DNA of 64,000 nt from Phycisphaerae bacterium. GTDB taxonomy: Bacteria > Planctomycetota > Phycisphaerae > SM23-33. Positions 1 through 64,000 of the stretch are shown piece after piece; the stretch's first letter is position 1, and the number at the start of each line of letters is the position of its first letter. The notes beneath the pieces were generated by a model. That model saw only the letters and a program-made list of their open reading frames with translations, did not search any database and had not been told where the DNA came from. The position numbers and the translations under genes are program-made. Where the stretch lies: the NCBI GenBank assembly GCA_009783465.1, contig WRDM01000009.1:1-64000 (forward strand), written 5' to 3'.

Positions 1-565
1 CACGGCCGTGCCCGCCCAGCCGTACTGGTGGCGCATGTGGCGCTGCATGGAGCACGTGGGCATCAAGGTGTACGGCGAATGCACGATGGGCTGGAAGGGC
101 GCCAACGTGATGGTCGGCGGCGACGGCGACGAGCACTATCTGTGGCTGTTCCAGATGGGCTGGTACGTCGGCGCCCACGGCCAGGCGGTGCTGGGCGATC
201 CCGAGCGGACGCACAAGATTTTCCAGTTGTACAACGGCGTCAATTACGTGCGGAATAATCCGAAACTCGCGGAGGTTCGGCGGTACGCGCTGGAGTTCAA
301 CAAGAAGCATCCCGCTCCGGACTGGATCGAGTTTAAGAATCTGCGGCAGCTCGACGAGATCGAGTACGTAGGGCAGATCGGTGAAAGCCCTGTTGCCGCC
401 GGCATCACGCGGACGACGGACGAGAAAACCATGACGATCAAGGTCCGCCCGTGGGTCTGGGATGACGTGGTCTGGCACTATAACGACGGCACCAGCGTCG
501 TCTACCCCGCCTACGACAAGATCGATTGGGAAAAGGAAGCCCCGGCAAAGGAAAAGCAGCCGTAA
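1..565 (+). CDS. C-terminal part of a hypothetical protein truncated by the window edge
   Basis: ORF 8..565 open from the window start, ends taa at 565; no family recognised; hairpin repeat immediately downstream. Confidence 0.6.
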   Translation, partial: TAVPAQPYWWRMWRCMEHVGIKVYGECTMGWKGANVMVGGDGDEHYLWLFQMGWYVGAHGQAVLGDPERTHKIFQLYNGVNYVRNNPKLAEVRRYALEFNKKHPAPDWIEFKNLRQLDEIEYVGQIGESPVAAGITRTTDEKTMTIKVRPWVWDDVVWHYNDGTSVVYPAYDKIDWEKEAPAKEKQP

Positions 566-591
566 ACGAGTGAAAAACGTGCACGAACAAC

Positions 592-698
592 CGTTTTCAC
601 CGGCTTGCCGCTTTGCGCTGTAAACCGTTCCAGCCGCCCGGACAGTGTCCTGGCGGCTGGAGCATTTTACAGCGCAAAACGGCAAGCCGGTGAAAACG
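592..698. repeat. Family A hairpin repeat (GGCTTGCC..TTTGCGCTGTA type) with inner hairpin
   Basis: Left arm cgttttcaccggcttgccgctttgcgctgtaaa pairs with ttttacagcgcaaaacggcaagccggtgaaaacg; inner cagccgcc/ggcggctg stem. Confidence 0.9.
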
Positions 699-851
699 AT
701 TTCACGACCCCCGCTCGCTGAATTGCCCCGGTTTTCGTGTTTGGTTTTCCATGTCCGGTTTTCCGTTGACAGATTGCCGTTTTGGTTTATCCTGAAGCGC
801 GAGGTTTTTCGTAATTTTCGTGCTTTCATTTTGCGCTGAGAGGAGCAACAA

Positions 852-1694
852 ATGAACCGATTCGCAGTGGGTGTGATTGTTGGATTGTTTTCCGTTTCCG
901 CCATGGCGGCGCTGCCGGATGTGTCCGGAACGTTGCTGATTCATCTGGATGCTGCCGATGCGGTGACCAACGGCGACGGGAAGGTCGAATGGATGGCCGA
1001 CGGCAACTATGGCGGCCTGTTCACCGTGCCTTTCGGCAACAGTCCGACGATTGTTGACGACGCGTTGAATGGCCTGCCGGCGGTTTACTTCGACGGCAAC
1101 GCCGGCAACGTGCTGCGAGGGCCGACGCCTACCTCGCATACCCAGATCTCTGGCGCCCAGTACACGTTCTTCTTTGTTCTCGTCGACACGGCGAGCACAA
1201 TGGGGTTGTTTGATTCGGCCCACAACAGATCGGCCCCCCTGCGGTTTTTGACCCCGGACCGTTTGTATATGCACGACGACGCCGCGTTTCCCATTTCGCT
1301 CCCGGAGGACACAAGCAACGGCGTGCTCTTTGGCTTCACGCATTTTGGCGTTGCTGGCAATGACGACAATTGGAATGCCGGCACGGGCAATTCGCGTACC
1401 TGGTACAGCTACATCAACGGCCAGCAGGACCAGTACCTCTTCCAGAAGGGCCAGATCGTAGCCTGGTTCGAACCGCAGTTTGGTGCCATTAACGGCGGCA
1501 ATGACGGCGGCGGTGCACAAAGCTTTTTCACGGGCGGCATCGCGGAAGTGATTATCTTCGACGGCGTGCTGAGTGACGACGACCGCAAGGCTGTCGAGGC
1601 CTATCTCATGGGCAAGTACGGCATTCCCGAGCCGGCGACGATGAGCTTGCTGGCCCTGGGCGGCTTGGCGCTGCTTCGTCGGCGGGTACGGTGA
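852..1694 (+). CDS. PEP-CTERM sorting-domain protein, LamG/ConA-like
   Basis: N-terminal signal peptide; C-terminus IPEPATMSLLALGGLALLRRRVR; RBS gagaggagcaac. Confidence 0.85.
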   Translation: MNRFAVGVIVGLFSVSAMAALPDVSGTLLIHLDAADAVTNGDGKVEWMADGNYGGLFTVPFGNSPTIVDDALNGLPAVYFDGNAGNVLRGPTPTSHTQISGAQYTFFFVLVDTASTMGLFDSAHNRSAPLRFLTPDRLYMHDDAAFPISLPEDTSNGVLFGFTHFGVAGNDDNWNAGTGNSRTWYSYINGQQDQYLFQKGQIVAWFEPQFGAINGGNDGGGAQSFFTGGIAEVIIFDGVLSDDDRKAVEAYLMGKYGIPEPATMSLLALGGLALLRRRVR

Positions 1695-1769
1695 GAGGTT
1701 TTCGTTTCGGTTTTCCAGGATGTACGGATTTCCCTGAACACATAATCTCAAGAGATTAAGGAGTGTCAC

Positions 1770-2801
1770 ATGTTCACACGTGGTTTGCTCGTGGCGGCCG
1801 TTTGTGCGGCGGTGTCGCTGCCCGCGGCGGCGGGGATCTCGCCCGGCACGGGGCAATTGAGTGGGATCAATTTCGTCGGCGGCTACCTGAACGCCGATGA
1901 CCGGATCGGGTTTGCCAACGACGGCAAAGCGAGCAGCAGCCTCGATTTCAATCAATGGTGCGCGGTGGTCTGGGCCCAGCCGCAATGGTTCGACCTGATC
2001 ATTGTGGAGCAGTATTACTCGGGCCCGTTCGCTCCGTATGTCATCGAGGTCGCCTACACGGTCCCGAACGGCTGGACGCAGGCGGACGGCGTGGAGGGTT
2101 GGGCGTGGACGCCGTGGGTTGGGGCGGACGGCTCCACGACGTTCAACAGCGCGGGGTTTACGTTCAGCCCTGGCGCGGAAATTGCCGGCGTGCGGTTTGT
2201 GCGGAGCGAGTATTTGTGGCATCTGGAGGATCCAGTAAACAATACGATGACCAACTTCAGCCGGATTCGCGAAATCTGGGCCTTCGAAAAGTACGAAGGC
2301 AACCTGTCGTCGCTGGCCACCTTCTCGGCCGTGGGCTGGACGGGCGGGGGCACGAATGTCACGATGCTGAAGGATATGAACATGATGCAGCAGATCTTCG
2401 CCACCGTGGCGAACGATCTGTGCATCTACGTGGATTTCCGCGGCGCGTTGGATGACGAGGGCGATCCGCTCGCGATTACGATCGACGGGTTCATGATCGC
2501 CGGCGGGTACGCCGGTGAGCTGATGGGAAGCTTTGCGTTGCAGTACAGCCTCGACGACGGCAGCACGTGGACGACCGCGTTTGTGAACACGACCAATGAG
2601 TTCATGATCATTGGCGAGTTCGCGCCGATCACGGCGTCGTATTGGCGGTTCAATTTCACAGCCCCCGAGGAGAACGCGATCGGGTGGAGCGGCAACTACG
2701 TCCGCGTCACCGAAATCATGATGTTCGCTCCCATTCCCGAGCCGGCGACGATGAGCCTGCTGGCCTTGGGAGGCCTGGCGCTGCTGCGGCGACGGCGGTA
2801 A
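1770..2801 (+). CDS. PEP-CTERM sorting-domain protein, secreted, discoidin-like character possible
   Basis: Signal peptide MFTRGLLVAAVCAAVSLPAAAG; C-terminus IPEPATMSLLALGGLALLRRRR. Confidence 0.85.
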   Translation: MFTRGLLVAAVCAAVSLPAAAGISPGTGQLSGINFVGGYLNADDRIGFANDGKASSSLDFNQWCAVVWAQPQWFDLIIVEQYYSGPFAPYVIEVAYTVPNGWTQADGVEGWAWTPWVGADGSTTFNSAGFTFSPGAEIAGVRFVRSEYLWHLEDPVNNTMTNFSRIREIWAFEKYEGNLSSLATFSAVGWTGGGTNVTMLKDMNMMQQIFATVANDLCIYVDFRGALDDEGDPLAITIDGFMIAGGYAGELMGSFALQYSLDDGSTWTTAFVNTTNEFMIIGEFAPITASYWRFNFTAPEENAIGWSGNYVRVTEIMMFAPIPEPATMSLLALGGLALLRRRR

Positions 2802-2811
2802 CAACGTCGCA

Positions 2812-2941
2812 TTTATGCGTCTTCCCGAAGACCGAGCGGGATTGCGTGGATTTACGGAGTAGAGGATTGTCGAACGGAACGTACAATCCTTACATCCTTT
2901 AATCCGTGCAATCCCGCTCGGTCTTCGGGAAGACGCATAAA
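2812..2941. repeat. Family F palindrome (GACCGAGCGGGATT arms)
   Basis: tttatgcgtcttcccgaagaccgagcgggattgc...gcaatcccgctcggtcttcgggaagacgcataaa. Confidence 0.9.
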
Positions 2942-2965
2942 CAAACACGTACCGACCGGGTCGTC

Positions 2966-2992
2966 CTGCAGCGCAAAGAGGCAAGCCGTCGC
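2966..2992. repeat. Half copy of family A hairpin (right arm only)
   Basis: tcctgcagcgcaaagaggcaagccgtc matches family A right arms. Confidence 0.7.
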
Positions 2993-3015
2993 GGAAGGTT
3001 TTCCGGTTGCCGACG

Positions 3016-3837
3016 TCATTCCGGCGGGAGGCGTTTGACCAGGTCGTCGTGGTAGAACTTCATGAGTCGGTCGGTCAGGCCTGGGCAGAAGGCGGCGAGG
3101 AGGGTGAGGAATTTCCCGCCTGCCGTCAGGACGATTTCGGGTTTTCGTTTGCCGACGGCGCGGGCGATTTTTTCGCCGACGACGTGGGCGGGCGTGAGGT
3201 GTTTAAATTTCTGAAAGCTCGAACCCGCCGCCCGCGAGCGGGCCGAGGCGACGAAGAAGTCCGTCGCGGTCAAGGCGGGGCAGACGGTTGTCACGCGGAC
3301 GTTGTAGGAGGCCATTTCCACGCGGAGGCTTTCGCCCAGGCCCACCAGGGCGAATTTGCTCGCGCAATACGCCCCGTGAAACGGCGTGCCGCGTTTTCCG
3401 ATCACCGACGAGACGTTGAAAATATGGCCGTGGCGTTGGCGCATCATGATTTCGCCGGCGGCTTGGCAGCCGTAAAAAACGCCGTGAAAATTCACCTGGA
3501 AAATCCGCTCCATGTCTTGCGGCGAGATTTCCACGACGCGCGCGAACAGGCCGTAACCGGCGTTGTTGACCATGACGTCCAGCCGCCCGAATTGTTTTTC
3601 CGTGTCGGCGACCAGCGACCGCACCTGTTCGCGGTCGGCGACATCGGTGACATGCACAACGGCCTCAATCGCATGGCCGCGCTGACTGGCGGCCTGCGTG
3701 CATCGCTCGGCGACCTGGCGAAGTTTCTCCTCTCGCCGCGCGGCGAGCACGACATGATATCCACGCCGCGCCAACGCAACGGCGGTTTCCTCACCAATGC
3801 CCGAAGAGGCGCCCGTGATGATGGCGACATGAGTCAT
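3016..3837 (-). CDS. SDR family oxidoreductase
   Basis: MTHVAIITGASSGIGEETAVALARRGYHVVLAAR; YCASK active-site motif. Confidence 0.92.
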   Translation of the reverse strand: MTHVAIITGASSGIGEETAVALARRGYHVVLAARREEKLRQVAERCTQAASQRGHAIEAVVHVTDVADREQVRSLVADTEKQFGRLDVMVNNAGYGLFARVVEISPQDMERIFQVNFHGVFYGCQAAGEIMMRQRHGHIFNVSSVIGKRGTPFHGAYCASKFALVGLGESLRVEMASYNVRVTTVCPALTATDFFVASARSRAAGSSFQKFKHLTPAHVVGEKIARAVGKRKPEIVLTAGGKFLTLLAAFCPGLTDRLMKFYHDDLVKRLPPE

Positions 3838-3840
3838 CGT

Positions 3841-4101
3841 TTAGAGATTGCGGTACACTTCACGGCGATGGTCGACGTCAACGACGAAGACCAGCAACTG
3901 TTTGTCAATGATGGCGTAAATGACGCGCCAGTCGCCGACACGGATGCGATAGGCGTCCTGTCCCGCGAGTTTCAGCGTTCCGTGCGGTCGGGGGTTTTTC
4001 GCGAGCAGTTCAATGCGCGAAACAATCCGCCGCTGGACATCACGGGATAGCCCTTCGATGGCACGGGCGGCTTTCGGTGCGTATTGGATTTGATAGAGCA
4101 C
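3841..4101 (-). CDS. RelE/ParE family toxin
   Basis: MLYQIQYAPKAARAIEGLSRDVQRRIVSRIELL...YRIRVGDWRVIYAIID...VDHRREVY typical of RelE. Confidence 0.88.
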   Translation of the reverse strand: MLYQIQYAPKAARAIEGLSRDVQRRIVSRIELLAKNPRPHGTLKLAGQDAYRIRVGDWRVIYAIIDKQLLVFVVDVDHRREVYRNL

Positions 4102-4104
4102 GGC

Positions 4105-4290
4105 TTATAGTCCGAGTTTACGTTTGAGCTGTTCGTGCGAGATGACGCGAAGTTTTCCTTCCTTCCATTTTTTCAACGTGGAAGCTGCCAGAGCGCTATC
4201 GCGCCGATCCTGCGCCGTCAGCCTTCGGAACTCGGCCTTGGGAACGAGGACGAATTCTTCTCCGTTCATTTTGAGTGTGGCATGGGCCAT
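4105..4290 (-). CDS. Cognate antitoxin, RelB/Phd-like
   Basis: 61-aa ORF directly upstream of relE-like toxin (3-nt gap). Confidence 0.75.
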   Translation of the reverse strand: MAHATLKMNGEEFVLVPKAEFRRLTAQDRRDSALAASTLKKWKEGKLRVISHEQLKRKLGL

Positions 4291-4307
4291 AAAACACCTC
4301 TACGACC

Positions 4308-4313
4308 ATTATA
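4308..4313 (-). promoter_or_regulatory. Candidate -10 box of the TA promoter
   Basis: TATAAT on the minus strand upstream of the antitoxin start. Confidence 0.45.
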
Positions 4314-4353
4314 ACACAAGCGTGGCGAACAAGGGCAACCGGCCTTCCACATG

Positions 4354-5805
4354 TCAGGTTTTCTCCGTTTCCGCCATCGGCTCGCCGTGGAAGAACGCGA
4401 ACGCGCGGCGGATTTTTTCCGCGCGCTTACCGCCGGTGGGCGGGTCGAAGCGGGTTTCGTCGGTCGCCATTTGTGCCCTGGCCATCCGCGCCCAGCCCTG
4501 GTTCATGCCGTGCACGAACAGCGCCGTCGTCAGTGAGCGGTTGCGCCAGAGCGCTTTGAGCGTCCGCTTCCACACCCATGCCGAGCTGGCGGCCGCCTTG
4601 CGGATTTCGAAAATCGCCTGGTCCAACTCGCGGCCTGTCATTTTCGACGGCGTGTAGACGGTTTCCGTGAAGCTGTATCGTTCCCAGTCGTCGGGATAGT
4701 TGGTCGCCTGCAAACGCCCGGCGGCGTGATAGCGGTCGTACATTCGCGTGCCCGGCAGCAGGGTGAGGTTGGTGACTTGGATGATGTCGATGCCGAGATG
4801 GACGGCCTGCAGCGTGGTGTCGGCGACGGTGTCGGGCGTGTCCTCATCGGCGCCGACGATGAATCCGCCGAAGACGGCCACGCCGGCTTTGTGGAAACCG
4901 TCGACCATTTGTTTGTAGCGGTCCAGCAGTTTGGTGTTGATGCCCTTGCGGTAGGCCTTGAGTGTTTCGGGGTTGAAACTTTCGAATCCGATGAGCATGC
5001 CGCGGCAGCCGGCTTTGTAGGCCAGGCGGAGCGAGTCGACGTCCTGGCCCATGTTCATGGTGGTCTGGCTGAACCACAGCCGCTTTCGGCCGCTCTTGAC
5101 GAGTTCGGTGAGCAGTTCGCGGGCCCAGGCGATGTCGTTGTTCGACAGGCCGAAAAAGTTGTCGTCGACGACGAAGACGAACGGTTTGTCGCAGCGGTTC
5201 CATTCGTCGACGATGTCTTTGATGGGGCGTCGGCGGACGACCGAGCCGTTGAATGTCGTGACGCTACAGTAGTCGCAGCCGACGGGGCAGCCTCGGGAGG
5301 TCTGGATGCAGCCGACGTCGTATTTTCCGTTGACGGGCTGGAGGTCCTGGGCGGCTCCGCCCAGTCCGGCGGAGAGGTCGGCGAGTTGGCCTTCGTACCG
5401 TGTGGCGAGTCGGCCGGCTTCGGCGTCGGAGACGATTTGCGGCCAGCAGTCGTCGCACTCGCCGATGGCGATCGCATTGAATCGCGGCTGGGCTTCGTCG
5501 GGGCGGACGCTCGCGTGCGGTCCGCCCATGACGGTGGTCAGTCCCCGCTCGCGACACAGGGCGGCGATTTCATACGCCCGCGGCGCGGAACTGGTGTAAC
5601 TGGTGATGCCCACCAGGTCGTAGTTGTCCCGCGTCAGCCGGGCGGCGGTCTGCTCCTGGCCAAACACTTCGTCGATGATGTCCACCCGGTGCTGGCCCCG
5701 CACGCGCTCGGCGAGCACGCTCAGCCCCAACTGCGGAATGTACCGACCGATGGTGTGATATCCCTGAGAGCGGCGAGTGATCGGATTGACTAAGGCGATT
5801 CGCAT
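4354..5805 (-). CDS. B12-binding-domain radical SAM protein
   Basis: MRIALVNPITRRS..., QTSRGCPVGCDYCSV (CxxxCxxC); start moved to 5805 because the longer ORF start lies in a repeat. Confidence 0.85.
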   Translation of the reverse strand: MRIALVNPITRRSQGYHTIGRYIPQLGLSVLAERVRGQHRVDIIDEVFGQEQTAARLTRDNYDLVGITSYTSSAPRAYEIAALCRERGLTTVMGGPHASVRPDEAQPRFNAIAIGECDDCWPQIVSDAEAGRLATRYEGQLADLSAGLGGAAQDLQPVNGKYDVGCIQTSRGCPVGCDYCSVTTFNGSVVRRRPIKDIVDEWNRCDKPFVFVVDDNFFGLSNNDIAWARELLTELVKSGRKRLWFSQTTMNMGQDVDSLRLAYKAGCRGMLIGFESFNPETLKAYRKGINTKLLDRYKQMVDGFHKAGVAVFGGFIVGADEDTPDTVADTTLQAVHLGIDIIQVTNLTLLPGTRMYDRYHAAGRLQATNYPDDWERYSFTETVYTPSKMTGRELDQAIFEIRKAAASSAWVWKRTLKALWRNRSLTTALFVHGMNQGWARMARAQMATDETRFDPPTGGKRAEKIRRAFAFFHGEPMAETEKT

Positions 5806-5860
5806 GGTGGTTTTTCGTTGCTTGTTGGTGAAATCGGTCCGTCGATTCGGGGTCGTCAGA

Positions 5861-6010
5861 GCCAGTAGCCAATAGCCAGTAGCCAATAGGTACGGCGAAG
5901 TTTGTCGTAATTCATGCGATCCAGGCGTTGGTGTCGTTTACGCTCCGTCTCGTTTTCGATGTCTTTTCGCCAATGTCGTTCCGTACTTATTGGCTGTTGG
6001 CTACGGGCTA
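5861..6010. repeat. Heptamer-array palindrome, alpha type (AGCCART)n
   Basis: gccagtagccaatagccagtagccaatagg ... cttattggctgttggctacgggcta; 95-nt inter-array core. Confidence 0.85.
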
Positions 6011-7225
6011 AAGAACAATCCGTCCGAACTTCAGTTTTCCGACCCGCAAGACCTGGCCGGCGTGTAATGGTATGCACGTTTTGGGATCGGTGATTTTTTT
6101 CTCGTCGAGGGAGACAGCGTTTTGTTCGACCAGCCGCCGGGCGGCGTTCTTCGAGTCGGCAAAGCCAGCCTTCAGCACCAGGTCGACGATGTTCATGGTC
6201 TCGGCGGTCGCCTTCACGTCGGGCATGTCGGCGGGGACGGCGTGCTGGCTGAAGACGCGGGCGAACTCGGCGGCGGCTTCGTCGGCGTCGGCCTGGCTGT
6301 GGAACTGCGCGACGATCCGCTTGCCGAGGATCTCCTTCGCCTGCCGCGGGTGCGTCGTGGCGGCGTCGCACAGCGCGGCGATTTCGGCGGGCGGCAGGTC
6401 CGTCAGCAGCGTGAAGTAATTGGTCATCAGGCCATCGGGAATCGACATCACCTTGCCGAACATTTCCTTGGGACTTTCGGTCACGCCGATGTAGTTGCCC
6501 TTGGATTTGCTCATTTTCTGCTCGCCGTCGAGGCCCACGAGGATCGGCATGATGACGACGATCTGCGGCGGCTGATTGTACGCTTTTTGCAAATCGCGCC
6601 CGACGAGGTTGTTGAACGTCTGGTCGCTGCCGCCCAGCTCCACGTCGGCGTGGATCATCACGCTGTCGTAGCCCTGCATGATCGGGTAGAGGAATTCATG
6701 CAGGAACACATCCTGATTTTGCGCCAGCCGCTGTTTGAAACTGTCGCGCTGGATCATTTGTGCGACGGTTTTCCTGGCGGCCATCTGGAGCACCTCCATG
6801 AACGTGAGTTTCTCCAGCCATTCGCTGTTGGACCGGACTTCGAGTTTTTCCGGAGAGAGGTCGAGGATTTTGCCGGCCTGGTCGATATAGGTCTGCGCGT
6901 TGGCGGCGATTTGTTCGGGGCTGAGGATCGGGCGGGTCTTGTTCGCGCCTGACGGGTCGCCGACGCGCGCGGTGTAGTCGCCGATGATCAGCACGGCCTT
7001 GTGTCCGAGGTCCTGAAACTGCCGCATTTTTTGCAGCACGACGGTGTGCCCGAGGTGAATATCCGGCGCGGTCGGGTCCAGCCCGAGTTTCACGCGGAGT
7101 TGCCTGCCCTCGGCGGCGGCCCGTGTCAGCCGCTGCGCCAACTCCTCCCGCGTATACATCGCCTCGACGCCGCGAGAAAGCTCCTCCACCTGTTCCGAAA
7201 CCGGTTTGTCGCTGAATGTAGCCAT
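6008..7225 (-). CDS. tyrS: Tyrosyl-tRNA synthetase
   Basis: KLGLDPTAPDIHLGHTVVLQKMRQFQDLGH; KMSKSKGNYIGV; S4-like C-terminus. Confidence 0.95.
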   Translation of the reverse strand: MATFSDKPVSEQVEELSRGVEAMYTREELAQRLTRAAAEGRQLRVKLGLDPTAPDIHLGHTVVLQKMRQFQDLGHKAVLIIGDYTARVGDPSGANKTRPILSPEQIAANAQTYIDQAGKILDLSPEKLEVRSNSEWLEKLTFMEVLQMAARKTVAQMIQRDSFKQRLAQNQDVFLHEFLYPIMQGYDSVMIHADVELGGSDQTFNNLVGRDLQKAYNQPPQIVVIMPILVGLDGEQKMSKSKGNYIGVTESPKEMFGKVMSIPDGLMTNYFTLLTDLPPAEIAALCDAATTHPRQAKEILGKRIVAQFHSQADADEAAAEFARVFSQHAVPADMPDVKATAETMNIVDLVLKAGFADSKNAARRLVEQNAVSLDEKKITDPKTCIPLHAGQVLRVGKLKFGRIVL

Positions 7226-7276
7226 AGAATGCGATTATATGAAAATAAACGGCGAATAACAAGAAACGGACGAAAT

Positions 7277-7460
7277 GTGACGAGTGACGAGTAACGAGTG
7301 ATGAGTGACGAGGATTTCCGCGTTTTGGTGAGACGATAGCATCGTGCATGTGTGGATTCGACGTGGGAGGCCGATCCATTCGTATTCATGTACGACGGTA
7401 TCGTTTCGTTTGGCTGAAATTTCGAAGTCCTCATCACTCGTCACTCATCACTCGTTACTG
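7277..7460. repeat. Heptamer-array palindrome, gamma type (GTGACGA)n
   Basis: gtgacgagtgacgagtaacgagtgatgagtgacgaggat ... tcctcatcactcgtcactcatcactcgttac. Confidence 0.85.
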
Positions 7461-8149
7461 TTCTGGTCGCGTTCGCCGCGAATTGCCGCCACGTTGCCCA
7501 AGCCCATGGTGCGTGTGGTTGTGTTGGCAAATCCCGCGTCGCGCAGGGTGGCGGTGAGTGTTTCGGCGTGGAGGAATGACTGCACGGATGCGTGCAGGTA
7601 ACGATAGGCGACCGGTTGGCCGGAGATGGCACCGGCTGTGCGTGGCATGATCGCTTGGGTGAACCACCGCAGCATCGTGCCGCCGGGGCCTGTCGCGCGG
7701 CAGAATTCCAGCACGACAAGCCGTCCGCCGGGGCGAAGGACGCGGTGGAATTCGCGGAGGGAGGCCCGCGGGTCGGCGAGGTTCCGCAGGCCGAACGCGA
7801 TGGTGACGACGTCGAACGCCTCGTCGGGCATGGGCAGCGCGTGGGCGTCGGCGTGGAGGTATTCGATGTCCGCCGACCGGGCCCGCGCGATCCGCAGCAT
7901 CGCCTCGCAGAAATCCGCGCCGACGACGTTTGCCCCAGCCGCCCGCAACAGCCTGGCCACGTCGCCGGTGCCGCACGCGACATCCAACGCCCGCTCCCCC
8001 GCCCGCACGTCCGCCATCCGCACGGCCGCCCGCCGCCAGGCCTGATCCCGCCACAACGTATGCAGCCGATTGTTCACGTCGTACCGCGCCGCAATGCTCG
8101 CAAACATCGCCTGAATGCGAGCAGGATCTTTTGATGGACTTGCGGGCAT
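7448..8149 (-). CDS. ubiE: Demethylmenaquinone/ubiquinone methyltransferase
   Basis: MFASIAARYDVNNRLHTLWRDQAWRR, LDVACGTGDVARLL, FGLRNLADP; C-terminal stop lies in repeat 7277..7460. Confidence 0.92.
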   Translation of the reverse strand: MPASPSKDPARIQAMFASIAARYDVNNRLHTLWRDQAWRRAAVRMADVRAGERALDVACGTGDVARLLRAAGANVVGADFCEAMLRIARARSADIEYLHADAHALPMPDEAFDVVTIAFGLRNLADPRASLREFHRVLRPGGRLVVLEFCRATGPGGTMLRWFTQAIMPRTAGAISGQPVAYRYLHASVQSFLHAETLTATLRDAGFANTTTRTMGLGNVAAIRGERDQNSNE

Positions 8150-8205
8150 GAGACAGTGTAGGCGTCTGTGGTAAAAAAACGTCCGCGCGGTATGATGGTT
8201 TCGTC

Positions 8206-9993
8206 ATGAAGATGTTTCCGTCCATGCGTGGGCCTGGGGGCGTCGAGCCGTATGATCATCATCGCGGCAAGTTGCCGTTGCTGCGCCCGACGAGCCGGGG
8301 GCGGGTATCGATTTTCCTGACGATCAATTTTATCGGCTTTGTGTTCGCCAGTTGTTTCTGGCTGTTCATTACCCGCGGGCAGTGGGTGGATTTTGATCTG
8401 GCCAGTTACTGGGCGTCGATCGTCACGCCGCTGGGGGTGAGTTTTCTTCGGCCGATGTCGGTGCTGGATCAACACTGGATGATTTTCGTGTTCGGGCTGA
8501 CGTTGTCGGCGTTGCTGCTGGTGCCGATCATGACGGCGGTGATGTATCGGCTGATGTACGCGATCGCGCAGGCGGGGATCGTGTTTGTGCTGGGGCATTC
8601 GCCGGGATTGGCGATTTCGTTGGCGGTTGGCAGTTTCCTGGCCGCCCGCACGCCGCTGCGGAGCGACATGCCGTTTCTGGCGTTTTTGTTGGGGTTGGTG
8701 CCGTCGGCGGTGTACCTGGCGGTGATGACGTTTATCGGCATCGAGCCGGCGGCGCTGCCGTTCGAGCGGTTGCTGGTGAAGGCGCCGGTGTTGCTGGCGT
8801 TCGTGGCGGCGGTGGCGGCGGCGGGTGTTGTGCTGACGCTGGCCCGGCTGGCGGGGTATCGGCCCGGCATGCTGTGGCCGGTGGCGGCGGTGTTGTGGAT
8901 TGTGCCGTTGGCCTTGTTTTACGCCCACGAAGGGCCCGCGCGGGTGCGGTTCAATCTGCTGGCGCAGTCGCCGGCGATGTCGTTGTTCGGCGCGCAGACG
9001 TCGCTGGAGTCGTGGCGTGCGGCGCGGGACGACGCGGAGGCGTTGGATTCGCCCGAGGCCATCGACGAGGCGTTTCGTGAAAGCGGTCGACGCGAGATGT
9101 TGCGGCTGTGGCGGCGGTTTCTCGACAGCCACGGCGGCTCGGCGTCCGCCCCCGCGGCGGCGTATTTGTACGCGCAGGCGGCAGGGTTGCAGTTGGATCG
9201 CGACGCCTATGATATGGGCGTGGTGCGATTTCGTGTCGGGCGTGCGGTGGAGGCGTCGAGGCCGATGTGGGAGCGTCTGGCGACGCAGTACAAGGAGGCG
9301 CCGCAGTCGGCGTTGGCGCGGTTGCGTCTGGCGGAGTTGGACATGGCCGATGGAGCGATGGAGCAGGGGCTGGCGAATCTGGCGGAGGCGTATCGGAAGT
9401 TGCAGGCGGCGTTGCCGGCGCACGGCAAGGAGCGGCGGCGTCCCGCGGCGGTGGTGGAATTGCAGTGGCCCGAGCGGGAGGCGTACCAGACCGCGTTGGC
9501 GAGGGTGGAGTGGCTGCTCTGGTTGACGCGGCGTGACGGCGTGACGAACGACGTCGAGACGGCGGCGGTGTTGGCGGCGTGGATGTCGTTGGACGAAGTG
9601 GCGATGGGCACGTCGCGGTATGTGGCCGAGTTGGAGCGGTTGATCGAACAGGATCCCGGCGGGGCGTTGTCGGACGATTTGCGATTGGCGTTGGCGTTGC
9701 GTGGGCCCGCGTCGTCGCGGGCGGAGGCGTTGCTGGCGTTGGCGGATCGGCGCGGGAGCGAGACGTGGGTGGCTGCGACGTATGAATTGGGGCTGTTGTC
9801 GTTGACGGTTCGGGCGGCGGCTGCGTTGCCGACGACCAGGCCCGCGGCGGAGACCGCCGACGCCCCCGTGTCGGACAGGCCCGCGTTGGAGGAGCCGGCT
9901 GTGTATTTCCGCCGCGTCCGCGATGTGGGCGACACGCCGTGGCGGGCGCGGGCGGTGTATTGGCTGACGGGGTTGGAAACAGGCGAGGAGTGA
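8206..9993 (+). CDS. Hypothetical membrane protein with C-terminal helical (TPR-like) region
   Basis: Several hydrophobic segments in the first ~240 aa, long helical soluble C-terminus. Confidence 0.75.
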   Translation: MKMFPSMRGPGGVEPYDHHRGKLPLLRPTSRGRVSIFLTINFIGFVFASCFWLFITRGQWVDFDLASYWASIVTPLGVSFLRPMSVLDQHWMIFVFGLTLSALLLVPIMTAVMYRLMYAIAQAGIVFVLGHSPGLAISLAVGSFLAARTPLRSDMPFLAFLLGLVPSAVYLAVMTFIGIEPAALPFERLLVKAPVLLAFVAAVAAAGVVLTLARLAGYRPGMLWPVAAVLWIVPLALFYAHEGPARVRFNLLAQSPAMSLFGAQTSLESWRAARDDAEALDSPEAIDEAFRESGRREMLRLWRRFLDSHGGSASAPAAAYLYAQAAGLQLDRDAYDMGVVRFRVGRAVEASRPMWERLATQYKEAPQSALARLRLAELDMADGAMEQGLANLAEAYRKLQAALPAHGKERRRPAAVVELQWPEREAYQTALARVEWLLWLTRRDGVTNDVETAAVLAAWMSLDEVAMGTSRYVAELERLIEQDPGGALSDDLRLALALRGPASSRAEALLALADRRGSETWVAATYELGLLSLTVRAAAALPTTRPAAETADAPVSDRPALEEPAVYFRRVRDVGDTPWRARAVYWLTGLETGEE

Positions 9994-10017
9994 GCAAAAA
10001 CGCGACAGGGGGCGGCG

Positions 10018-10692
10018 ATGGCGCGGGCGATTGTGTTGGCGGTCACGGGGGCCAGCGGGGCGGCGTATGCTCGGGCGCTGGGGCGGATTCTTGTCACCGC
10101 CGGGGCGCGCGTGCATTGGATCGTCTCGCCGCACGGTGAGGCGCTGTTGCGGCGTGAACTGGGCGTGACGGATTGCTCGCCGCGCGGCGTGCTGGGTGGT
10201 GATTACAACGTGGGATTGGCCGCGTGCGAATGGCATGAGTTCGCCGACCTGGCCGACCCGCTCGCGTGCGGATCGACGTTCACCGACGCAATGGCCATTT
10301 GCCCGTGTAGTGCCCACACGCTGGCGGCCGTGGCGGCGGGGTTGGCGGACAACCTCATCACGCGGGCCGCCCACGTGCATCTCAAGCAGCGGCGCCCGCT
10401 CGTGCTCGTGCCTCGAGAGATGCCGCTGACCGTCATCGACCTGGAAAATCAACTCCGCCTCGCCCGCGCCGGCGGCGTCATCGCGCCGGCCTGTCCGGGC
10501 TTCTACAACGCCCCGAAAACCGCCGCCGACGTAGTCCATTTCGTCGCATCCCGCGTTGCCGACCTGCTCGGCGTGCGCGAGGCGGTGGTGGAGTACAAAA
10601 AGAAATCCGAAATTCAAAATCCGAAATATGAAACAAGTTCCCAAACCCCAAAAAGAAAAACTCCAAACGCTCACGTTTCGCCAACGTCGTGA
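10018..10692 (+). CDS. ubiX: UbiX family flavin prenyltransferase
   Basis: ARAIVLAVTGASGAAYARALG; ICPCSAHTLAAVAAGLADNLITRAA; C-terminal tail derived from a dispersed repeat. Confidence 0.9.
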   Translation: MARAIVLAVTGASGAAYARALGRILVTAGARVHWIVSPHGEALLRRELGVTDCSPRGVLGGDYNVGLAACEWHEFADLADPLACGSTFTDAMAICPCSAHTLAAVAAGLADNLITRAAHVHLKQRRPLVLVPREMPLTVIDLENQLRLARAGGVIAPACPGFYNAPKTAADVVHFVASRVADLLGVREAVVEYKKKSEIQNPKYETSSQTPKRKTPNAHVSPTS

Positions 10693-10783
10693 TGGGCGGC
10701 ATACCTGTTTGGAATTTTTTGCGTTGAGGTTTGGGGATTTGTTTCGGATTTTGTGCTTCGAGTTTCGGATTTTCAACGCGTCA
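10603..10783. repeat. Palindrome family E (AATCCGAAATTCAAAATCCGAAA)
   Basis: gaaatccgaaattcaaaatccgaaatatgaaacaagttcccaaacccc ... ggtttggggatttgtttcggattttgtgcttcgagtttcggattttcaacgc. Confidence 0.8.
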
Positions 10784-10813
10784 CGGCGGGGCTGGAGCAT
10801 CGAGGAAAAAACC

Positions 10814-11740
10814 ATGCGGCTCGTGATACTCCAGAACTACGCTCGTTTTGTCACATGGTCGCACAGCGTGTTCGCGTTGCCGTTTGCGCTGCTGGGGGCG
10901 TTTTTGGCCGAGACGGCCAGGGCGGCGGAGGCTTCACGGGCCGCGTCGCCGGTGTCGGCGTGGCGGTTTGTGGCGGAGTTGGCGATGGTGGTGTTGGCGA
11001 TGGTGGCGGCGCGGTCGGCGGCGATGGCGTTTAACCGGATTGTCGATGTTCGTTTCGATGCATCCAATCCGCGGACGGCGGGCAGGCCGTTGGTGACGGG
11101 GCAGGTCGCCGTGCGGGGGGCGTGGTTTTTTTTCGCCGCAAGTGCGGCCTGTTTTTTCGCGTCGTCGTCGGCGTTTCTGGTGTTCGGCAATCCCTGGCCG
11201 ATCGCGCTGGCGGCGCCCGTGCTGGGTGTGTTGTGCGGATACAGTTTGGCCAAGCGGTTTACCGCGTGGTGCCACATCTGGCTGGGCGTGTCGCTGGGGA
11301 TGTCGCCGCTGGCGGCGTGGGTGGCGATATCGCCGGGGACGTTCGGCCTGCTGCCGGTGATGCTCGGCGCGGCGGTGACGTGCTGGGTGGCGGGCTTCGA
11401 CATGATCTATGCGTTGCAGGACGTCACCGTGGATCGCCGACTGGGCTTGCGGTCGATCCCCGTCGCCGTCGGGCCTGTGCGTGCGTTACGAATCAGCCGG
11501 GCGCTGCACGTCGCGGCCATCGCCGGCCTGCTGACGGTCGGCCTGCTCGCGCCGCCACTGGGCAGGCTGTATTACATCGCCGTCGCGTTGGCGGCCGTCC
11601 TGGTATGGATCCAACAATCCAGAGTCCGCCCGAATGACGTTTCCCGCGTCCACAGCACGTTCTTTCTCTACAACGGCGTGGTCAGTCTGCTGATCGGCGC
11701 CGCCGGAATCGCGGATATGGCTTGCCGGTTTGCGCTGTAG
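10814..11740 (+). CDS. ubiA: UbiA family prenyltransferase (menaquinone/ubiquinone type)
   Basis: NRIVDVRFDASNPRTAGRPLVTGQV; DMIYALQDVTVDRRLGLRSIPV; start placed at MRLVILQNYARF. Confidence 0.9.
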   Translation: MRLVILQNYARFVTWSHSVFALPFALLGAFLAETARAAEASRAASPVSAWRFVAELAMVVLAMVAARSAAMAFNRIVDVRFDASNPRTAGRPLVTGQVAVRGAWFFFAASAACFFASSSAFLVFGNPWPIALAAPVLGVLCGYSLAKRFTAWCHIWLGVSLGMSPLAAWVAISPGTFGLLPVMLGAAVTCWVAGFDMIYALQDVTVDRRLGLRSIPVAVGPVRALRISRALHVAAIAGLLTVGLLAPPLGRLYYIAVALAAVLVWIQQSRVRPNDVSRVHSTFFLYNGVVSLLIGAAGIADMACRFAL

Positions 11741-11744
11741 GATG
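11717..11744. repeat. Half copy of family A repeat, overlaps the ubiA stop
   Basis: atggcttgccggtttgcgctgtagg; nearly the same string recurs at 57122. Confidence 0.8.
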
Positions 11745-11763
11745 CTCCTGCCGGCGCATGGTT

Positions 11764-11888
11764 GTTTATGCGTCTTCGCTAAGACCGAGCGGGATTACAC
11801 GGATTAAAGGATTAACAGATTGTTGTATTGGAACACCAGTCCGCTAATCCTTTAATCCGTGTAATCCCGCTCGGTCTTAGCGAAGACG
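11764..11888. repeat. Family F palindrome (GACCGAGCGGGATT arms)
   Basis: tttatgcgtcttcgctaagaccgagcgggattacacggattaaaggatta ... taatcctttaatccgtgtaatcccgctcggtcttagcgaagacg. Confidence 0.9.
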
Positions 11889-11964
11889 GGAGGACAACGT
11901 TTCTCTCGCCAATTGACCATGCCGGCCAATGTTGGCAGAATGTGGCCAAACCAAAGGAGTTTCG

Positions 11965-14625
11965 ATGAACGCCCTACGTCCCTTTGCCGCGCGGGTGAGT
12001 TGGATCTGGTCGGACGAGAATGTTTCCGGCGTCAGCCCGGTCAATCGCGATCCGGTCGTCACGCGGTATTTTCGCCGTACGTTCGATGCTTTCGCGGGGC
12101 AGCGGCTGGTGGTCTACATTTCCGCCGACAGCCGATACAAGTTGTTCTGCAACGGCGTGCTCGTCGCGCGCGGCCCGGCGAAGGGCGACATCGCGCATCA
12201 TTTTTACGAGACGGTCGATCTCACGGCGCATCTGCGGGCTGGGCGGAACGTGTTGGCCGCGCAGGTGCAGTTTTATGGGCAGGCCGCCCCGAATTATTAC
12301 ACCGGCGGGCCTCTCGTCAGCGTGATGACGCACGCGCCGGGGCTTGTAGTGCAGGCCCGGCTGAGCGACGCGGCCGGCTTCGAGTCGCAGTCCCTCGACA
12401 GCGACGAGCGCTGGCGCGTGCTCGCCGACACCGCCTGCCGACATCACGGCGACGGGCCCAACTGCCCCTGCGCGGGCTGGCTGGAAGATTTCGACGCCGC
12501 ACAGTTCCCCTGGGGTTGGACGGGGCTGGAGTTTGACGACTCCGCCTGGCCGGCCGCCACGCCGATCGATTTGGCCACCATGATCAACGACGGCAGGCAG
12601 AGCGTCATGCCGCATCAGCTCCTGCCTCGCATGATCGCGATGCTGGACGAGCAGGCCCCGCGCGGCTTCGCCCGCGCGTACGGCGCGACGGGCGCCGCCG
12701 ACCTGGCCGCGTGGCAGACGCTGCTACGTGGCGCGGGCGTCTCGCCCGCGTTGTGCGATCCATTGGCCTGTTCAACGGAAAACGGTCAATCGCCTTCGCC
12801 GTCGGGCGCGGGCAAGATGCCCGCGAGACACGAGGGCGAGACGCCCTCGTCACGTGAAACCGGCGTGACGATTCCTGCCGGGCAGTCCGCCAGCGTCTGG
12901 TTCGACGCCGGCGCGAACACGACGGGCTATCCGCGTCTGCAATTCGCCGGGCGCGGCGAGGTGACGCTGACGTACATGGAGTCGCCCATCGCCCCCGATG
13001 GCACAAAACCCAACCGCAACGCCGAGGGCGACTGGCAGCCGACGGGCCAATCCGACCGCGTCCTCTGTGACGGCAGCCACACCTACGAGCCGTTCTGGTG
13101 GCGGACGTTCCGTTTTGTCCACGTGCGAGTGCAGGCCGGCGAAACGCCGCTGACTATCGCGGGCCTGCGGTACGCGTTCACGGCCTATCCGCTCGCGCCG
13201 CGGGCGGCGTTCGAGTGCAGCGACGCTGCCGCCACGGCCGTCTGGGAAAACTGCTGGCGGACGCAGGTGCTCTGTTCGCACGAAACGTACGAGGACTGCC
13301 CGTACTACGAGCAGCTTCAATACGGCGGCGACACGCAGGTCCAGTGCATGAACACGTACGCCGCCGCCGGCGACGCCACGCTCGCACGGCAGTTTTTGTA
13401 TCAGTTCGATTGGTCACGTCAACCCAGCGGCCTGACGCGAAGCCGCTACCCCTCGCGAATCCCGCAGACGATTCCGTACTGGTCGCACCATTGGGTGATG
13501 ACGTTGGCGGAGTATTGGCAGTACACCGCCGACCGCGCGACGGTGGCGGACCTGCTGCCGGGTGTGTTGAATTTCGCCGATTATCTCGAGCGTCGCGTGA
13601 CGCCCGCGGGCGTGATCGGGCGGCTTGACGGCTGGCTGGTCGCGGACTGGTCTCCGGACTGGGGCTGGATGAATCGGCAGCACGGCGCGCCTCCGGGCGC
13701 GTCGCAGGGGCAGGGGGCGTACGACAGTTTGATTTCGATTGCCGCGTTGTCGTCGGCGGCGACGGTGGTGGAGGCGGTGGGGGGGGCGTGTTTGGGCGAT
13801 CGCGCCGAGGCCGTCGCGCGGGAGTTGCGCGGGCGGCTCGAACGGCTGCGGCAGGCCGTCGTTCGCGTGTATTACGACGCGGCGGAGGACGTGTATCTCG
13901 ACAGGCCTCGGGGCGACCTGACGGACATGGAGCATTCCGGCGGGCGGCGGGCCAGCGCGTTCACGAACGCCTGGGCGATTCTGACCGACATGCCGATCGC
14001 CGATCCAGGCCGGCTTGCGGAGCGGATGATTCGCGACACGACGGGCCTGTGCCGGCTGACGCCGTTCAGTGGCTACTTTGCCGCGCGGGCGCTGTCGCAT
14101 GCCCGGCGGTATGACTTGTTCCCCATGCTCATCGCGCCGTGGCGGTCGATGATCGACTGGGGCTTGACGACCTGCCCGGAGTTCCCCGATTTCGCGACCA
14201 GCCGCAGCGACTGCCACGCGTGGTCCGCCGGACCGCTCGTCGAATTCACGCGGGAAATCCTCGGCGTCCGCCCGAGCAGGCCCGGCTGGGCGGAAATCAC
14301 GATCCAGCCGCGCCCCGCGGGCCTGTCGCACGCCAAAGGCAGAGTGCCCCTGACGCGATGCTTCCGCTTCGACGGCCGGGCGGCCTCCTGCGGCAACCAG
14401 GCCGACCTGACCGCCCCAGGCAGCCCCCACGAACACGTCACCGCCGCCCAGCAGGCCATGACCACGCCCTGGGAATTCGTCGAAGTGGATTGGCGTATTA
14501 TCGCCGGGAGATTCGCCATTGTTGTGGATGTTCCACGAGGTATTCCCACGCGATTGATTTTGCCCGATGGCACGACGCGGGAGTATCCCACCGGTGGAAA
14601 AATCGAAACGAGTTGTGAGGTGTGA
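11965..14625 (+). CDS. Alpha-L-rhamnosidase-like protein (GH78 family), carries an in-frame palindromic insert
   Basis: SYEDCPYYEQLQYGGDTQVQ-like GH78 catalytic motif (ETYEDCPYYEQLQYGGDTQ); RBS caaaggag before MNALRPF. Confidence 0.85.
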   Translation: MNALRPFAARVSWIWSDENVSGVSPVNRDPVVTRYFRRTFDAFAGQRLVVYISADSRYKLFCNGVLVARGPAKGDIAHHFYETVDLTAHLRAGRNVLAAQVQFYGQAAPNYYTGGPLVSVMTHAPGLVVQARLSDAAGFESQSLDSDERWRVLADTACRHHGDGPNCPCAGWLEDFDAAQFPWGWTGLEFDDSAWPAATPIDLATMINDGRQSVMPHQLLPRMIAMLDEQAPRGFARAYGATGAADLAAWQTLLRGAGVSPALCDPLACSTENGQSPSPSGAGKMPARHEGETPSSRETGVTIPAGQSASVWFDAGANTTGYPRLQFAGRGEVTLTYMESPIAPDGTKPNRNAEGDWQPTGQSDRVLCDGSHTYEPFWWRTFRFVHVRVQAGETPLTIAGLRYAFTAYPLAPRAAFECSDAAATAVWENCWRTQVLCSHETYEDCPYYEQLQYGGDTQVQCMNTYAAAGDATLARQFLYQFDWSRQPSGLTRSRYPSRIPQTIPYWSHHWVMTLAEYWQYTADRATVADLLPGVLNFADYLERRVTPAGVIGRLDGWLVADWSPDWGWMNRQHGAPPGASQGQGAYDSLISIAALSSAATVVEAVGGACLGDRAEAVARELRGRLERLRQAVVRVYYDAAEDVYLDRPRGDLTDMEHSGGRRASAFTNAWAILTDMPIADPGRLAERMIRDTTGLCRLTPFSGYFAARALSHARRYDLFPMLIAPWRSMIDWGLTTCPEFPDFATSRSDCHAWSAGPLVEFTREILGVRPSRPGWAEITIQPRPAGLSHAKGRVPLTRCFRFDGRAASCGNQADLTAPGSPHEHVTAAQQAMTTPWEFVEVDWRIIAGRFAIVVDVPRGIPTRLILPDGTTREYPTGGKIETSCEV
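12726..12856. repeat. Family C palindromic element inserted in frame in the GH78-like CDS
   Basis: cgtggcgcgggcgtctcgcccgcg ... gcgggcaagatgcccgcg..gagggcgagacgccctcgtcacg. Confidence 0.88.
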
Positions 14626-14635
14626 ATTTGTCGTA

Positions 14636-15694
14636 CTATTCCAGTTTCAGCACTCTGCACACTTGGCGGAAGATCATGCGGTTGAGTTCGCAGAGGAGGC
14701 GGTCGGGTTTGGCGCCGTCGCCGGTGCGGACGACGTTGCTGCATCGGCAGAAGGTGTTACAGGCGTGGCGGATGGTGCATTCGGCGCATTGCGGTTCGGC
14801 GCGGGCGGGCGTCGGGGCGAAGCCCAGGAAATCGCCGCCGTCCATGACGTGGCCGTGGAGGCGGTGCGGGTTATCGTCGCCGTCTTGGCCGATCAGCCGC
14901 TCGCAGGGGTAGAGGTTGCCTGCGGGGGAGACGGCGATTTGTCCTGCCCCGAACGCGCAGCGGGCACAGGGGGCGATGTTCAGCCCGGCCAGGCGGGAGG
15001 CCATGTCGTCGAACCAGCCAATGCCGAATCCGTTGGCGGGCCGCCAGATGTTCGCGGAGGCCTCGACGGCGGCGGAGAGGTTGTCCATGTCATCGTCGTT
15101 CCAGCGGCACCACAGGTCCAGCGACGGATGGGCGAAGCCCACGCCCAGGTCGCGGATCGCCTCCAGGCCCGCGGGCAGGTCCGCCACCGTGTCGGGCCTG
15201 GTGACCATGACGGCCGTCGGCGGTCGGCCTTCACGCAGCAGGCGAGCGAGCGTTGCCGTGGCGAGAGTGTGGCTGCCTGCCCCCGACGCCAGTTTGCGGT
15301 GGCGGTCGTGCGTGGCGGCGGCCCCGTCGCAACTGACGGCCATGCGAACACCCGCGTCGAGCATGATGTCCCATGCCGCCGGCGTGTCGACCACGCCGTT
15401 GGTCGTGATGGAGACGTCCACCTTGCCGCCGCCAGCCGACACGCCCGCGCGGGCGTAGTCGAGCAACTCACGAATGAGCGGCGCCTCCAGCAGCGGCTCG
15501 CCGCCGAAAAAGCCCAACTCCAGCCTCCCGCCCGGCTGCATCGACGCGACCGCCCGATCAATCCCCCGCCGCCCGGCGGCCACGTCCATCGTTGCCGCCC
15601 GGCGAGGCCCGTTGTAACAATACGTGCACCGCAACGGACACTCCGCCGTCACCATCAGCGTCAGCTCAAACACGTTGTAGGGCAGGGCAGGCAT
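14636..15694 (-). CDS. Radical SAM/SPASM domain protein
   Basis: TAECPLRCTYCYNG (CxxxCxxC), GFFGGEPLL, C-terminal CxxC..CNTFC cysteine cluster. Confidence 0.88.
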   Translation of the reverse strand: MPALPYNVFELTLMVTAECPLRCTYCYNGPRRAATMDVAAGRRGIDRAVASMQPGGRLELGFFGGEPLLEAPLIRELLDYARAGVSAGGGKVDVSITTNGVVDTPAAWDIMLDAGVRMAVSCDGAAATHDRHRKLASGAGSHTLATATLARLLREGRPPTAVMVTRPDTVADLPAGLEAIRDLGVGFAHPSLDLWCRWNDDDMDNLSAAVEASANIWRPANGFGIGWFDDMASRLAGLNIAPCARCAFGAGQIAVSPAGNLYPCERLIGQDGDDNPHRLHGHVMDGGDFLGFAPTPARAEPQCAECTIRHACNTFCRCSNVVRTGDGAKPDRLLCELNRMIFRQVCRVLKLE

Positions 15695-15747
15695 GGGTGT
15701 TTTTTACCACAGAGACACAGAGAATGCGGAGAGAAAACATTTTCAGC

Positions 15748-15874
15748 GGCTTGCCGTTTTGCGCTGTAGAACGAACCCATCAACAAAAACACAAATCCCG
15801 CTCGGTCTCGCAAAAGACCGAGCGGGATTTGTGTTTTGTCGACAGGTTCGTTCTACAGCGCAAAACGGCAAGCC
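15748..15874. repeat. Family A palindrome with a family F palindrome nested in its loop
   Basis: Perfect 30-nt arms ggcttgccgttttgcgctgtagaacgaacc / ggttcgttctacagcgcaaaacggcaagcc; inner aaaacacaaatcccgctcggtct / agaccgagcgggatttgtgtttt. Confidence 0.93.
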
Positions 15875-15889
15875 AACTCCGCGTCGTTG

Positions 15890-16993
15890 TTATTTCCGCC
15901 GACGCAGCAGCGCCAGGCCGCCCAGGGCCAGCAGCGTCATCGTCGCCGGTTCGGGAATGACGCCAAAGGCCTGGAACTCGACCACGCCGAAATTCTGGTC
16001 GCCGTTAAGCCACCAGTTGGCCGCGTCCGCCGAGGTGCCGTCTGACGGCGGGAAGGTCAGCTTCAGCCAATCGACGTCCTCGAACACCGTCGGCAGGTCG
16101 TATCGGCCGTACTGAATCAACAAGGCCAGCGTGGGATTGTCCTCGACGTCGAAGTCGATCCGCTCGCTGTACAAGGTGTCGGTTGTGCTGTTGTAGCCGC
16201 TGATGACGACCCACCTGGGTATGTCGCGGCCCTTGTCGCCGGCAAACGCGATTCCGACGCTGGCGACCGTTTGGGCGGCATCGTACGCGATGGTCAGCGC
16301 GTGTTCCTTCTCGGCCTGTCCCGCGTCGAAGTGGACGAACTCGCCCCGCTGCCAGAACACGTTGCTGGTGTCAGCGGCCAGCAGTTTGCCGTCCGTCAAG
16401 GTCTCTCTGGCGGCGGCGCCGTTATAGGCACCGGTGAGCGTGTTGACCACGGTAATGTTGCTGGCTTTGATGCCCGCGTTGAGGTTGCGGTATACATCAT
16501 TGCTCGGGTCGGCCGATACATAGGCCGTGCCGCCGAACGAGAAGCCCGCCGGCCCGCCGTTCGGGTCGCCATTGCCGTGCAGACTGCCAGTGACATTCGG
16601 AACCACCAGGGTCAGCCAGGTGGCCTGAAGATTCTCGATCCCGAAGTCCGCGAAGTACACCGTCTGGGCCGCGCACGTGTCGGTCAACTCGATCTGACCG
16701 ATGTATTGGCCGTCAGCGTACACGTCCAGCAGCGCGATCCGCCGCCGGCCACCCTCGTCGACCTGCGCGATCGTGAAGGACTCCACCAGCGTCGGCCCGG
16801 CGAATTCGATGCCAAGCCGCCCGCCCGAGGCATCGCCCGCCTTCGCGGCACCATTAATCAGTCCTGGATTCCCCTGTCCGGCCCAGCCGGGATTGTTATA
16901 CCCGCCCGTCAGATTACCCGTCAGCGTCGCCGCGTGCGCCGAAAAACCAATCGCCGCGACCGCGACCGCCATCAATGTTTTGCCGCAACTCAT
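15890..16993 (-). CDS. PEP-CTERM sorting-domain protein
   Basis: MSCGKTLMAVAVAAIGFSAHAAT signal; FGVIPEPATMTLLALGGLALLRRRK. Confidence 0.88.
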   Translation of the reverse strand: MSCGKTLMAVAVAAIGFSAHAATLTGNLTGGYNNPGWAGQGNPGLINGAAKAGDASGGRLGIEFAGPTLVESFTIAQVDEGGRRRIALLDVYADGQYIGQIELTDTCAAQTVYFADFGIENLQATWLTLVVPNVTGSLHGNGDPNGGPAGFSFGGTAYVSADPSNDVYRNLNAGIKASNITVVNTLTGAYNGAAARETLTDGKLLAADTSNVFWQRGEFVHFDAGQAEKEHALTIAYDAAQTVASVGIAFAGDKGRDIPRWVVISGYNSTTDTLYSERIDFDVEDNPTLALLIQYGRYDLPTVFEDVDWLKLTFPPSDGTSADAANWWLNGDQNFGVVEFQAFGVIPEPATMTLLALGGLALLRRRK

Positions 16994-17076
16994 GACATCT
17001 CCTTGATATGGATGAGCAGACCCTTCTATGGTATCACAGTTGTGTGGATCGTCAATCGTTTTTCCCATTTACCCTG

Positions 17077-17233
17077 GGGCGAACGCATGGTACGTGACGC
17101 GGGCATCTTGCCCGCGTGTCTCGCGGCCGTCTTGGCCGCGTCCGGCGATGAAACGCCAAGATTTTTTGCGATGTACGTTGTATGGAGCGGCCCGCGAGGG
17201 CAAGATGCCCTCCCACGTACCATGCGTTCGCCC
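17077..17233. repeat. Family C palindromic element, intergenic
   Basis: gggcgaacgcatggtacgtgacgcgggcatcttgcccgcg ... gagggcaagatgccctcccacgtaccatgcgttcgccc. Confidence 0.88.
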
Positions 17234-17239
17234 AGCCAT

Positions 17240-18136
17240 TTACCCCGGCGGGACGAACAGTACGTTGGTGGCTTCGAAATCGTCGTTGACGGCCTCGATT
17301 CGCCTGCCGACGCCGCGTCGAGTCAGGCGGTGGATGCGGTAGCCCAGGCCGGTGAACATGTCACAATACTGCCGGCTCGTGATGCCGCCCGCCGACAGGT
17401 CCGCCGCCGAGATCTCTGACACAATCCGAGGCCGAAATCTCCGGATCGTCTCCAGCCCGCCTCGAACCAGCAGCGGCTCGGCGCCCTGGATGTCTAATTT
17501 CACGAAATCCAGCCGCTCCAGGCGATGCTCCACGACGAACTGGTCCAGTGTCTGCGCCGTCACGTCGACCGTCGCGTAGCCGCTCGGCGCAGCCGATACG
17601 ATGCTGCCAAGCCCCTGATTCTCCGCCTCCTCGGTCGGCGTGGCCATGCGGATCGTCCCGCCACGGTCCGACAGCGCCACCGGATAACACCGCACGCATC
17701 CGCCGTGGTGGCGGGCGTTTCGCTCGACATGCCGCGATAGCCTCGTAAACGGCAGCACCGCCGGTTCGAACGCGTGAACGGCCCCCCCAGACCCGACCAG
17801 CCGGGCCATGTGCAGTGTCACCTCGCCGAAATTGGCCCCGACGTCAAGGCAGACCATGCCCGGCTCAAGCAGACGTTCCAGTGCGAAATGCAGGTCGGGA
17901 TCGTAGCACCCGAACGCCAGCACGCACCGGTCGAGGTGCCGATGCGGCGACAGCCACAACTCGTCCCCCCAACGGTTCCGGTGCCACCGATACGCCTCCC
18001 CCGGCCAACCCGCCCGGCCGATTACGTCATACAGCCGCCTCGGCCTTACCCCGCCCACAGGCCTGCCCAACGCCGCCAACGCATAAAACGCCCCCCTGGC
18101 CATCGCCGCACACACCGCTTTGCCCTTGCCGCTCAT
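17240..18136 (-). CDS. FkbM family methyltransferase
   Basis: MVCLDVGANFGEVTLHMARLVGSGGAVHAFEP; FVKLDIQGAEPLLVRGG. Confidence 0.88.
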   Translation of the reverse strand: MSGKGKAVCAAMARGAFYALAALGRPVGGVRPRRLYDVIGRAGWPGEAYRWHRNRWGDELWLSPHRHLDRCVLAFGCYDPDLHFALERLLEPGMVCLDVGANFGEVTLHMARLVGSGGAVHAFEPAVLPFTRLSRHVERNARHHGGCVRCYPVALSDRGGTIRMATPTEEAENQGLGSIVSAAPSGYATVDVTAQTLDQFVVEHRLERLDFVKLDIQGAEPLLVRGGLETIRRFRPRIVSEISAADLSAGGITSRQYCDMFTGLGYRIHRLTRRGVGRRIEAVNDDFEATNVLFVPPG

Positions 18137-18236
18137 GGGGTCCCTGTCCTGTTGGAATTGTCGATAAATATACCACAGAATAACGTTCCGTCGCCACACA
18201 GACACCAGGACGCACGTCACACGTGTGGATAGCCTA

Positions 18237-18338
18237 TGGCCACAGGCCCTGCCATTTTGCGTTGTAGATCGTTGTGTCAACCGAAGCGTTCCGTCGCCCA
18301 CACCGTCTTACAACGCAAAATGGCAGGGCCTGTGGCCA
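18237..18338. repeat. Family A hairpin (CCCTGCCATTTTGCGTTGTA stem type)
   Basis: tggccacaggccctgccattttgcgttgtaga ... cttacaacgcaaaatggcagggcctgtggcca. Confidence 0.92.
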
Positions 18339-18491
18339 GGTGCGCCTAAACACGAAGGTCGCGCGAAAAAACAAAAATGCACATACGTCTGCCCTGAAGG
18401 TCACAGAGAAGAACATTGACAGTTCGCATCCCCGCGCGATACGATGCTGACCTATTGGGACGTCATTTGGCCGATTTGGAAGGATGGATTT

Positions 18492-18875
18492 ATGGAAGGT
18501 GAATTGTCCGGCAAGAAGGTGCTGCTGGTGGACGACGACAGGGATATCCTGGCCGCCATGGAGGCGGCGTTGGCGGATCTCGGACCGGAAATCCTCACCG
18601 CCCTCGACGGCGACGGGGCCGTCAAGCTGGCCCAGAGCGCCCAGCCGGACGTGGTCGTGCTCGACATGATGCTGCCCAAACGCAGCGGCTTCCTGGTGAT
18701 GGAAAACCTCAAAAAGGGCAAAAAGAAATCCGACCCGCCGCGCGTCATCATGATCACCGGCAACCAGGGCAGCCGACACAAGGTATATGCCGAAAGCCTC
18801 GGCGTGGATATCTATCTCAACAAACCGTTCCGCATGGAAAAACTCATCGAGGCCGTCAAAAAACTGCTGGGATAG
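18492..18875 (+). CDS. CheY-like response regulator receiver protein (orphan)
   Basis: KKVLLVDDDRDILAAME...DVVVLDMMLPKRSGF...VIMITGN...YLNKPF; start uncertain (18444 possible). Confidence 0.88.
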   Translation: MEGELSGKKVLLVDDDRDILAAMEAALADLGPEILTALDGDGAVKLAQSAQPDVVVLDMMLPKRSGFLVMENLKKGKKKSDPPRVIMITGNQGSRHKVYAESLGVDIYLNKPFRMEKLIEAVKKLLG

Positions 18876-18879
18876 CCTC

Positions 18880-19026
18880 AGCGACAAGCGACAAGTAACA
18901 AGCGACAAGAGTGGGCAGCGCGACAGTGTTATTCCGCGTTTTCACGTAGTGCAGCCGTTTTGAACGACAACATGTTCCTTCTCCAGTCGCTTGTCGCGGG
19001 TCACTTGTCGCCAGTTGTGTGTCGCT
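18880..19026. repeat. Heptamer-array palindrome, beta type (GYGACAA)n
   Basis: gcgacaagcgacaagtaacaagcgacaag ... agtcgcttgtcgcgggtcacttgtcgc. Confidence 0.85.
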
Positions 19027-19180
19027 GGTTTTTACGCGACACAACATTTTTTTCGACATTTGTAGTTGATAGTTGCGTGGGGGCGCGAGTAAAGTACTCA
19101 AACCGCCATGTTAGGCGGAGTTTAGGACGGCAGGCTGGCTGACGCGGTGTCGGCTGGGCTGACCGTGACATAGGTGTGGT

Positions 19181-19450
19181 ATGACGATTCCCGTTGACAG
19201 CAAGAAGAAGATTGTTCAGGAACACAGCCGCCACGAAGGCGACACCGGATCGGCCGAGGTGCAGATTGCCCTCCTGACGGCCCGGATCAACTATCTGACC
19301 GAGCATCTGAAGCTCCACAAAAAGGACCACGCGTCCCGCCGCGGGCTGCTCATGATGGTCAGCAAGCGCAACGGCCTGCTGAAGTACCTGTCGCTCAACG
19401 CCGCCGACCGGTATCGCGCGATTATCGCCAAGCTGGGGCTTCGTAAGTAA
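19181..19450 (+). CDS. rpsO: 30S ribosomal protein S15
   Basis: [53 protein letters not shown]. Confidence 0.97.
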
Positions 19451-19464
19451 GAGGCGATAGCGCA

Positions 19465-19588
19465 GCGACCAGTGACAAGCGACAAGAGCAGGACAATCTT
19501 GTCGTTCAAAAGGGTCGTTCTGTGCGAGAACGACGAGGACGAACAGACATTGTCTTCTCTAGTCGCTTGTCGCGGGCCACTTGTCGCT
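19465..19588. repeat. Heptamer-array palindrome, beta type, in the rpsO-pnp intergenic region
   Basis: gcgaccagtgacaagcgacaag ... agtcgcttgtcgcgggccacttgtcgc; 74-nt core. Confidence 0.87.
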
Positions 19589-19679
19589 CCCGGCAGGAAT
19601 TGAGATTGTAGGAACAGAAAACCGCGCCGTCCCGGTGGGCGGCGTATGACGGCATGTCAGGAAAAGAGAAAAGAAAACG

Positions 19680-21908
19680 ATGGCTATTTATCGGGTTGCA
19701 AGGGATATTGGTGGGCGGACGCTGACGATCGAAACGGGGAAGATGGCCAAGCAGTCTCACGGGGCTGTGACGGTTCAATACGGCGAAACGGTCGTGCTGG
19801 CGACGGTGCTGTCGGCGCCCTCCTCGCGGGATCTGGATTTCTTCCCGCTCTACGTGGACTATCGCGAAAACACATACGCGGCGGGCAAGATTCCCGGCGG
19901 GTTTTTCAAGCGGGAAGGCCGACCGACTACCAAGGAAATTCTCACGATGCGGCTGATCGACCGCCCGATCCGTCCGCTGTTTCCCGAGGATTTTTTCAAC
20001 GAAGTGCAGGTTCAGTGCATGGCGTTGTCCTACGACAAGGAGAACGACCCGGATCTGCTGGCCTTGATCGGTTCGTCGGCGGCGTTGGCGATCAGTCACG
20101 CGCCGTTTGACGGCCCGGTGGGCGCCGCCCGCGTCGGCTTTGTCGACGGCAAACACGTGATCAATCCGACGCACAGCCAGTTGGCCGAGAGCGACATGGA
20201 TCTGCTGGTCGCCGGCCCCGCCGAAGCCGTCAACATGCTCGAAATGGGCGGCAGCGAAGTCTCCGAAGCCGTCGCCGCCGAGGGCATCCGCCTGGGCTTC
20301 GATGTCTGCCGGCAGATCATCGACATGATTAATGAGCTGGCCGCCAAGGTCGGGCCGGTCAAGGAATACGAACCCACGCCCTTCCCCGACGATCTCATCG
20401 GCAAGGTGACGTCCACATTCGGCGCCCGCATGAAGCAGGCCAAGCAAATCGCCGCCAAGGCCGAACGCGGCGACGCGATGTCCGCCATCCGCGACGAAGC
20501 CATCGCCGTATTCTGCCCCGAAGGCGAGGAAGAACCCAAGTACACGCCCGCGCAGGTCAAGGAAGCCTTCTACAAAACCGAAGGCAACGTGCAGCGCGAG
20601 CTGATTCTCGGCGGCACGCGACCCGACGGCCGATCCGCCGACCAGGTCCGCCCGCTGGGCTTCGAACTGGGCGTGCTGCCCCGCACCCACGGCTCAGCCG
20701 TCTTCAGCCGCGGCGAAACGCAAACACTCGCCGTCACGACGCTCGGCACACCGCGCGACCAGCAGATCATCGACGGACTCAACGAGGAAGTCCACAAAAC
20801 CTTCATGCTGCACTACAACTTCCCGCCCTTCAGCGTCGGCGAGATTCGTCCGATCCGCGGGCCTGGCCGACGCGAAATCGGCCACGGCGCGCTGGCGGAA
20901 AAGAGCCTCGAAGCCGTCATGCCCACCACGGAGCAGTTCCCGTACACGGTGCGCGTGGTGTCGGACATCATGGAGTCCAACGGCTCGACGTCGATGGCGT
21001 CGGTGGTCGGCGGGACGCTGGCGCTGATGGACGCTGGCGTGCCGATTGCCGCGCCGGTGGCGGGCATCAGCATCGGCATGGTCAGCGACGCGAAGAACGA
21101 AAAATACGTCCTGCTGACGGACATCGTCGGCGAGGAAGATTTTCATGGCGACATGGACTTCAAAGTCGCCGGCACGGCCAGGGGCATCACGGGCATTCAA
21201 CTGGACATGAAGGCCCGCGGCATCGCCCAGGACCGCATCGTGCAGACGTTCGCCAAGGCCAAGGCCGCCCGCGAACTCATCCTCGCCGAACTGGCGAAAG
21301 TGATCACCGCCCCGCGTTCGCAAATCAGCCCGTTCGCTCCGCGCATGATCACGATCAAGATCAACCCGGAGAAAATCGGCAAGGTGATCGGGCCGGGCGG
21401 CAAGATGATCAACAAAATCCAGGACGAGACGAAGGCGACGATCGACATCGAGGAAGACGGCACGATCTTCATCGCGTCGACCGAGGGCGACGGCGCCGAG
21501 CGTGCCCGCATGGCCATCGAGGCCTTGACGGAGGAAGTTTCCGTCGGGCGGGTGTACACGGGCAAGGTCGTCAGCATCCGTGAATTCGGCGCGTTCGTCG
21601 AGATCCTTCCGGGCCAGGACGGGCTTTGCCACGTCAGCGAGTTGGATGTGGCGTACATCAAGAACGTGACCGACGTCGTGCAGGTAGGCGACGAGGTGAA
21701 GGTGAAGGTCATCGCGATCGACGACCAGGGCCGCGTGAAGCTCTCTCGCAAGGCCGTGATGAAGGACGAAGGCGTATCGGAAGGTCAGGGCGACGAATCG
21801 TCAGGCCAGCCGTCGCCGGAGAATGATTCGGGTTCGCGTGGCGGCGGTCGCAGCCGCGGCGGCCGGCCACGACGTGGTGGATCCGGCGGCCGTCGCGATG
21901 AGGAGTAA
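19680..21908 (+). CDS. pnp: Polynucleotide phosphorylase
   Basis: RNase PH, KH ([16 protein letters not shown]) and S1 ([27 protein letters not shown]) domains; RG-rich tail. Confidence 0.97.
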
Positions 21909-22135
21909 TCGTCGCGACGGGGGTTGACGCTCGCTCGCCGCCTGCCTGAACGAAAGGCATAGGCCAAATGGGTGGCGAACGTCTGTGAGGTACTGTTTAT
22001 CCGTGCGGCTGCATGTTGCAGCCGCCATATATGTGTCTCCGCTGTCCGTTATGTGTGGGGCGCGGGAATGTCAGATGCTTTAGGCATGTCCGTTGGTACG
22101 GACTCCCGATGTATCGGGATATACGGAGCCATTTT

Positions 22136-22405
22136 ATGCCCACCGGCAAGGTCAAATGGTTTGACCCCAAGAAAGGGTATGGTTTCATCGTCGGCGAAGA
22201 AGGTCGTGACGTGTTTGTGCATTATACGTCGATCGTCGGCGATGGATTTCGTGCGTTGCGGGACGAGGAACTGGTTGAGTACGAGTTCTCCCAAGGCCCC
22301 AAAGGCGACCAGGCCACGCGAGTCGTGCGTCAACAGCATGGCTTGCATCCGCAGTCGTACAGCAGGAAAAATTCCCCGGACAATCCGCCCGCCGATGGCG
22401 GATGA
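22136..22405 (+). CDS. Cold shock domain protein
   Basis: MPTGKVKWFDPKKGYGFIVGEEGRDVFVHYTSI. Confidence 0.95.
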   Translation: MPTGKVKWFDPKKGYGFIVGEEGRDVFVHYTSIVGDGFRALRDEELVEYEFSQGPKGDQATRVVRQQHGLHPQSYSRKNSPDNPPADGG

Positions 22406-22418
22406 GCGGATGGAACAC

Positions 22419-22554
22419 CGGGGCGGCCGTACGTGGCGCGGGTATCCCGCCCGCGTTGGATTCGCGGGCACCTTGTAGGTTCTTGTTGCATTGGATTCAT
22501 GGTACGATCAGCGAGGGCAAGATGCCCGCGTCACGTACCATGCAACCGCCCCGA
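22419..22554. repeat. Family C palindromic element, intergenic, abuts the next CDS start
   Basis: ccggggcggccgtacgtggcgcgggtatcccgcccgcg ... gagggcaagatgcccgcgtcacgtaccatgcaaccgccccg. Confidence 0.82.
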
Positions 22555-22562
22555 GGTGCGCC

Positions 22563-23447
22563 TTGAGCGACATCACATGGCTGGTGATTGGAATCGCGTT
22601 GTCAGGCCCGCTGTGGGTGTTGGGCACGCTGTACGTCACGCGCCGCGCCCGGCAACGGGCCGTCCGGCGGGCGGCCAGGCGGGTTCATGACCACGCGCAC
22701 GCCCGCGCCGAAAACCGGCAGGTCCACGTCCAGGAACAACTGATCGAACTGGGGCAACTCGCCGGCGGACTGGCCCACGAAATCAAAAACCCACTCTCCA
22801 CCATTCACGTGAACCTCACGCTGCTGGCCGAGGACCTCTCGCGAGGCCCGCAGCCGCCCGACGCCCGCATGCTGCGCCGCCTCGGGGCCGTGCAAACGGA
22901 GGCCGCCCGGCTCAAGGACATCCTCGACGACTTTCTCCGCTTCGCCGGGCGAATGGAACTCACACGAGAAACCGTCGACCTCCGCCGCGCCGTGCAGGAA
23001 CTGACCGACTTCTTCGCCCCCCAGGCCGACGCCGCACGCGTCGTCCTCCGCACCCAATTGCCCGAACAACCCGTTCGCGTCAGCGTCGACGTCAATCTCA
23101 TCAAGCAGGCCCTGCTGAACCTGATGATCAACGCCCTCCAGGCCATGCCCGAAGGCGGCGAACTCATGCTGAAAATCTCCACCTCGCCGGCCGCCTCGCG
23201 CGACGATTGCTGTGTCGAAGTCATCGACACCGGCACGGGCATCGCCCCGGAAAACCTCCCGCGAATCTTCCAGGTATACTACAGCACGAAAACCCAGGGC
23301 ACAGGCCTGGGCCTGGCGACCACCCAACGCATCCTCCGCGAACACGGCGGCACGATCACCGTCCAGAGCGAGCCGGACAAAGGCACACGCTTCCTCGTCC
23401 AACTGCCGCTGGTGGAGGCAGACAAGCCAGTAGCCAACAGCCAGTAG
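22563..23447 (+). CDS. Sensor histidine kinase (HisKA + HATPase_c)
   Basis: GGLAHEIKNPLSTIHVNL; N, G1 (DTGTGIAPENLPRIF) and G2 boxes; TTG start proposed at 22563. Confidence 0.88.
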   Translation: MSDITWLVIGIALSGPLWVLGTLYVTRRARQRAVRRAARRVHDHAHARAENRQVHVQEQLIELGQLAGGLAHEIKNPLSTIHVNLTLLAEDLSRGPQPPDARMLRRLGAVQTEAARLKDILDDFLRFAGRMELTRETVDLRRAVQELTDFFAPQADAARVVLRTQLPEQPVRVSVDVNLIKQALLNLMINALQAMPEGGELMLKISTSPAASRDDCCVEVIDTGTGIAPENLPRIFQVYYSTKTQGTGLGLATTQRILREHGGTITVQSEPDKGTRFLVQLPLVEADKPVANSQ

Positions 23448-23452
23448 GTATG
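23420..23452. repeat. Half copy of alpha heptamer array, supplies the histidine kinase stop
   Basis: agacaagccagtagccaacagccagtaggtatgg. Confidence 0.8.
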
Positions 23453-23474
23453 GCATGCTTTTTCATACGGGATT

Positions 23475-23608
23475 CGTTTTCAGGCGCCACTGGCCGCAGG
23501 CCCTGCCATTTTGCGTCGTAAATCGTTGTGACAGTCGAAGCGTTCCGTCGCTCACACCGTCTTACGACGCAAAATGGCAGGGCCTGCGGCCAGTGGCGCC
23601 TGAAAACG
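23475..23608. repeat. Family A hairpin (CCCTGCCATTTTGCG stem type), ~47-nt arms
   Basis: cgttttcaggcgccactggccgcaggccctgccattttgcgtcgtaa ... ttacgacgcaaaatggcagggcctgcggccagtggcgcctgaaaacg. Confidence 0.93.
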
Positions 23609-23704
23609 AGAATCACACGAAAAACCGGTGAGTGAACACGTGTTTTCCCTGCTCAAACCAACAGCACCGTGGACGTCGAACCGTCCTTTTGCTATCGTAC
23701 ACCC

Positions 23705-25213
23705 ATGCGAATCCTCGCTCCATGCGTATTGCTGTTTTGTGCTGTTTTGTGCGGGTGTAAGCCCGCCGTGCCGGCAGGGCCTGCGAAACTGTATATCGCG
23801 CCGCTGGCGGTGCAGCAGGCGCAAACCTACCCCGAGACCGTCACTCGCCGCTTCGTTTCGCTGACGGATTTCGAGGGTGGGCCTGACGGCGCGAGGCGGC
23901 AGGTCGAGCAGTTCACCTTCAGCGAGCGGTCCAACGGCACGCGGCGGTTCATCGTCAGCGATTCGCGCACCGGCGTCGGCGCCATGGAGGTCGTCCTGCC
24001 CGCCAGGGTGCAACTGATCTACAAACCACAATTGCGCGACTTCAGCGGCTACTGTCTGCTCTCGATGGCCGTCCACAGCGAACAGGTCCGCGACGACCTG
24101 CGCGTCACCATCACCACCGACGACGCCACCTGGACCAGTCCGCCCACGCTGCTCTATCCCGGCTGGAACACCGTCCTGTACGACATCCGCCGGCTCGGCC
24201 GCATCGGGGATTTCGACATCCGCCGCATCCGCGACGTGAGGCTGGAATTCGCCGACGCCGCCGAACCCGTCACCTTCCGCCTTGACGACATCATGCTCAT
24301 TGACAACCGCCGCGACCTCACCGCCCCCGCCGGTGTCACGCTGCGGAAAGACGCCCTGGACTACGCCCTCGCCCTGCCAGGCCTCGACTCGCCACGAAAC
24401 CTCGCCCAGGACGAGGACGGGCTGTGGCGGTGGGGCGAGGATCAGCCGCTGCTCTACCTCGCGGGCCGCAACGAGGATCTGACCGACGCCACGTACGAAC
24501 GGCTTGCCCCGATGGGCGAGCGCCGTGTCGGCATGGTCGAGATCGTCGAGAACAATCCCATCCGCGTGCGATGGACCAACACGTGGTATTTCCCGTCGCG
24601 TGCGGGGCAGTGGGTTTCGCTCGGCGTGCGGCGGGTGCGATGGGAGCAGACGCTCTACGGCGATGGCCGCGTGGTGACGTTCCTGGAGTACAACAATTCC
24701 GGTGGCCCGCACGTGACGGCGCTGCGGGTGGGCTTCCCGCACGAGGTCGCGGTGGCCGGCCTGGGCATGATGAGTGAGCTGCGCGTGCCGCGACTGGTGA
24801 CGGACGTGCGGCGATGGTGTTATCTCGACGTCTCGCCCGTGCCGCAACGACTGACGTTGCAGCGAAATTATCTTTCGCCGCCGCCGCTGACGGTGACGGT
24901 CGGCGATATCGTCATCGCGCCCGGCGACCTCGACCGCGACGGGTACGACGAGTCGCAAGGCTGTTACGTGCTGACCGCCAGGGCGGGCCATTGCCGTTTC
25001 ACGCTCACCCCGCCGGCCGAGGGCGTCAGTGGCCCGGTCTTCCGCGTACAAGGTCCGTGGCGAGACCTGCCCACCATCAACTGCGACGGCGTCGCCATCA
25101 CCACCGCCGTCCACCTCCCCGCCGACCGTAGCGTCCTCTTCCAACTCCCAGGCCGAATCACACGGGAAACCTCCATCGAAGTCGAAGGTGTCATCGCACG
25201 GTACGAGGAATAG
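23705..25213 (+). CDS. Hypothetical lipoprotein
   Basis: MRILAPCVLLFCAVLCGCKPAVPAG lipobox; no family recognised. Confidence 0.75.
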   Translation: MRILAPCVLLFCAVLCGCKPAVPAGPAKLYIAPLAVQQAQTYPETVTRRFVSLTDFEGGPDGARRQVEQFTFSERSNGTRRFIVSDSRTGVGAMEVVLPARVQLIYKPQLRDFSGYCLLSMAVHSEQVRDDLRVTITTDDATWTSPPTLLYPGWNTVLYDIRRLGRIGDFDIRRIRDVRLEFADAAEPVTFRLDDIMLIDNRRDLTAPAGVTLRKDALDYALALPGLDSPRNLAQDEDGLWRWGEDQPLLYLAGRNEDLTDATYERLAPMGERRVGMVEIVENNPIRVRWTNTWYFPSRAGQWVSLGVRRVRWEQTLYGDGRVVTFLEYNNSGGPHVTALRVGFPHEVAVAGLGMMSELRVPRLVTDVRRWCYLDVSPVPQRLTLQRNYLSPPPLTVTVGDIVIAPGDLDRDGYDESQGCYVLTARAGHCRFTLTPPAEGVSGPVFRVQGPWRDLPTINCDGVAITTAVHLPADRSVLFQLPGRITRETSIEVEGVIARYEE

Positions 25214-25261
25214 GGCCACAGGACAAACGTATGACACTCTTCTTTTCCGCACGACATTCGT

Positions 25262-25387
25262 GTTCGGCGCCACTGGCCACAGGCCCTGCCAGTTTGCGTT
25301 GTCGATCGTCGTGACAACCGAAGCGTTCAGTCGCTCACACCGTTTTGCAACGCAAACTGGCAGGGCCTGTGGCCAGTCGCGCCGAAC
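25262..25387. repeat. Family A hairpin with covarying stem (CCAGTTTGCG/CGCAAACTGG)
   Basis: gttcggcgccactggccacaggccctgccagtttgcgttg ... caacgcaaactggcagggcctgtggccagtcgcgccgaac. Confidence 0.92.
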
Positions 25388-25480
25388 GGCTGTTTTGTCG
25401 CGACGCCCGGCCGGGAATTTTGAAACTTTTTTGCCCGCTGCCGCGTCAGTATAGTGTGGTCAAAACGATCGAGGTGATCC

Positions 25481-26047
25481 ATGGTGGTGCGAAATCGGCG
25501 CGACAAGCGGGATGAACATGCAGGTGCAAATACCAACGCGAACAATTCCTCCGACGGTCTGGAACCGTGCCGGCAGTCGCTGGACGCGCGGGACGTGAAG
25601 AAGGCGTTGAAGGCGTTCATTGCCGCGTGCGGCAAGACGGCCGCCGTCGCGACGGTCGCGGTGGCGATCAGCAGCGCGAACGTGTCGTGCCGATCCCATC
25701 CGGGGACACCGGGACCGAGGCAGGTCACTACCCAACCGGCGGACGAAGATGGAACCGAGATGATGCGGACGGGAGGGGTTGTCGCGGTACCACGAATCAT
25801 CACGCAACCGGCGGGGAATGGCGACACGGAAACGGTGGATCCGCCGGGCGGGATCGGGGCGGCCATGATCACGCTGGAAGGCGAGTCGCCGGCTGTGCAG
25901 ATCACCACGCAGCCGGCGAAGGAGGGGGACATTGAGGCGACGGAGGAGGAAGAAGAGGAGGGGGAACTGGGGACGGAGATCATGGAGCTTGAGGGCGATA
26001 TTCTTGGCGTGCGAATCATCGTCAAGCCGGCGGCGACGGAAGCGTAG
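25481..26047 (+). CDS. Hypothetical protein with degenerate I(T)TQPA repeats and acidic stretch
   Basis: TTQPADEDG, IITQPAGNG, ITTQPAKEG; RBS gaggtgatcc upstream. Confidence 0.6.
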   Translation: MVVRNRRDKRDEHAGANTNANNSSDGLEPCRQSLDARDVKKALKAFIAACGKTAAVATVAVAISSANVSCRSHPGTPGPRQVTTQPADEDGTEMMRTGGVVAVPRIITQPAGNGDTETVDPPGGIGAAMITLEGESPAVQITTQPAKEGDIEATEEEEEEGELGTEIMELEGDILGVRIIVKPAATEA

Positions 26048-26070
26048 ATGACGCCATTGTGCGTGGATCC

Positions 26071-26154
26071 GGCTTTGCCTGTTTGCGCTGTAGGATGTTG
26101 TGGAAAGCGAACGTTTCGTTTGGCACAGCGTTCTGCAGCGCAAAACGGCAAGCC
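26071..26154. repeat. Family A hairpin, short version
   Basis: ggctttgcctgtttgcgctgtag ... ctgcagcgcaaaacggcaagcc with gaacgtttcg core. Confidence 0.85.
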
Positions 26155-26214
26155 ATTGCGAAACGTCTCACGACTCCCTCGTTACTCGTTACTTTTTTCG
26201 GTATACTCGTCGCG

Positions 26215-28110
26215 ATGTTTGACGAACCGGAAAATTCCCCGCATGAACCGCCATCCGCGTTGAACGACGTGTTGCATCGGTTGTTCGGTTTTTCATCCTT
26301 TCGGCCGAATCAGGAGGGGATTGTGCGGGCGATTCTTGGCGGGCAGGACGTGTTTGCCGTCATGCCCACCGGGGGCGGGAAAAGTTTGTGTTACATTTTG
26401 CCCGCCCATCTCATGCCAGGCGTGTGCGTGGTGGTCAGTCCGCTGATTTCGCTGATGAAGGACCAGGTGGACTCAGCCCGTTCGTTCGGCCTGCGGGCGG
26501 CGTATTGGAACAGTTCGCAAACCGCCGCCGAACGCCGCCGCGTCGCGCTGGCGTTGGAACACGGCGAGCTGGACCTGCTCTACGTCAGCCCCGAGCGGCT
26601 GGGGGTCGAGGGGTTTATCGAGCGGCTGCTGTCGGTGCGCGTCTGCCTGATCGCTATCGACGAAGCCCACTGCATCAGCGAATGGGGTCACGATTTCAGG
26701 CCGGATTATCTCCAGCTTTCCACGCTGGTCGATCAGTTCCCGCACGTGCCGATCGCGGCCTTCACCGCCACCGCGACGCTTCGCGTGCAGCGGGACATTC
26801 TCGACCGCCTCCGCCTCCGCTCGCCGCACGTCGTGCGTGCGTCCTTCGACCGGCCTAACCTGTTCTATCAGGTCGAGCCGAAAACCGACGACTTTCAGCA
26901 GTTGCTCGAATTCGCCCGCAGCCGCTCCGGGCAGGCGGGCATCATTTATCGTTCCACGCGGAAAAACGTGGACGAGACAGCCGAGTTTCTCAACGAGCGC
27001 GGCATCAAAACGTTGGGGTATCACGCGGGCATGGACGCGGGGACGCGGCAGGCGAATCAGGAGGCGTTCAATCGCGACGAGGTGGACGTGATGGTCGCGA
27101 CGATCGCGTTCGGCATGGGGATCGACAAGTCGAACGTGCGGTTTGTCGTCCACGCGGATTTACCGCGGAACATCGAGGGATATTACCAGGAGACAGGCCG
27201 TGGCGGGCGCGACGGTGCGTTGTCGCACTGCCTGTTGCTGTTTGGCATGGGGGACGTGCCGACGCAGCGGTTTTTCATCAACCAGATGACCGACGATCGC
27301 GAGCGGACGCTGGCGAGCGAGAAGTTGTCGCAGATGATCGGCTTTGGCCAGGTGTACCGCTGCCGACGATCGCAGTTGCTGGCGTATTTCGGCGAGCGGT
27401 ACGAGCGGGACAATTGCGGCGCGTGCGACGTGTGCCTCGGGCAAGCCCAGCCGGTGGACGCGACGGTGGATGCGCAGAAACTGATGTCGGCGATTGTCCG
27501 CACGGGCGAGCGATTCGGCATCAACCACGTCATCGAGGTGGTCACGGGCGCGCAGACGGAGCGGATCCGCCAGTACGGCCATGATCAGTTGAAAACGTAC
27601 GGTGTGGGCAAGGAGAAGTCCCGCCCGCACTGGCGTCAGGTGGTGGAGAATCTGCTGGGGCAAGGCCTGGTCGTGCAGAGCGACAGCCAGTACCCGACGC
27701 TGGGGTTGACGGACAAGGGGCGCGACGTGCTGTTCGGGCGGTCGCGGTTTTCGATGCTCAAGGCGATGCAGAAGCGTCCGTCGTCGGGCGGCGGCGCGGG
27801 CGGCGGTGCAGGCGGTCGGGCGGCGTCTGTCAGCGGCGGGCCTTTCGATGCCGAACTGTTCGAGCGGCTGCGGGCGCTGCGGCGACGCGTCGCCAAACGC
27901 GAAAACCTGCCGCCGTTCATCGTGTTTTCCGACCGCACGCTCGAAGACATGGCCCGCCGGCTGCCGACGACGCTCGCGGCCATGTCGCACGTCCACGGCG
28001 TGGGCGACACCAAACTGGCCCTCTACGGACAGGAGTTCACGGAAGAAATCGCGATCTGGCAGGCGGCCACGGGCAAATCGCCGCCGTTGGCGCGCGGCGG
28101 CGCGGAATGA
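26215..28110 (+). CDS. recQ: ATP-dependent DNA helicase RecQ
   Basis: MPTGGGKSLCYILPA, DEAHCISEWGHDFRPDY, RQC cysteines (C..CGACDVC), HRDC C-terminus; start moved to MFDEPEN. Confidence 0.95.
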   Translation: MFDEPENSPHEPPSALNDVLHRLFGFSSFRPNQEGIVRAILGGQDVFAVMPTGGGKSLCYILPAHLMPGVCVVVSPLISLMKDQVDSARSFGLRAAYWNSSQTAAERRRVALALEHGELDLLYVSPERLGVEGFIERLLSVRVCLIAIDEAHCISEWGHDFRPDYLQLSTLVDQFPHVPIAAFTATATLRVQRDILDRLRLRSPHVVRASFDRPNLFYQVEPKTDDFQQLLEFARSRSGQAGIIYRSTRKNVDETAEFLNERGIKTLGYHAGMDAGTRQANQEAFNRDEVDVMVATIAFGMGIDKSNVRFVVHADLPRNIEGYYQETGRGGRDGALSHCLLLFGMGDVPTQRFFINQMTDDRERTLASEKLSQMIGFGQVYRCRRSQLLAYFGERYERDNCGACDVCLGQAQPVDATVDAQKLMSAIVRTGERFGINHVIEVVTGAQTERIRQYGHDQLKTYGVGKEKSRPHWRQVVENLLGQGLVVQSDSQYPTLGLTDKGRDVLFGRSRFSMLKAMQKRPSSGGGAGGGAGGRAASVSGGPFDAELFERLRALRRRVAKRENLPPFIVFSDRTLEDMARRLPTTLAAMSHVHGVGDTKLALYGQEFTEEIAIWQAATGKSPPLARGGAE

Positions 28111-28132
28111 TGCAATCGTTTTTCACTGCCCG

Positions 28133-28975
28133 TTACTTGTTTCTTTCCGGTAGCGGTTGTACTAGACCGAAGACGTTGTGTTGGTTAAAAGAGAAGGATA
28201 TGCGGAGGTGATGCGTTTTATTCGCCAGCGTCGTGACGGCCAGTTCGCGGACAACGTCGTCCGCGAAGTCTCGGCCTGGTACCGTCAACTCCTCGATTAC
28301 GTCCGCGGGCGCCTCGCCTGTGAATTGGCAGAAATAACGGGTGCAAAATTCGACCGAGGTGATGAAGTAGCGAGTTGCCCAGCGGGTGGGTCTGGACGGG
28401 TCAATCATCTCGCCGCCTGACACCCGGTTGAACACCAGCAGACCGCACGCCCGTGCGTTTCGTTCCACAAACCGTCGCGCCGTGGCTTCGAATGAGGCGT
28501 CGTACTGCTGTTTTAACACCTTGATGCTTTCGGGTGTTATGGTATAGTCGTTGGCTTGCCGCGTGAACTGATCCCCCTTGAAAAGCAACTCGGCCGCGAA
28601 TGCGTTCGCCTCGCTTTCCGCCGTGATTTTCGCCTCAGGCGACAGGTCTCCTTTGTTGCAGAGGTACAGATCATCCTGATGGCGGGGCAGTACATAGTGG
28701 CCCATTTCGTGCATGATTGTGAATCGCGCCCGGGGAGGATAATCAAGCGACTGGTCCACGCCCACGATGCGGTCCGCGTAGGACAATACGCCTCTAGGCT
28801 GTTTCTTCTGTCCCGGAAACAGTGCTTCCAGATCTACCCTCACAAACCGGAGGTTCAGGTAGTCCAGCAACGTTTGGGGGTTTGTAGGCGACTCGCCTGT
28901 TTGTTCCGTTTCGCGGAGAAGATACGCCACCAGTTCGGGCATCTCCAGTTCCAAAAAATCCGCGCGTAGCACCAT
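28133..28975 (-). CDS. ImmA/IrrE family metallo-endopeptidase
   Basis: ARFTIMHEMGHYVLPR (HExxH), ESEANAFAAELLF. Confidence 0.88.
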   Translation of the reverse strand: MVLRADFLELEMPELVAYLLRETEQTGESPTNPQTLLDYLNLRFVRVDLEALFPGQKKQPRGVLSYADRIVGVDQSLDYPPRARFTIMHEMGHYVLPRHQDDLYLCNKGDLSPEAKITAESEANAFAAELLFKGDQFTRQANDYTITPESIKVLKQQYDASFEATARRFVERNARACGLLVFNRVSGGEMIDPSRPTRWATRYFITSVEFCTRYFCQFTGEAPADVIEELTVPGRDFADDVVRELAVTTLANKTHHLRISFSFNQHNVFGLVQPLPERNK

Positions 28976-28982
28976 GAGGCAC

Positions 28983-29558
28983 CTACTCTCCGCTTTGCCG
29001 TTTTGCGGCTTCACGCAACGCCTCGCAAGCCTTGTCCATGTTGTGGAGATTCAATTCCGTGTCGTGTGCCGCCATGGCCAGGGGATTTTGGCCCCGCTGG
29101 CCAGGCTGTCTGATGCAGCCAAAGTACCCAGCGATTAATCTGGGACGCTCAGGATCTCGCTGGGCCTCAATCATCGCAAGCTCCTTGGGAGAGCGGTCCA
29201 TTGCGCGAATCAAGTTGTCGCTGGATTGGTTCTGCATGGACCGGCCTGACTCCCAGCGGGTGTATGTCTTGTCGCCCACGCGCAAGCGCTCGGCCATCTC
29301 CGACTGCGTCAATCCAAGTTTTTCGCGGATCGCCTTGATCTGTGCTGGCAGCAACAGACCCTGGCGGCGCGTAGTTTCTTCCGTCAGGCGGCAATCCAAC
29401 TCCGCCGAAAGCAACTGTTCGCCGCAGTTCTCGCACTCGAACCATGTCGTATCGGGGATAACGATGGTTCCCCCGGGGATATCGGGCGGCGGGGCGAAAT
29501 GGAAATCCCCGCGTTTCTCTATCATTTGCGCGTCACATTCATAACATTGCCTGGCCAT
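28983..29558 (-). CDS. MqsA/YgiT-type zinc finger + HTH (Xre) regulator/antitoxin
   Basis: CYECDAQM...WFECENCGEQLLS, then IREKLGLTQSEMAERLRVGDKTYTRWESGRSMQNQSSDNLIRAMDRSP. Confidence 0.85.
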   Translation of the reverse strand: MARQCYECDAQMIEKRGDFHFAPPPDIPGGTIVIPDTTWFECENCGEQLLSAELDCRLTEETTRRQGLLLPAQIKAIREKLGLTQSEMAERLRVGDKTYTRWESGRSMQNQSSDNLIRAMDRSPKELAMIEAQRDPERPRLIAGYFGCIRQPGQRGQNPLAMAAHDTELNLHNMDKACEALREAAKRQSGE

Positions 29559-29575
29559 AGTCAGTCCTCCGCCTG

Positions 29576-29899
29576 TTAACGGTCAAGGTGAACAGATATA
29601 ATCAAAAGCTCCTCCGGGACGCCACGGTCCTCGATGGTCACTTTTACATAGAATATTAGCCCGTGGATAACCGGTTTTATCACCCAGGCCGGACGCCCCA
29701 CATGTCCCTTGTTACGGTTTTGAATTATTTGCGTTACCTCTTTACCCGCGTCGATCCAGTCGATGATCTCATCACACACGTCCGGTATGGTGAGACGACG
29801 AACCTGCATGTCGGAGAACGCTTGCGGGGACCTCCGCGCAGCCTCTGGTTTTTCGGCCAGACGCCGTAGTCTGGCGATTGTGTCTGGTTTTGCATTCAT
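29576..29899 (-). CDS. Small putative toxin, MqsR/DUF4258-like
   Basis: First gene of the operon, upstream of MqsA-like gene; VIHGLIFYVKVTIED..ELLIISVHLDR tail resembles MqsR-type beta strands. Confidence 0.55.
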   Translation of the reverse strand: MNAKPDTIARLRRLAEKPEAARRSPQAFSDMQVRRLTIPDVCDEIIDWIDAGKEVTQIIQNRNKGHVGRPAWVIKPVIHGLIFYVKVTIEDRGVPEELLIISVHLDR

Positions 29900-29956
29900 T
29901 GGAGTTGTAAGGTATGGCTAAATAGTACGTTAATTTTATATAAAAGCAACTTTTGT

Positions 29957-29991
29957 GTATCATATGATACTCTATCGGCCAGTTTTGTCAA
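29957..29991 (-). promoter_or_regulatory. Candidate autoregulated promoter: -35 TTGACA, -10 TATCAT overlapped by a 14-bp palindrome GTATCATATGATAC
   Basis: Minus strand TTGACA(29991-29986) - 16 nt - TATCAT(29969-29964); palindrome 29957-29970. Confidence 0.6.
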
Positions 29992-30042
29992 GAGGATTAC
30001 AGAATTTTGTGGTTTATGGCGAGTCGAACGCAAGGCATCCGC

Positions 30043-31971
30043 CTACACCCGCAGCAACTGTTGTTTCTTTTCTTCGACGAACTGGTGGGTGTAGAGTTCG
30101 TGGTATCGGCCTTGGAGGCGGAGGAGGTCGTGGTGGGTGCCTTGTTCGGTGATTCGGCCATGTTCGATCACGAGGATGTGGTCGGCGTTTCGGATCGTCG
30201 AGAGGCGGTGGGCGATGACGAAGCTGGTTCGGCCTTTGAGCAGTTGTTCCACGCCGCGTTGGATGAGGCGTTCGGTGTGGGTGTCGACGGAGGAGGTGGC
30301 TTCGTCCATGACGAAGATCTGCGGGTCGGCGAGCACCGCGCGGGCGAAGGAGATCAGTTGCTTCTGCCCCGTGGAGAGCCGGTTGCCGCCCTGGCCGACT
30401 TCGGTGTCGTAGCCGTGTTCGAGGCGGAGGATGAATTCTTCGGCGTTGACCAGCCGGGCGGCGGCGGCGACCTCGTCGTCGGAGGCGGTCAGTCGCCCGT
30501 AGCGGATGTTCTCGCGCACCGACCCGCCGAACAGGTGCGGCGTCTGGAGCACAATGCCCAGCCGGCTTTGCAGCCACAACAGGCTGCGGCGGCGATAATC
30601 CACGCCGTTGATGAGGACCTGCCCGGCGGTGGGTTCGTAGAAGCGGCACAGCAGGCTGACGATGGTGCTCTTGCCCCCGCCGGTGTGCCCGACCAGCGCG
30701 ATCGTCTTCCCTGCCGACACGGTGAGATTGAAGCCCGTCAGCACGGGTTGGCCTTCCTTGTAGGCGAAATCCACGTCGCGGAATTCGATGGTGTCGATGC
30801 GGTCGTCGCAACGTGGCGCGGGCGTCTCGCCCGCGCTATGCGCTCCATAGGCCGGAACGGTGGAGGACGGCGAAACCGGTTGGCCGTTTGCCAACGATCC
30901 GTCACAGGGCGTGGTTAACGCGGGCGAGACGCCCGCGTCACGTTGCGACGCCTGTTTGACCTCCTCGCTGTCCCGGATGGCCGGCTCGGTCGCCAGCAGC
31001 GTCAGCACGCGTTCCACCGACGCCTGCGACGCATACACTTCCGTCAGCACGCGGGCCATCTCGTTGACCGGATCGAAAAACATGCCCGCGCAGGTGATGA
31101 ACAACACCAGATCGCCCAGCGTCATCCCCGTGTCCATCATCCGAAGCCCGCCGTACCACAGCGCCAGGCCCGCCCCCGTCGCGCCAACCGCCGTCACGAT
31201 CGGCATGTACAAGGCCGACTGCAACGCGTTCCGCATGCTGCTGCCGTACATCTCGTCCGTCTGCTTGGTGAATTCCCCGAGGCTCTCCGCCTCGCGGGCC
31301 AACGCCTTGGTCGTCCGAACCGCCTGGAGCGACTCGTTATACGACGCCGTGATCTGCGAGTTGACCTTTCGCATCGCGCGCGAACTGTGGAGCAGCCTCC
31401 GCTGAAGGATCGCGCACGCCACCGCCAGCGGAGGCAACACCGCGAACACCACCAACGCCATCTGCCATTGGACGTAGAGCATCACGCCCGCCATCACGAA
31501 CATCAACACCACGCCCCAGGCGAAGTCCATCAGCCCCCAGCTCAGCAGGCCGGAGATGCGTCCGCAGTCGCCGGTCGCGCGGGCGATCAGCCAGCCGACG
31601 GGGCGGCGGTCGTAGTAGGCGAACTCCAACTCCTGCAACCGCCCGAACACGTCGCGGCGGATGTCGTGCGCGACGTGATTGGAAATGTGCCCGGCCTGCT
31701 GAATGTACTGCCAGAGAAACACCGTCTGAAAGCAGATCGACACGATCAAGCCAGCGCCGTGCCACAGCACCGCGCCGCGGTCGCCTCCGTCGGCGCCGTT
31801 GATCAGCCCGCGCAGCAGCAGCGTGTACACCATGTGCAGCGCCGCCAGCCCCGCCGTCGCCACGCCCAGCAGCACCAGCGCCCGTGTGTAAGGCCGAACA
31901 TACCGCAGCGCCTTAGCCCACTGCCGCAAGTTCAAATCGCCGGAAAATTCTTCTTCCTGGAAACCACGCAT
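30043..31971 (-). CDS. ABC transporter, fused permease/ATPase (exporter type)
   Basis: TMD + NBD: GHTGGGKSTIVSLL, LSTGQKQLISFARAVLADPQIFVMDEATSSVD; in-frame palindromic insert in the linker. Confidence 0.92.
   Translation of the reverse strand: MRGFQEEEFSGDLNLRQWAKALRYVRPYTRALVLLGVATAGLAALHMVYTLLLRGLINGADGGDRGAVLWHGAGLIVSICFQTVFLWQYIQQAGHISNHVAHDIRRDVFGRLQELEFAYYDRRPVGWLIARATGDCGRISGLLSWGLMDFAWGVVLMFVMAGVMLYVQWQMALVVFAVLPPLAVACAILQRRLLHSSRAMRKVNSQITASYNESLQAVRTTKALAREAESLGEFTKQTDEMYGSSMRNALQSALYMPIVTAVGATGAGLALWYGGLRMMDTGMTLGDLVLFITCAGMFFDPVNEMARVLTEVYASQASVERVLTLLATEPAIRDSEEVKQASQRDAGVSPALTTPCDGSLANGQPVSPSSTVPAYGAHSAGETPAPRCDDRIDTIEFRDVDFAYKEGQPVLTGFNLTVSAGKTIALVGHTGGGKSTIVSLLCRFYEPTAGQVLINGVDYRRRSLLWLQSRLGIVLQTPHLFGGSVRENIRYGRLTASDDEVAAAARLVNAEEFILRLEHGYDTEVGQGGNRLSTGQKQLISFARAVLADPQIFVMDEATSSVDTHTERLIQRGVEQLLKGRTSFVIAHRLSTIRNADHILVIEHGRITEQGTHHDLLRLQGRYHELYTHQFVEEKKQQLLRV
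30804..30948. repeat. Family C palindromic element inserted in frame in the ABC exporter CDS
   Basis: gtcgcaacgtggcgcgggcgtctcgcccgcg ... cgcgggcgagacgcccgcgtcacgttgcgac. Confidence 0.9.
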
Positions 31972-32000
31972 GGCTTATTTTCGTTTGTTCGAGGGAATCA

Positions 32001-32160
32001 GAGCCACTAGCCACTAGCCACAAGGTATTCGTAGTTCGATTGTGGCATCACACGATGTTGATCGGGCATCATTTGTTTATCTACTCCCGCTGTCACTGCC
32101 GTTTCGCCCAGGGCGTTCCGTACCTTGTGGCTAGTGGCTAGTGGCTTGTGGCTAGTGGCT
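32001..32160. repeat. Heptamer-array palindrome, alpha type (AGCCACT)n
   Basis: gagccactagccactagccacaagg ... ccttgtggctagtggctagtggcttgtggctagtggct; 97-nt core. Confidence 0.87.
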
Positions 32161-34108
32161 TCTCGTCTTTCTGTAGATCATCCTCCAAACTATTCTGTAT
32201 CCGCCACAGGCTTGCGTAGAGGCCTTCCTGGGTGAGCAGTTCGTCGTGCGTGCCCTGCTGGGCCACTTTGCCGCGGTCGAGCACGAGAATCCGGTCCGCC
32301 TGCCGCAGCGCGGAGAGGCGGTGCGATGTCACCAGCGTTGTCCGATGGGCGTGCCGCGTCCGCAAGGCCGACAGGATCCGCGTCTCCGTCCGCGTGTCGA
32401 CGGCGGAGAGGCAGTCGTCCAGCAGCAGGATCGTGCCATCGCGAACCATCGCCCGTGCCAACGCAACCCGCTGCCGCTGCCCGCCCGAAAGCGTCACGCC
32501 ACGCTCGCCCACCAGCGTGTCGTACTTCTCGTCGAACGCCATGATCGACTCGTGCACGCACGCCGCGTGGGCGGCCGACTCGATCTGATCCTGAACGGCG
32601 ACGTTGTGGCCGAGGCGGATGTTGTCCCGCAACGTTTTGGAATACAGGAACGGCTCCTGGAGTACCACGGCGAACTGCTTCCGCACCGCCTGGCGGTCCA
32701 GGTCGCGCAATTCCTGCCCGTCCACATGGATCGAGCCGTGCTGGTAATCGTAAAACCGCAACAGCAGATGCAGCAGCACGCTCTTGCCCGACCCGCTGGG
32801 GCCGAGGATCGCCAGCGTCTGGCCTGGCGCGACGTCGAAGGAAACATCCTCCAACACGTTGGCCTGCCCGTCGAACGAAAACGTCAAGTTCCGCACGGCG
32901 ATCGCGCCCGTAGCACGGGTATCCAAACGTGACGCGGGCGTCTCGCCCGCGTTGTGTGTTCCATAGGCCTGACCGTTAAAGGACGGCGAAACCGGCTTGG
33001 TGTCTTCCGACAGTCCGTCACATGGCATGGCTAACGCGGACGAGACGCCCGCGTCACGTTCAGACGCGTCCGTCGTCTCGGGTTGCTCTTCGAGAATCTC
33101 CTCCAGACGTTCCAGCGACACCGTCGCCTTGCCCAGATTCGTCAGCAGTCTGCCCAGGCCTCGCAGCGGCCAAATGATCATGTTCCCATACGCGATGAAC
33201 GTGAACAGCACGCCCACCGTCAGCGAGCCGCCCATCACCCAGTATCCTCCGACCAGGAGAATCAGCACGTTTTGCAGATGGCAGAGCAGGTCGGTGCCCG
33301 ACCAGTACCAGGCCATCAGATTCCGCAGCCGCAGATACTCGTCGCGCTGGGCGGCGTTTTTGACGGCAAATTTGTCCCGCTCGTACGCCTGTCTGGCGAA
33401 CGCCCGCACCACGCGGATGCCCGTGAGATTCTCCTGGAGCACCGCGGTCATGGCGCCTTCGGCTTCGTCGGCCTTACGGAACGTCCGGCGGATCTTCCCG
33501 AAAAAAAACGTGGACGCCACCAGCACGATCGGCATGAGCGACATGGCCACGAGCGTCAGCCTGCCGTCGAGGGCCATCATGAACGGCAGCATGGTCAGCA
33601 GAATGATGCCCATGCGGGCAACCTCGATGGTCTGTCCGCCGACGAAGCCCTTGACGGTCTCGACGTCGCTGGTGCACCGCTGCACGAGGTCGCCGGTAGG
33701 GCGGTTGTCGTGGAACGCGCACGGCAGCCGCTGGAGGTGGTCGTACAGGCGGTTCCGCAGTCGGCGGGCGATGGTTTCGCACGCCAGGGCAGCCCAGCGA
33801 TCCTTGAGAAACGACGCCGCGCCCGCCAGCACCGCGAAGCCCGCAATGGCGATCACGCACACCCAGAGATGCCCGCCAAGCCAGCCTCGCCCGCCGAGTG
33901 ACTCGACCGCGCCCACCAGCCACGCGGGGGCGATGAGCGGCTCGTTCTTCAGCGCATAGTCGATCGTTTGCCCGATGATCCACGGCGGGACGAGCATCGC
34001 CAGCGATGCCGCCGCCATCGCCACGACGGCGGCAAGATACCGCCACTTCTGGTCGGTCATCAACCGCCAGAGCGCGACGTATTTCGACGCTTTTTTACGC
34101 GCAGTCAT
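32138..34108 (-). CDS. ABC transporter, fused permease/ATPase (exporter type), partner of 30043..31971
   Basis: GPSGSGKSVLLHLLLRF; LSGGQRQRVALARAMVRDGTILLLDDCLSAVD; stop inside heptamer repeat. Confidence 0.92.
   Translation of the reverse strand: MTARKKASKYVALWRLMTDQKWRYLAAVVAMAAASLAMLVPPWIIGQTIDYALKNEPLIAPAWLVGAVESLGGRGWLGGHLWVCVIAIAGFAVLAGAASFLKDRWAALACETIARRLRNRLYDHLQRLPCAFHDNRPTGDLVQRCTSDVETVKGFVGGQTIEVARMGIILLTMLPFMMALDGRLTLVAMSLMPIVLVASTFFFGKIRRTFRKADEAEGAMTAVLQENLTGIRVVRAFARQAYERDKFAVKNAAQRDEYLRLRNLMAWYWSGTDLLCHLQNVLILLVGGYWVMGGSLTVGVLFTFIAYGNMIIWPLRGLGRLLTNLGKATVSLERLEEILEEQPETTDASERDAGVSSALAMPCDGLSEDTKPVSPSFNGQAYGTHNAGETPASRLDTRATGAIAVRNLTFSFDGQANVLEDVSFDVAPGQTLAILGPSGSGKSVLLHLLLRFYDYQHGSIHVDGQELRDLDRQAVRKQFAVVLQEPFLYSKTLRDNIRLGHNVAVQDQIESAAHAACVHESIMAFDEKYDTLVGERGVTLSGGQRQRVALARAMVRDGTILLLDDCLSAVDTRTETRILSALRTRHAHRTTLVTSHRLSALRQADRILVLDRGKVAQQGTHDELLTQEGLYASLWRIQNSLEDDLQKDEKPLATSH
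32922..33068. repeat. Family C palindromic element inserted in frame in the second ABC exporter CDS
   Basis: ccaaacgtgacgcgggcgtctcgcccgcg ... cgcggacgagacgcccgcgtcacgttcaga. Confidence 0.9.
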
Positions 34109-34121
34109 CCCCGAGGCGCCC

Positions 34122-35207
34122 TCACGTATTTTTCTCGAACCACGCCAGCAGATCGTCGGCTTCTTTGACGCTGTCGGCCCCGGTGCAGTACATGGTTTTG
34201 GCGGGGGCCAGTTCTCGGTGGGCCTGCTTGCATTCGTCGATCGTGCCGATGAACTGCACCGCCTTGCCAGCCTTCTGGACGCGTCGCAGGAGCGGCAGGT
34301 GGTCGATGTGCTTGATGCGCCCGCCGATGCTCACGGTGGGGACGTAGCCGAACGTGTGGAAGCCCTCGATGGTGACGAGGTCGGCTTCGTGCTTGAGGGC
34401 GTCGGGGCCGTCCCAGTGGTGGAAGGCGTTTTTGACGATCGACGCCTCCTCGACGTAGGCGGGGCGGATCCATCGGCGGAACATCTCCGGGCTGATCATG
34501 CAGCAGAAGTCGCAGGAGATGACGGCGGCGCCTTCCATGGAATACAGGCCCTGGCAGTGACCACGTTCGTCCATTTTGGCGGCCTCGACGACGCGGTTCC
34601 AGATCTGCGGGAAGATGGCCCGCGCGCTGTCCATGGCGCGGTCGATCATTTCGGGCTGGTCGACGAGGTCCATGCACAGCCGGTCGGGGCTTCGGGCTGC
34701 GACGAGGAGGTCGCCGTTGGTGTGCAGGTCGAGGTGGGAAATCAGCATTTTTCCTTCGAGTTTGGCCGCGGCGCGGCGGCAGAGTTCGAGCATCCGCTGC
34801 CAGAGCGGGTTTTCCTCGTGGATGCGGAAGGGCAGGGCGGTTTCCCAGTCGTCGACGAAGGGTTTGGACCAGTTGGTCCAGCCGCTGTCGTCGTTGAAGT
34901 GGAATTCGCCGTCGCTACAGAAAACGGCGACTTCGTCGGCGCCGAAGCTGATTCCCATGGCCGGTATGGACTCGCCGCCGTAGTAGTTGCAGGAGGCGGC
35001 TTCGAGGTTGGTGTCGATGATCTTGTCGAGGTCGCCGAAGTTGTAGTCGCGATATCCCACGCCCGGCGGGGGCTTCTTGCCTTCCAGCGGCGCGCCAACG
35101 CACACGAGCGGCCTTTTGTACAACTCGCCGGCCAGGTAGGCCTCCCACCGCTTGGCGGCTTCGTCGAGGTCGGGTTTGAGCGACAGAGGGTACGGTTTTT
35201 TCTTCAT
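34122..35207 (-). CDS. Uroporphyrinogen decarboxylase (URO-D) superfamily protein
   Basis: Overall URO-D-like sequence character; start at MKKKPYPLSLKPDLDEAAKRW. Confidence 0.7.
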   Translation of the reverse strand: MKKKPYPLSLKPDLDEAAKRWEAYLAGELYKRPLVCVGAPLEGKKPPPGVGYRDYNFGDLDKIIDTNLEAASCNYYGGESIPAMGISFGADEVAVFCSDGEFHFNDDSGWTNWSKPFVDDWETALPFRIHEENPLWQRMLELCRRAAAKLEGKMLISHLDLHTNGDLLVAARSPDRLCMDLVDQPEMIDRAMDSARAIFPQIWNRVVEAAKMDERGHCQGLYSMEGAAVISCDFCCMISPEMFRRWIRPAYVEEASIVKNAFHHWDGPDALKHEADLVTIEGFHTFGYVPTVSIGGRIKHIDHLPLLRRVQKAGKAVQFIGTIDECKQAHRELAPAKTMYCTGADSVKEADDLLAWFEKNT

Positions 35208-35260
35208 GTTGGATTTCCTTTGGTCGGTGGTGGAATTGTACCGTGGATTCGAGGGAACGG

Positions 35261-35286
35261 AAGCGACAAGTGACAAGCGACAAGGG
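35261..35286. repeat. Half copy of beta heptamer array
   Basis: gaagcgacaagtgacaagcgacaagg. Confidence 0.75.
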
Positions 35287-35527
35287 AGGTGCCCAGATTT
35301 TCTGGTACGGCGGTTTCGATGTTGAATACGAACGATTGGCCTCCCACGCGAGACCGGGGAGGCCAATCGGTTCGCTTCAACGGAAAATCAAGCAATGCCT
35401 CCCATGCCAACAATTCAACCATGTCCGAGTCGACATGACCAAAGAACGAAAGGTATGGCAACGTATCCGCCCTGCACCGTATACTGCCCAATACGTTGCG
35501 ATAACTTTTCAACATAAGGATATCACC

Positions 35528-37948
35528 ATGGCCAAGGAAGTTTTGTTTTCGTTTTATCTCCACATGGATCCGACGTGGCGGCGGTGTTTTGATCGTGTTG
35601 CCGTGCGCGACGGGGTGACGCTTCAACCGTATTCCGTTGTCGAAGGGCTGCAAATCGACGCGTTTCTGAAACTCGCCGACCGCAAGCATGTGTTCACGCA
35701 AGGCCAGATGGCCGTGTGGCGGAAGTACCTCGAGCGGCGCGGCTTTGCGCGGCACGGCGACCACCCCGACGGTATCCTGGCCGACATCCGCCGGCGAGTC
35801 GCTGACGGCACGCTCACCATTCCCTTCGCGGGCGAGACCGTGCAGGACAACTCCATGCCCGCCGCCGAAGGCCTCGTGCGAAACTACCTCGCCGCCTGGC
35901 CGCTCTATCGCCAACTCGCCGGCGACGACCACGCGGGCATGAAAATCGCCTGGTTGGCGGACGTCTTCGGCAACAACCCCAATCTGCCGCAGATTCTGCG
36001 AGGCATCGGCTGCGAGATGACCAGTTGGGTCAGTTACCGCCAACTGGGCGAGGACACGTGGGTGGGCATCGACGGCAGCATGGTGCTCACGCCCAGCGCG
36101 TTGCCCAATTATTCGTTGGGCGTGTACGTGAAGAATCCGCCGTGCACCGCCTGTGCGGGCGTCGGCTGCGACGTCTGCGGCGGCGCGGGCATGGACGTGC
36201 CGCAGGCGTTTAACTTCGATGCGATGCGTGACGCGATCCGCAAGGCCGCCGCCGATCCCGCCGACACCGGCTACGTGTTCCTCCTGTCCGAGGAGGCGTT
36301 GCCCGACGGCCGGCTGTGCGACATGATCGAGCAGATGGACGCCGAACTCGCCCCGGCAGGCTGTCGCGTCCGCTGGTCGCCGTACTGGGAATTCATCGGC
36401 CGCTACCGCCCGACGATGGAGCAGGCCGCCGCCGTGCGCGACCGGACGAAACCGAGCGTCGACCTCAATCCGGCGATGTCCGGCTGTTACGTCACGCGAA
36501 TTCAATGCAAGCAGCGCACGCGGACCGTCGCGTACGAACTGCTCCAGGCCGAGGCGAAGCTCGCGTCGGCAGGCTGGGCGGCGAACACGCCGACGAAACC
36601 GGCGGAGGAATTCCAGCAGGCATGGCGGGACGTGACGTTCAATCACTTCCATGACGCGATCACGGGCACGCACATCGACACCGCGTACACGGAGTTGATG
36701 GAGATGCTCGACGCCGCCCAGGCCGTCGCGAGACGGCACGTCAAGCCGTTCCGCCCCGCGCGCCTCGGCGGATTCGAAGTGTTGGAACAGGGCGACGGCA
36801 CCGCCGTCAGTGACGCGCCCACGACGACCGCGAGCCAAACCATCCGCGTGCGGCCTGGCGATTCGCTGGCGACGTTCACACGGCGACTTGGCGCGCTGGA
36901 CGTGACGTTCGACCGGCTTGGCATCGTGTCGATTCTGCGGGACGGCGTGGACGTGTTCGGCGCGGATCGGCCGATGAGTCCGACGCGGCGGAACATGCGG
37001 ATCGGCGAGTTGATGCTGGAGCAGGACGTCGGCGACGCGTGGGGGCAGCGGATCGAGCCGATTTTCGGCCCCGCCAGTACGGAGTCGGCCATTCCGATGG
37101 GCGATTACAATATCCGCGTGGAGGCGAGCGAAACGGCGATCCGCTGGAAGGGCGTCTATCGCGGCGGCGATCCGATGGTGAAGAAATTGTCGTGGACGGT
37201 GACGGCGACCGCCAGCGGTGACGGGCGGCGGGTCGATTTCACCGCGGACGTTCAGTGGGACGCTGCCAGCCGTCGGCTGATGGTCAACGTGCCCGTCGCC
37301 AGCCAGGATCCCGCCGCCCAGTTCGAGTGCCCGTTCGGTTTCGTCGAGCGGGCGTACGACGCCTCCAAGCTCAACTACACGCTGTGGGGCATGAACGATC
37401 AGAACTTCCCCGTGCAGCACTGGATGCGGGCGAAGATCGACGACCGCCGCGGGCTGGCCGTGCTGAACAAGGGCATCCCGTGCGGGCGGCACGTGCCGGG
37501 CGGATTCCACCTGTCGCTGTTGCGAAGCCCGCAGGCGTACTTCTGCATCGTCGAGCCGGGAACGTACGAGTTCTGGGACAACGACGGCCAACGCGACGCG
37601 GGCAAACACCGCTTCGAGTATTCGCTGTTGCCGTACACCGCGGGCCTGAGCGAAGCCGAGTTGACGCGGATCGGCTACGATTACAACGGGGCGTCGCCGG
37701 CGGTGCCGTTCGCGATCGCCGGCGACGTTGTCGTGACCGCGTGGAAATTCGCCGAAGACGGCCAGGGGTGGATCGTCCGCTGCTTCGACGCTACCGGCCA
37801 GGGCACGACGGCGGCCTTCACCTTCGACACCCCGCGCCACGTCGTCCCGACGGACTTGCTCGAACGCCCCCAAGGCGACCCCGTGCACACCCCGCGCTTC
37901 GAAACCCGCGTGCACAAACACGGGATTTTGACGGTGAAGATCTGGTGA
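35528..37948 (+). CDS. Glycoside hydrolase family 38 (alpha-mannosidase-like) protein
   Basis: AWLADVFGNNPNLPQILRGIG; FNHFHDAITGTHIDTAYTE; start MAKEVLFSFYLHMDPTW. Confidence 0.88.
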   Translation: MAKEVLFSFYLHMDPTWRRCFDRVAVRDGVTLQPYSVVEGLQIDAFLKLADRKHVFTQGQMAVWRKYLERRGFARHGDHPDGILADIRRRVADGTLTIPFAGETVQDNSMPAAEGLVRNYLAAWPLYRQLAGDDHAGMKIAWLADVFGNNPNLPQILRGIGCEMTSWVSYRQLGEDTWVGIDGSMVLTPSALPNYSLGVYVKNPPCTACAGVGCDVCGGAGMDVPQAFNFDAMRDAIRKAAADPADTGYVFLLSEEALPDGRLCDMIEQMDAELAPAGCRVRWSPYWEFIGRYRPTMEQAAAVRDRTKPSVDLNPAMSGCYVTRIQCKQRTRTVAYELLQAEAKLASAGWAANTPTKPAEEFQQAWRDVTFNHFHDAITGTHIDTAYTELMEMLDAAQAVARRHVKPFRPARLGGFEVLEQGDGTAVSDAPTTTASQTIRVRPGDSLATFTRRLGALDVTFDRLGIVSILRDGVDVFGADRPMSPTRRNMRIGELMLEQDVGDAWGQRIEPIFGPASTESAIPMGDYNIRVEASETAIRWKGVYRGGDPMVKKLSWTVTATASGDGRRVDFTADVQWDAASRRLMVNVPVASQDPAAQFECPFGFVERAYDASKLNYTLWGMNDQNFPVQHWMRAKIDDRRGLAVLNKGIPCGRHVPGGFHLSLLRSPQAYFCIVEPGTYEFWDNDGQRDAGKHRFEYSLLPYTAGLSEAELTRIGYDYNGASPAVPFAIAGDVVVTAWKFAEDGQGWIVRCFDATGQGTTAAFTFDTPRHVVPTDLLERPQGDPVHTPRFETRVHKHGILTVKIW

Positions 37949-38014
37949 ACGAAAGGCTGTAGGCTCAGGGCGAACGCGTGTGCGTTTCTCGTTTTCGCCC
38001 GGGATTCCTGTTCA

Positions 38015-38132
38015 GGTGCCACTGGCCGCAGGCCCTGCCATTTTGCGTTGTAAAACGTTATGGGCGACAGAACGTTTCGCCTGGCACAACGATCTGCAAC
38101 GCAAAATGGCAGGGCCTGCGGCCAGTGGCGCC
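38015..38132. repeat. Family A hairpin (CCCTGCCATTTTGCG stem type)
   Basis: ggtgccactggccgcaggccctgccattttgcgttgta ... tgcaacgcaaaatggcagggcctgcggccagtggcgcc; core gaacgtttcgcctgg. Confidence 0.93.
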
Positions 38133-38156
38133 AAACCAAGATATTGCGCCTACAGC

Positions 38157-39167
38157 CTACGGTCTACAGCCTACAGCCTTTTTGTCCTCCCGCCGCCGCA
38201 CCAGGCCGCTGCCGAGTAAAATTGCCGCCGTCGCCAGGACCATCGTGACGACCCACAGGGCGTTGGCGGCTTCGCCGAGGGCGAGCACGGAGATCACCGA
38301 CGCCGCCACGATGCTCGCGATGCCGTTGAGCGTAAACACCACCGCCGCCGGCGCGGAGACGCAGGCCGTCAACAACAGCACGCCGACGATCGACCCCGCC
38401 GACGCGATCACGCCAAGCCCAAGCGACGGCCACGTCGGCGACAGGCCGTGGACCGTGCAATACCCCACCGTGCCGACCGTCAGGAACGCGTACATCAGCA
38501 GCATGTACAACTCCCTGCCCCGCTGCATCAGCGTCTGCTCGCCGACCCGCCGCATGCCCAGTTCCTTCATGACCACCTGTGTGGTGGCGTTGCACAGGAC
38601 AACGCCCACCAGCAGTCCCGCCACCAGCAAGGCGCCGCCGACGGCGGGGGCCGTGCCCGCCCCGGCGGCGGGATCTTGCGGCGCGTTGAGCGTGGAGGCG
38701 ACCATGCACCCAGCCGCCGCCGCCAACGCGAGAAACTTTGCCCAGTCCAGCCGCTCGCCGAACACCACGCGCGAGTAAACGATCACCACCACGAAGCTCA
38801 GCGACAACGCGCACCAGACGGGCGTCAGCGGCAGGTTGGATTGCAGGCCGGCGTTGATCAACGCCGCGGCCAGGAATTGCCCGACGCCCGTGATGCTGCC
38901 GCCGATCCACACGCCGCGCGACCCCGGCCCGGCCACCACACCCCGCCAGTCGGGGCGGCGAAGCAAGCGAAGCAAGAACGTAAAAAATCCCATCACCGAC
39001 AGCACGGCCATCACCTGCATCGGCACCACCGGCTCGGCGAACGTCTTGCCCACATCGTACATCACACCAATAATCGAAATGCATACGCCCGACAGGATCA
39101 CCATCGCGATCATTCTGCCGCTCGCAACCGACTCGCCACGTGTACCGCCGCTCACACTGCCGTCCAT
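38157..39167 (-). CDS. DMT-superfamily permease (EamA/RhaT-like)
   Basis: About 10 hydrophobic segments; start at MDGSVSGGTRGESVASGRM. Confidence 0.78.
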   Translation of the reverse strand: MDGSVSGGTRGESVASGRMIAMVILSGVCISIIGVMYDVGKTFAEPVVPMQVMAVLSVMGFFTFLLRLLRRPDWRGVVAGPGSRGVWIGGSITGVGQFLAAALINAGLQSNLPLTPVWCALSLSFVVVIVYSRVVFGERLDWAKFLALAAAAGCMVASTLNAPQDPAAGAGTAPAVGGALLVAGLLVGVVLCNATTQVVMKELGMRRVGEQTLMQRGRELYMLLMYAFLTVGTVGYCTVHGLSPTWPSLGLGVIASAGSIVGVLLLTACVSAPAAVVFTLNGIASIVAASVISVLALGEAANALWVVTMVLATAAILLGSGLVRRREDKKAVGCRP

Positions 39168-39285
39168 ACAAAAACCTCGCGCCGCCCGAACGCACTGCCA
39201 TGTCGTTCCACGGCGGCGACACCATACCACGAGGCTACGGCGAAAGCACGGGTTCCGATACAATATTCTCGTGGCGCAGGCGAGA

Positions 39286-39476
39286 GATTCGTTCGAGGGA
39301 AACAAGCCAGTAGCCAATAGCCAGTAGCCAATAGGTATGGCGGAACCTGCTACAACTCACACGATCGAAGATTTTCGCCGCATCTCCGCCCGCTCCCGCT
39401 TTCATTGCCATTTCCGCCCTTGTCGTTCCATACCTATTGGCTACTGGCTATTGGCTTGCTTCCCTCGAACGAATCG
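39286..39476. repeat. Heptamer-array palindrome, alpha type, with extra outer arms
   Basis: gattcgttcgagggaaacaagccagtagccaatagccagtagccaatagg ... cctattggctactggctattggcttgcttccctcgaacgaatc. Confidence 0.92.
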
Positions 39477-39559
39477 CCTGTCCGTGCCGCGAGATTGGCA
39501 ACACCATCCCCTTGCATCGCCGGCGTGGGGTTCTACAATGGCGAGCAAAGGAAAAACCA

Positions 39560-40003
39560 ATGGCCGACGACACGCCGAAGATTATTGTGGATGACGATTG
39601 GAAAGCCCAGGCCCAGGCGGAGAAGGAGCGGCTGGCGCAGCAAGTGGAGAAAAAGCCCGCCGCCAGCGCCGTGCCGGCTACACCAGGCGACGCAGCCGCC
39701 GGCACCGAACCGGGCACCGACGCCGAAGGCGGCGAACGCGAACTGCCGCCGGCAAGCCTGACCACGCTCATCAGCTCGCTCGTGACGCAGATTTACTACG
39801 CCCTCGGCGGTTACGAGGATCCGCAGACCGGGCGGCGGTTTCTCGACCCGGGCCTGGCCAAGCACCACATCGACACGCTGGCCGTCCTGGAGCAGAAAAC
39901 CAAGGGCAACCTCACCGACGAGGAACGCAAACTCCTCGACCACGCCCTCTACGAAACCCGCATGCACTACGTCCAGATTTGCGAGCGGCTCAGCCAGATG
40001 TAA
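39560..40003 (+). CDS. DUF1844 domain protein
   Basis: LTTLISSLVTQIYYALGGYEDPQTGRRFLDPGLAKHHIDTLAVLEQKTKGNLTDEERKLLDHALYETRMHYV. Confidence 0.88.
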   Translation: MADDTPKIIVDDDWKAQAQAEKERLAQQVEKKPAASAVPATPGDAAAGTEPGTDAEGGERELPPASLTTLISSLVTQIYYALGGYEDPQTGRRFLDPGLAKHHIDTLAVLEQKTKGNLTDEERKLLDHALYETRMHYVQICERLSQM

Positions 40004-40015
40004 AAAGAACGGTGC

Positions 40016-41053
40016 CTACTCCAACTCCACCGGACTCACGCCGCCGATGGGTCGTGCTTTGCCGGCAAGCCGGTTGGCGACCTGGAGGAACTGTGCGGGC
40101 CCGACGTCTTCGGCGCGGAGGGTGTGGTCGATGTGGGCGGCGTCGAGGGCGGCCAGCAGTTCGTCGGGCTCGAACGCGGAATGTTTCCGCCGTGCGACGG
40201 AGGCCAGTTGCTTGCGACGCTGGTTGAAGCTGATGGACAGCAGGGCCTTGAGGGCGGGCACGTCGAGGACGCCGGCGGCGCGGTCGGCGTCGAAATCCAC
40301 GCGGACGATTCGGCTGACGACCTGAGGCCGGGGCCAAAACGACGTGTTGGGCACGGTCGGCCCCAGGTGGGTCCGACCCAGCAGCGACACGAGAATGCTG
40401 ATCGGCCCATACTGCGGCGTGCCCGGTTCGGCGAGGAACCGATCGGCGACTTCGGCCTGCACGGTGAAGATCAGCCGCGAGAAGAGCGTGGCACGGGCGT
40501 CCCGCCCGTGAGTCCCACGGGCATCTTGCCCGTGGTGATCTGGCTTGGATGTGGACGTTTCCTCCACTGGCTGCGCTGACATGGGCGAGACGCCCATGCG
40601 ACGCACGGGCAAGATGCCCGTGCTACTGCGCCAGGAGGTCACCAGGCATTGCGCCACCAGCGGCGTGGCGATGTTGTACGGCAGGTTGCTCACGAGGACG
40701 GCCCGGTCGCCCAGGGCGGCCAGCACGGCCGGCGAAATTTCATGCTTGCCCGCCAGCACGTCCTCGTGGAGCAGCGTGAGATTCGCCCGCCCGCCGAGGC
40801 GGCTTTCGAGAAGTCGGTGCAGCCCCTTGTCGATCTCCACGGCCACCACCCGCCCGGCCAGGACGAGCAGCTCCTCCGTCATACTCCCGGTGCCAGGCCC
40901 GACCTCCAGCACCGTCTCGACCGGCGAAAGCTCCGCCAACTCCAACACCTTGGCGAGCAGATTCTGGTCGAACAGAAAATTCTGCCCAAACCGCTTCTGC
41001 GGCGCCAGGCCGAAGTCGTCGAGGAGGCGTTTGATTTCGTTGAGGCTTTGCAT
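40016..41053 (-). CDS. ksgA: 16S rRNA dimethyladenosine transferase with in-frame palindromic insert
   Basis: KRFGQNFLFDQNLLAKVLE, VLEVGPGTGSMTEELL, VSNLPYNIATPLV, FTVQAEVADRFLAEPGTPQYGPIS. Confidence 0.93.
   Translation of the reverse strand: MQSLNEIKRLLDDFGLAPQKRFGQNFLFDQNLLAKVLELAELSPVETVLEVGPGTGSMTEELLVLAGRVVAVEIDKGLHRLLESRLGGRANLTLLHEDVLAGKHEISPAVLAALGDRAVLVSNLPYNIATPLVAQCLVTSWRSSTGILPVRRMGVSPMSAQPVEETSTSKPDHHGQDARGTHGRDARATLFSRLIFTVQAEVADRFLAEPGTPQYGPISILVSLLGRTHLGPTVPNTSFWPRPQVVSRIVRVDFDADRAAGVLDVPALKALLSISFNQRRKQLASVARRKHSAFEPDELLAALDAAHIDHTLRAEDVGPAQFLQVANRLAGKARPIGGVSPVELE
40487..40626. repeat. Family C palindromic element inserted in frame in ksgA
   Basis: gtggcacgggcgtcccgcccgtgagtcccacgggcatcttgcccgtgg ... 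atgggcgagacgcccatgcgacgcacgggcaagatgcccgtgctac. Confidence 0.9.
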
Positions 41054-41069
41054 GGGGGAGGTTTCGTTT

Positions 41070-41277
41070 TACCACAGAGGCACAGAGAAACACAGAGAGT
41101 GGCACTGGGTATTCGAGTAATCGTTCGCGATGGCTTGCCTCTTTGCGCTGTAAAATGTTGTACATCAGAGAACGTTTCGCAGCACACAACATTTTACAGC
41201 GCAAAGAGGCAAGCCATCGCGAACGATTACTCGAATACCCAGTGCCACTCTCTGTGTTTCTCTGTGCCTCTGTGGTA
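41070..41277. repeat. 208-nt palindrome: perfect 92-nt arms, 24-nt loop (family G outer arm + family A core)
   Basis: 41070-41161 and 41186-41277 are exact reverse complements; loop acatcagagaacgtttcgcagcac. Confidence 0.97.
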
Positions 41278-41302
41278 GAAATAATCGCGAAACTCGCGAA
41301 TG

Positions 41303-41800
41303 TTATTCCTGGTCGTCGGCCGTTTCGTCGGCTTCGCCTTCGTCGTCGCCTTCTTCGCGGATGGGGACGACCCAGACGTGGATGGTGGCCGTCACGTCTT
41401 CACCGAAGCGGACGCGGACGTCGTATTTGTCCAGCGTGCGGATCGGGTCGCCGAGGATGACGTTGGCGGGCTCGATGAAGATGCCCTCCGCCGCCAGCAT
41501 GGCGACGATCTGCGCCGGGCCGACCGAACCGTAGAGGTGCCCGTCGGCGTTTGCGCGGGCGGAGATGGTGATCTCTTTGCCCTCGAGGACGGCGGCCTTG
41601 GCTTCCAGTTGCGACTTGACGCGGGCGAGTTCCTTGAGATACTCTTCCTTCTCCGCCTCGACGCGCTTGAGGTTGCCCTCGGTGGGCGCGACGCCCAACT
41701 GCTGCGGAATCAGGTAATTCCGCGCATATCCATCCTTGACCTCGACCACTTCGCCGATCCGGCCCAAATTCACGACATTTCGTCTTAACAGCACTTTCAT
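41303..41800 (-). CDS. rplI: 50S ribosomal protein L9
   Basis: MKVLLRRNVVNLGRIGEVVEVKDGYARNYLIPQQLGVAPTEGNLKR. Confidence 0.95.
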   Translation of the reverse strand: MKVLLRRNVVNLGRIGEVVEVKDGYARNYLIPQQLGVAPTEGNLKRVEAEKEEYLKELARVKSQLEAKAAVLEGKEITISARANADGHLYGSVGPAQIVAMLAAEGIFIEPANVILGDPIRTLDKYDVRVRFGEDVTATIHVWVVPIREEGDDEGEADETADDQE

Positions 41801-41810
41801 GCTCGTACCT

Positions 41811-41932
41811 CGTTTATTCGTTGATTCGTTCATTCGTTAACTCGTTAACTGGCTAACCGGTTACTCCTTACCTTGTGGACTCGAGTCAACGAGTCAACAA
41901 ATTAACGAGTCAACGAATTAACGAGTTAACGT
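41811..41932. repeat. Octamer-array palindrome, delta type (GAGTTAAC)n, rplI-rpsR junction
   Basis: cgtttattcgttgattcgttcattcgttaactcgttaac ... gagtcaacgagtcaacaaattaacgagtcaacgaattaacgagttaacg. Confidence 0.87.
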
Positions 41933-41940
41933 CGTCGGCG

Positions 41941-42213
41941 TTAGCCGACGAACGGCATCAGGGCCAGGAATCGCGCCCGCTTGATCGCCAGCTTGGTGCT
42001 GCGCTGGTGGGCAGCGCAGTTGCCACTGCGTTTGCGGGAGAAGAGCTTGCCCTGCTGCGTGACCAGCTTGGACAGGCCCGCGAGGTCCTTGTAATCCACC
42101 TCGGCGATTTTTTCGCGACAGTACCGGCATTTGGCCTGCTCGTGGAAGCGGGCTCTTTTTTTCCGCTTGGCGGCCGCTCCGCCCTTGGCGCCGAACGTCT
42201 TTCGCTTCATCAT
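41941..42213 (-). CDS. rpsR: 30S ribosomal protein S18
   Basis: CRYCREKIAEVDYKDLAGLSKLVTQQGKLFSRKRSGNCAAHQRSTKLAIKRARFLALMPFV. Confidence 0.95.
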   Translation of the reverse strand: MMKRKTFGAKGGAAAKRKKRARFHEQAKCRYCREKIAEVDYKDLAGLSKLVTQQGKLFSRKRSGNCAAHQRSTKLAIKRARFLALMPFVG

Positions 42214-42288
42214 TGTTGTTATTCCTTACGTTTCCTTGGCCGATTTTACGTCAGCCGTTTTTCACTGTTTTTCGAACAAAAAAGCCAT

Positions 42289-42876
42289 TTAGAACGGAAT
42301 TTCCTCGCCCTGGGGCGGGGCAGGCTCGTCGTAGTTCGGTCCCGGCGGCGCGTCGTCGGCCTGCTGAGGCGGCGGGGCCGCCGGCGGAGGCGCCTGCCGC
42401 GGCGCCTGACGATACTGCCCCTGCTGGCCCTGCTGTTGATACCCGCCACCCTGTTGCGGATACCCACCCTGCTGGCCTTGCTGCGGATAGCCACCCTGCT
42501 GTTGGTAGCCGCCTTGCTGCTGCTGGTAACCGCCGCCCTGGCCTTGCGGGCCTCCAAGAAGCTGGAAGTTCTCCACCATCACGCGGTGCTTGGACCGCTT
42601 TTGCCCGTCCTTGCCTTCCCACTGATCGAAGACCAGGTGGCCCTCGATCATCAGCGGCTTGCCTTTGGCGCAATACTGCTGAATTACTTCGGCCTGCTTG
42701 CCGTACGCGCGGCAGTCGATGAAGCACACTTCCTCGCGCTGCTGCCCATCCTGGCCTCGCCATTTGCGGTTGGTCGCCAGGCCGAACTCCACCACCGGCG
42801 TCTGCGACGGCAGGAAGGTCGTCTGCGGATCCCGCGTGAGGTTGCCCAGCAGGATGACTTTATTAAAGCTCGCCAT
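42289..42876 (-). CDS. ssb: Single-stranded DNA-binding protein
   Basis: MASFNKVILLGNLTRDPQTTFLPSQTPVVEFGLATNR; C-terminal EEIPF tip. Confidence 0.95.
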   Translation of the reverse strand: MASFNKVILLGNLTRDPQTTFLPSQTPVVEFGLATNRKWRGQDGQQREEVCFIDCRAYGKQAEVIQQYCAKGKPLMIEGHLVFDQWEGKDGQKRSKHRVMVENFQLLGGPQGQGGGYQQQQGGYQQQGGYPQQGQQGGYPQQGGGYQQQGQQGQYRQAPRQAPPPAAPPPQQADDAPPGPNYDEPAPPQGEEIPF

Positions 42877-42914
42877 GGGACCTTTCCTTTCGCCGCCTCG
42901 CGGGCGGGGTTACA

Positions 42915-43046
42915 CGTAGCACGGGCGTCTCGCCCGTGAGTCGCATGGGCATCTCGCCCATGCAACGGTTCCAGAACGACCTTCTTGCCTATGCCGCCAC
43001 GGGCGGGACGCCCGTGGGACTCATGGGCGAGACGCCCATGCTACGG
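42915..43046. repeat. Family C palindromic element, ssb-rpsF junction
   Basis: cgtagcacgggcgtctcgcccgtgagtcgcatgggcatctcgcccatg ... cacgggcgggacgcccgtgggactcatgggcgagacgcccatgctacg. Confidence 0.9.
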
Positions 43047-43056
43047 CAGCCGACGG

Positions 43057-43458
43057 TTAGTTGTCGTCGTCGCGGCGTTCCGCGTGGTCGGCGTAGTCTT
43101 CCGGGGCCGGCGCTTCGGGTTCCGGCTCGCGGCGCGGCGCGGTGGCCGGCGTGTCGGCGTTGATCACGTCCTCGCTGACCTTGTCCTTGCGGAGAATCAG
43201 CGCACGGAGGATCCGCTCTTCGAGGCGGCAGTCGTGCTCGATTTCGGTGAGCACGCCCGGCTCGGCCTGGAAGTAGGTCAGCACGTACAGGCCGCGTTTG
43301 CGTCCGGAAATTTCGAACGCCAGCCGCCGCTCTTCCCACGGCTTCATCGACAGCACCTGGGCCTGATAACGCCCCAGGATCGTTCGGACCGGTTCGCAGG
43401 CGGCCTGGAAATCCGGGTTGCCCGCGTCCAACAAGAACATGCCTTCGTACGTTTTCAT
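43057..43458 (-). CDS. rpsF: 30S ribosomal protein S6
   Basis: MKTYEGMFLLDAGNPDFQAA...WEERRLAFEISGRKRGLYVLTYFQAEP. Confidence 0.95.
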   Translation of the reverse strand: MKTYEGMFLLDAGNPDFQAACEPVRTILGRYQAQVLSMKPWEERRLAFEISGRKRGLYVLTYFQAEPGVLTEIEHDCRLEERILRALILRKDKVSEDVINADTPATAPRREPEPEAPAPEDYADHAERRDDDN

Positions 43459-43468
43459 AATCCTCTTT

Positions 43469-43562
43469 CTCGTTAACTCGTTGATTCGTTAACTCGTTGA
43501 CTCGTTCATTCGGACACCAATCCACCAGTTAACGAGTTAACGAATTAACGAGTTAACGAATG
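43469..43562. repeat. Octamer-array palindrome, delta type, rpsF-pth junction
   Basis: cgttaactcgttgattcgttaactcgttgactcgttcattcg ... ttaacgagttaacgaattaacgagttaacgaatgaa. Confidence 0.9.
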
Positions 43563-43591
43563 AATCTGTCCGCCGAACAACGGGGTCGTAT

Positions 43592-44191
43592 TTACTCTCG
43601 CGATTCGTCGCCTGACGACGAGCGGTTGTATTTTTCCATCGCAAACGCCATGCCGTGGCGGACCCAATCTTCGACGGCCTGCGCCGCCAACACCAGCGCC
43701 GGGGCCATCCGTTCCATTTCCGTCGGCCCGAACGTGCCGAGCACATAGTCGCTGCCGGCGACCGGCGGAGGCGGCGAGCCGATCCCGATCCGAAGCCGGG
43801 GCACCGCCGGCGTGCCAAGCCGCCGCAAAATGTCGGCCAGGCCTTTCTGTCCGCCGCTGGACCCGTCGGCTCGAAACCGCAGCCGGGCCGTCGGCAGGGC
43901 CATGTCGTCCAGCACCACCAGCACGTCGGCAGGCTCGGCTTTGTAAAACGCCAGCATCGCCTGCACCGACTGGCCCGACAGATTCATGTATGTCTGCGGG
44001 GCCAGCAGAATCACCTTCGTCTCGCCAAGCCGGGCTTCGCACGTCTCGCCGTCGAACGCCCGTCGGACCGGCGAGAGGCTCCAGCGTTTGGCCAACTCCG
44101 CCAGCACCATGTACCCGACGTTATGCCGCGTCCGCTGGTACTGTCGGCCTGGGTTGCCAAGGCCCACGATGAACTTGTTCGCCTGGTCCAT
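43592..44191 (-). CDS. pth: Peptidyl-tRNA hydrolase
   Basis: FIVGLGNPGRQYQRTRHNVGYMVLAELA; PQTYMNLSGQSV; DDMALPTARLRFRADGSSGGQKGLADI. Confidence 0.95.
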   Translation of the reverse strand: MDQANKFIVGLGNPGRQYQRTRHNVGYMVLAELAKRWSLSPVRRAFDGETCEARLGETKVILLAPQTYMNLSGQSVQAMLAFYKAEPADVLVVLDDMALPTARLRFRADGSSGGQKGLADILRRLGTPAVPRLRIGIGSPPPPVAGSDYVLGTFGPTEMERMAPALVLAAQAVEDWVRHGMAFAMEKYNRSSSGDESRE

Positions 44192-44276
44192 TCGTTAACT
44201 CGGTAATTCGTTAACTCGGTAATTCGTTGATTGTTCTGCCGAGTCAACGAGTTCACGAATCAACGAGTCAACCGGT
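44191..44276. repeat. Octamer-array palindrome, delta type, pth-rplY junction
   Basis: ttcgttaactcggtaattcgttaactcggtaattcgttgatt ... gagtcaacgagttcacgaatcaacgagtcaacc. Confidence 0.87.
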
Positions 44277-44906
44277 TCATTTCGTGTCGCCACCGTCAGC
44301 GGGCTTGCGCTCGGTGATGACTTCCGGCTGGGTGAGCTCCTCGCCGGCGGGTTTTTCGGTTTCTTCGGCCACCACGCTCACTGTCGCGATGATTTCTTCG
44401 GCGTCGTCCAGCATTTTCGCGCCGGCAGGCAGCGGCAGATCCTTCGCCAGCAGCCGGTCGCCGACCTTCATTTCGGCGACGGACACGCGGATGTCGTCGG
44501 GCAGGTCGCGCACCGTCACCGAGATGGTGACTTCGGCCTGCAACTGCTGAAGCACGCCGCCCTCGACCGCGCCGGCCGGCACGCCGCGGAGAACCACGGG
44601 CACCGTCACTTCGACCACTTCGTCGAGGTTCACGCGCGTCAGGTCGATGTGCAGAATCTTCTCGCCGAACGTGTCGTACTGCACGTCCTTGATCAGCACG
44701 TTTTCGCTTTGACCTTCCAACTGGATTTCCAGCAGGCGTTCGTGGTGCTTCAACGCCGACGCCACGTCCATCATGTCCAGCGTGACGGCCGTCGTCGCGA
44801 GCTGGTGGCCGTAAATGACGCCCGGAACTTTGCCCGCGCGGCGGAGGTACGTGGCCTTTCGGCTGCCACGGTCGTCGCGCTTCGTTGCCTTCAACACTGC
44901 TGCCAT
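44277..44906 (-). CDS. rplY: 50S ribosomal protein L25/Ctc family
   Basis: SRKATYLRRAGKVPGVIYGHQLATTAVTLD; VDLTRVNLDEVVEVTVPVVLRG-type sequence. Confidence 0.92.
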   Translation of the reverse strand: MAAVLKATKRDDRGSRKATYLRRAGKVPGVIYGHQLATTAVTLDMMDVASALKHHERLLEIQLEGQSENVLIKDVQYDTFGEKILHIDLTRVNLDEVVEVTVPVVLRGVPAGAVEGGVLQQLQAEVTISVTVRDLPDDIRVSVAEMKVGDRLLAKDLPLPAGAKMLDDAEEIIATVSVVAEETEKPAGEELTQPEVITERKPADGGDTK

Positions 44907-44940
44907 CGCATGTCTCCTGAGGGGCTGTTTCGCCCCGTTT

Positions 44941-45936
44941 TCAGTGTAACGCTATGCGTCGTAACCAATGTCCGCCTTCGCGGCCGTTGTCGATCGTAAA
45001 CAAGTTGCTGACCGATTCGTTATTGTGGATGCGGTGAATCGCCTCGCCGATCAACTCGGCCACGCTGAGCACGCGGAGGTTCGGCAGGGCGTCGAGTTTT
45101 TCCTGCTCCACCGCGATCGTGTCGGTGACGACCAGTTCGTCGATGGGCGCTTCCCGAAGCCGCTCGATCGCCGGGCCGCACAATACCGGGTGCGTCGCGC
45201 CGACGAAAATCTGTTTGGCGCCCTGCTCGTGGCAAAGCCTGGCCGCGTTGGCGATCGTGCCCGCGGTGGAGATCATGTCGTCCATCATCAGCACGGTTCG
45301 GCCTCGGACCTCGCCGATCATCTGCCCGACCTCGACGTCCTCGCCGGTGAGGCGACGCTTGTTGATAATCGCCAACTCGCCGCCGAGCCGCTCGGAATAT
45401 TTCCGCGCCCGCTTGGTGTTGCCGATGTCCGGGCTGACCAGCACCAGGTCGGACAGGTTCATGCTTCGCCAGTAGCGGCTCAGGACCGGCTCGGCCAGCA
45501 GGTTGTCCACCGGGATGTCGAAGAAGCCTTGAATCTGGGCGGCATGGAGGTCGAGCGTCAGCACGCGGTCCGCGCCGGCCGTCGCGATCAGGTTGGCCGT
45601 CAGCTTGGCGGTGATGGGCACGCGGCCTTCGTCTTTGCGGTCCTGCCGGGCGTAGCCGAAGTACGGGATGACGGCGGTGATCCGCTGGGCCGACGCGCGG
45701 CGGGCGCAGTCGATGAAGATCAGCAGCTCCATCAGGTATTCGTTGACGGGGCTGCACGTCGACTGGACGACGAAGACGTCGCGGCCTCGGACGTCCTCTT
45801 CGAACTTGACCAGCAATTCGCCGTCGGGGAAGCTTTGGATTTTCGCCCGGCCCAGTTGGATGCCGAGGTATTCGCTGACTTTTTTCGTCAGCGTCGGGTT
45901 GGCCCGGCCGCTGAATAATTTCAGGTTGCCCATCAT
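44941..45936 (-). CDS. prs: Ribose-phosphate pyrophosphokinase
   Basis: LKLFSGRANPTLTKKVSEYLGIQLGRAKIQSFPDGE; RVLTLDLHAAQIQGFFDIPVDNL; DDMISTAGTI. Confidence 0.96.
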   Translation of the reverse strand: MMGNLKLFSGRANPTLTKKVSEYLGIQLGRAKIQSFPDGELLVKFEEDVRGRDVFVVQSTCSPVNEYLMELLIFIDCARRASAQRITAVIPYFGYARQDRKDEGRVPITAKLTANLIATAGADRVLTLDLHAAQIQGFFDIPVDNLLAEPVLSRYWRSMNLSDLVLVSPDIGNTKRARKYSERLGGELAIINKRRLTGEDVEVGQMIGEVRGRTVLMMDDMISTAGTIANAARLCHEQGAKQIFVGATHPVLCGPAIERLREAPIDELVVTDTIAVEQEKLDALPNLRVLSVAELIGEAIHRIHNNESVSNLFTIDNGREGGHWLRRIALH

Positions 45937-46703
45937 GAGCGGCTCCTCGCGTCGCGATCGGCCCCAGTACGGGAGATCATCATGCGGCTGACCAGGTCCA
46001 GTTCGTCGATGGTGTTGATGCTCATGACGTCTTCGGGCGGCACGGCGGCGACGGCGGCGAGTTTCTGTCCGTCGGCCCGCAGCAGACCCAGGGCGTCGGT
46101 GAGGTAGTATTCGTTTTTATTGTTGTTGTTCGTCAGGCGGGGCAGGACGCTCCGCAGGGCGGCCGCGTCGAAGCAGTAGACCGACACGTTGACTTCCTTG
46201 ACGGCCAATTGTTCGGGCGTCGCGTCGACGAATTCGACGATGCTTGCCAGCTCGCCGCGTTCGTCACGCAGGATTCGGCCATATTTTGCGGGGTCGGGCA
46301 GGATGCTGGTTGCCAGCGTGCAGGCGGCGTTGGTTTGCGTGTGCACCGCGAGCAGTTCCCGCAGCGTGTGCGACTGGATCAGCGGGCCGTCGCCGGCCAC
46401 CACGAGCACGGGGCCTTCCAGCCAGGCCAGTTCGTCCTGGCAGACCATCACGGCGTGGCCAGTGCCCTGTTGGGGCTCCTGCATGACGTAGGCGACGTTG
46501 CCGTCGAGCGAGGCGTAGGTTTCGCGAACCCATTCGTGCCGGTGCCCGACGACGAGGATGAGGCGGTCGCACCCCGCGCCGCGGCAGGCGTTGATCACGT
46601 ACGTCAGCATCGGCTGGCCGCACACCGGATGCAGCACCTTCGGGAGGTCGCTCTTCATGCGGGTGCCTTTGCCCGCCGCCAGAATGATTGCCGCTGCCGT
46701 CAT
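45933..46703 (-). CDS. glmU: GlmU-type uridylyltransferase domain only (no left-handed beta-helix acetyltransferase domain)
   Basis: AAIILAAGKGTRMKSDLPKVLHPVCGQPML; EPQQGTGHAV; GDGPLI; 256 aa; overlaps prs start by 4 nt. Confidence 0.85.
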   Translation of the reverse strand: MTAAAIILAAGKGTRMKSDLPKVLHPVCGQPMLTYVINACRGAGCDRLILVVGHRHEWVRETYASLDGNVAYVMQEPQQGTGHAVMVCQDELAWLEGPVLVVAGDGPLIQSHTLRELLAVHTQTNAACTLATSILPDPAKYGRILRDERGELASIVEFVDATPEQLAVKEVNVSVYCFDAAALRSVLPRLTNNNNKNEYYLTDALGLLRADGQKLAAVAAVPPEDVMSINTIDELDLVSRMMISRTGADRDARSRS

Positions 46704-46732
46704 ATACCTTCGTGTTACCGTATAAAAATTTC

Positions 46733-46801
46733 TACCCGGCCTGGACTCGAACCAGGAATAGAGGTACCAAAAACCTCTGTGTTACCATTACACCACCGGG
46801 T
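46733..46801 (-). tRNA. tRNA-Gln (anticodon TTG)
   Basis: Minus strand ACCCGGTGGTGTAATGGTAACACAGAGGTTTTGGT..: acceptor ACCCGGT/GCCGGGT, loop TTTTGGT, T-arm CTGGTTCGAGTCCAG. Confidence 0.87.
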
Positions 46802-46888
46802 AATTGGTTACTGGTTGACTCGTTAATTCGTTGCCCCGTTAACGGGTTATTTCGTTAACAGGGTGCGATGCGACACCAATCAACGGTC
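46801..46888. repeat. Degenerate delta-type array upstream of tRNA-Gln
   Basis: attggttactggttgactcgttaattcgttgccccgttaacgggttatttcgttaac...accaatcaac. Confidence 0.5.
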
Positions 46889-47179
46889 ACGCACATCCCG
46901 CCGTGCCGACGTTTGAAGCACGAGGAGACCACACTGCATGTCGCGGCAGGGGACCTGTTCGGAGGCCTGAACCGGCGGCCGCGACTGGCCGGTCCATTGT
47001 CCCGCGACACAACATCGCGAGACGCGCCCCGTGCGAACGGGTAACGTCAAGTTCGGAGATTCTACGGCCAATCCGCCGACGGGTCAATGAGAATGTTGGA
47101 AATTTTCCATCGTCGGAAACGATTGACATTCGCCCGGCCTGCTGCTATGGTAGTGCAACTCCCGCCATCGCGGGCGTAT

Positions 47180-47254
47180 GGTGGCTGTAGCTCAATTGGT
47201 TAGAGCACCGGGTTGTGGTCCCGGGGGTTATGGGTTCGAGTCCCACCAGTCACC
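47180..47254 (+). tRNA. tRNA-His (anticodon GTG)
   Basis: GGTGGCTGTAGCTCAATTGGTTAGAGCACCGGGTTGTGGTCCCGGGGGTTATGGGTTCGAGTCCCACCAGTCACC; extra 5' G pairs with the discriminator C. Confidence 0.95.
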
Positions 47255-47271
47255 CGTTTTTGCAGGAAAAA

Positions 47272-47316
47272 CAAAACGCGGCATGGGTCAACACCCGTGC
47301 CGCGTTTTGTTTTGTG
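47272..47316 (+). terminator. Intrinsic terminator-like hairpin after tRNA-His
   Basis: caaaacgcggcatggg tcaa cacccgtgccgcgttttgttttgtg. Confidence 0.75.
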
Positions 47317-47329
47317 ACATATCAAAACG

Positions 47330-47840
47330 AATTTGCCGCGAATTTCGCGAATGATCTAACCTGTGGCCGTATTGCACGGAAAACAACCGAACGGCCTCCA
47401 CGGCCTCGTATCGAAACGCCGGCCCACAGCCCCAACGGGGCATCTTGGGTAGCCCAGGGTGAGCGGTACGCCGCGAACCCTGGGGACATGTGTTTTTCGG
47501 AATTCTCCCATCGTGCCTGACGTCACTGGCCGAAGGCATACCGTCGTGCGAATACGGCAGCGAACGACCCGCACGTTCCCGTGTGTGCGTCGTTCGAAGC
47601 CGTACAGGCCCGCGTGGGCGACCTCGGCCAGTGGCGTCAGGCATGATAAAGAGAGGAAAAAAGCTCCGTTTCCCAGGGTTCGCGGCGTACCGCTCACCCT
47701 GGGCTACCCAAGACGCCCCGTTGGGGCTGTGGGCCGGCGTTTCGATACGAGGCCGTGGAGGCCGCTCTGCTCTTATCCATGCATTGATGCTACCGTCTCA
47801 ATACTCTAGAAAAATTCGCGAAATTCGCGGCAAAAAAGAT
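47330..47840. repeat. Large multi-layer nested palindrome (family D)
   Basis: Outer gaatttgccgcgaatttcgcgaa/ttcgcgaaattcgcggcaaa; middle ccacggcctcgtatcgaaacgccggcccacagccccaacgggg..cccaggg and its reverse complement; inner tgcctgacgtcactggccgaagg/cctcggccagtggcgtcaggca. Confidence 0.92.
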
Positions 47841-47845
47841 GCCCT

Positions 47846-48697
47846 CTACAGCCGGATGAACTCGTGGAACGCGGTGATCAGCCGTTGCGAGATCGGGCCT
47901 ACCGTGCCGGCGGCGATGTCGCGGTGGTCGATTTTCGTCACGGGGATGACCTCGGCGGCGGTGCCGGTGAGGAAGCACTCGTCGGCGGCGAAGAGGTCGG
48001 CGGGCGTCATCGTCTGTTCGCGGCAGGGGATGGCCGCGGCGGCGCAGAGCTCCATCACGACGCGTCGCGTGATGCCCTGGAGGATGCCCGCGCTGACGGG
48101 CGGCGTCAGCACCGCGCCGTCCTTGACGATGAAGATGTTGTCGCCGGTGGCTTCGGAAACCTCGCCGCGATCGTTGAGCATGATCGCCTCGCCGACGCCA
48201 GCGTCGGTGGCCTCGATTTTCGCCATGATATTGTTGAGGTAATTGAGGCTTTTCACGGACGGATCGAGCATCGCCGGGCTGGTGCGGCGGGTCTTGGCGA
48301 TAATCACCGGCATGCCGCGCTCGTACATTTCGCGCGGGTAGAGTTCGATCTGGCCGGCGATCACGAACACGCTGCCGCGCGGGCAGCGATTGGGATTCAG
48401 CCCCAGCGTGCCCACGCCGCGAGTGACCACCAGCCGAATATACCCGTCCGCCATGCCGTTGGCGACGAGCGTCTGCGCCATCGCCGCGACGATCTGCTCC
48501 TGCGTGTACGGAATGGTCAGCCGGATTTTGGAGGCCGACGCAAACAGCCGATCCATGTGGGCCTGACACTCGAAAATCTTCCCGCCGTACACGCGAATGC
48601 CTTCAAACACGCCGTCGCCATACAACGTGCCATGATCAAACATACTCAGCTTGGCGTCCGCCTTGTCCACCAGTTGCCCATCAAGCCAGACTTTCAT
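47846..48697 (-). CDS. ilvE: Branched-chain amino acid aminotransferase
   Basis: MKVWLDGQLVDKADAKLSMFDHGTLYGDGVFEGIRVYGGKIF; class IV aminotransferase; start moved to 48697. Confidence 0.93.
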   Translation of the reverse strand: MKVWLDGQLVDKADAKLSMFDHGTLYGDGVFEGIRVYGGKIFECQAHMDRLFASASKIRLTIPYTQEQIVAAMAQTLVANGMADGYIRLVVTRGVGTLGLNPNRCPRGSVFVIAGQIELYPREMYERGMPVIIAKTRRTSPAMLDPSVKSLNYLNNIMAKIEATDAGVGEAIMLNDRGEVSEATGDNIFIVKDGAVLTPPVSAGILQGITRRVVMELCAAAAIPCREQTMTPADLFAADECFLTGTAAEVIPVTKIDHRDIAAGTVGPISQRLITAFHEFIRL

Positions 48698-48925
48698 GTC
48701 ATCATCTCCTGCCGAAAGACCCAAAAAATGTTCCGCTATCATACGATGACTCGACGCGGGCGACAAGAGACAGACACGCAAACGCAGGGCAAACGCGAGA
48801 ACCGGTGTGCACGCGAACATACCTAGAACTCGCGCCAAGCCCGATTCCCGCGCGGAAAATTGGAAAAAATTCGATGCGTTTGTCCTGTTTTTCCACGTGT
48901 TTTTTTGGGGGGCAGTTTTTTTCGC

Positions 48926-48954
48926 TTGACAAATATCGCCAAATTCTGCATAAC
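48926..48954 (+). promoter_or_regulatory. Candidate sigma70-like promoter for the downstream PEP-CTERM gene
   Basis: TTGACA (48926-48931) - 17 nt - CATAAC (48949-48954). Confidence 0.4.
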
Positions 48955-49181
48955 TACGGGTGGAGAATTTGCCTTACCCCACAACAACCTCGGCATGCAG
49001 AAAGACCTGAACGCTCTTTCTGTGCGTTGTTAGAATTCCTCCTTTGCACCATAGGTTATGTTGCCATTGGCCGCGTTTGTTTCGCGCTGGTGGATGCCGG
49101 AGCTCTTCCATTGCGCGAAAGGCCGTATGTGCGGTCTTTGTTAGCGTCGTACCCGTGGTTTTTCCTAAAGGAGGAAAACAT

Positions 49182-50201
49182 ATGAAATCTGCCTGTCTGC
49201 CTGTCTGCCTGTCTGCCTGTCTGTCTGTCTGTCTGACGGCTGAAGCGGCCCCGCTCATGTACATGGGCACTCATGCCCAACATATTGCGAAGAACGACCA
49301 TAATGACCTTGCGGCCATCCTGTTGTTTGATGTGGTAGCGGAGAATGGTCACAATTACCTGACGATTCAGCTAATCAATGCTTCCGCGGTGCCCTGTGGT
49401 AGCGACATGGACATTCTGACGTCCGTGTTCTTCGGTCTGAAGTCATACCAGGAGAAGGGCGTGGTGGGTCCAATGGGTCAGATGGGTTACCCGGAGTTGA
49501 TACCGGTTTCAGCGAAGCTGGCGTCGGCCAACCCGGACCTGGCGGATGATGTGTACGCGATGTGGATAGGGACCGAGTTCGAGGCTCAAGCGGCGGCAGC
49601 GAGTGCGCTGCTGCGGGAAAACAGCGTGCTCAAGATGTACGACAAAGGCACCGAAACGGTCATCGCTTCCGCGCCGGCCAGCCTTAATGACAAGTGGGGG
49701 TTCGCGAATGGTCTGACGGACGAAAATGCCTTGAGCTACTTTCCGACCACGCCAACCCCGTATTACGGCATCAGTTCGAGTTCGCTTGAAGGGGCCTTCA
49801 AGGACCTGGGGCAGCGGTTCGACGGCGATTCTTTCGGCACGCTTACCGGAGACGCCGGTCACGGCCTGCTGAGCAAGGACACTATCATTGGTAAAGAGTT
49901 TGACGCCCCCAAGGATTGGTTTGTCGTCGGCAGTATGATCTTCACGTTCCTGCTGCCCGATGAGTACATTCTCGATCTCGAACACGATATCATTCTCGAG
50001 AATGAAGAGGATGAATACGGAAACGCCACACGATCAAGCGTGTGGTTCGCGTACCGCAAAACCCTGAACGGCGACAGCAAAGATCCGATCATCCGTGGTC
50101 AGGATATGGGCTATGTCCCCGACAGCCGCATCCCCGAGCCGGTGTCGATGAGCCTGCTGGCCCTGGGCGGCCTGGCGTTGATCCGTCGCCGAAGCCGCTA
50201 G
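49182..50201 (+). CDS. PEP-CTERM sorting-domain protein with tetranucleotide-repeat signal peptide
   Basis: MKSACLPVCLSACLSVCLTAEAAP; C-terminus IPEPVSMSLLALGGLALIRRRSR; RBS aaaggaggaaaacat. Confidence 0.88.
   Translation: MKSACLPVCLSACLSVCLTAEAAPLMYMGTHAQHIAKNDHNDLAAILLFDVVAENGHNYLTIQLINASAVPCGSDMDILTSVFFGLKSYQEKGVVGPMGQMGYPELIPVSAKLASANPDLADDVYAMWIGTEFEAQAAAASALLRENSVLKMYDKGTETVIASAPASLNDKWGFANGLTDENALSYFPTTPTPYYGISSSSLEGAFKDLGQRFDGDSFGTLTGDAGHGLLSKDTIIGKEFDAPKDWFVVGSMIFTFLLPDEYILDLEHDIILENEEDEYGNATRSSVWFAYRKTLNGDSKDPIIRGQDMGYVPDSRIPEPVSMSLLALGGLALIRRRSR
49189..49236 (+). repeat. Tetranucleotide microsatellite (CTGC/CTGT)11 + CTGA in the signal-peptide codons
   Basis: ctgcctgtctgcctgtctgcctgtctgcctgtctgtctgtctgtctga. 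Confidence 0.95.
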
Positions 50202-50256
50202 GCCCGACGAGACGCCCGGCCCATTCGCCTGATTGTGGATAGGGCTTGCCCGTCTT

Positions 50257-50400
50257 AGCCCCGGAGGGGTGCCTTGGAGGTATATCGCCTCCAAGACGCC
50301 CCTGCCGGGGCTTGGACATTACATAATGCCTATTCCCAGGGCTCGCCCGAGTACGGGCGGCCCTGAGCTACCCAACGCGGCCCCTGCCGGGGCCAAGAGG
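50257..50400. repeat. Two adjacent family D hairpins
   Basis: agccccggaggggtgccttggagg/cctccaagacgcccctgccggggct; then cagggctcgcccgagtacgggcggccctg; followed by a family A half arm. Confidence 0.8.
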
Positions 50401-50430
50401 CAAGCCATCCCGAAACGTTTTTCGGACACC

Positions 50431-50470
50431 CGAGTCTGTCTCTGTGTTCTCTACTGTGTCTCTGTGGTAA
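50431..50470. repeat. Single arm of family G (accacagagacacagaga)
   Basis: gtctgtctctgtgttctctactgtgtctctgtggtaaaaa; related arms at 15708, 41070 and 54368. Confidence 0.7.
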
Positions 50471-50553
50471 AAAAACTCTTGCCCTCGCGTTTGAACGTCG
50501 TTGTCTCCATCTCCTCTCTTCACGAACCGCTCCTGTCATGGTACATTCTCCCC

Positions 50554-52509
50554 ATGGCAGAAGGTTTTCAAAGTTCTGATAGTCTGCGAAGCGGCAAGCC
50601 GCTCATGTACGCTCAGTACGCCCAGCTTGAGCCTGTGTCGCTGGAGATGGGCGCGACGCTGAGCGATGTCACCGTGTGTTACGAAACGTACGGCACGCTC
50701 AACGTGGCCCGCGACAACGCCGTGTTGATCTGCCACGCGCTGTCGGGCGACAGCCACGTCGCGCGGCATGACGCCGATGACGACGCCGGGTGGTGGGATC
50801 TCATCATCGGGCCCGGCAAGCCGATCGACACCAACAAATACTTCGTCATCTGCCCGAACATCCTGGGCGGCTGTCGCGGCACGACCGGGCCCAACAGCAT
50901 CAACCCCGCCACGGGCCGACGCTACGGGCGCGATTTTCCGACCATCACGATTCACGACATGGCCGACGTGCAGGCGATGCTCGTGCGCCACCTGGGCATT
51001 GATTCACTGCTGGCCGTGGTGGGCGGTTCGATGGGCGGCATGCTCGCGCAGAGCCTGGCCGTGCGGCACGCGGCGATGGTGCGGGGCGCCGTCGCCGTCG
51101 CCACCGCGCCGCGATTCTCCAGCCAGTCGCTCGCCTTCGACGTCATCGGGCGAAACGTCATCCTCCGCGACCCCAACTTCTTCGGCGGCGATTACTACGA
51201 CCACGACACCGTCCCCAGCGTCGGGCTGGCCATCGCACGCATGATCGCTCACATCACCTACCTCTCGCCCGAGGCGATGCAGGAAAAATTCGAAGCCGAC
51301 CGCCACCGCCCCCGTGACGTGGCCACCGAATTCGAGAAAAAATTCTCCATCGGTTCGTATCTCGGCTACCAGGGCGACAAATTCGTCGAGCGGTTCGACG
51401 CGAACAGTTACGTTGCCATCACGACGGCGATTGACCTGTTCGACCTCGGCGCGACGCGCGAGCAGTTGCGGCAGCGGCTGGGCGAATCGGCCTGCCGCTG
51501 GCTGGTGGTGAGTTTTTCGAGCGACTGGCTGTTCCCGCCAAGCCAGTCACAGGATCTCGTCGCGGCGCTGCTGGCGAGCGGCCGATCGGTGAGCTACTGC
51601 AACGTCAAAAGCGCGTGCGGCCACGACGCGTTTTTACTGCCCAACGAAGTGCAGAGCTACGGCACGATGATCGGGTCGTTTTTGGCGAATCTGGACGGCC
51701 CAAAATCGGCGGCGAAAACGCAGGCGGCCAAGCCCGCGGCGGAAATGGCCGCCGCCGACAGTCCGACGAGCATTTTCACCGCGCGGCGGCTGGATTACGA
51801 ACGGATCATGGAGCAGATTCCGTCCGGCAGCAGCGTGCTGGATCTTGGCTGCGGCGCGGGCGGGCTGCTGGCGAGGCTGGCGCGTCGCGAGGGCAGCCCA
51901 CGTGACGCGGGCGTCTCGCCCGCGTTGTGTGATCCATTGGCCGGGACGCCCCCCTCCCCCCAATCGTCTTCGCCAACCGACGCGGGCAAGATGCCCGCGG
52001 GACACGAGGGCGAGACGCCCTCGTCACGTCATACACGACTAATGGGCGTCGAGTTGGACGAGCGGGCGATTGTCGCGTGCGTGCATCGCGGGCTGGACGT
52101 GGTGCAGGCCGACCTGAATCAGCCGCTGCCGCAATTCGGCGACGGACAATTCGACACGGTCGTGCTGAGTCAAACGCTCCAGGCCGTGCGGGACGTCGAG
52201 GGTGTCATCGCCGAGATGCTCCGCATCGGCAAACGGTGTGTGGTGAGTTTCCCGAACTTCGGCTATCGCAAGCTGCGGCAGATGCTCTTCGACGCCGGCC
52301 GCGCGCCGGAATCCTCCGGTATCCTGCGATACAAGTGGTACAACACGCCGAATATCCGCTTCTTCTCCATCGCCGATTTTGAAGAATTTTGCCGCGAAAA
52401 AACCATCCGCATCCAACGACGAATCGCCCTGGACACCGAAGCAGGCCAGGAAATCCACGACGACCCCAACCTCAACGCGGACCTGGCGATTTTCGCGATC
52501 TCGCGGTGA
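50554..52509 (+). CDS. metX: MetX (homoserine O-acyltransferase)-MetW fusion with in-frame palindromic insert
   Basis: DNAVLICHALSGDSHVA, GGSMGGMLAQSLAVRH; C-terminal MetW: SSVLDLGCGAGGLLARL, DTVVLSQTLQAVRDVEGVIAEMLRIGKRCVVSFPNFGYRKLR. Confidence 0.93.
   Translation: MAEGFQSSDSLRSGKPLMYAQYAQLEPVSLEMGATLSDVTVCYETYGTLNVARDNAVLICHALSGDSHVARHDADDDAGWWDLIIGPGKPIDTNKYFVICPNILGGCRGTTGPNSINPATGRRYGRDFPTITIHDMADVQAMLVRHLGIDSLLAVVGGSMGGMLAQSLAVRHAAMVRGAVAVATAPRFSSQSLAFDVIGRNVILRDPNFFGGDYYDHDTVPSVGLAIARMIAHITYLSPEAMQEKFEADRHRPRDVATEFEKKFSIGSYLGYQGDKFVERFDANSYVAITTAIDLFDLGATREQLRQRLGESACRWLVVSFSSDWLFPPSQSQDLVAALLASGRSVSYCNVKSACGHDAFLLPNEVQSYGTMIGSFLANLDGPKSAAKTQAAKPAAEMAAADSPTSIFTARRLDYERIMEQIPSGSSVLDLGCGAGGLLARLARREGSPRDAGVSPALCDPLAGTPPSPQSSSPTDAGKMPAGHEGETPSSRHTRLMGVELDERAIVACVHRGLDVVQADLNQPLPQFGDGQFDTVVLSQTLQAVRDVEGVIAEMLRIGKRCVVSFPNFGYRKLRQMLFDAGRAPESSGILRYKWYNTPNIRFFSIADFEEFCREKTIRIQRRIALDTEAGQEIHDDPNLNADLAIFAISR
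51900..52031. repeat. Family C palindromic element inserted in frame in the MetW domain
   Basis: acgtgacgcgggcgtctcgcccgcgttgtgtgatccattggcc ... gacgcgggcaagatgcccgcgggacacgagggcgagacgccctcgtcacgt. Confidence 0.9.
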
Positions 52510-52610
52510 AGACCAAGATTTGCCGTTGACTTTCGTATTCCACAAGACTACGCTCAAGCGGTTACAACGGTCTTGTGGACTTTTTCGGCCCTTTGCCAAG
52601 GAGTAAGGCC

Positions 52611-53279
52611 ATGAAATATCGTTTGGCCGCACTGGTGTCGGCGGCGGTTGTCGTGGGCGCGTTGGTTGTGCCCGCCTGGACGGCCTCCGATTCCTCCGAC
52701 GCGTTGAATGAGTGGGAACTGACGATCGACCTCGAACCGCTGGCTTCCATTCGAGTCGCGGTGCCGGGCGAGAAAACCCCGCAACTGTTCTGGTTCCTCC
52801 GCTACACCGTGAGCAACCACACGGGCGACGACCAGATCTTCGCGCCCGACGTCTTCCTTTACACCGATACCGGCGACATCGTCCGGTCCGGCAAGGACGT
52901 CCCGCCGGTCGTGTTCGCGCGGATCAAGTCCAGTTACAACGACCCGCTGCTGAAGGACCAGATTTCCATCGGCGGCAAACTTCTCCAGGGCGAGGACAAC
53001 GCCAAGAACGGCGTGGCGATTTTCTCGAACTTCGACCCCAAAGCCGGCACGGTCGAGATTTTCTTCGGCGGCCTGAGCAGCTACGCCGAAACCCTCACGC
53101 TGCCCGTGCCCGTTACCGTGACGGAGTTCGACATCCGGGGCAGGGCCCGCGAGGTCGAAAAAACCGAAATCCAGCTCAACCGCACGCTACGCCTGAAATA
53201 CCGCCACCCGCTCGACCCCAACGGCAAACCCCGCGACAACGAACTCAAACTCGTCTCGCAGGAATGGGTGATGCGGTAA
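52611..53279 (+). CDS. Hypothetical secreted protein
   Basis: MKYRLAALVSAAVVVGALVVPAWTAS signal; RBS aaggagtaag. Confidence 0.75.
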   Translation: MKYRLAALVSAAVVVGALVVPAWTASDSSDALNEWELTIDLEPLASIRVAVPGEKTPQLFWFLRYTVSNHTGDDQIFAPDVFLYTDTGDIVRSGKDVPPVVFARIKSSYNDPLLKDQISIGGKLLQGEDNAKNGVAIFSNFDPKAGTVEIFFGGLSSYAETLTLPVPVTVTEFDIRGRAREVEKTEIQLNRTLRLKYRHPLDPNGKPRDNELKLVSQEWVMR

Positions 53280-53288
53280 CGATTCAAA

Positions 53289-54050
53289 TCAGATCGTCGG
53301 CATCACGTTCCCGCCGCAGACGGGCAGGTAGACGCCGCTGATGAATTTCGCCAGGTCGCTGGCCAGGAAGGCCACCGCGTTGGCGATGTCCTGGTCCTCG
53401 CCGCGACGGCGAAGCGGCACGTGTTTGTCGTAGTCCGGCTGACGCTCGCTGCCGGCGTCGCGGTCGCGGTCGCTGATCGTCCAGCCGGGCGCGACCTGAT
53501 TCACCGTGACGTTCGCATGCCCGATCTCTTTCGCCAGCACGCGAAGCACGCCGTCCATGCCGCGTTTGCCGCTGACGTACGCCCCCTGCGAAGGTCCGCA
53601 CTGCATCGCGCATTCGGTGTTGATGGCGATTACGCGTCCCCAGCCCCGCGCCGCCATCGACGGCACGAACGCCTGCGCCATCAGCACGTTTTGCAACACG
53701 CAGGAGCGGAACTGGCTTTCGAAATCTTCGACGCCCTGGTCCAGCACCGCCTTCCATGGATACTGCGCGACGGCGTTGTTGACGACGATGTCCACCTCGC
53801 CCAACTCCCGCGACACGGTGTCGCGCATGGCGGCGACGGCTTCGCGGCTGCCGATATCCGCCGACACCGCCAGCGACCGCCGCCCCATGGCCCGAACTTC
53901 CGCCGCCAATTCGGCTGCCTTGTCGGCGCTGCGGTGATAGTGCACGGCCACATCGGCCCCACACCGCGCCAACGTCCGCACCATCACACGCCCAAGCTGC
54001 CCCGCGCCGCCCGTCACAATCGCCAACCGGCCTGATAAATCAATGTGCAT
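53289..54050 (-). CDS. SDR family oxidoreductase (FabG-like)
   Basis: MHIDLSGRLAIVTGGAGQLGRVMVRTLA; NNA; YVSGKRG. Confidence 0.9.
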   Translation of the reverse strand: MHIDLSGRLAIVTGGAGQLGRVMVRTLARCGADVAVHYHRSADKAAELAAEVRAMGRRSLAVSADIGSREAVAAMRDTVSRELGEVDIVVNNAVAQYPWKAVLDQGVEDFESQFRSCVLQNVLMAQAFVPSMAARGWGRVIAINTECAMQCGPSQGAYVSGKRGMDGVLRVLAKEIGHANVTVNQVAPGWTISDRDRDAGSERQPDYDKHVPLRRRGEDQDIANAVAFLASDLAKFISGVYLPVCGGNVMPTI

Positions 54051-54140
54051 TATTCGCTCCTTTGGAAAATTCTATGAGCCCCGAGGATTATCCACGCCCG
54101 TCACGCGAAAAACAAGCGAGCGGACGCATGCAGCAGGGCG

Positions 54141-54339
54141 AACGCATGTCATCCCTCCTTTTCGCACGAGATTCGTGTTTAGGCGTCACTGGCCGCAGGC
54201 CCTGCCATTTTGCGTTGTAAAACGTGATGTGCGACAAAACGCTTCGCCTGCCACAACGATCGACAACGCAACATGGCAGGGCCTGCGGCCTCGTCACGCC
54301 TGAACATGAACCCCGTGCGAAAAGAGGAATGTACATGCG
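54141..54339. repeat. Family A hairpin with long outer arms, imperfect
   Basis: catgtcatccctccttttcgcacgagattcgtgtttaggcgtcactggccgcaggccctgccattttgcgttgt ... acaacgcaacatggcagggcctgcggcctcgtcacgcctgaacatgaaccccgtgcgaaaagaggaatgtacatg. Confidence 0.88.
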
Positions 54340-54436
54340 TTTTTCCTGTTATTTCGACCGCGAACACTTTTTTCTCTGTGCTCTCTATGGTAAAAAACGA
54401 ATGTCTCGACCCTTGCACATTTCCAGGAGATTCGCG

Positions 54437-57115
54437 ATGAAACGATTGCGTTTTGCGTTGGCGTTGTTGGCGGTGGTTGTCAGTGCCTCGTCGCTCCGCG
54501 CCGAACCACCGGCTGCCCCGACCGTTTCGATTGTCTCGCCCAAATCCGGCGACGTCGCCGGACCTGTCGCGATGGAAGCCAAGCTCGACGGCGCGTTGCC
54601 CGAAGGCGGCGGCGTGCAGTTTCTTCTCGACGGCCTGCCGCTGTGCGGGCCGATCCTTCAGCCGCCGTTTACGCTGGCGTGGCACACCGCGCACGTGTGG
54701 GGTTGCGAGGCCGCGTTGGAGGCCGTCGTCGTTAACGGCAAAGGCGAAACCGTCGCCAAAAGCAGGCCCGTCCGGCTGCGGATCGACAGCGGCTTCGGCG
54801 GCAGCATCACGCTGGAAGGCGGCGGTCTGTCCCGGCCGCTCTCGGGCACCGTCACGATGAAAATTCAGACCCACATCGACCGCAGCCCGGTCACCAGCGC
54901 GCCGCCGGACCGGTCCGTCGAGGCCATCCTCGTCTTCATCGACGGCGTGCAGCAGGCGCTGGAATTCCGCGACAGCGTCGAACTCAAGCTCGACACCACG
55001 CGACTGCCCGACGGCCCGCACGAACTGTTCGCCTGGGCCGTTCTCCGCCGACCCGACCGTAACGCGCCGCAATACTGCACCATGATCCGCCGGCAGTTCG
55101 TCACGGAAAACAAAACGCCCGCCGTGTACGCCGAGCCGAAATTCAACCGCGTTTACCTCGCGCCCGGCGAGACCATCGACCTGAACCCGGTGTATGCGGG
55201 CAGCCCCACCGGAGCGGCCCTGCCCAGCTCCGTCAGTTGCGGCCCTGTGGCTGACACCGCCGTCGCCACCGTCGACGACAAGGGTGTCGTCAAGGCCGTC
55301 GCGCCGGGCGTCACGACCGTCACCGTCAAAGGCCCGTTCCGCGACGGCTCGTCCGAGAAAAAAATCCTGGTCATCGTGGACACGCCGCACGGCTTCCCGC
55401 ACTTCGGCAAGGACGGCTCGATGTTGAGCGAGTACGACCCGAGAAAATCACTATGGGTGCGTGCGGTGTTCGGCCTGGGCGGGCGCGAACTCGACAGCGT
55501 GGAAGGCCTGCCCGCCGCGGTCAAGGCTTCCGGCGTCAACGTGCTCACCGAGGGGTTCTACACGAATCCCGTCCACAGTGGCAACACGACGGATTTCGAC
55601 GCGTGGCACAAAAGCTGGACGACCAACTGGGCGCGGACCGTCGCCTGGAGCGAAAAATACGACATGCCCATGCTGCTGACCGGCGACGACGTCGCGCGAA
55701 CCACGCCCGAACTCGATAGCAGCGTCAACATGGCCTGGGGGCCGCGGGCCGTCAAAACCGCCTTCGAAGCCGCCGTCGCGTCCAAACGCGTCGTCGCCAT
55801 CGAAATGATCGACGAGGTCAGCTTCTGCTGGGGCGACACGCCCGTGCCCACCGACGGCCGATGGAAAGAACGCACGCCCTCCATCGACGACGATGCCTTC
55901 GTCAAACTCATGGAGTCCATCAACGCCGTCAAGGGCAGGCCTGGAATCACCTGGCCGATCGGCGGCATCAGCTCTCACCAGGCCTCCACCGCGTGGATGG
56001 GCGACAAGCGATTCAGCGACTACGCGACGATCTACTGGGATTTCCTCGCCTGGCGCCGCGCCTATCCCGACGGCCCGAGTTTCCCGCAGTACGTCGACGC
56101 ATTCAAACGCTGCGTCGACGACCGCCTCTATGGCCTCCAGCGCGACAAGCCTATGCTCCTGTTGGCCAGCGGAAACGGCTGGTTCTACATCAAGCAGGCC
56201 GACGAGGGCGAACAGTTCACCATCGGCCGCGACAAGCCCCACGGCGAGCCGTCCATCCCCATCAGGCCGCAAACCGCCTCCGTGCTGATGTACGCCCCTG
56301 CCGTCGGCATGTCCGGCGTGCGAATCTACAACTTCGACACGCTGATGTGGAAACGCCAGCGGGCCCAGGCCAAGGCGGGCAAATCCCATTTGCAGACCGG
56401 CGCCGAACCGTTCGAGGTCGGCACCGACCGCTGGGCCGCCATCACCGCCGCCTTCCGGCTGATCGAACAGTTGGAGCCGTTCATGCTCCAGCCGCTCACG
56501 CACGCGCCGTATCTCGGCGAAGGCATCTTCACCGGCGCGCGAAAAGGCAAAGATGGCGAAATGACCATCGCCATCAACTTCGTCCAAGGCGAGCGGACGA
56601 TTCCCAACCTGCCGCTGCCGTTTGATAAGGCTTCTGATTCCTCCGATACCGCCGTCAGGCGCCTCCGCGCCTCCGACGTGGTGTATCGCGTACACGGCAT
56701 GACCCTGCGGACCGAGCCGTACGATGGCGGACCTCTCACGCTCAAACCGGGTGAAGCCGTTGTGCGTGTCGCGCCGAAAAAGGATGACAAGCATGTGTTC
56801 GTTAACGGCGTGACGTGCGCGTTCGCCGCGCCACTGACCGACGCACATGTCCACGGCAAGGTGACGGTGGTGGTTAAGGCCCGCAACATCAGCGGCGGCG
56901 ACGTGAAGGTCGAAATCTTCGCCGACCGCGTCGCCTTGGACGGCGTGAAAAAAACCGACCGCGGCTACGAGGTCGAATGGGATGCGTCCAAAGCCAAACC
57001 CAATGTCTGGCATATACTCAGCGCCGTCGCCACCGACGCCGACGGCAATAAATCCGAAGCCCGCACCGCCGTGTTTGTACGAGAACAACCGAAAGAAGAA
57101 CCGAAAAAAGAGTGA
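54437..57115 (+). CDS. Secreted protein with Ig-like/BIG2-type domain and glycosidase-like region
   Basis: Signal peptide MKRLRFALALLAVVVSASSLRAE; CGPVADTAVATVDDKGVVKAVAPGVTTVTVKG. Confidence 0.75.
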   Translation: MKRLRFALALLAVVVSASSLRAEPPAAPTVSIVSPKSGDVAGPVAMEAKLDGALPEGGGVQFLLDGLPLCGPILQPPFTLAWHTAHVWGCEAALEAVVVNGKGETVAKSRPVRLRIDSGFGGSITLEGGGLSRPLSGTVTMKIQTHIDRSPVTSAPPDRSVEAILVFIDGVQQALEFRDSVELKLDTTRLPDGPHELFAWAVLRRPDRNAPQYCTMIRRQFVTENKTPAVYAEPKFNRVYLAPGETIDLNPVYAGSPTGAALPSSVSCGPVADTAVATVDDKGVVKAVAPGVTTVTVKGPFRDGSSEKKILVIVDTPHGFPHFGKDGSMLSEYDPRKSLWVRAVFGLGGRELDSVEGLPAAVKASGVNVLTEGFYTNPVHSGNTTDFDAWHKSWTTNWARTVAWSEKYDMPMLLTGDDVARTTPELDSSVNMAWGPRAVKTAFEAAVASKRVVAIEMIDEVSFCWGDTPVPTDGRWKERTPSIDDDAFVKLMESINAVKGRPGITWPIGGISSHQASTAWMGDKRFSDYATIYWDFLAWRRAYPDGPSFPQYVDAFKRCVDDRLYGLQRDKPMLLLASGNGWFYIKQADEGEQFTIGRDKPHGEPSIPIRPQTASVLMYAPAVGMSGVRIYNFDTLMWKRQRAQAKAGKSHLQTGAEPFEVGTDRWAAITAAFRLIEQLEPFMLQPLTHAPYLGEGIFTGARKGKDGEMTIAINFVQGERTIPNLPLPFDKASDSSDTAVRRLRASDVVYRVHGMTLRTEPYDGGPLTLKPGEAVVRVAPKKDDKHVFVNGVTCAFAAPLTDAHVHGKVTVVVKARNISGGDVKVEIFADRVALDGVKKTDRGYEVEWDASKAKPNVWHILSAVATDADGNKSEARTAVFVREQPKEEPKKE

Positions 57116-57123
57116 CGAGGATA

Positions 57124-57150
57124 TGGCTTGCCGGTTTGCGCTGTAGAACG
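57124..57150. repeat. Half copy of family A
   Basis: tggcttgccggtttgcgctgtagaacg. Confidence 0.8.
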
Positions 57151-57164
57151 CGGAATAAACAAAC

Positions 57165-57620
57165 ATCGCCTCCCCAGCCCCACGTTGAATCGCCGGACCA
57201 CAGCCCCGGCAGGGGCGTCTTGGGTAGCAGGGTGAGCCGTACTCGGCGAACCCTGGGAACAGGGCATTTTTTCCTCTTTTCGTCGTGCCTGACGCCACTG
57301 GCTGAGGTCAGGCACGCGGGCCTGACGGCATCGAACGACGCGAACAGGGGAATGTGCGAGTCGTTCGAGGCCGTATCCACGTGACGGTGCGACCTCGGCC
57401 AGTGGCGTCAGACACGAGGAAAGAATTCCGCAAACACCGCACCCAGGGTTTGCGGCGTACCGCTCACCCTGCGTAGCTCGCAGAGCGAAGCAGGGGGCTA
57501 TCCAACGCCGCCCCGTCGCGGCTACGTGCCGGCACTCCCACGCGAGGCCGGGGAAGCCATCCGTGCGGTTTCATGATACACGGCTATTGTGTCCGTAATT
57601 CGCGGCATTCGCGGCGAAAA
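57165..57620. repeat. Large nested palindrome (family D), degenerate
   Basis: ccacagccccggcaggggcgtcttgggtagcagggtgagccgtactcggcgaaccctggg ... cccagggtttgcggcgtaccgctcaccctg...; inner tgcctgacgccactggctgaggt/acctcggccagtggcgtcagaca. Confidence 0.85.
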
Positions 57621-57647
57621 TACAGCGTTTCATCCTTGAATTGCCTT

Positions 57648-60600
57648 TTACTCCTTCAACACAAACGGTGACGAGCGGGTGGGGTCGCTGAACATCATGC
57701 TGTTGGGCCAGGCGACTTTGTAGTCTTGGCTTCGGCCCCAGGTCATGTTGCCGCCGAAGGCGACGGCGATGCGAAGCACCTCGCCGCCCTTGCCGGTCAT
57801 GTTCAGAATCTGCTGGCCGCCTCGGCCTGCGATGCCGCCGACGAGCTTGACCTCTTCCATCGGGATTTTGCCCATGGCCATGTAGCCCTTGCGGCCCTTG
57901 AGCGAGACGCCGACGATGTCGCCGAGTTGTTTGCCTAGCGGATGGCCGCCGACGTCGGAGAGTTTCACCGCGTAGACATTGGCCTGTTCGAGCTCGTAGT
58001 TGGCGGCCCACTCATGACCTTCGCGATTGTGGTAGCGGTACTTGAACAGGTGCGGCTGTTCGTCCTTGGTCATGCTCAGGCCGAACTGGTCCTGCTCCAG
58101 CCAGAGTTCGACGCCGGCGGCTTCGAACATGTTGCTGGGTCGTGTGACGTCGAAGACTTGCGGCTCGTCGGTGACGACGAAGTAGCAGTAGAGGTTTTTT
58201 CCGTCGTGGGCAAGGGCTCCGATGGCGGTGCCGATGCTCATGGTCTGCCAGAGGTCGTCGGGCAGGGTGCAGTGCTTGTAGTTCATCGTCGGCAGCGCGA
58301 TGATCTGCGGCACGACGCCGGCCTTTTCCCAGGCCGCCCAATCGCCGCCCACCGGCAGCGAGGCGACCTTCGGAATTTCCTGCACCTTTTCCAGGCCCTT
58401 GGCTTTGACCTCGGACGCCAGCGGCGCTTCACCCGCGGCGGCGCCGGTGGGCTTCCAGTCGAACGCTTTGGCGTTGCGTTTGATGGTCTCCGTGCCGTCC
58501 AGCCGCAGCCGGGCGAACCGGCCGATGGCGTCGTCCTCGACGTACGCGCCCACCTTGCCGTCGGGACGGATGTACGGACTCACGCCGTATCGCAAATCCA
58601 CGAAGCCGATCGTGTAATGTGTCGGGAACGACCAGTTGCCCGTGCCCAGACGCAGGCCGTCGGGATCGAAGACGTCGGTCTGGCCGCCGAAGCTCTTGCC
58701 GGCAAGGATGAACGTCTGCTTGCCGTCGTTGATGGCCGCGACGGACATGTAGTTGCCGCCGCTGGAGAGGGCAAACCACAACGGCCTGCCGTCGGGCGTG
58801 GTTTTGGCGACGCCGGTCGCGTCGGCGCCCCAGGCAGGCACCATCTTGTTGTGCAGCGCGGTGATCGCGCCGTAATAGATGTCGTCGTTGGAGCGGTCCA
58901 CCGTGACGATCAGCTTGCTCGACACCGCGCCGAGGACATCGTCGGTCGCTCCGCCGATCTGGACGAGGTTCTCCAAGTCGTAAATCGGATCGTTGTTCGC
59001 GTCAAGCCCTTTGAACTGGACGCGGTTGGAGATCAGGGACGGCGCCCAGTTGTCTCTCGCGCCGGCGCACATCAAGCTGCCGTCTTTGGTGAAGGCGACC
59101 GTGAAATACGGAAGCGGCGCGATAGCCTGATGCCGGATGAACGACGAAATGCGAGGTTTGTCCGGGTCGGTGACGTCAAGGAACTGCACCGATCCGTCGC
59201 TGTTGAAGTACGCGATAAACGGCCGGCCGCCCAGCACCGCGCTCGCCGACGGCGAACCGATCGAATGAATCTGCTGCACTTCCTTCTCGTCCCGGACGAC
59301 CGTGGCGACGTAACGCGGCTCTTCCACCAGCCAGTCCCACGAACCGGTCCTGGTGTCCACGCGGAAGACGCCCAGGCCGCAATAGACGTACTCGGGTTTC
59401 GTCGGATGCGCGACGGCCTGGTCCATGAAATTGCTCAGCAGGTCCTGTAAAATCGTGCCGCTGTCGGCGTCGAGAATTCGCGTGCGCTGCGCCTCGCTGA
59501 TGACCAGCCTGCCGTCGACGAGGAAACACATGCCCCGCGGGCCACGCATCACGTTGGGATCGACGGGCGTGAACTGCTTCGGCACGCGGACCGAACCGAG
59601 TTTCTTGATGAGCTTGCCCTGGGTGTCCATCACGACCAGGCCGGACTCCATGCCATAGTAGCTGCCGAGCGGCTCCGAACTGCCATTGACGGCCACGCGG
59701 TCCTTCGACGCGGCAATGTACTTCGCATTGGCCAGCCCGGTGTCGAACTCCCTGTCCTTCTTGCCGTCGAGGGTCAGGCGAATGACCTTGTTGCCGCTGA
59801 GCACCCACAGCCCGCCGTGGGGGTCGGCCGCGATGTCGCTGACGTCGGCAACGGGCCAGTCGGCAACCTTTTTGCCGTTGGTCAGGTCGATCACGCGGAC
59901 CACGTTCATCTTGCCAAGCGTGACGTACGCCCGCTCGCCGATCACCGCCAGGCCGATGCCCTGGGCATCCGTTTCCTCGGCGGTGGTGATTTCGTACTGC
60001 TCCGACCCGTCGAGCATGTGGGCGCGGTCGCCCGGCAGGGTCATCCGGACCAGCTTGGGATGCGGCATGTAGCCCGCGCCGCCGAAATTCAGCCCGACGA
60101 TGCCGTACACGTCGTCGTCGCCCATCGTGGCGATCGCGCTGAAGCTGTTGCCCGCCAGGCCGATCGCCGCCGTCGGCTGACCCGTGGCGGAAATCTGCCG
60201 CACCGGATACGCCGCCTCGTCGTAATACGTGACCATGAGGAACCCGCCGTCGGTCAGCGGGGCAACGCGGCTGGCGTTGTCGCAGTGGTACGCGCCCATC
60301 GGATTGCCGTTGTCGCCGAACGCGCCGTCGTCGACCACGCGCATGTCGCTGGCGACCATCTTGGCAATGTACTTGCCCGCCGGCGCGACTTGGCCGAGAT
60401 CGTCCAGGCCGTCCCAGTACAGGTCCACCACACCCGACGCATCCGCCAGCAGCGTGCGGACCAGTTCGCCGTTTTCCTTGAACACGCCGGCTGACTGCCT
60501 GCTGCCAGCGCCTTCGATTTTGGCGTCCAGCTTCACCCAGCCCTTGGCGAGCTTGGCTTCGGGATATTCATACGCACCGGCGGCGATTTTTCCGTTCGCC

Positions 60601-61577
60601 ACGGCGAAGGCTTTGCCGTCGCGGTCGAGCACCGGCGCCGGCTTGCCGTCCTTCGTCTGTGCCTTGCCGACCCACCGGCCCGGCAGCCCGCCGGCCCACG
60701 TCACCTCCGGCGAAATCCGCAGGTCGTACGTGTCCGGGTTCGCGAAGGCAGGCACCACGAACACGCTGCGGTAATCCTGCCCGCTCGCCGCGGGCCATTC
60801 GTGCGTCTGCGAGACGGTCGGCACGTCGCCCCACCCGCCGGTCGTTCCCACCAGCACGTTGTGATCGCTCGACCAGCCTCGGCTGCTCAAGCCGTCAAGA
60901 ATCCAATTCGTATTGTTCGCCGTCAGGATCGAATTGCGAATCTCGCCCACCCCGTTCGTCAACGCCAACAGCCCCACGCTCGTCGAACCGGCGATTGTCA
61001 CGTGATGCACGCGCGTCCCCGTCGATCCCGACGACAACAGGCCGATGATGTTCCGCGCGAACACGCTGCTCTCGATGAGCGTGTTATCGGAGTTGCTCAC
61101 GACCAGCCCGCGCGACAGGCCGTCGAACGTGCACCGCTGCACGGCGGCGTTGCGGCACTTGTCGAACTTCAGTCCCTGCCCAGGCCCTTTGAACGTCAAT
61201 CCGCTGACGACCAGTCCATCCATGCGATGGAACGTCAACGCCAAATCCTTCGGCCTCGCCGCCATCAGCACCACAGGCCCCGCCGGGTCGCCCGTGAGCT
61301 TGCCGCTCTCGTCGCCCGTGACGGCCATCATCGCGCCGTCGGCACTGAACCGTTCGGCGATCAACACCGTTTCCTTGTACTCACCGGGCCCGATGACGAT
61401 CGAATCGCCATGATTCAACATCCCCGCCGCCCGCGTGATCGTCTGAAACGCCGTGGCCGCGGTCTTGCCGTCGGCGAGATCATTCCCGCCTTTACGAACA
61501 AACCACGTCTGGGCCTGAACCGAAACCGGCACTACCAAGCAAACCGCGATAACCATCGTCAACAAGAAACGAGCCAT
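57648..61577 (-). CDS. Large secreted protein: parallel beta-helix N-terminus, propeller-like middle, C-terminal carbohydrate-binding-like domain
   Basis: MARFLLTMVIAVCLVVPVSVQAQTWFVRKGGNDLADGKTAATAFQTITRA; repeated G-rich strands; NTLIESSVFARNIIGL helix coils. Confidence 0.78.
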   Translation of the reverse strand: MARFLLTMVIAVCLVVPVSVQAQTWFVRKGGNDLADGKTAATAFQTITRAAGMLNHGDSIVIGPGEYKETVLIAERFSADGAMMAVTGDESGKLTGDPAGPVVLMAARPKDLALTFHRMDGLVVSGLTFKGPGQGLKFDKCRNAAVQRCTFDGLSRGLVVSNSDNTLIESSVFARNIIGLLSSGSTGTRVHHVTIAGSTSVGLLALTNGVGEIRNSILTANNTNWILDGLSSRGWSSDHNVLVGTTGGWGDVPTVSQTHEWPAASGQDYRSVFVVPAFANPDTYDLRISPEVTWAGGLPGRWVGKAQTKDGKPAPVLDRDGKAFAVANGKIAAGAYEYPEAKLAKGWVKLDAKIEGAGSRQSAGVFKENGELVRTLLADASGVVDLYWDGLDDLGQVAPAGKYIAKMVASDMRVVDDGAFGDNGNPMGAYHCDNASRVAPLTDGGFLMVTYYDEAAYPVRQISATGQPTAAIGLAGNSFSAIATMGDDDVYGIVGLNFGGAGYMPHPKLVRMTLPGDRAHMLDGSEQYEITTAEETDAQGIGLAVIGERAYVTLGKMNVVRVIDLTNGKKVADWPVADVSDIAADPHGGLWVLSGNKVIRLTLDGKKDREFDTGLANAKYIAASKDRVAVNGSSEPLGSYYGMESGLVVMDTQGKLIKKLGSVRVPKQFTPVDPNVMRGPRGMCFLVDGRLVISEAQRTRILDADSGTILQDLLSNFMDQAVAHPTKPEYVYCGLGVFRVDTRTGSWDWLVEEPRYVATVVRDEKEVQQIHSIGSPSASAVLGGRPFIAYFNSDGSVQFLDVTDPDKPRISSFIRHQAIAPLPYFTVAFTKDGSLMCAGARDNWAPSLISNRVQFKGLDANNDPIYDLENLVQIGGATDDVLGAVSSKLIVTVDRSNDDIYYGAITALHNKMVPAWGADATGVAKTTPDGRPLWFALSSGGNYMSVAAINDGKQTFILAGKSFGGQTDVFDPDGLRLGTGNWSFPTHYTIGFVDLRYGVSPYIRPDGKVGAYVEDDAIGRFARLRLDGTETIKRNAKAFDWKPTGAAAGEAPLASEVKAKGLEKVQEIPKVASLPVGGDWAAWEKAGVVPQIIALPTMNYKHCTLPDDLWQTMSIGTAIGALAHDGKNLYCYFVVTDEPQVFDVTRPSNMFEAAGVELWLEQDQFGLSMTKDEQPHLFKYRYHNREGHEWAANYELEQANVYAVKLSDVGGHPLGKQLGDIVGVSLKGRKGYMAMGKIPMEEVKLVGGIAGRGGQQILNMTGKGGEVLRIAVAFGGNMTWGRSQDYKVAWPNSMMFSDPTRSSPFVLKE

Positions 61578-61697
61578 GACATCCCTTTCTAAAGGAACAG
61601 ACGGGCTAACAGGAATCCTTGATCAGTCGACAATCACTACAAGGTATTAACACGCGAGATCGCGCAATGTTTTGCGACCGCCGAAGCCTTCGCTGTT

Positions 61698-62075
61698 CTA
61701 TTGGGGCCTGCGGCGGAAATTCAGGACATTTCCGTCCGGGTCCTTGAACTGGAACGATCGCGCCCCCCACGGATGTGTGGTCGGCTGATTCAGCATCTCC
61801 GTTCCCAGTGACAACAGCCGTTGGTATTCGGCATCCACGTTGTCGACGCCGAAGCTGAAAATGACGTTATTGGCGCCGCCAGATGACACATAATGAAACG
61901 CGGAGCTTTCCCGTAGTGCCGCGACATCAACAAACGTGAAATGTGTGCCGCCCACGGCCAATCCGCCGTGATAGTCATCGCCTTCCGCCCTGCCGCCGAA
62001 AACGGCTTCATAAAAAGCGCGAAGCCGCGGGACATTCGCCGTGACAAAGCTGATGTCTCCGAATTGAATGGGCAT
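61698..62075 (-). CDS. VOC superfamily (glyoxalase/bleomycin resistance-like) protein
   Basis: FVTANVPRLRAFYEAVFGG ... ARSFQFKDPDGNVLNF. Confidence 0.9.
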   Translation of the reverse strand: MPIQFGDISFVTANVPRLRAFYEAVFGGRAEGDDYHGGLAVGGTHFTFVDVAALRESSAFHYVSSGGANNVIFSFGVDNVDAEYQRLLSLGTEMLNQPTTHPWGARSFQFKDPDGNVLNFRRRPQ

Positions 62076-62089
62076 TATTCAGTTCTCTT

Positions 62090-64000
62090 TCACTCTGCCC
62101 CAACCGCCTCGGCCATCTGTTCGGCCTTTTTGCTTTCGTCGAAGCGGACCGCGATGCGTTTGCTGACGCCCGGTTCCTGCATCGTCACGCCGTAGAGGAC
62201 GCCCGCCATGCTCATCGTGCGTTTGGAATGGCTGATGATGATGAACTGGCTGGTTTCGATGAACTCGGTCACCAGGCGGTTGAAGCGTTGGTTGTTGGCT
62301 TCGTCCAGGGCGGCGTCGACTTCGTCCAGCAGGCAGAACGGGCTGGGTTTGCTTTTGAAGATCGAGAACAGCAGGGCCAGGGCGGTCATGGTTTTTTCGC
62401 CGCCCGAGAGCAGGCTGAGGCTTCGCGTTTCCTTGCCGGGCGGGCGGGCGACGATGTCGATGCCGCTTTCCAGCACGTCGTCGGGGTTGGAGAGCAGGAT
62501 GTCCGCCTTGCCGCCGCCGAAGAGTTTGCGGAAGAGTTCCTGGAAGTTTCCGCGAACGGTTTCGAACATCTGGACGAACAGTTCGTGGCTTTCCTTGTTG
62601 ATGGTCAGGATCAGTTCTTCCAGTTGCGATTTGGACGCGGTGATGTCGGCGAGTTGTTCGCTGAGGAAGGTTTCGCGTTGTTCGAGCTCTTCCTGTTCGG
62701 CGATGGCGTCCATGTTGACGTTGCCCAGCCGCTCGATCTTTTCGCGAAGCTGCTTGATGTCTTCCTCGACGGCGGCCCAGTCGCGTGCGTCGTCGTGCTG
62801 GTACGTTTGGGAGGCTTCGAGCAGGTCCATGTGCAGCTCGTCGCCGGCCCGGCCGATCAGGTTTTCGATGCGGACGTCGGCTTCGCCGAGTTCGACACGG
62901 AGTTTATTGGCGGCGGCGACGGCTTCGTCCTGCGACGCGCGGTGTTGCCCCAGCAGCGTGCGGATTTGCTCCAGTCGGCCGGCCAGGCCTCGACGCGATT
63001 CGGCGATATCCTCGGCCTCGGCTTTGAGCGTTTCCTGTTGTTCCCGCAGGCGGAGGAGTTCCTCGGTTGTGCGTGCGATGCCGGTTTCGGCGTCGGCGCG
63101 ACGTTGGTGGGCCAGGTCGATGTCGTTTCGGCCGGCCTGTAGATCGCCGGCCATCTGCTCGCGCTGCCGGGCCAGGCTTGCCAGCGCGTCGCGCAGCGCG
63201 AGTTTGCGTTGTTCGGCCTGGGCGAGCGCGACTTTCACTTCGGTCAACTGGGCGGAGAGTTCCTGGAGCGTTTTTCGCGCGTCGGCGATGGCGGTTTCCA
63301 GATCGGCGGTGGCTTTCTGACGTTCCGCCGACAGCCGCTCCATCTCGCCGGCCTTGGTGCGGGCGTCGTGTTCCTGCTCGACGGCGGCTTCGATTTCCGC
63401 GGCCAGGTTGTCCACTTCGCTGGCCAGGAGCGGCTTTTCGCGTTCCAGTTGGGCCACGCGCTCGTTGAGCCGCTTGAGGTTGCTCTCGCATTCCACGCGG
63501 GAAGTGTTGGCTTCGTAAATGGCGGTGCGGAGTTTCTGCTGAAGTTCTTCGAGGTGCTGCCGCTCGTTGCGGGTGGACGCTTGCCGGGACTGCAACTGTT
63601 CGATCAGCGCGTCGAGTTGGCGGTTTCGCGATTCCAGTTCGGCCAATTCCGTGCGTCGGCTGATGATGCCGCTGCCTCGGTTTCCCGCGCCGATTCGCAC
63701 GCAGCCGTCGGCTTCCAGCACGTCGCCGCGACGCGTGACGAAGCGATAGCCCGCCGGGCAGCGATCGGCGGCTGCCGCCGCGTCCGCCAGCGTCTCCACC
63801 ACGAGCGTCCGCCCCAGCAGCCGCCACAACGCCGGGGCCAGCCAGCCTTCGCAGTGGGCGTAGTCCATCACGCGGCCCTGGATGCCCGGCACCGCCGACG
63901 CGTCGAAATCCTCACGCAACGGCGACAGCCGGTCCAGGCAGATCGCCTCCACGTTCGACGAATCGCCCACGATCGTCGCCAGCTCGTCCGCGCAGGCCTG
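62090..64000 (-). CDS. smc: Chromosome segregation protein SMC, C-terminal portion (continues past the window)
   Basis: Hinge-like region, long coiled coil, SLLSGGEKTMTALALLFSIFKSKPSPFCLLDEVDAALDEANNQRF. Confidence 0.95.
   Translation of the reverse strand, partial: QACADELATIVGDSSNVEAICLDRLSPLREDFDASAVPGIQGRVMDYAHCEGWLAPALWRLLGRTLVVETLADAAAAADRCPAGYRFVTRRGDVLEADGCVRIGAGNRGSGIISRRTELAELESRNRQLDALIEQLQSRQASTRNERQHLEELQQKLRTAIYEANTSRVECESNLKRLNERVAQLEREKPLLASEVDNLAAEIEAAVEQEHDARTKAGEMERLSAERQKATADLETAIADARKTLQELSAQLTEVKVALAQAEQRKLALRDALASLARQREQMAGDLQAGRNDIDLAHQRRADAETGIARTTEELLRLREQQETLKAEAEDIAESRRGLAGRLEQIRTLLGQHRASQDEAVAAANKLRVELGEADVRIENLIGRAGDELHMDLLEASQTYQHDDARDWAAVEEDIKQLREKIERLGNVNMDAIAEQEELEQRETFLSEQLADITASKSQLEELILTINKESHELFVQMFETVRGNFQELFRKLFGGGKADILLSNPDDVLESGIDIVARPPGKETRSLSLLSGGEKTMTALALLFSIFKSKPSPFCLLDEVDAALDEANNQRFNRLVTEFIETSQFIIISHSKRTMSMAGVLYGVTMQEPGVSKRIAVRFDESKKAEQMAEAVGAE

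Follow-up and report, generated by a model that had tools for sequence, protein, structure and literature searches.

A DNA element of the REPIN type lies in frame within a gene for a GH78-like (alpha-L-rhamnosidase-type) protein in the window, as the whole 64,000-nucleotide stretch analysed here is called. Very probably it is translated as a linker within the host protein, its likely mobiliser being a REP-associated tyrosine HUH transposase (RAYT) whose gene is nested in valS. The element family, the insertion, the common reading frame and the nested RAYT can all be read directly from the sequences. The window element is a true intragenic REPIN of a known kind; what is new here is the frequency of such residence and the nested transposase. 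The nesting of the RAYT is the more important discovery of the two.

The insert in the GH78-like gene and its family

The preliminary description placed a palindromic element in frame between two domains of the GH78-like protein, and this holds. The reading frame runs unbroken through the element, and Pfam domains of the GH78 type lie on either side (Bac_rhamnosid_N at residues 61-216, Bac_rhamnosid6H at 426-766 and Bac_rhamnosid_C at 779-809). The boundaries required small corrections (Table 1): the element, formerly drawn to 12856, ends one nucleotide earlier, and the ETG of the peptide first given is already host sequence. The lineage-specific insertion, estimated at about 44 aa, is thus one of 43 codons.

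A segment matching the insert is absent from all seven aligned GH78 homologues. Five of them (L055, L056, L058, L059 and L061; 33-56% identical), from the genomes G014, G015, G043, G046 and G052, join directly across the insert site, for example as AWKAMLEGKG-AVQVG. The homologue L057 (G038) likewise lacks the 43-aa segment, and L060 (G016) has an unrelated, gappy stretch at this position. The net length difference from the nearest homologues is 41 aa, because these carry two extra residues at the junction. Conservation of the same segment in distant homologues, named beforehand as the outcome that would speak against an insertion, was not observed in the distant GH78 proteins. Measured against homologues from other species, the nearest of them about 50% identical, the sequences confirm a lineage-specific in-frame insertion. 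The source genome has more GH78-like genes (e.g., C11:39104-41248 and C2:84772-87099).

Table 1. Positions of the element, its parts, related copies and nested RAYT genes (window coordinates unless a contig or locus is named)
Feature	Position	Strand	Details
GH78-like host gene	11929..14622	+	898 aa; unbroken ORF through element; Pfam; insert-free homologues
REPIN-like element, family C copy	12726..12855	+	ACGTGGC...GTCACGT
Translated part of element	12727..12855	+	exactly 43 codons, RGAGVSPA...GETPSSR (RGAGVSPALCDPLACSTENGQSPSPSGAGKMPARHEGETPSSR)
Left REP	12728..12749	+	foot GTGGC (12728-12732), hairpin GCGGGCG-TCT-CGCCCGC (12733-12749)
Internal hairpin	12808..12824	+	GCGGGCA-AGA-TGCCCGC
Right REP, inverted	12832..12853	-	hairpin GAGGGCG-AGA-CGCCCTC (12832-12848), foot GTCAC (12849-12853)
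Sister copy, MetW part of MetX-MetW-like ORF (50233-52506)	51900..52029	+	in frame
Sister copy, ABC exporter gene (32141-34108, -), between membrane and ATPase domains	32927..33059	+	in frame, antisense to element
Sister copy, equivalent place of adjacent ABC exporter gene (30046-31971, -)	30811..30943	+	in frame
Non-genic sister copy at palindrome apex	17092..17217	-	GGCGAACGCATGGT / ACCATGCGTTCGCC
Related, shorter REP-pair copy	22431..22536	-	flanks without common coding frame
Related REP-pair copy	40487..40626	-	GTAGC foot
Related REP-pair copy	42914..43045	+	GTAGC foot
RAYT gene between inverted REP double hairpins, in frame in valS	C1 (L040) about 1453-2165	-	
RAYT in frame in ispG	L140, L159, L162, L179		
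RAYT in frame in metH	L152, L155, L168, L173, L175		
RAYT in frame in cca	L191, L193		
RAYT in frame in dinG	L107, L113		

The element is built of two inverted REPs and a spacer, in the order ACGTGGC, hairpin, spacer, internal hairpin, inverted hairpin, GTCACGT, and is able to form one long single-stranded hairpin (z = -5.5 for the ssDNA fold against dinucleotide shuffles). The feet of the window element's family are GTGGC and GTGAC (GTRRC), and sister families in the same window have GTAGC; the canonical foot is GTAG, and feet of the GTGG or GT[AG]G type have been described (PMC3733652, PMC6006769). The element of about 130 bp occurs in about 40 near-complete copies (at least 40) in the source genome, a Phycisphaerales metagenome-assembled genome (MAG) of 2.48 Mb that is about 70% complete. 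The repeat family proposed earlier is real and not a chance likeness: matches spanning most of the element occur at 40 places in the genome, the best of them after the window copy itself having 87% identity over 135 bp (E 1e-42). An iterated profile matched 76 places including related variants; these copy counts come from searches and from selected stretches of the source genome.

The element shares with REPINs its many copies in one genome, its paired REPs and the presence, in that genome, of a RAYT whose REP flanks match. An extragenic location, which is usual and is implied by the name, is not the rule in this family. This was not taken as excluding membership because exceptions are known (PMC3733652). 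By its architecture the window element is a REPIN, better filed with the RAYT-associated REPINs than with the Rickettsia palindromic elements (RPEs).

Sister copies in the window show the same behaviour. In the MetX-MetW-like ORF, the MetW/methyltransferase matches stop at residue 555 and restart at 600-601, around the insert. Two neighbouring ABC exporter genes both carry an element in the same linker from the membrane domain to the ATPase domain, which suggests either duplication following insertion or a common target; the copy at 30811-30943 is flanked by the inverted repeats CGTCGCA and TGCGACG. Copies at the apex of palindromes with arms of about 7-20 bp, some of them perfect, were seen in the window (17092-17217) and at L041:3396-3524 and L013:9823-9952, hinting at insertion at the tip of a hairpin. 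Palindromic flanks are significant on average (a mean of 6.10 of 14 matches against 5.25, P about 0.001), yet most copies lie outside clear palindromes. Insertion at the apex was therefore rejected as a general rule; clear palindromes surround about 10 of 50 copies, which speaks for no more than a preference.

A common reading frame across host genes

The coding frames to the left and right of 51 copies were scored independently, using codon usage trained on long ORFs of selected stretches; the assignment of copies as genic or non-genic is codon-usage scoring of these stretches, and not whole-genome annotation. Both flanks have the same best coding frame and strand at 39 of the 51 copies (binomial P = 4e-11 for 39 of 49 same-strand pairs, at an expectation of 1/3). 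Of these 39, 34 are in ORFs of 200 aa or longer, so that most scored copies of the family here (34/51) reside in frame within such ORFs. As judged from the translated peptides, all 34 genic copies use one common reading frame, whichever strand of the element is read.

The peptides of the genic copies begin with R-x-x-G (once C-x-x-G), and nearly all finish with ETPASR or similar. Either element strand gives the same ends, since both termini carry a palindromic CGT codon. The REP ends would thereby encode linkers rich in Gly, Ser, Pro and Ala in the host proteins. None of the 34 genic copies uses the second stop-free frame that the coding strand offers in at least 20 of them. This suggests either a constraint on the phase of insertion or selection against the Arg-rich peptide that the alternative frame would give.

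The host genes identified by Pfam include valS, purL (two copies), feoB (two), tilS, mnmE, hemB, queG, aroDE and trkH, as well as genes for SNF2, MetX-MetW, an exosortase, FliF-FliG and ABC exporters. Compared with solved homologues, the inserts in hemB (5lzl, joined at residues 141/147) and mnmE (3gee, joined at residues 54/72) are clean. On sequence evidence, then, these elements enter functional protein genes in frame, as RPEs do. With sister copies in frame in other genes and distant homologues lacking the segment, the likeness to RPEs drawn in the preliminary description is well supported; the REPIN architecture, the plausible cognate RAYT, the in-frame majority and the nesting in valS go beyond it.

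Several host ORFs join genes that are usually separate (FliF-FliG, NrfD-ActD, GT2-GT4 and DUF1638-hydantoinase). FliF and FliG form one fused ORF in the family, with or without the element (L038:3410-5212, minus strand). The element was considered as the cause of this fusion and rejected: both parts are in one open frame also in G003, G008, G009, G016 and G042, and since these relatives are already fused, the fusion is older than the insert.

RAYT genes nested in valS and other enzymes

The best RAYT match of the source genome (C1:1535-1843; NF047646, 84.7 bits with a cut-off of 80) falls within an ORF of 942 aa that is valS. Thermus ValRS aligns to residues 4-208 and then again from 455; the RAYT and translated REPs occupy the interval, which lies at the margin of the editing domain, and a second REPIN lies downstream in the same valS (residues about 651-694). 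The RAYT is flanked by inverted 44-bp double hairpins that are identical to each other at 43 of 44 positions, match the end of the window element at 36/44 and 37/44, and are both found by the element family model. It is related to 4er8 by sequence and by predicted fold. Sequence and predicted fold both indicate a Y1 HUH domain with its catalytic Tyr: the catalytic histidines and the motif tyrosine are invariant in 24 aligned RAYTs, bar one HIH for HVH. In the predicted valS-RAYT model, the RAYT core mostly has a pLDDT of 74-91 over residues 250-430, the REP-encoded linkers are below 50 and most of the host is poor; the ispG-RAYT model (pLDDT 50) is uninformative.

A second valS was not found in the source assembly (about 70% complete), and the RAYT-bearing valS is the only one found in 11 genomes (the source and ten others), nine of them at least 90% complete. 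Being in frame in the only valS recovered, the RAYT is presumably made as part of ValRS. Weaker Y1 relatives exist in the source genome (C48, C23, C12 and C1:94648), and given the completeness of this MAG another RAYT could be missing from it. One of the weak matches to the RAYT family, L041 (C23:13560-13904), is a stand-alone IS200-like Y1 transposase ORF of 176 aa. Among 59 relatives, eight of the nine genomes with this RAYT clade are rich in these REPs, compared with one of the 50 others (Fisher P = 4e-8, a value not corrected for kinship). The RAYT nested in valS is likely the cognate transposase of the window element's family, as its REP flanks and this co-occurrence suggest.

A RAYT at the same valS site occurs in 15 genomes besides the source: in the same family (G006, G014, G019, G021, G027 and G030), in at least two other families (G038, G143, G219, G228, G270 and G294), and at the loci L124, L127 and L128, with L125 and L126 taken as the same records as G228 and G014. 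In G005, the RAYT lies near the C-terminus of valS. The L125 valS ORF (3655-7731), from another family, has extra translated REPs (GTGFQPV and HGQDARAT) besides its nested RAYT. More widely, open frames longer than 700 aa contain 37 of the 67 strong RAYT hits from a class sample of 298 genomes, and frames longer than 600 aa contain 31 of 80 RAYT loci taken from GTDB genomes; by RAYT, the nearest named genomes are Phycisphaerales MAGs.

Y1_Tnp with host domains on both sides was found in valS, alaS (L144), metH (Verrucomicrobiales), ispG (Akkermansiaceae), cca (Kiritimatiellales), sua5 (L129), GH38 (L150), dinG and type ISP genes; further cases, in Eco57I-type, DUF1156 and SNF2 genes, show such domains on one side or both. 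Restriction-modification genes are among these hosts, and ispG, metH, alaS, cca, sua5 and dinG encode unrelated core enzymes of Planctomycetota, Verrucomicrobiota and relatives. The dinG case is also present in G080, a single-contig genome of 7.2 Mb. In the RAYT tree, sequences cluster by host gene, with few host changes.

The valS site appears to have seen turnover. The congeners G021 and G030 have ValRS N-termini that are 88% identical and RAYTs that are 61% identical; ValRS unites the two (95/97), whereas the RAYT data reject this clade (AU P = 0.003, an optimistic value because the pair was picked after the divergence had been seen). This incongruence suggests that the RAYT was replaced, or inserted more than once, at a single codon, in the manner of homing elements. 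The reverse pattern is seen in G143 and G294, with RAYTs 87% and ValRS 76% identical in DNA. For dN/dS of the nested RAYTs, dS is saturated except in one pair (0.41).

Alternative explanations, mechanism and known systems

The elements might have spread without the valS RAYT, by gene conversion, recombination or another nuclease, leaving the RAYT as an unrelated passenger. Other Y1/HUH genes exist in the source genome, the MAG is incomplete and mobility is deduced; moreover, in G035 many REPs go with no more than a weak RAYT hit, and the RAYT of G019 comes without a REP match. We nevertheless regard this as unlikely, since inverted copies of related REPs flank the RAYT, whose clade co-occurs with these REPs across relatives. 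Co-option of the inserted linkers, kept for regulation, localisation or protein contacts, would fit the single-frame usage and the recurrence of RAYTs at one valS site across several genera, but it has a smaller chance of being right: the host genes are functionally unrelated, and most inspected relatives lack an insert at the same place. A slightly slimmer chance attaches to the GH78 gene being in decay and in frame by luck. Other GH78-like genes in the genome may make it dispensable, yet both flanks are open with coding composition and Pfam domains intact, and the same pattern is found in housekeeping genes such as valS whose only recovered copy carries inserts.

Precise removal of the insert before the protein is finished, by RNA splicing or intein-like protein splicing, would be convenient for essential hosts such as valS and hemB. 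It would also make frame and stops irrelevant, and since every genic copy is open in the common frame, and the Pfam domains of the nested-RAYT hosts comprise Y1_Tnp and host domains with no splicing domain seen, removal is highly improbable. Nearly all genomes involved are metagenome assemblies, but an assembly or binning artefact is the faintest of these prospects, given that many independent assemblies show the pattern, as does the single contig of G080.

The favoured explanation, a RAYT-mobilised REPIN translated as a linker, would work as follows. A REPIN is a non-autonomous element of two inverted REP hairpins around a spacer, and would be moved as ssDNA by a RAYT that cuts and joins single-stranded REP ends, as the E. 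coli enzyme does (PMC8266576). In the GH78-like gene, the element would have entered a loop in its open phase and given rise to a 43-residue Gly/Ser/Pro/Ala-rich linker; insertions that are in phase and in a loop would be tolerated by the host protein and survive as translated linkers. The autonomous REP-RAYT-REP unit may insert likewise; within an essential gene it would be expressed and shielded from loss.

More tentatively, and with a little less than even confidence, we propose a RAYT clade that lives by in-frame residence in conserved, mostly essential bacterial enzymes, returning to or replacing itself at the same codon of one host gene, much as an intein would but with no splicing, and seeding the genome with translated REPINs; its REP ends would serve at the same time as flexible linkers in the protein. 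If this is true, it would help to explain the persistence of 'domesticated' transposases. Loss of a RAYT from valS, ispG or metH would require precise excision, and its expression would follow that of the host gene, which would offer an answer both concrete and open to test. For annotation, structure prediction and protein evolution it would also matter that bacterial enzymes carry large translated mobile inserts, and do so in many core genes.

Intragenic REPs and REP dimers in ORFs have been reported before, with Opitutus terrae, of the PVC superphylum, richest in those of the GTAG type; more than half of the intragenic inserts were dimers or groups, encoding 20 to 30 aa (PMC3733652). In-frame REP insertions are also known inside subclass 2.4 RAYT genes, in a study that left out RAYT proteins longer than expected, treating them as fusions or annotation errors (PMC6006769). 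RAYTs have been described as single-copy and vertically inherited (PMC8049555). We found no report, in a literature that was mostly open-access, of a RAYT gene nested in frame in a host enzyme. The nested gene resembles known RAYTs (TnpA-REP; PMC2817692, PMC6006769, PDB 4ER8) in its NHVH and WQ motifs, the tyrosine in YVxxNP and its REP flanks.

RPEs (Ogata et al. 2000, as described in PMC10969869 and PMC3733652) are likewise palindromic repeats of 100-150 bp that sit in frame in unrelated genes. The present elements differ in phylum, in architecture, in having a RAYT with related REP flanks and, judged from published descriptions, probably in sequence. RPE-4 and RPE-6 are CGTC-tagged repeats said to have no dedicated transposase (PMC3733652); the valS-nested RAYT would supply the transposase that the Rickettsia analogy was without. 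Inteins with homing endonucleases also lie in frame in conserved essential genes, reuse one site and are replaced independently of the host gene. Here, however, the insert apparently stays in the protein and the enzyme is a Y1 transposase, and no Hint or intein family appears in the Pfam lists of the scanned nested-RAYT ORFs. In form the elements resemble REPINs (Bertels & Rainey 2011, PMC3116915; PMC3733652), with an inverted REP doublet of about 130 bp, a foot that fits GTRR, many copies and a RAYT in the genome. In Pseudomonas fluorescens SBW25 nearly all REPINs are extragenic, with 14 of 1067 16-mers overlapping genes, whereas here two thirds of the scored copies (34 of 51) lie in ORFs and share a single frame, and the RAYT likewise resides within a gene.
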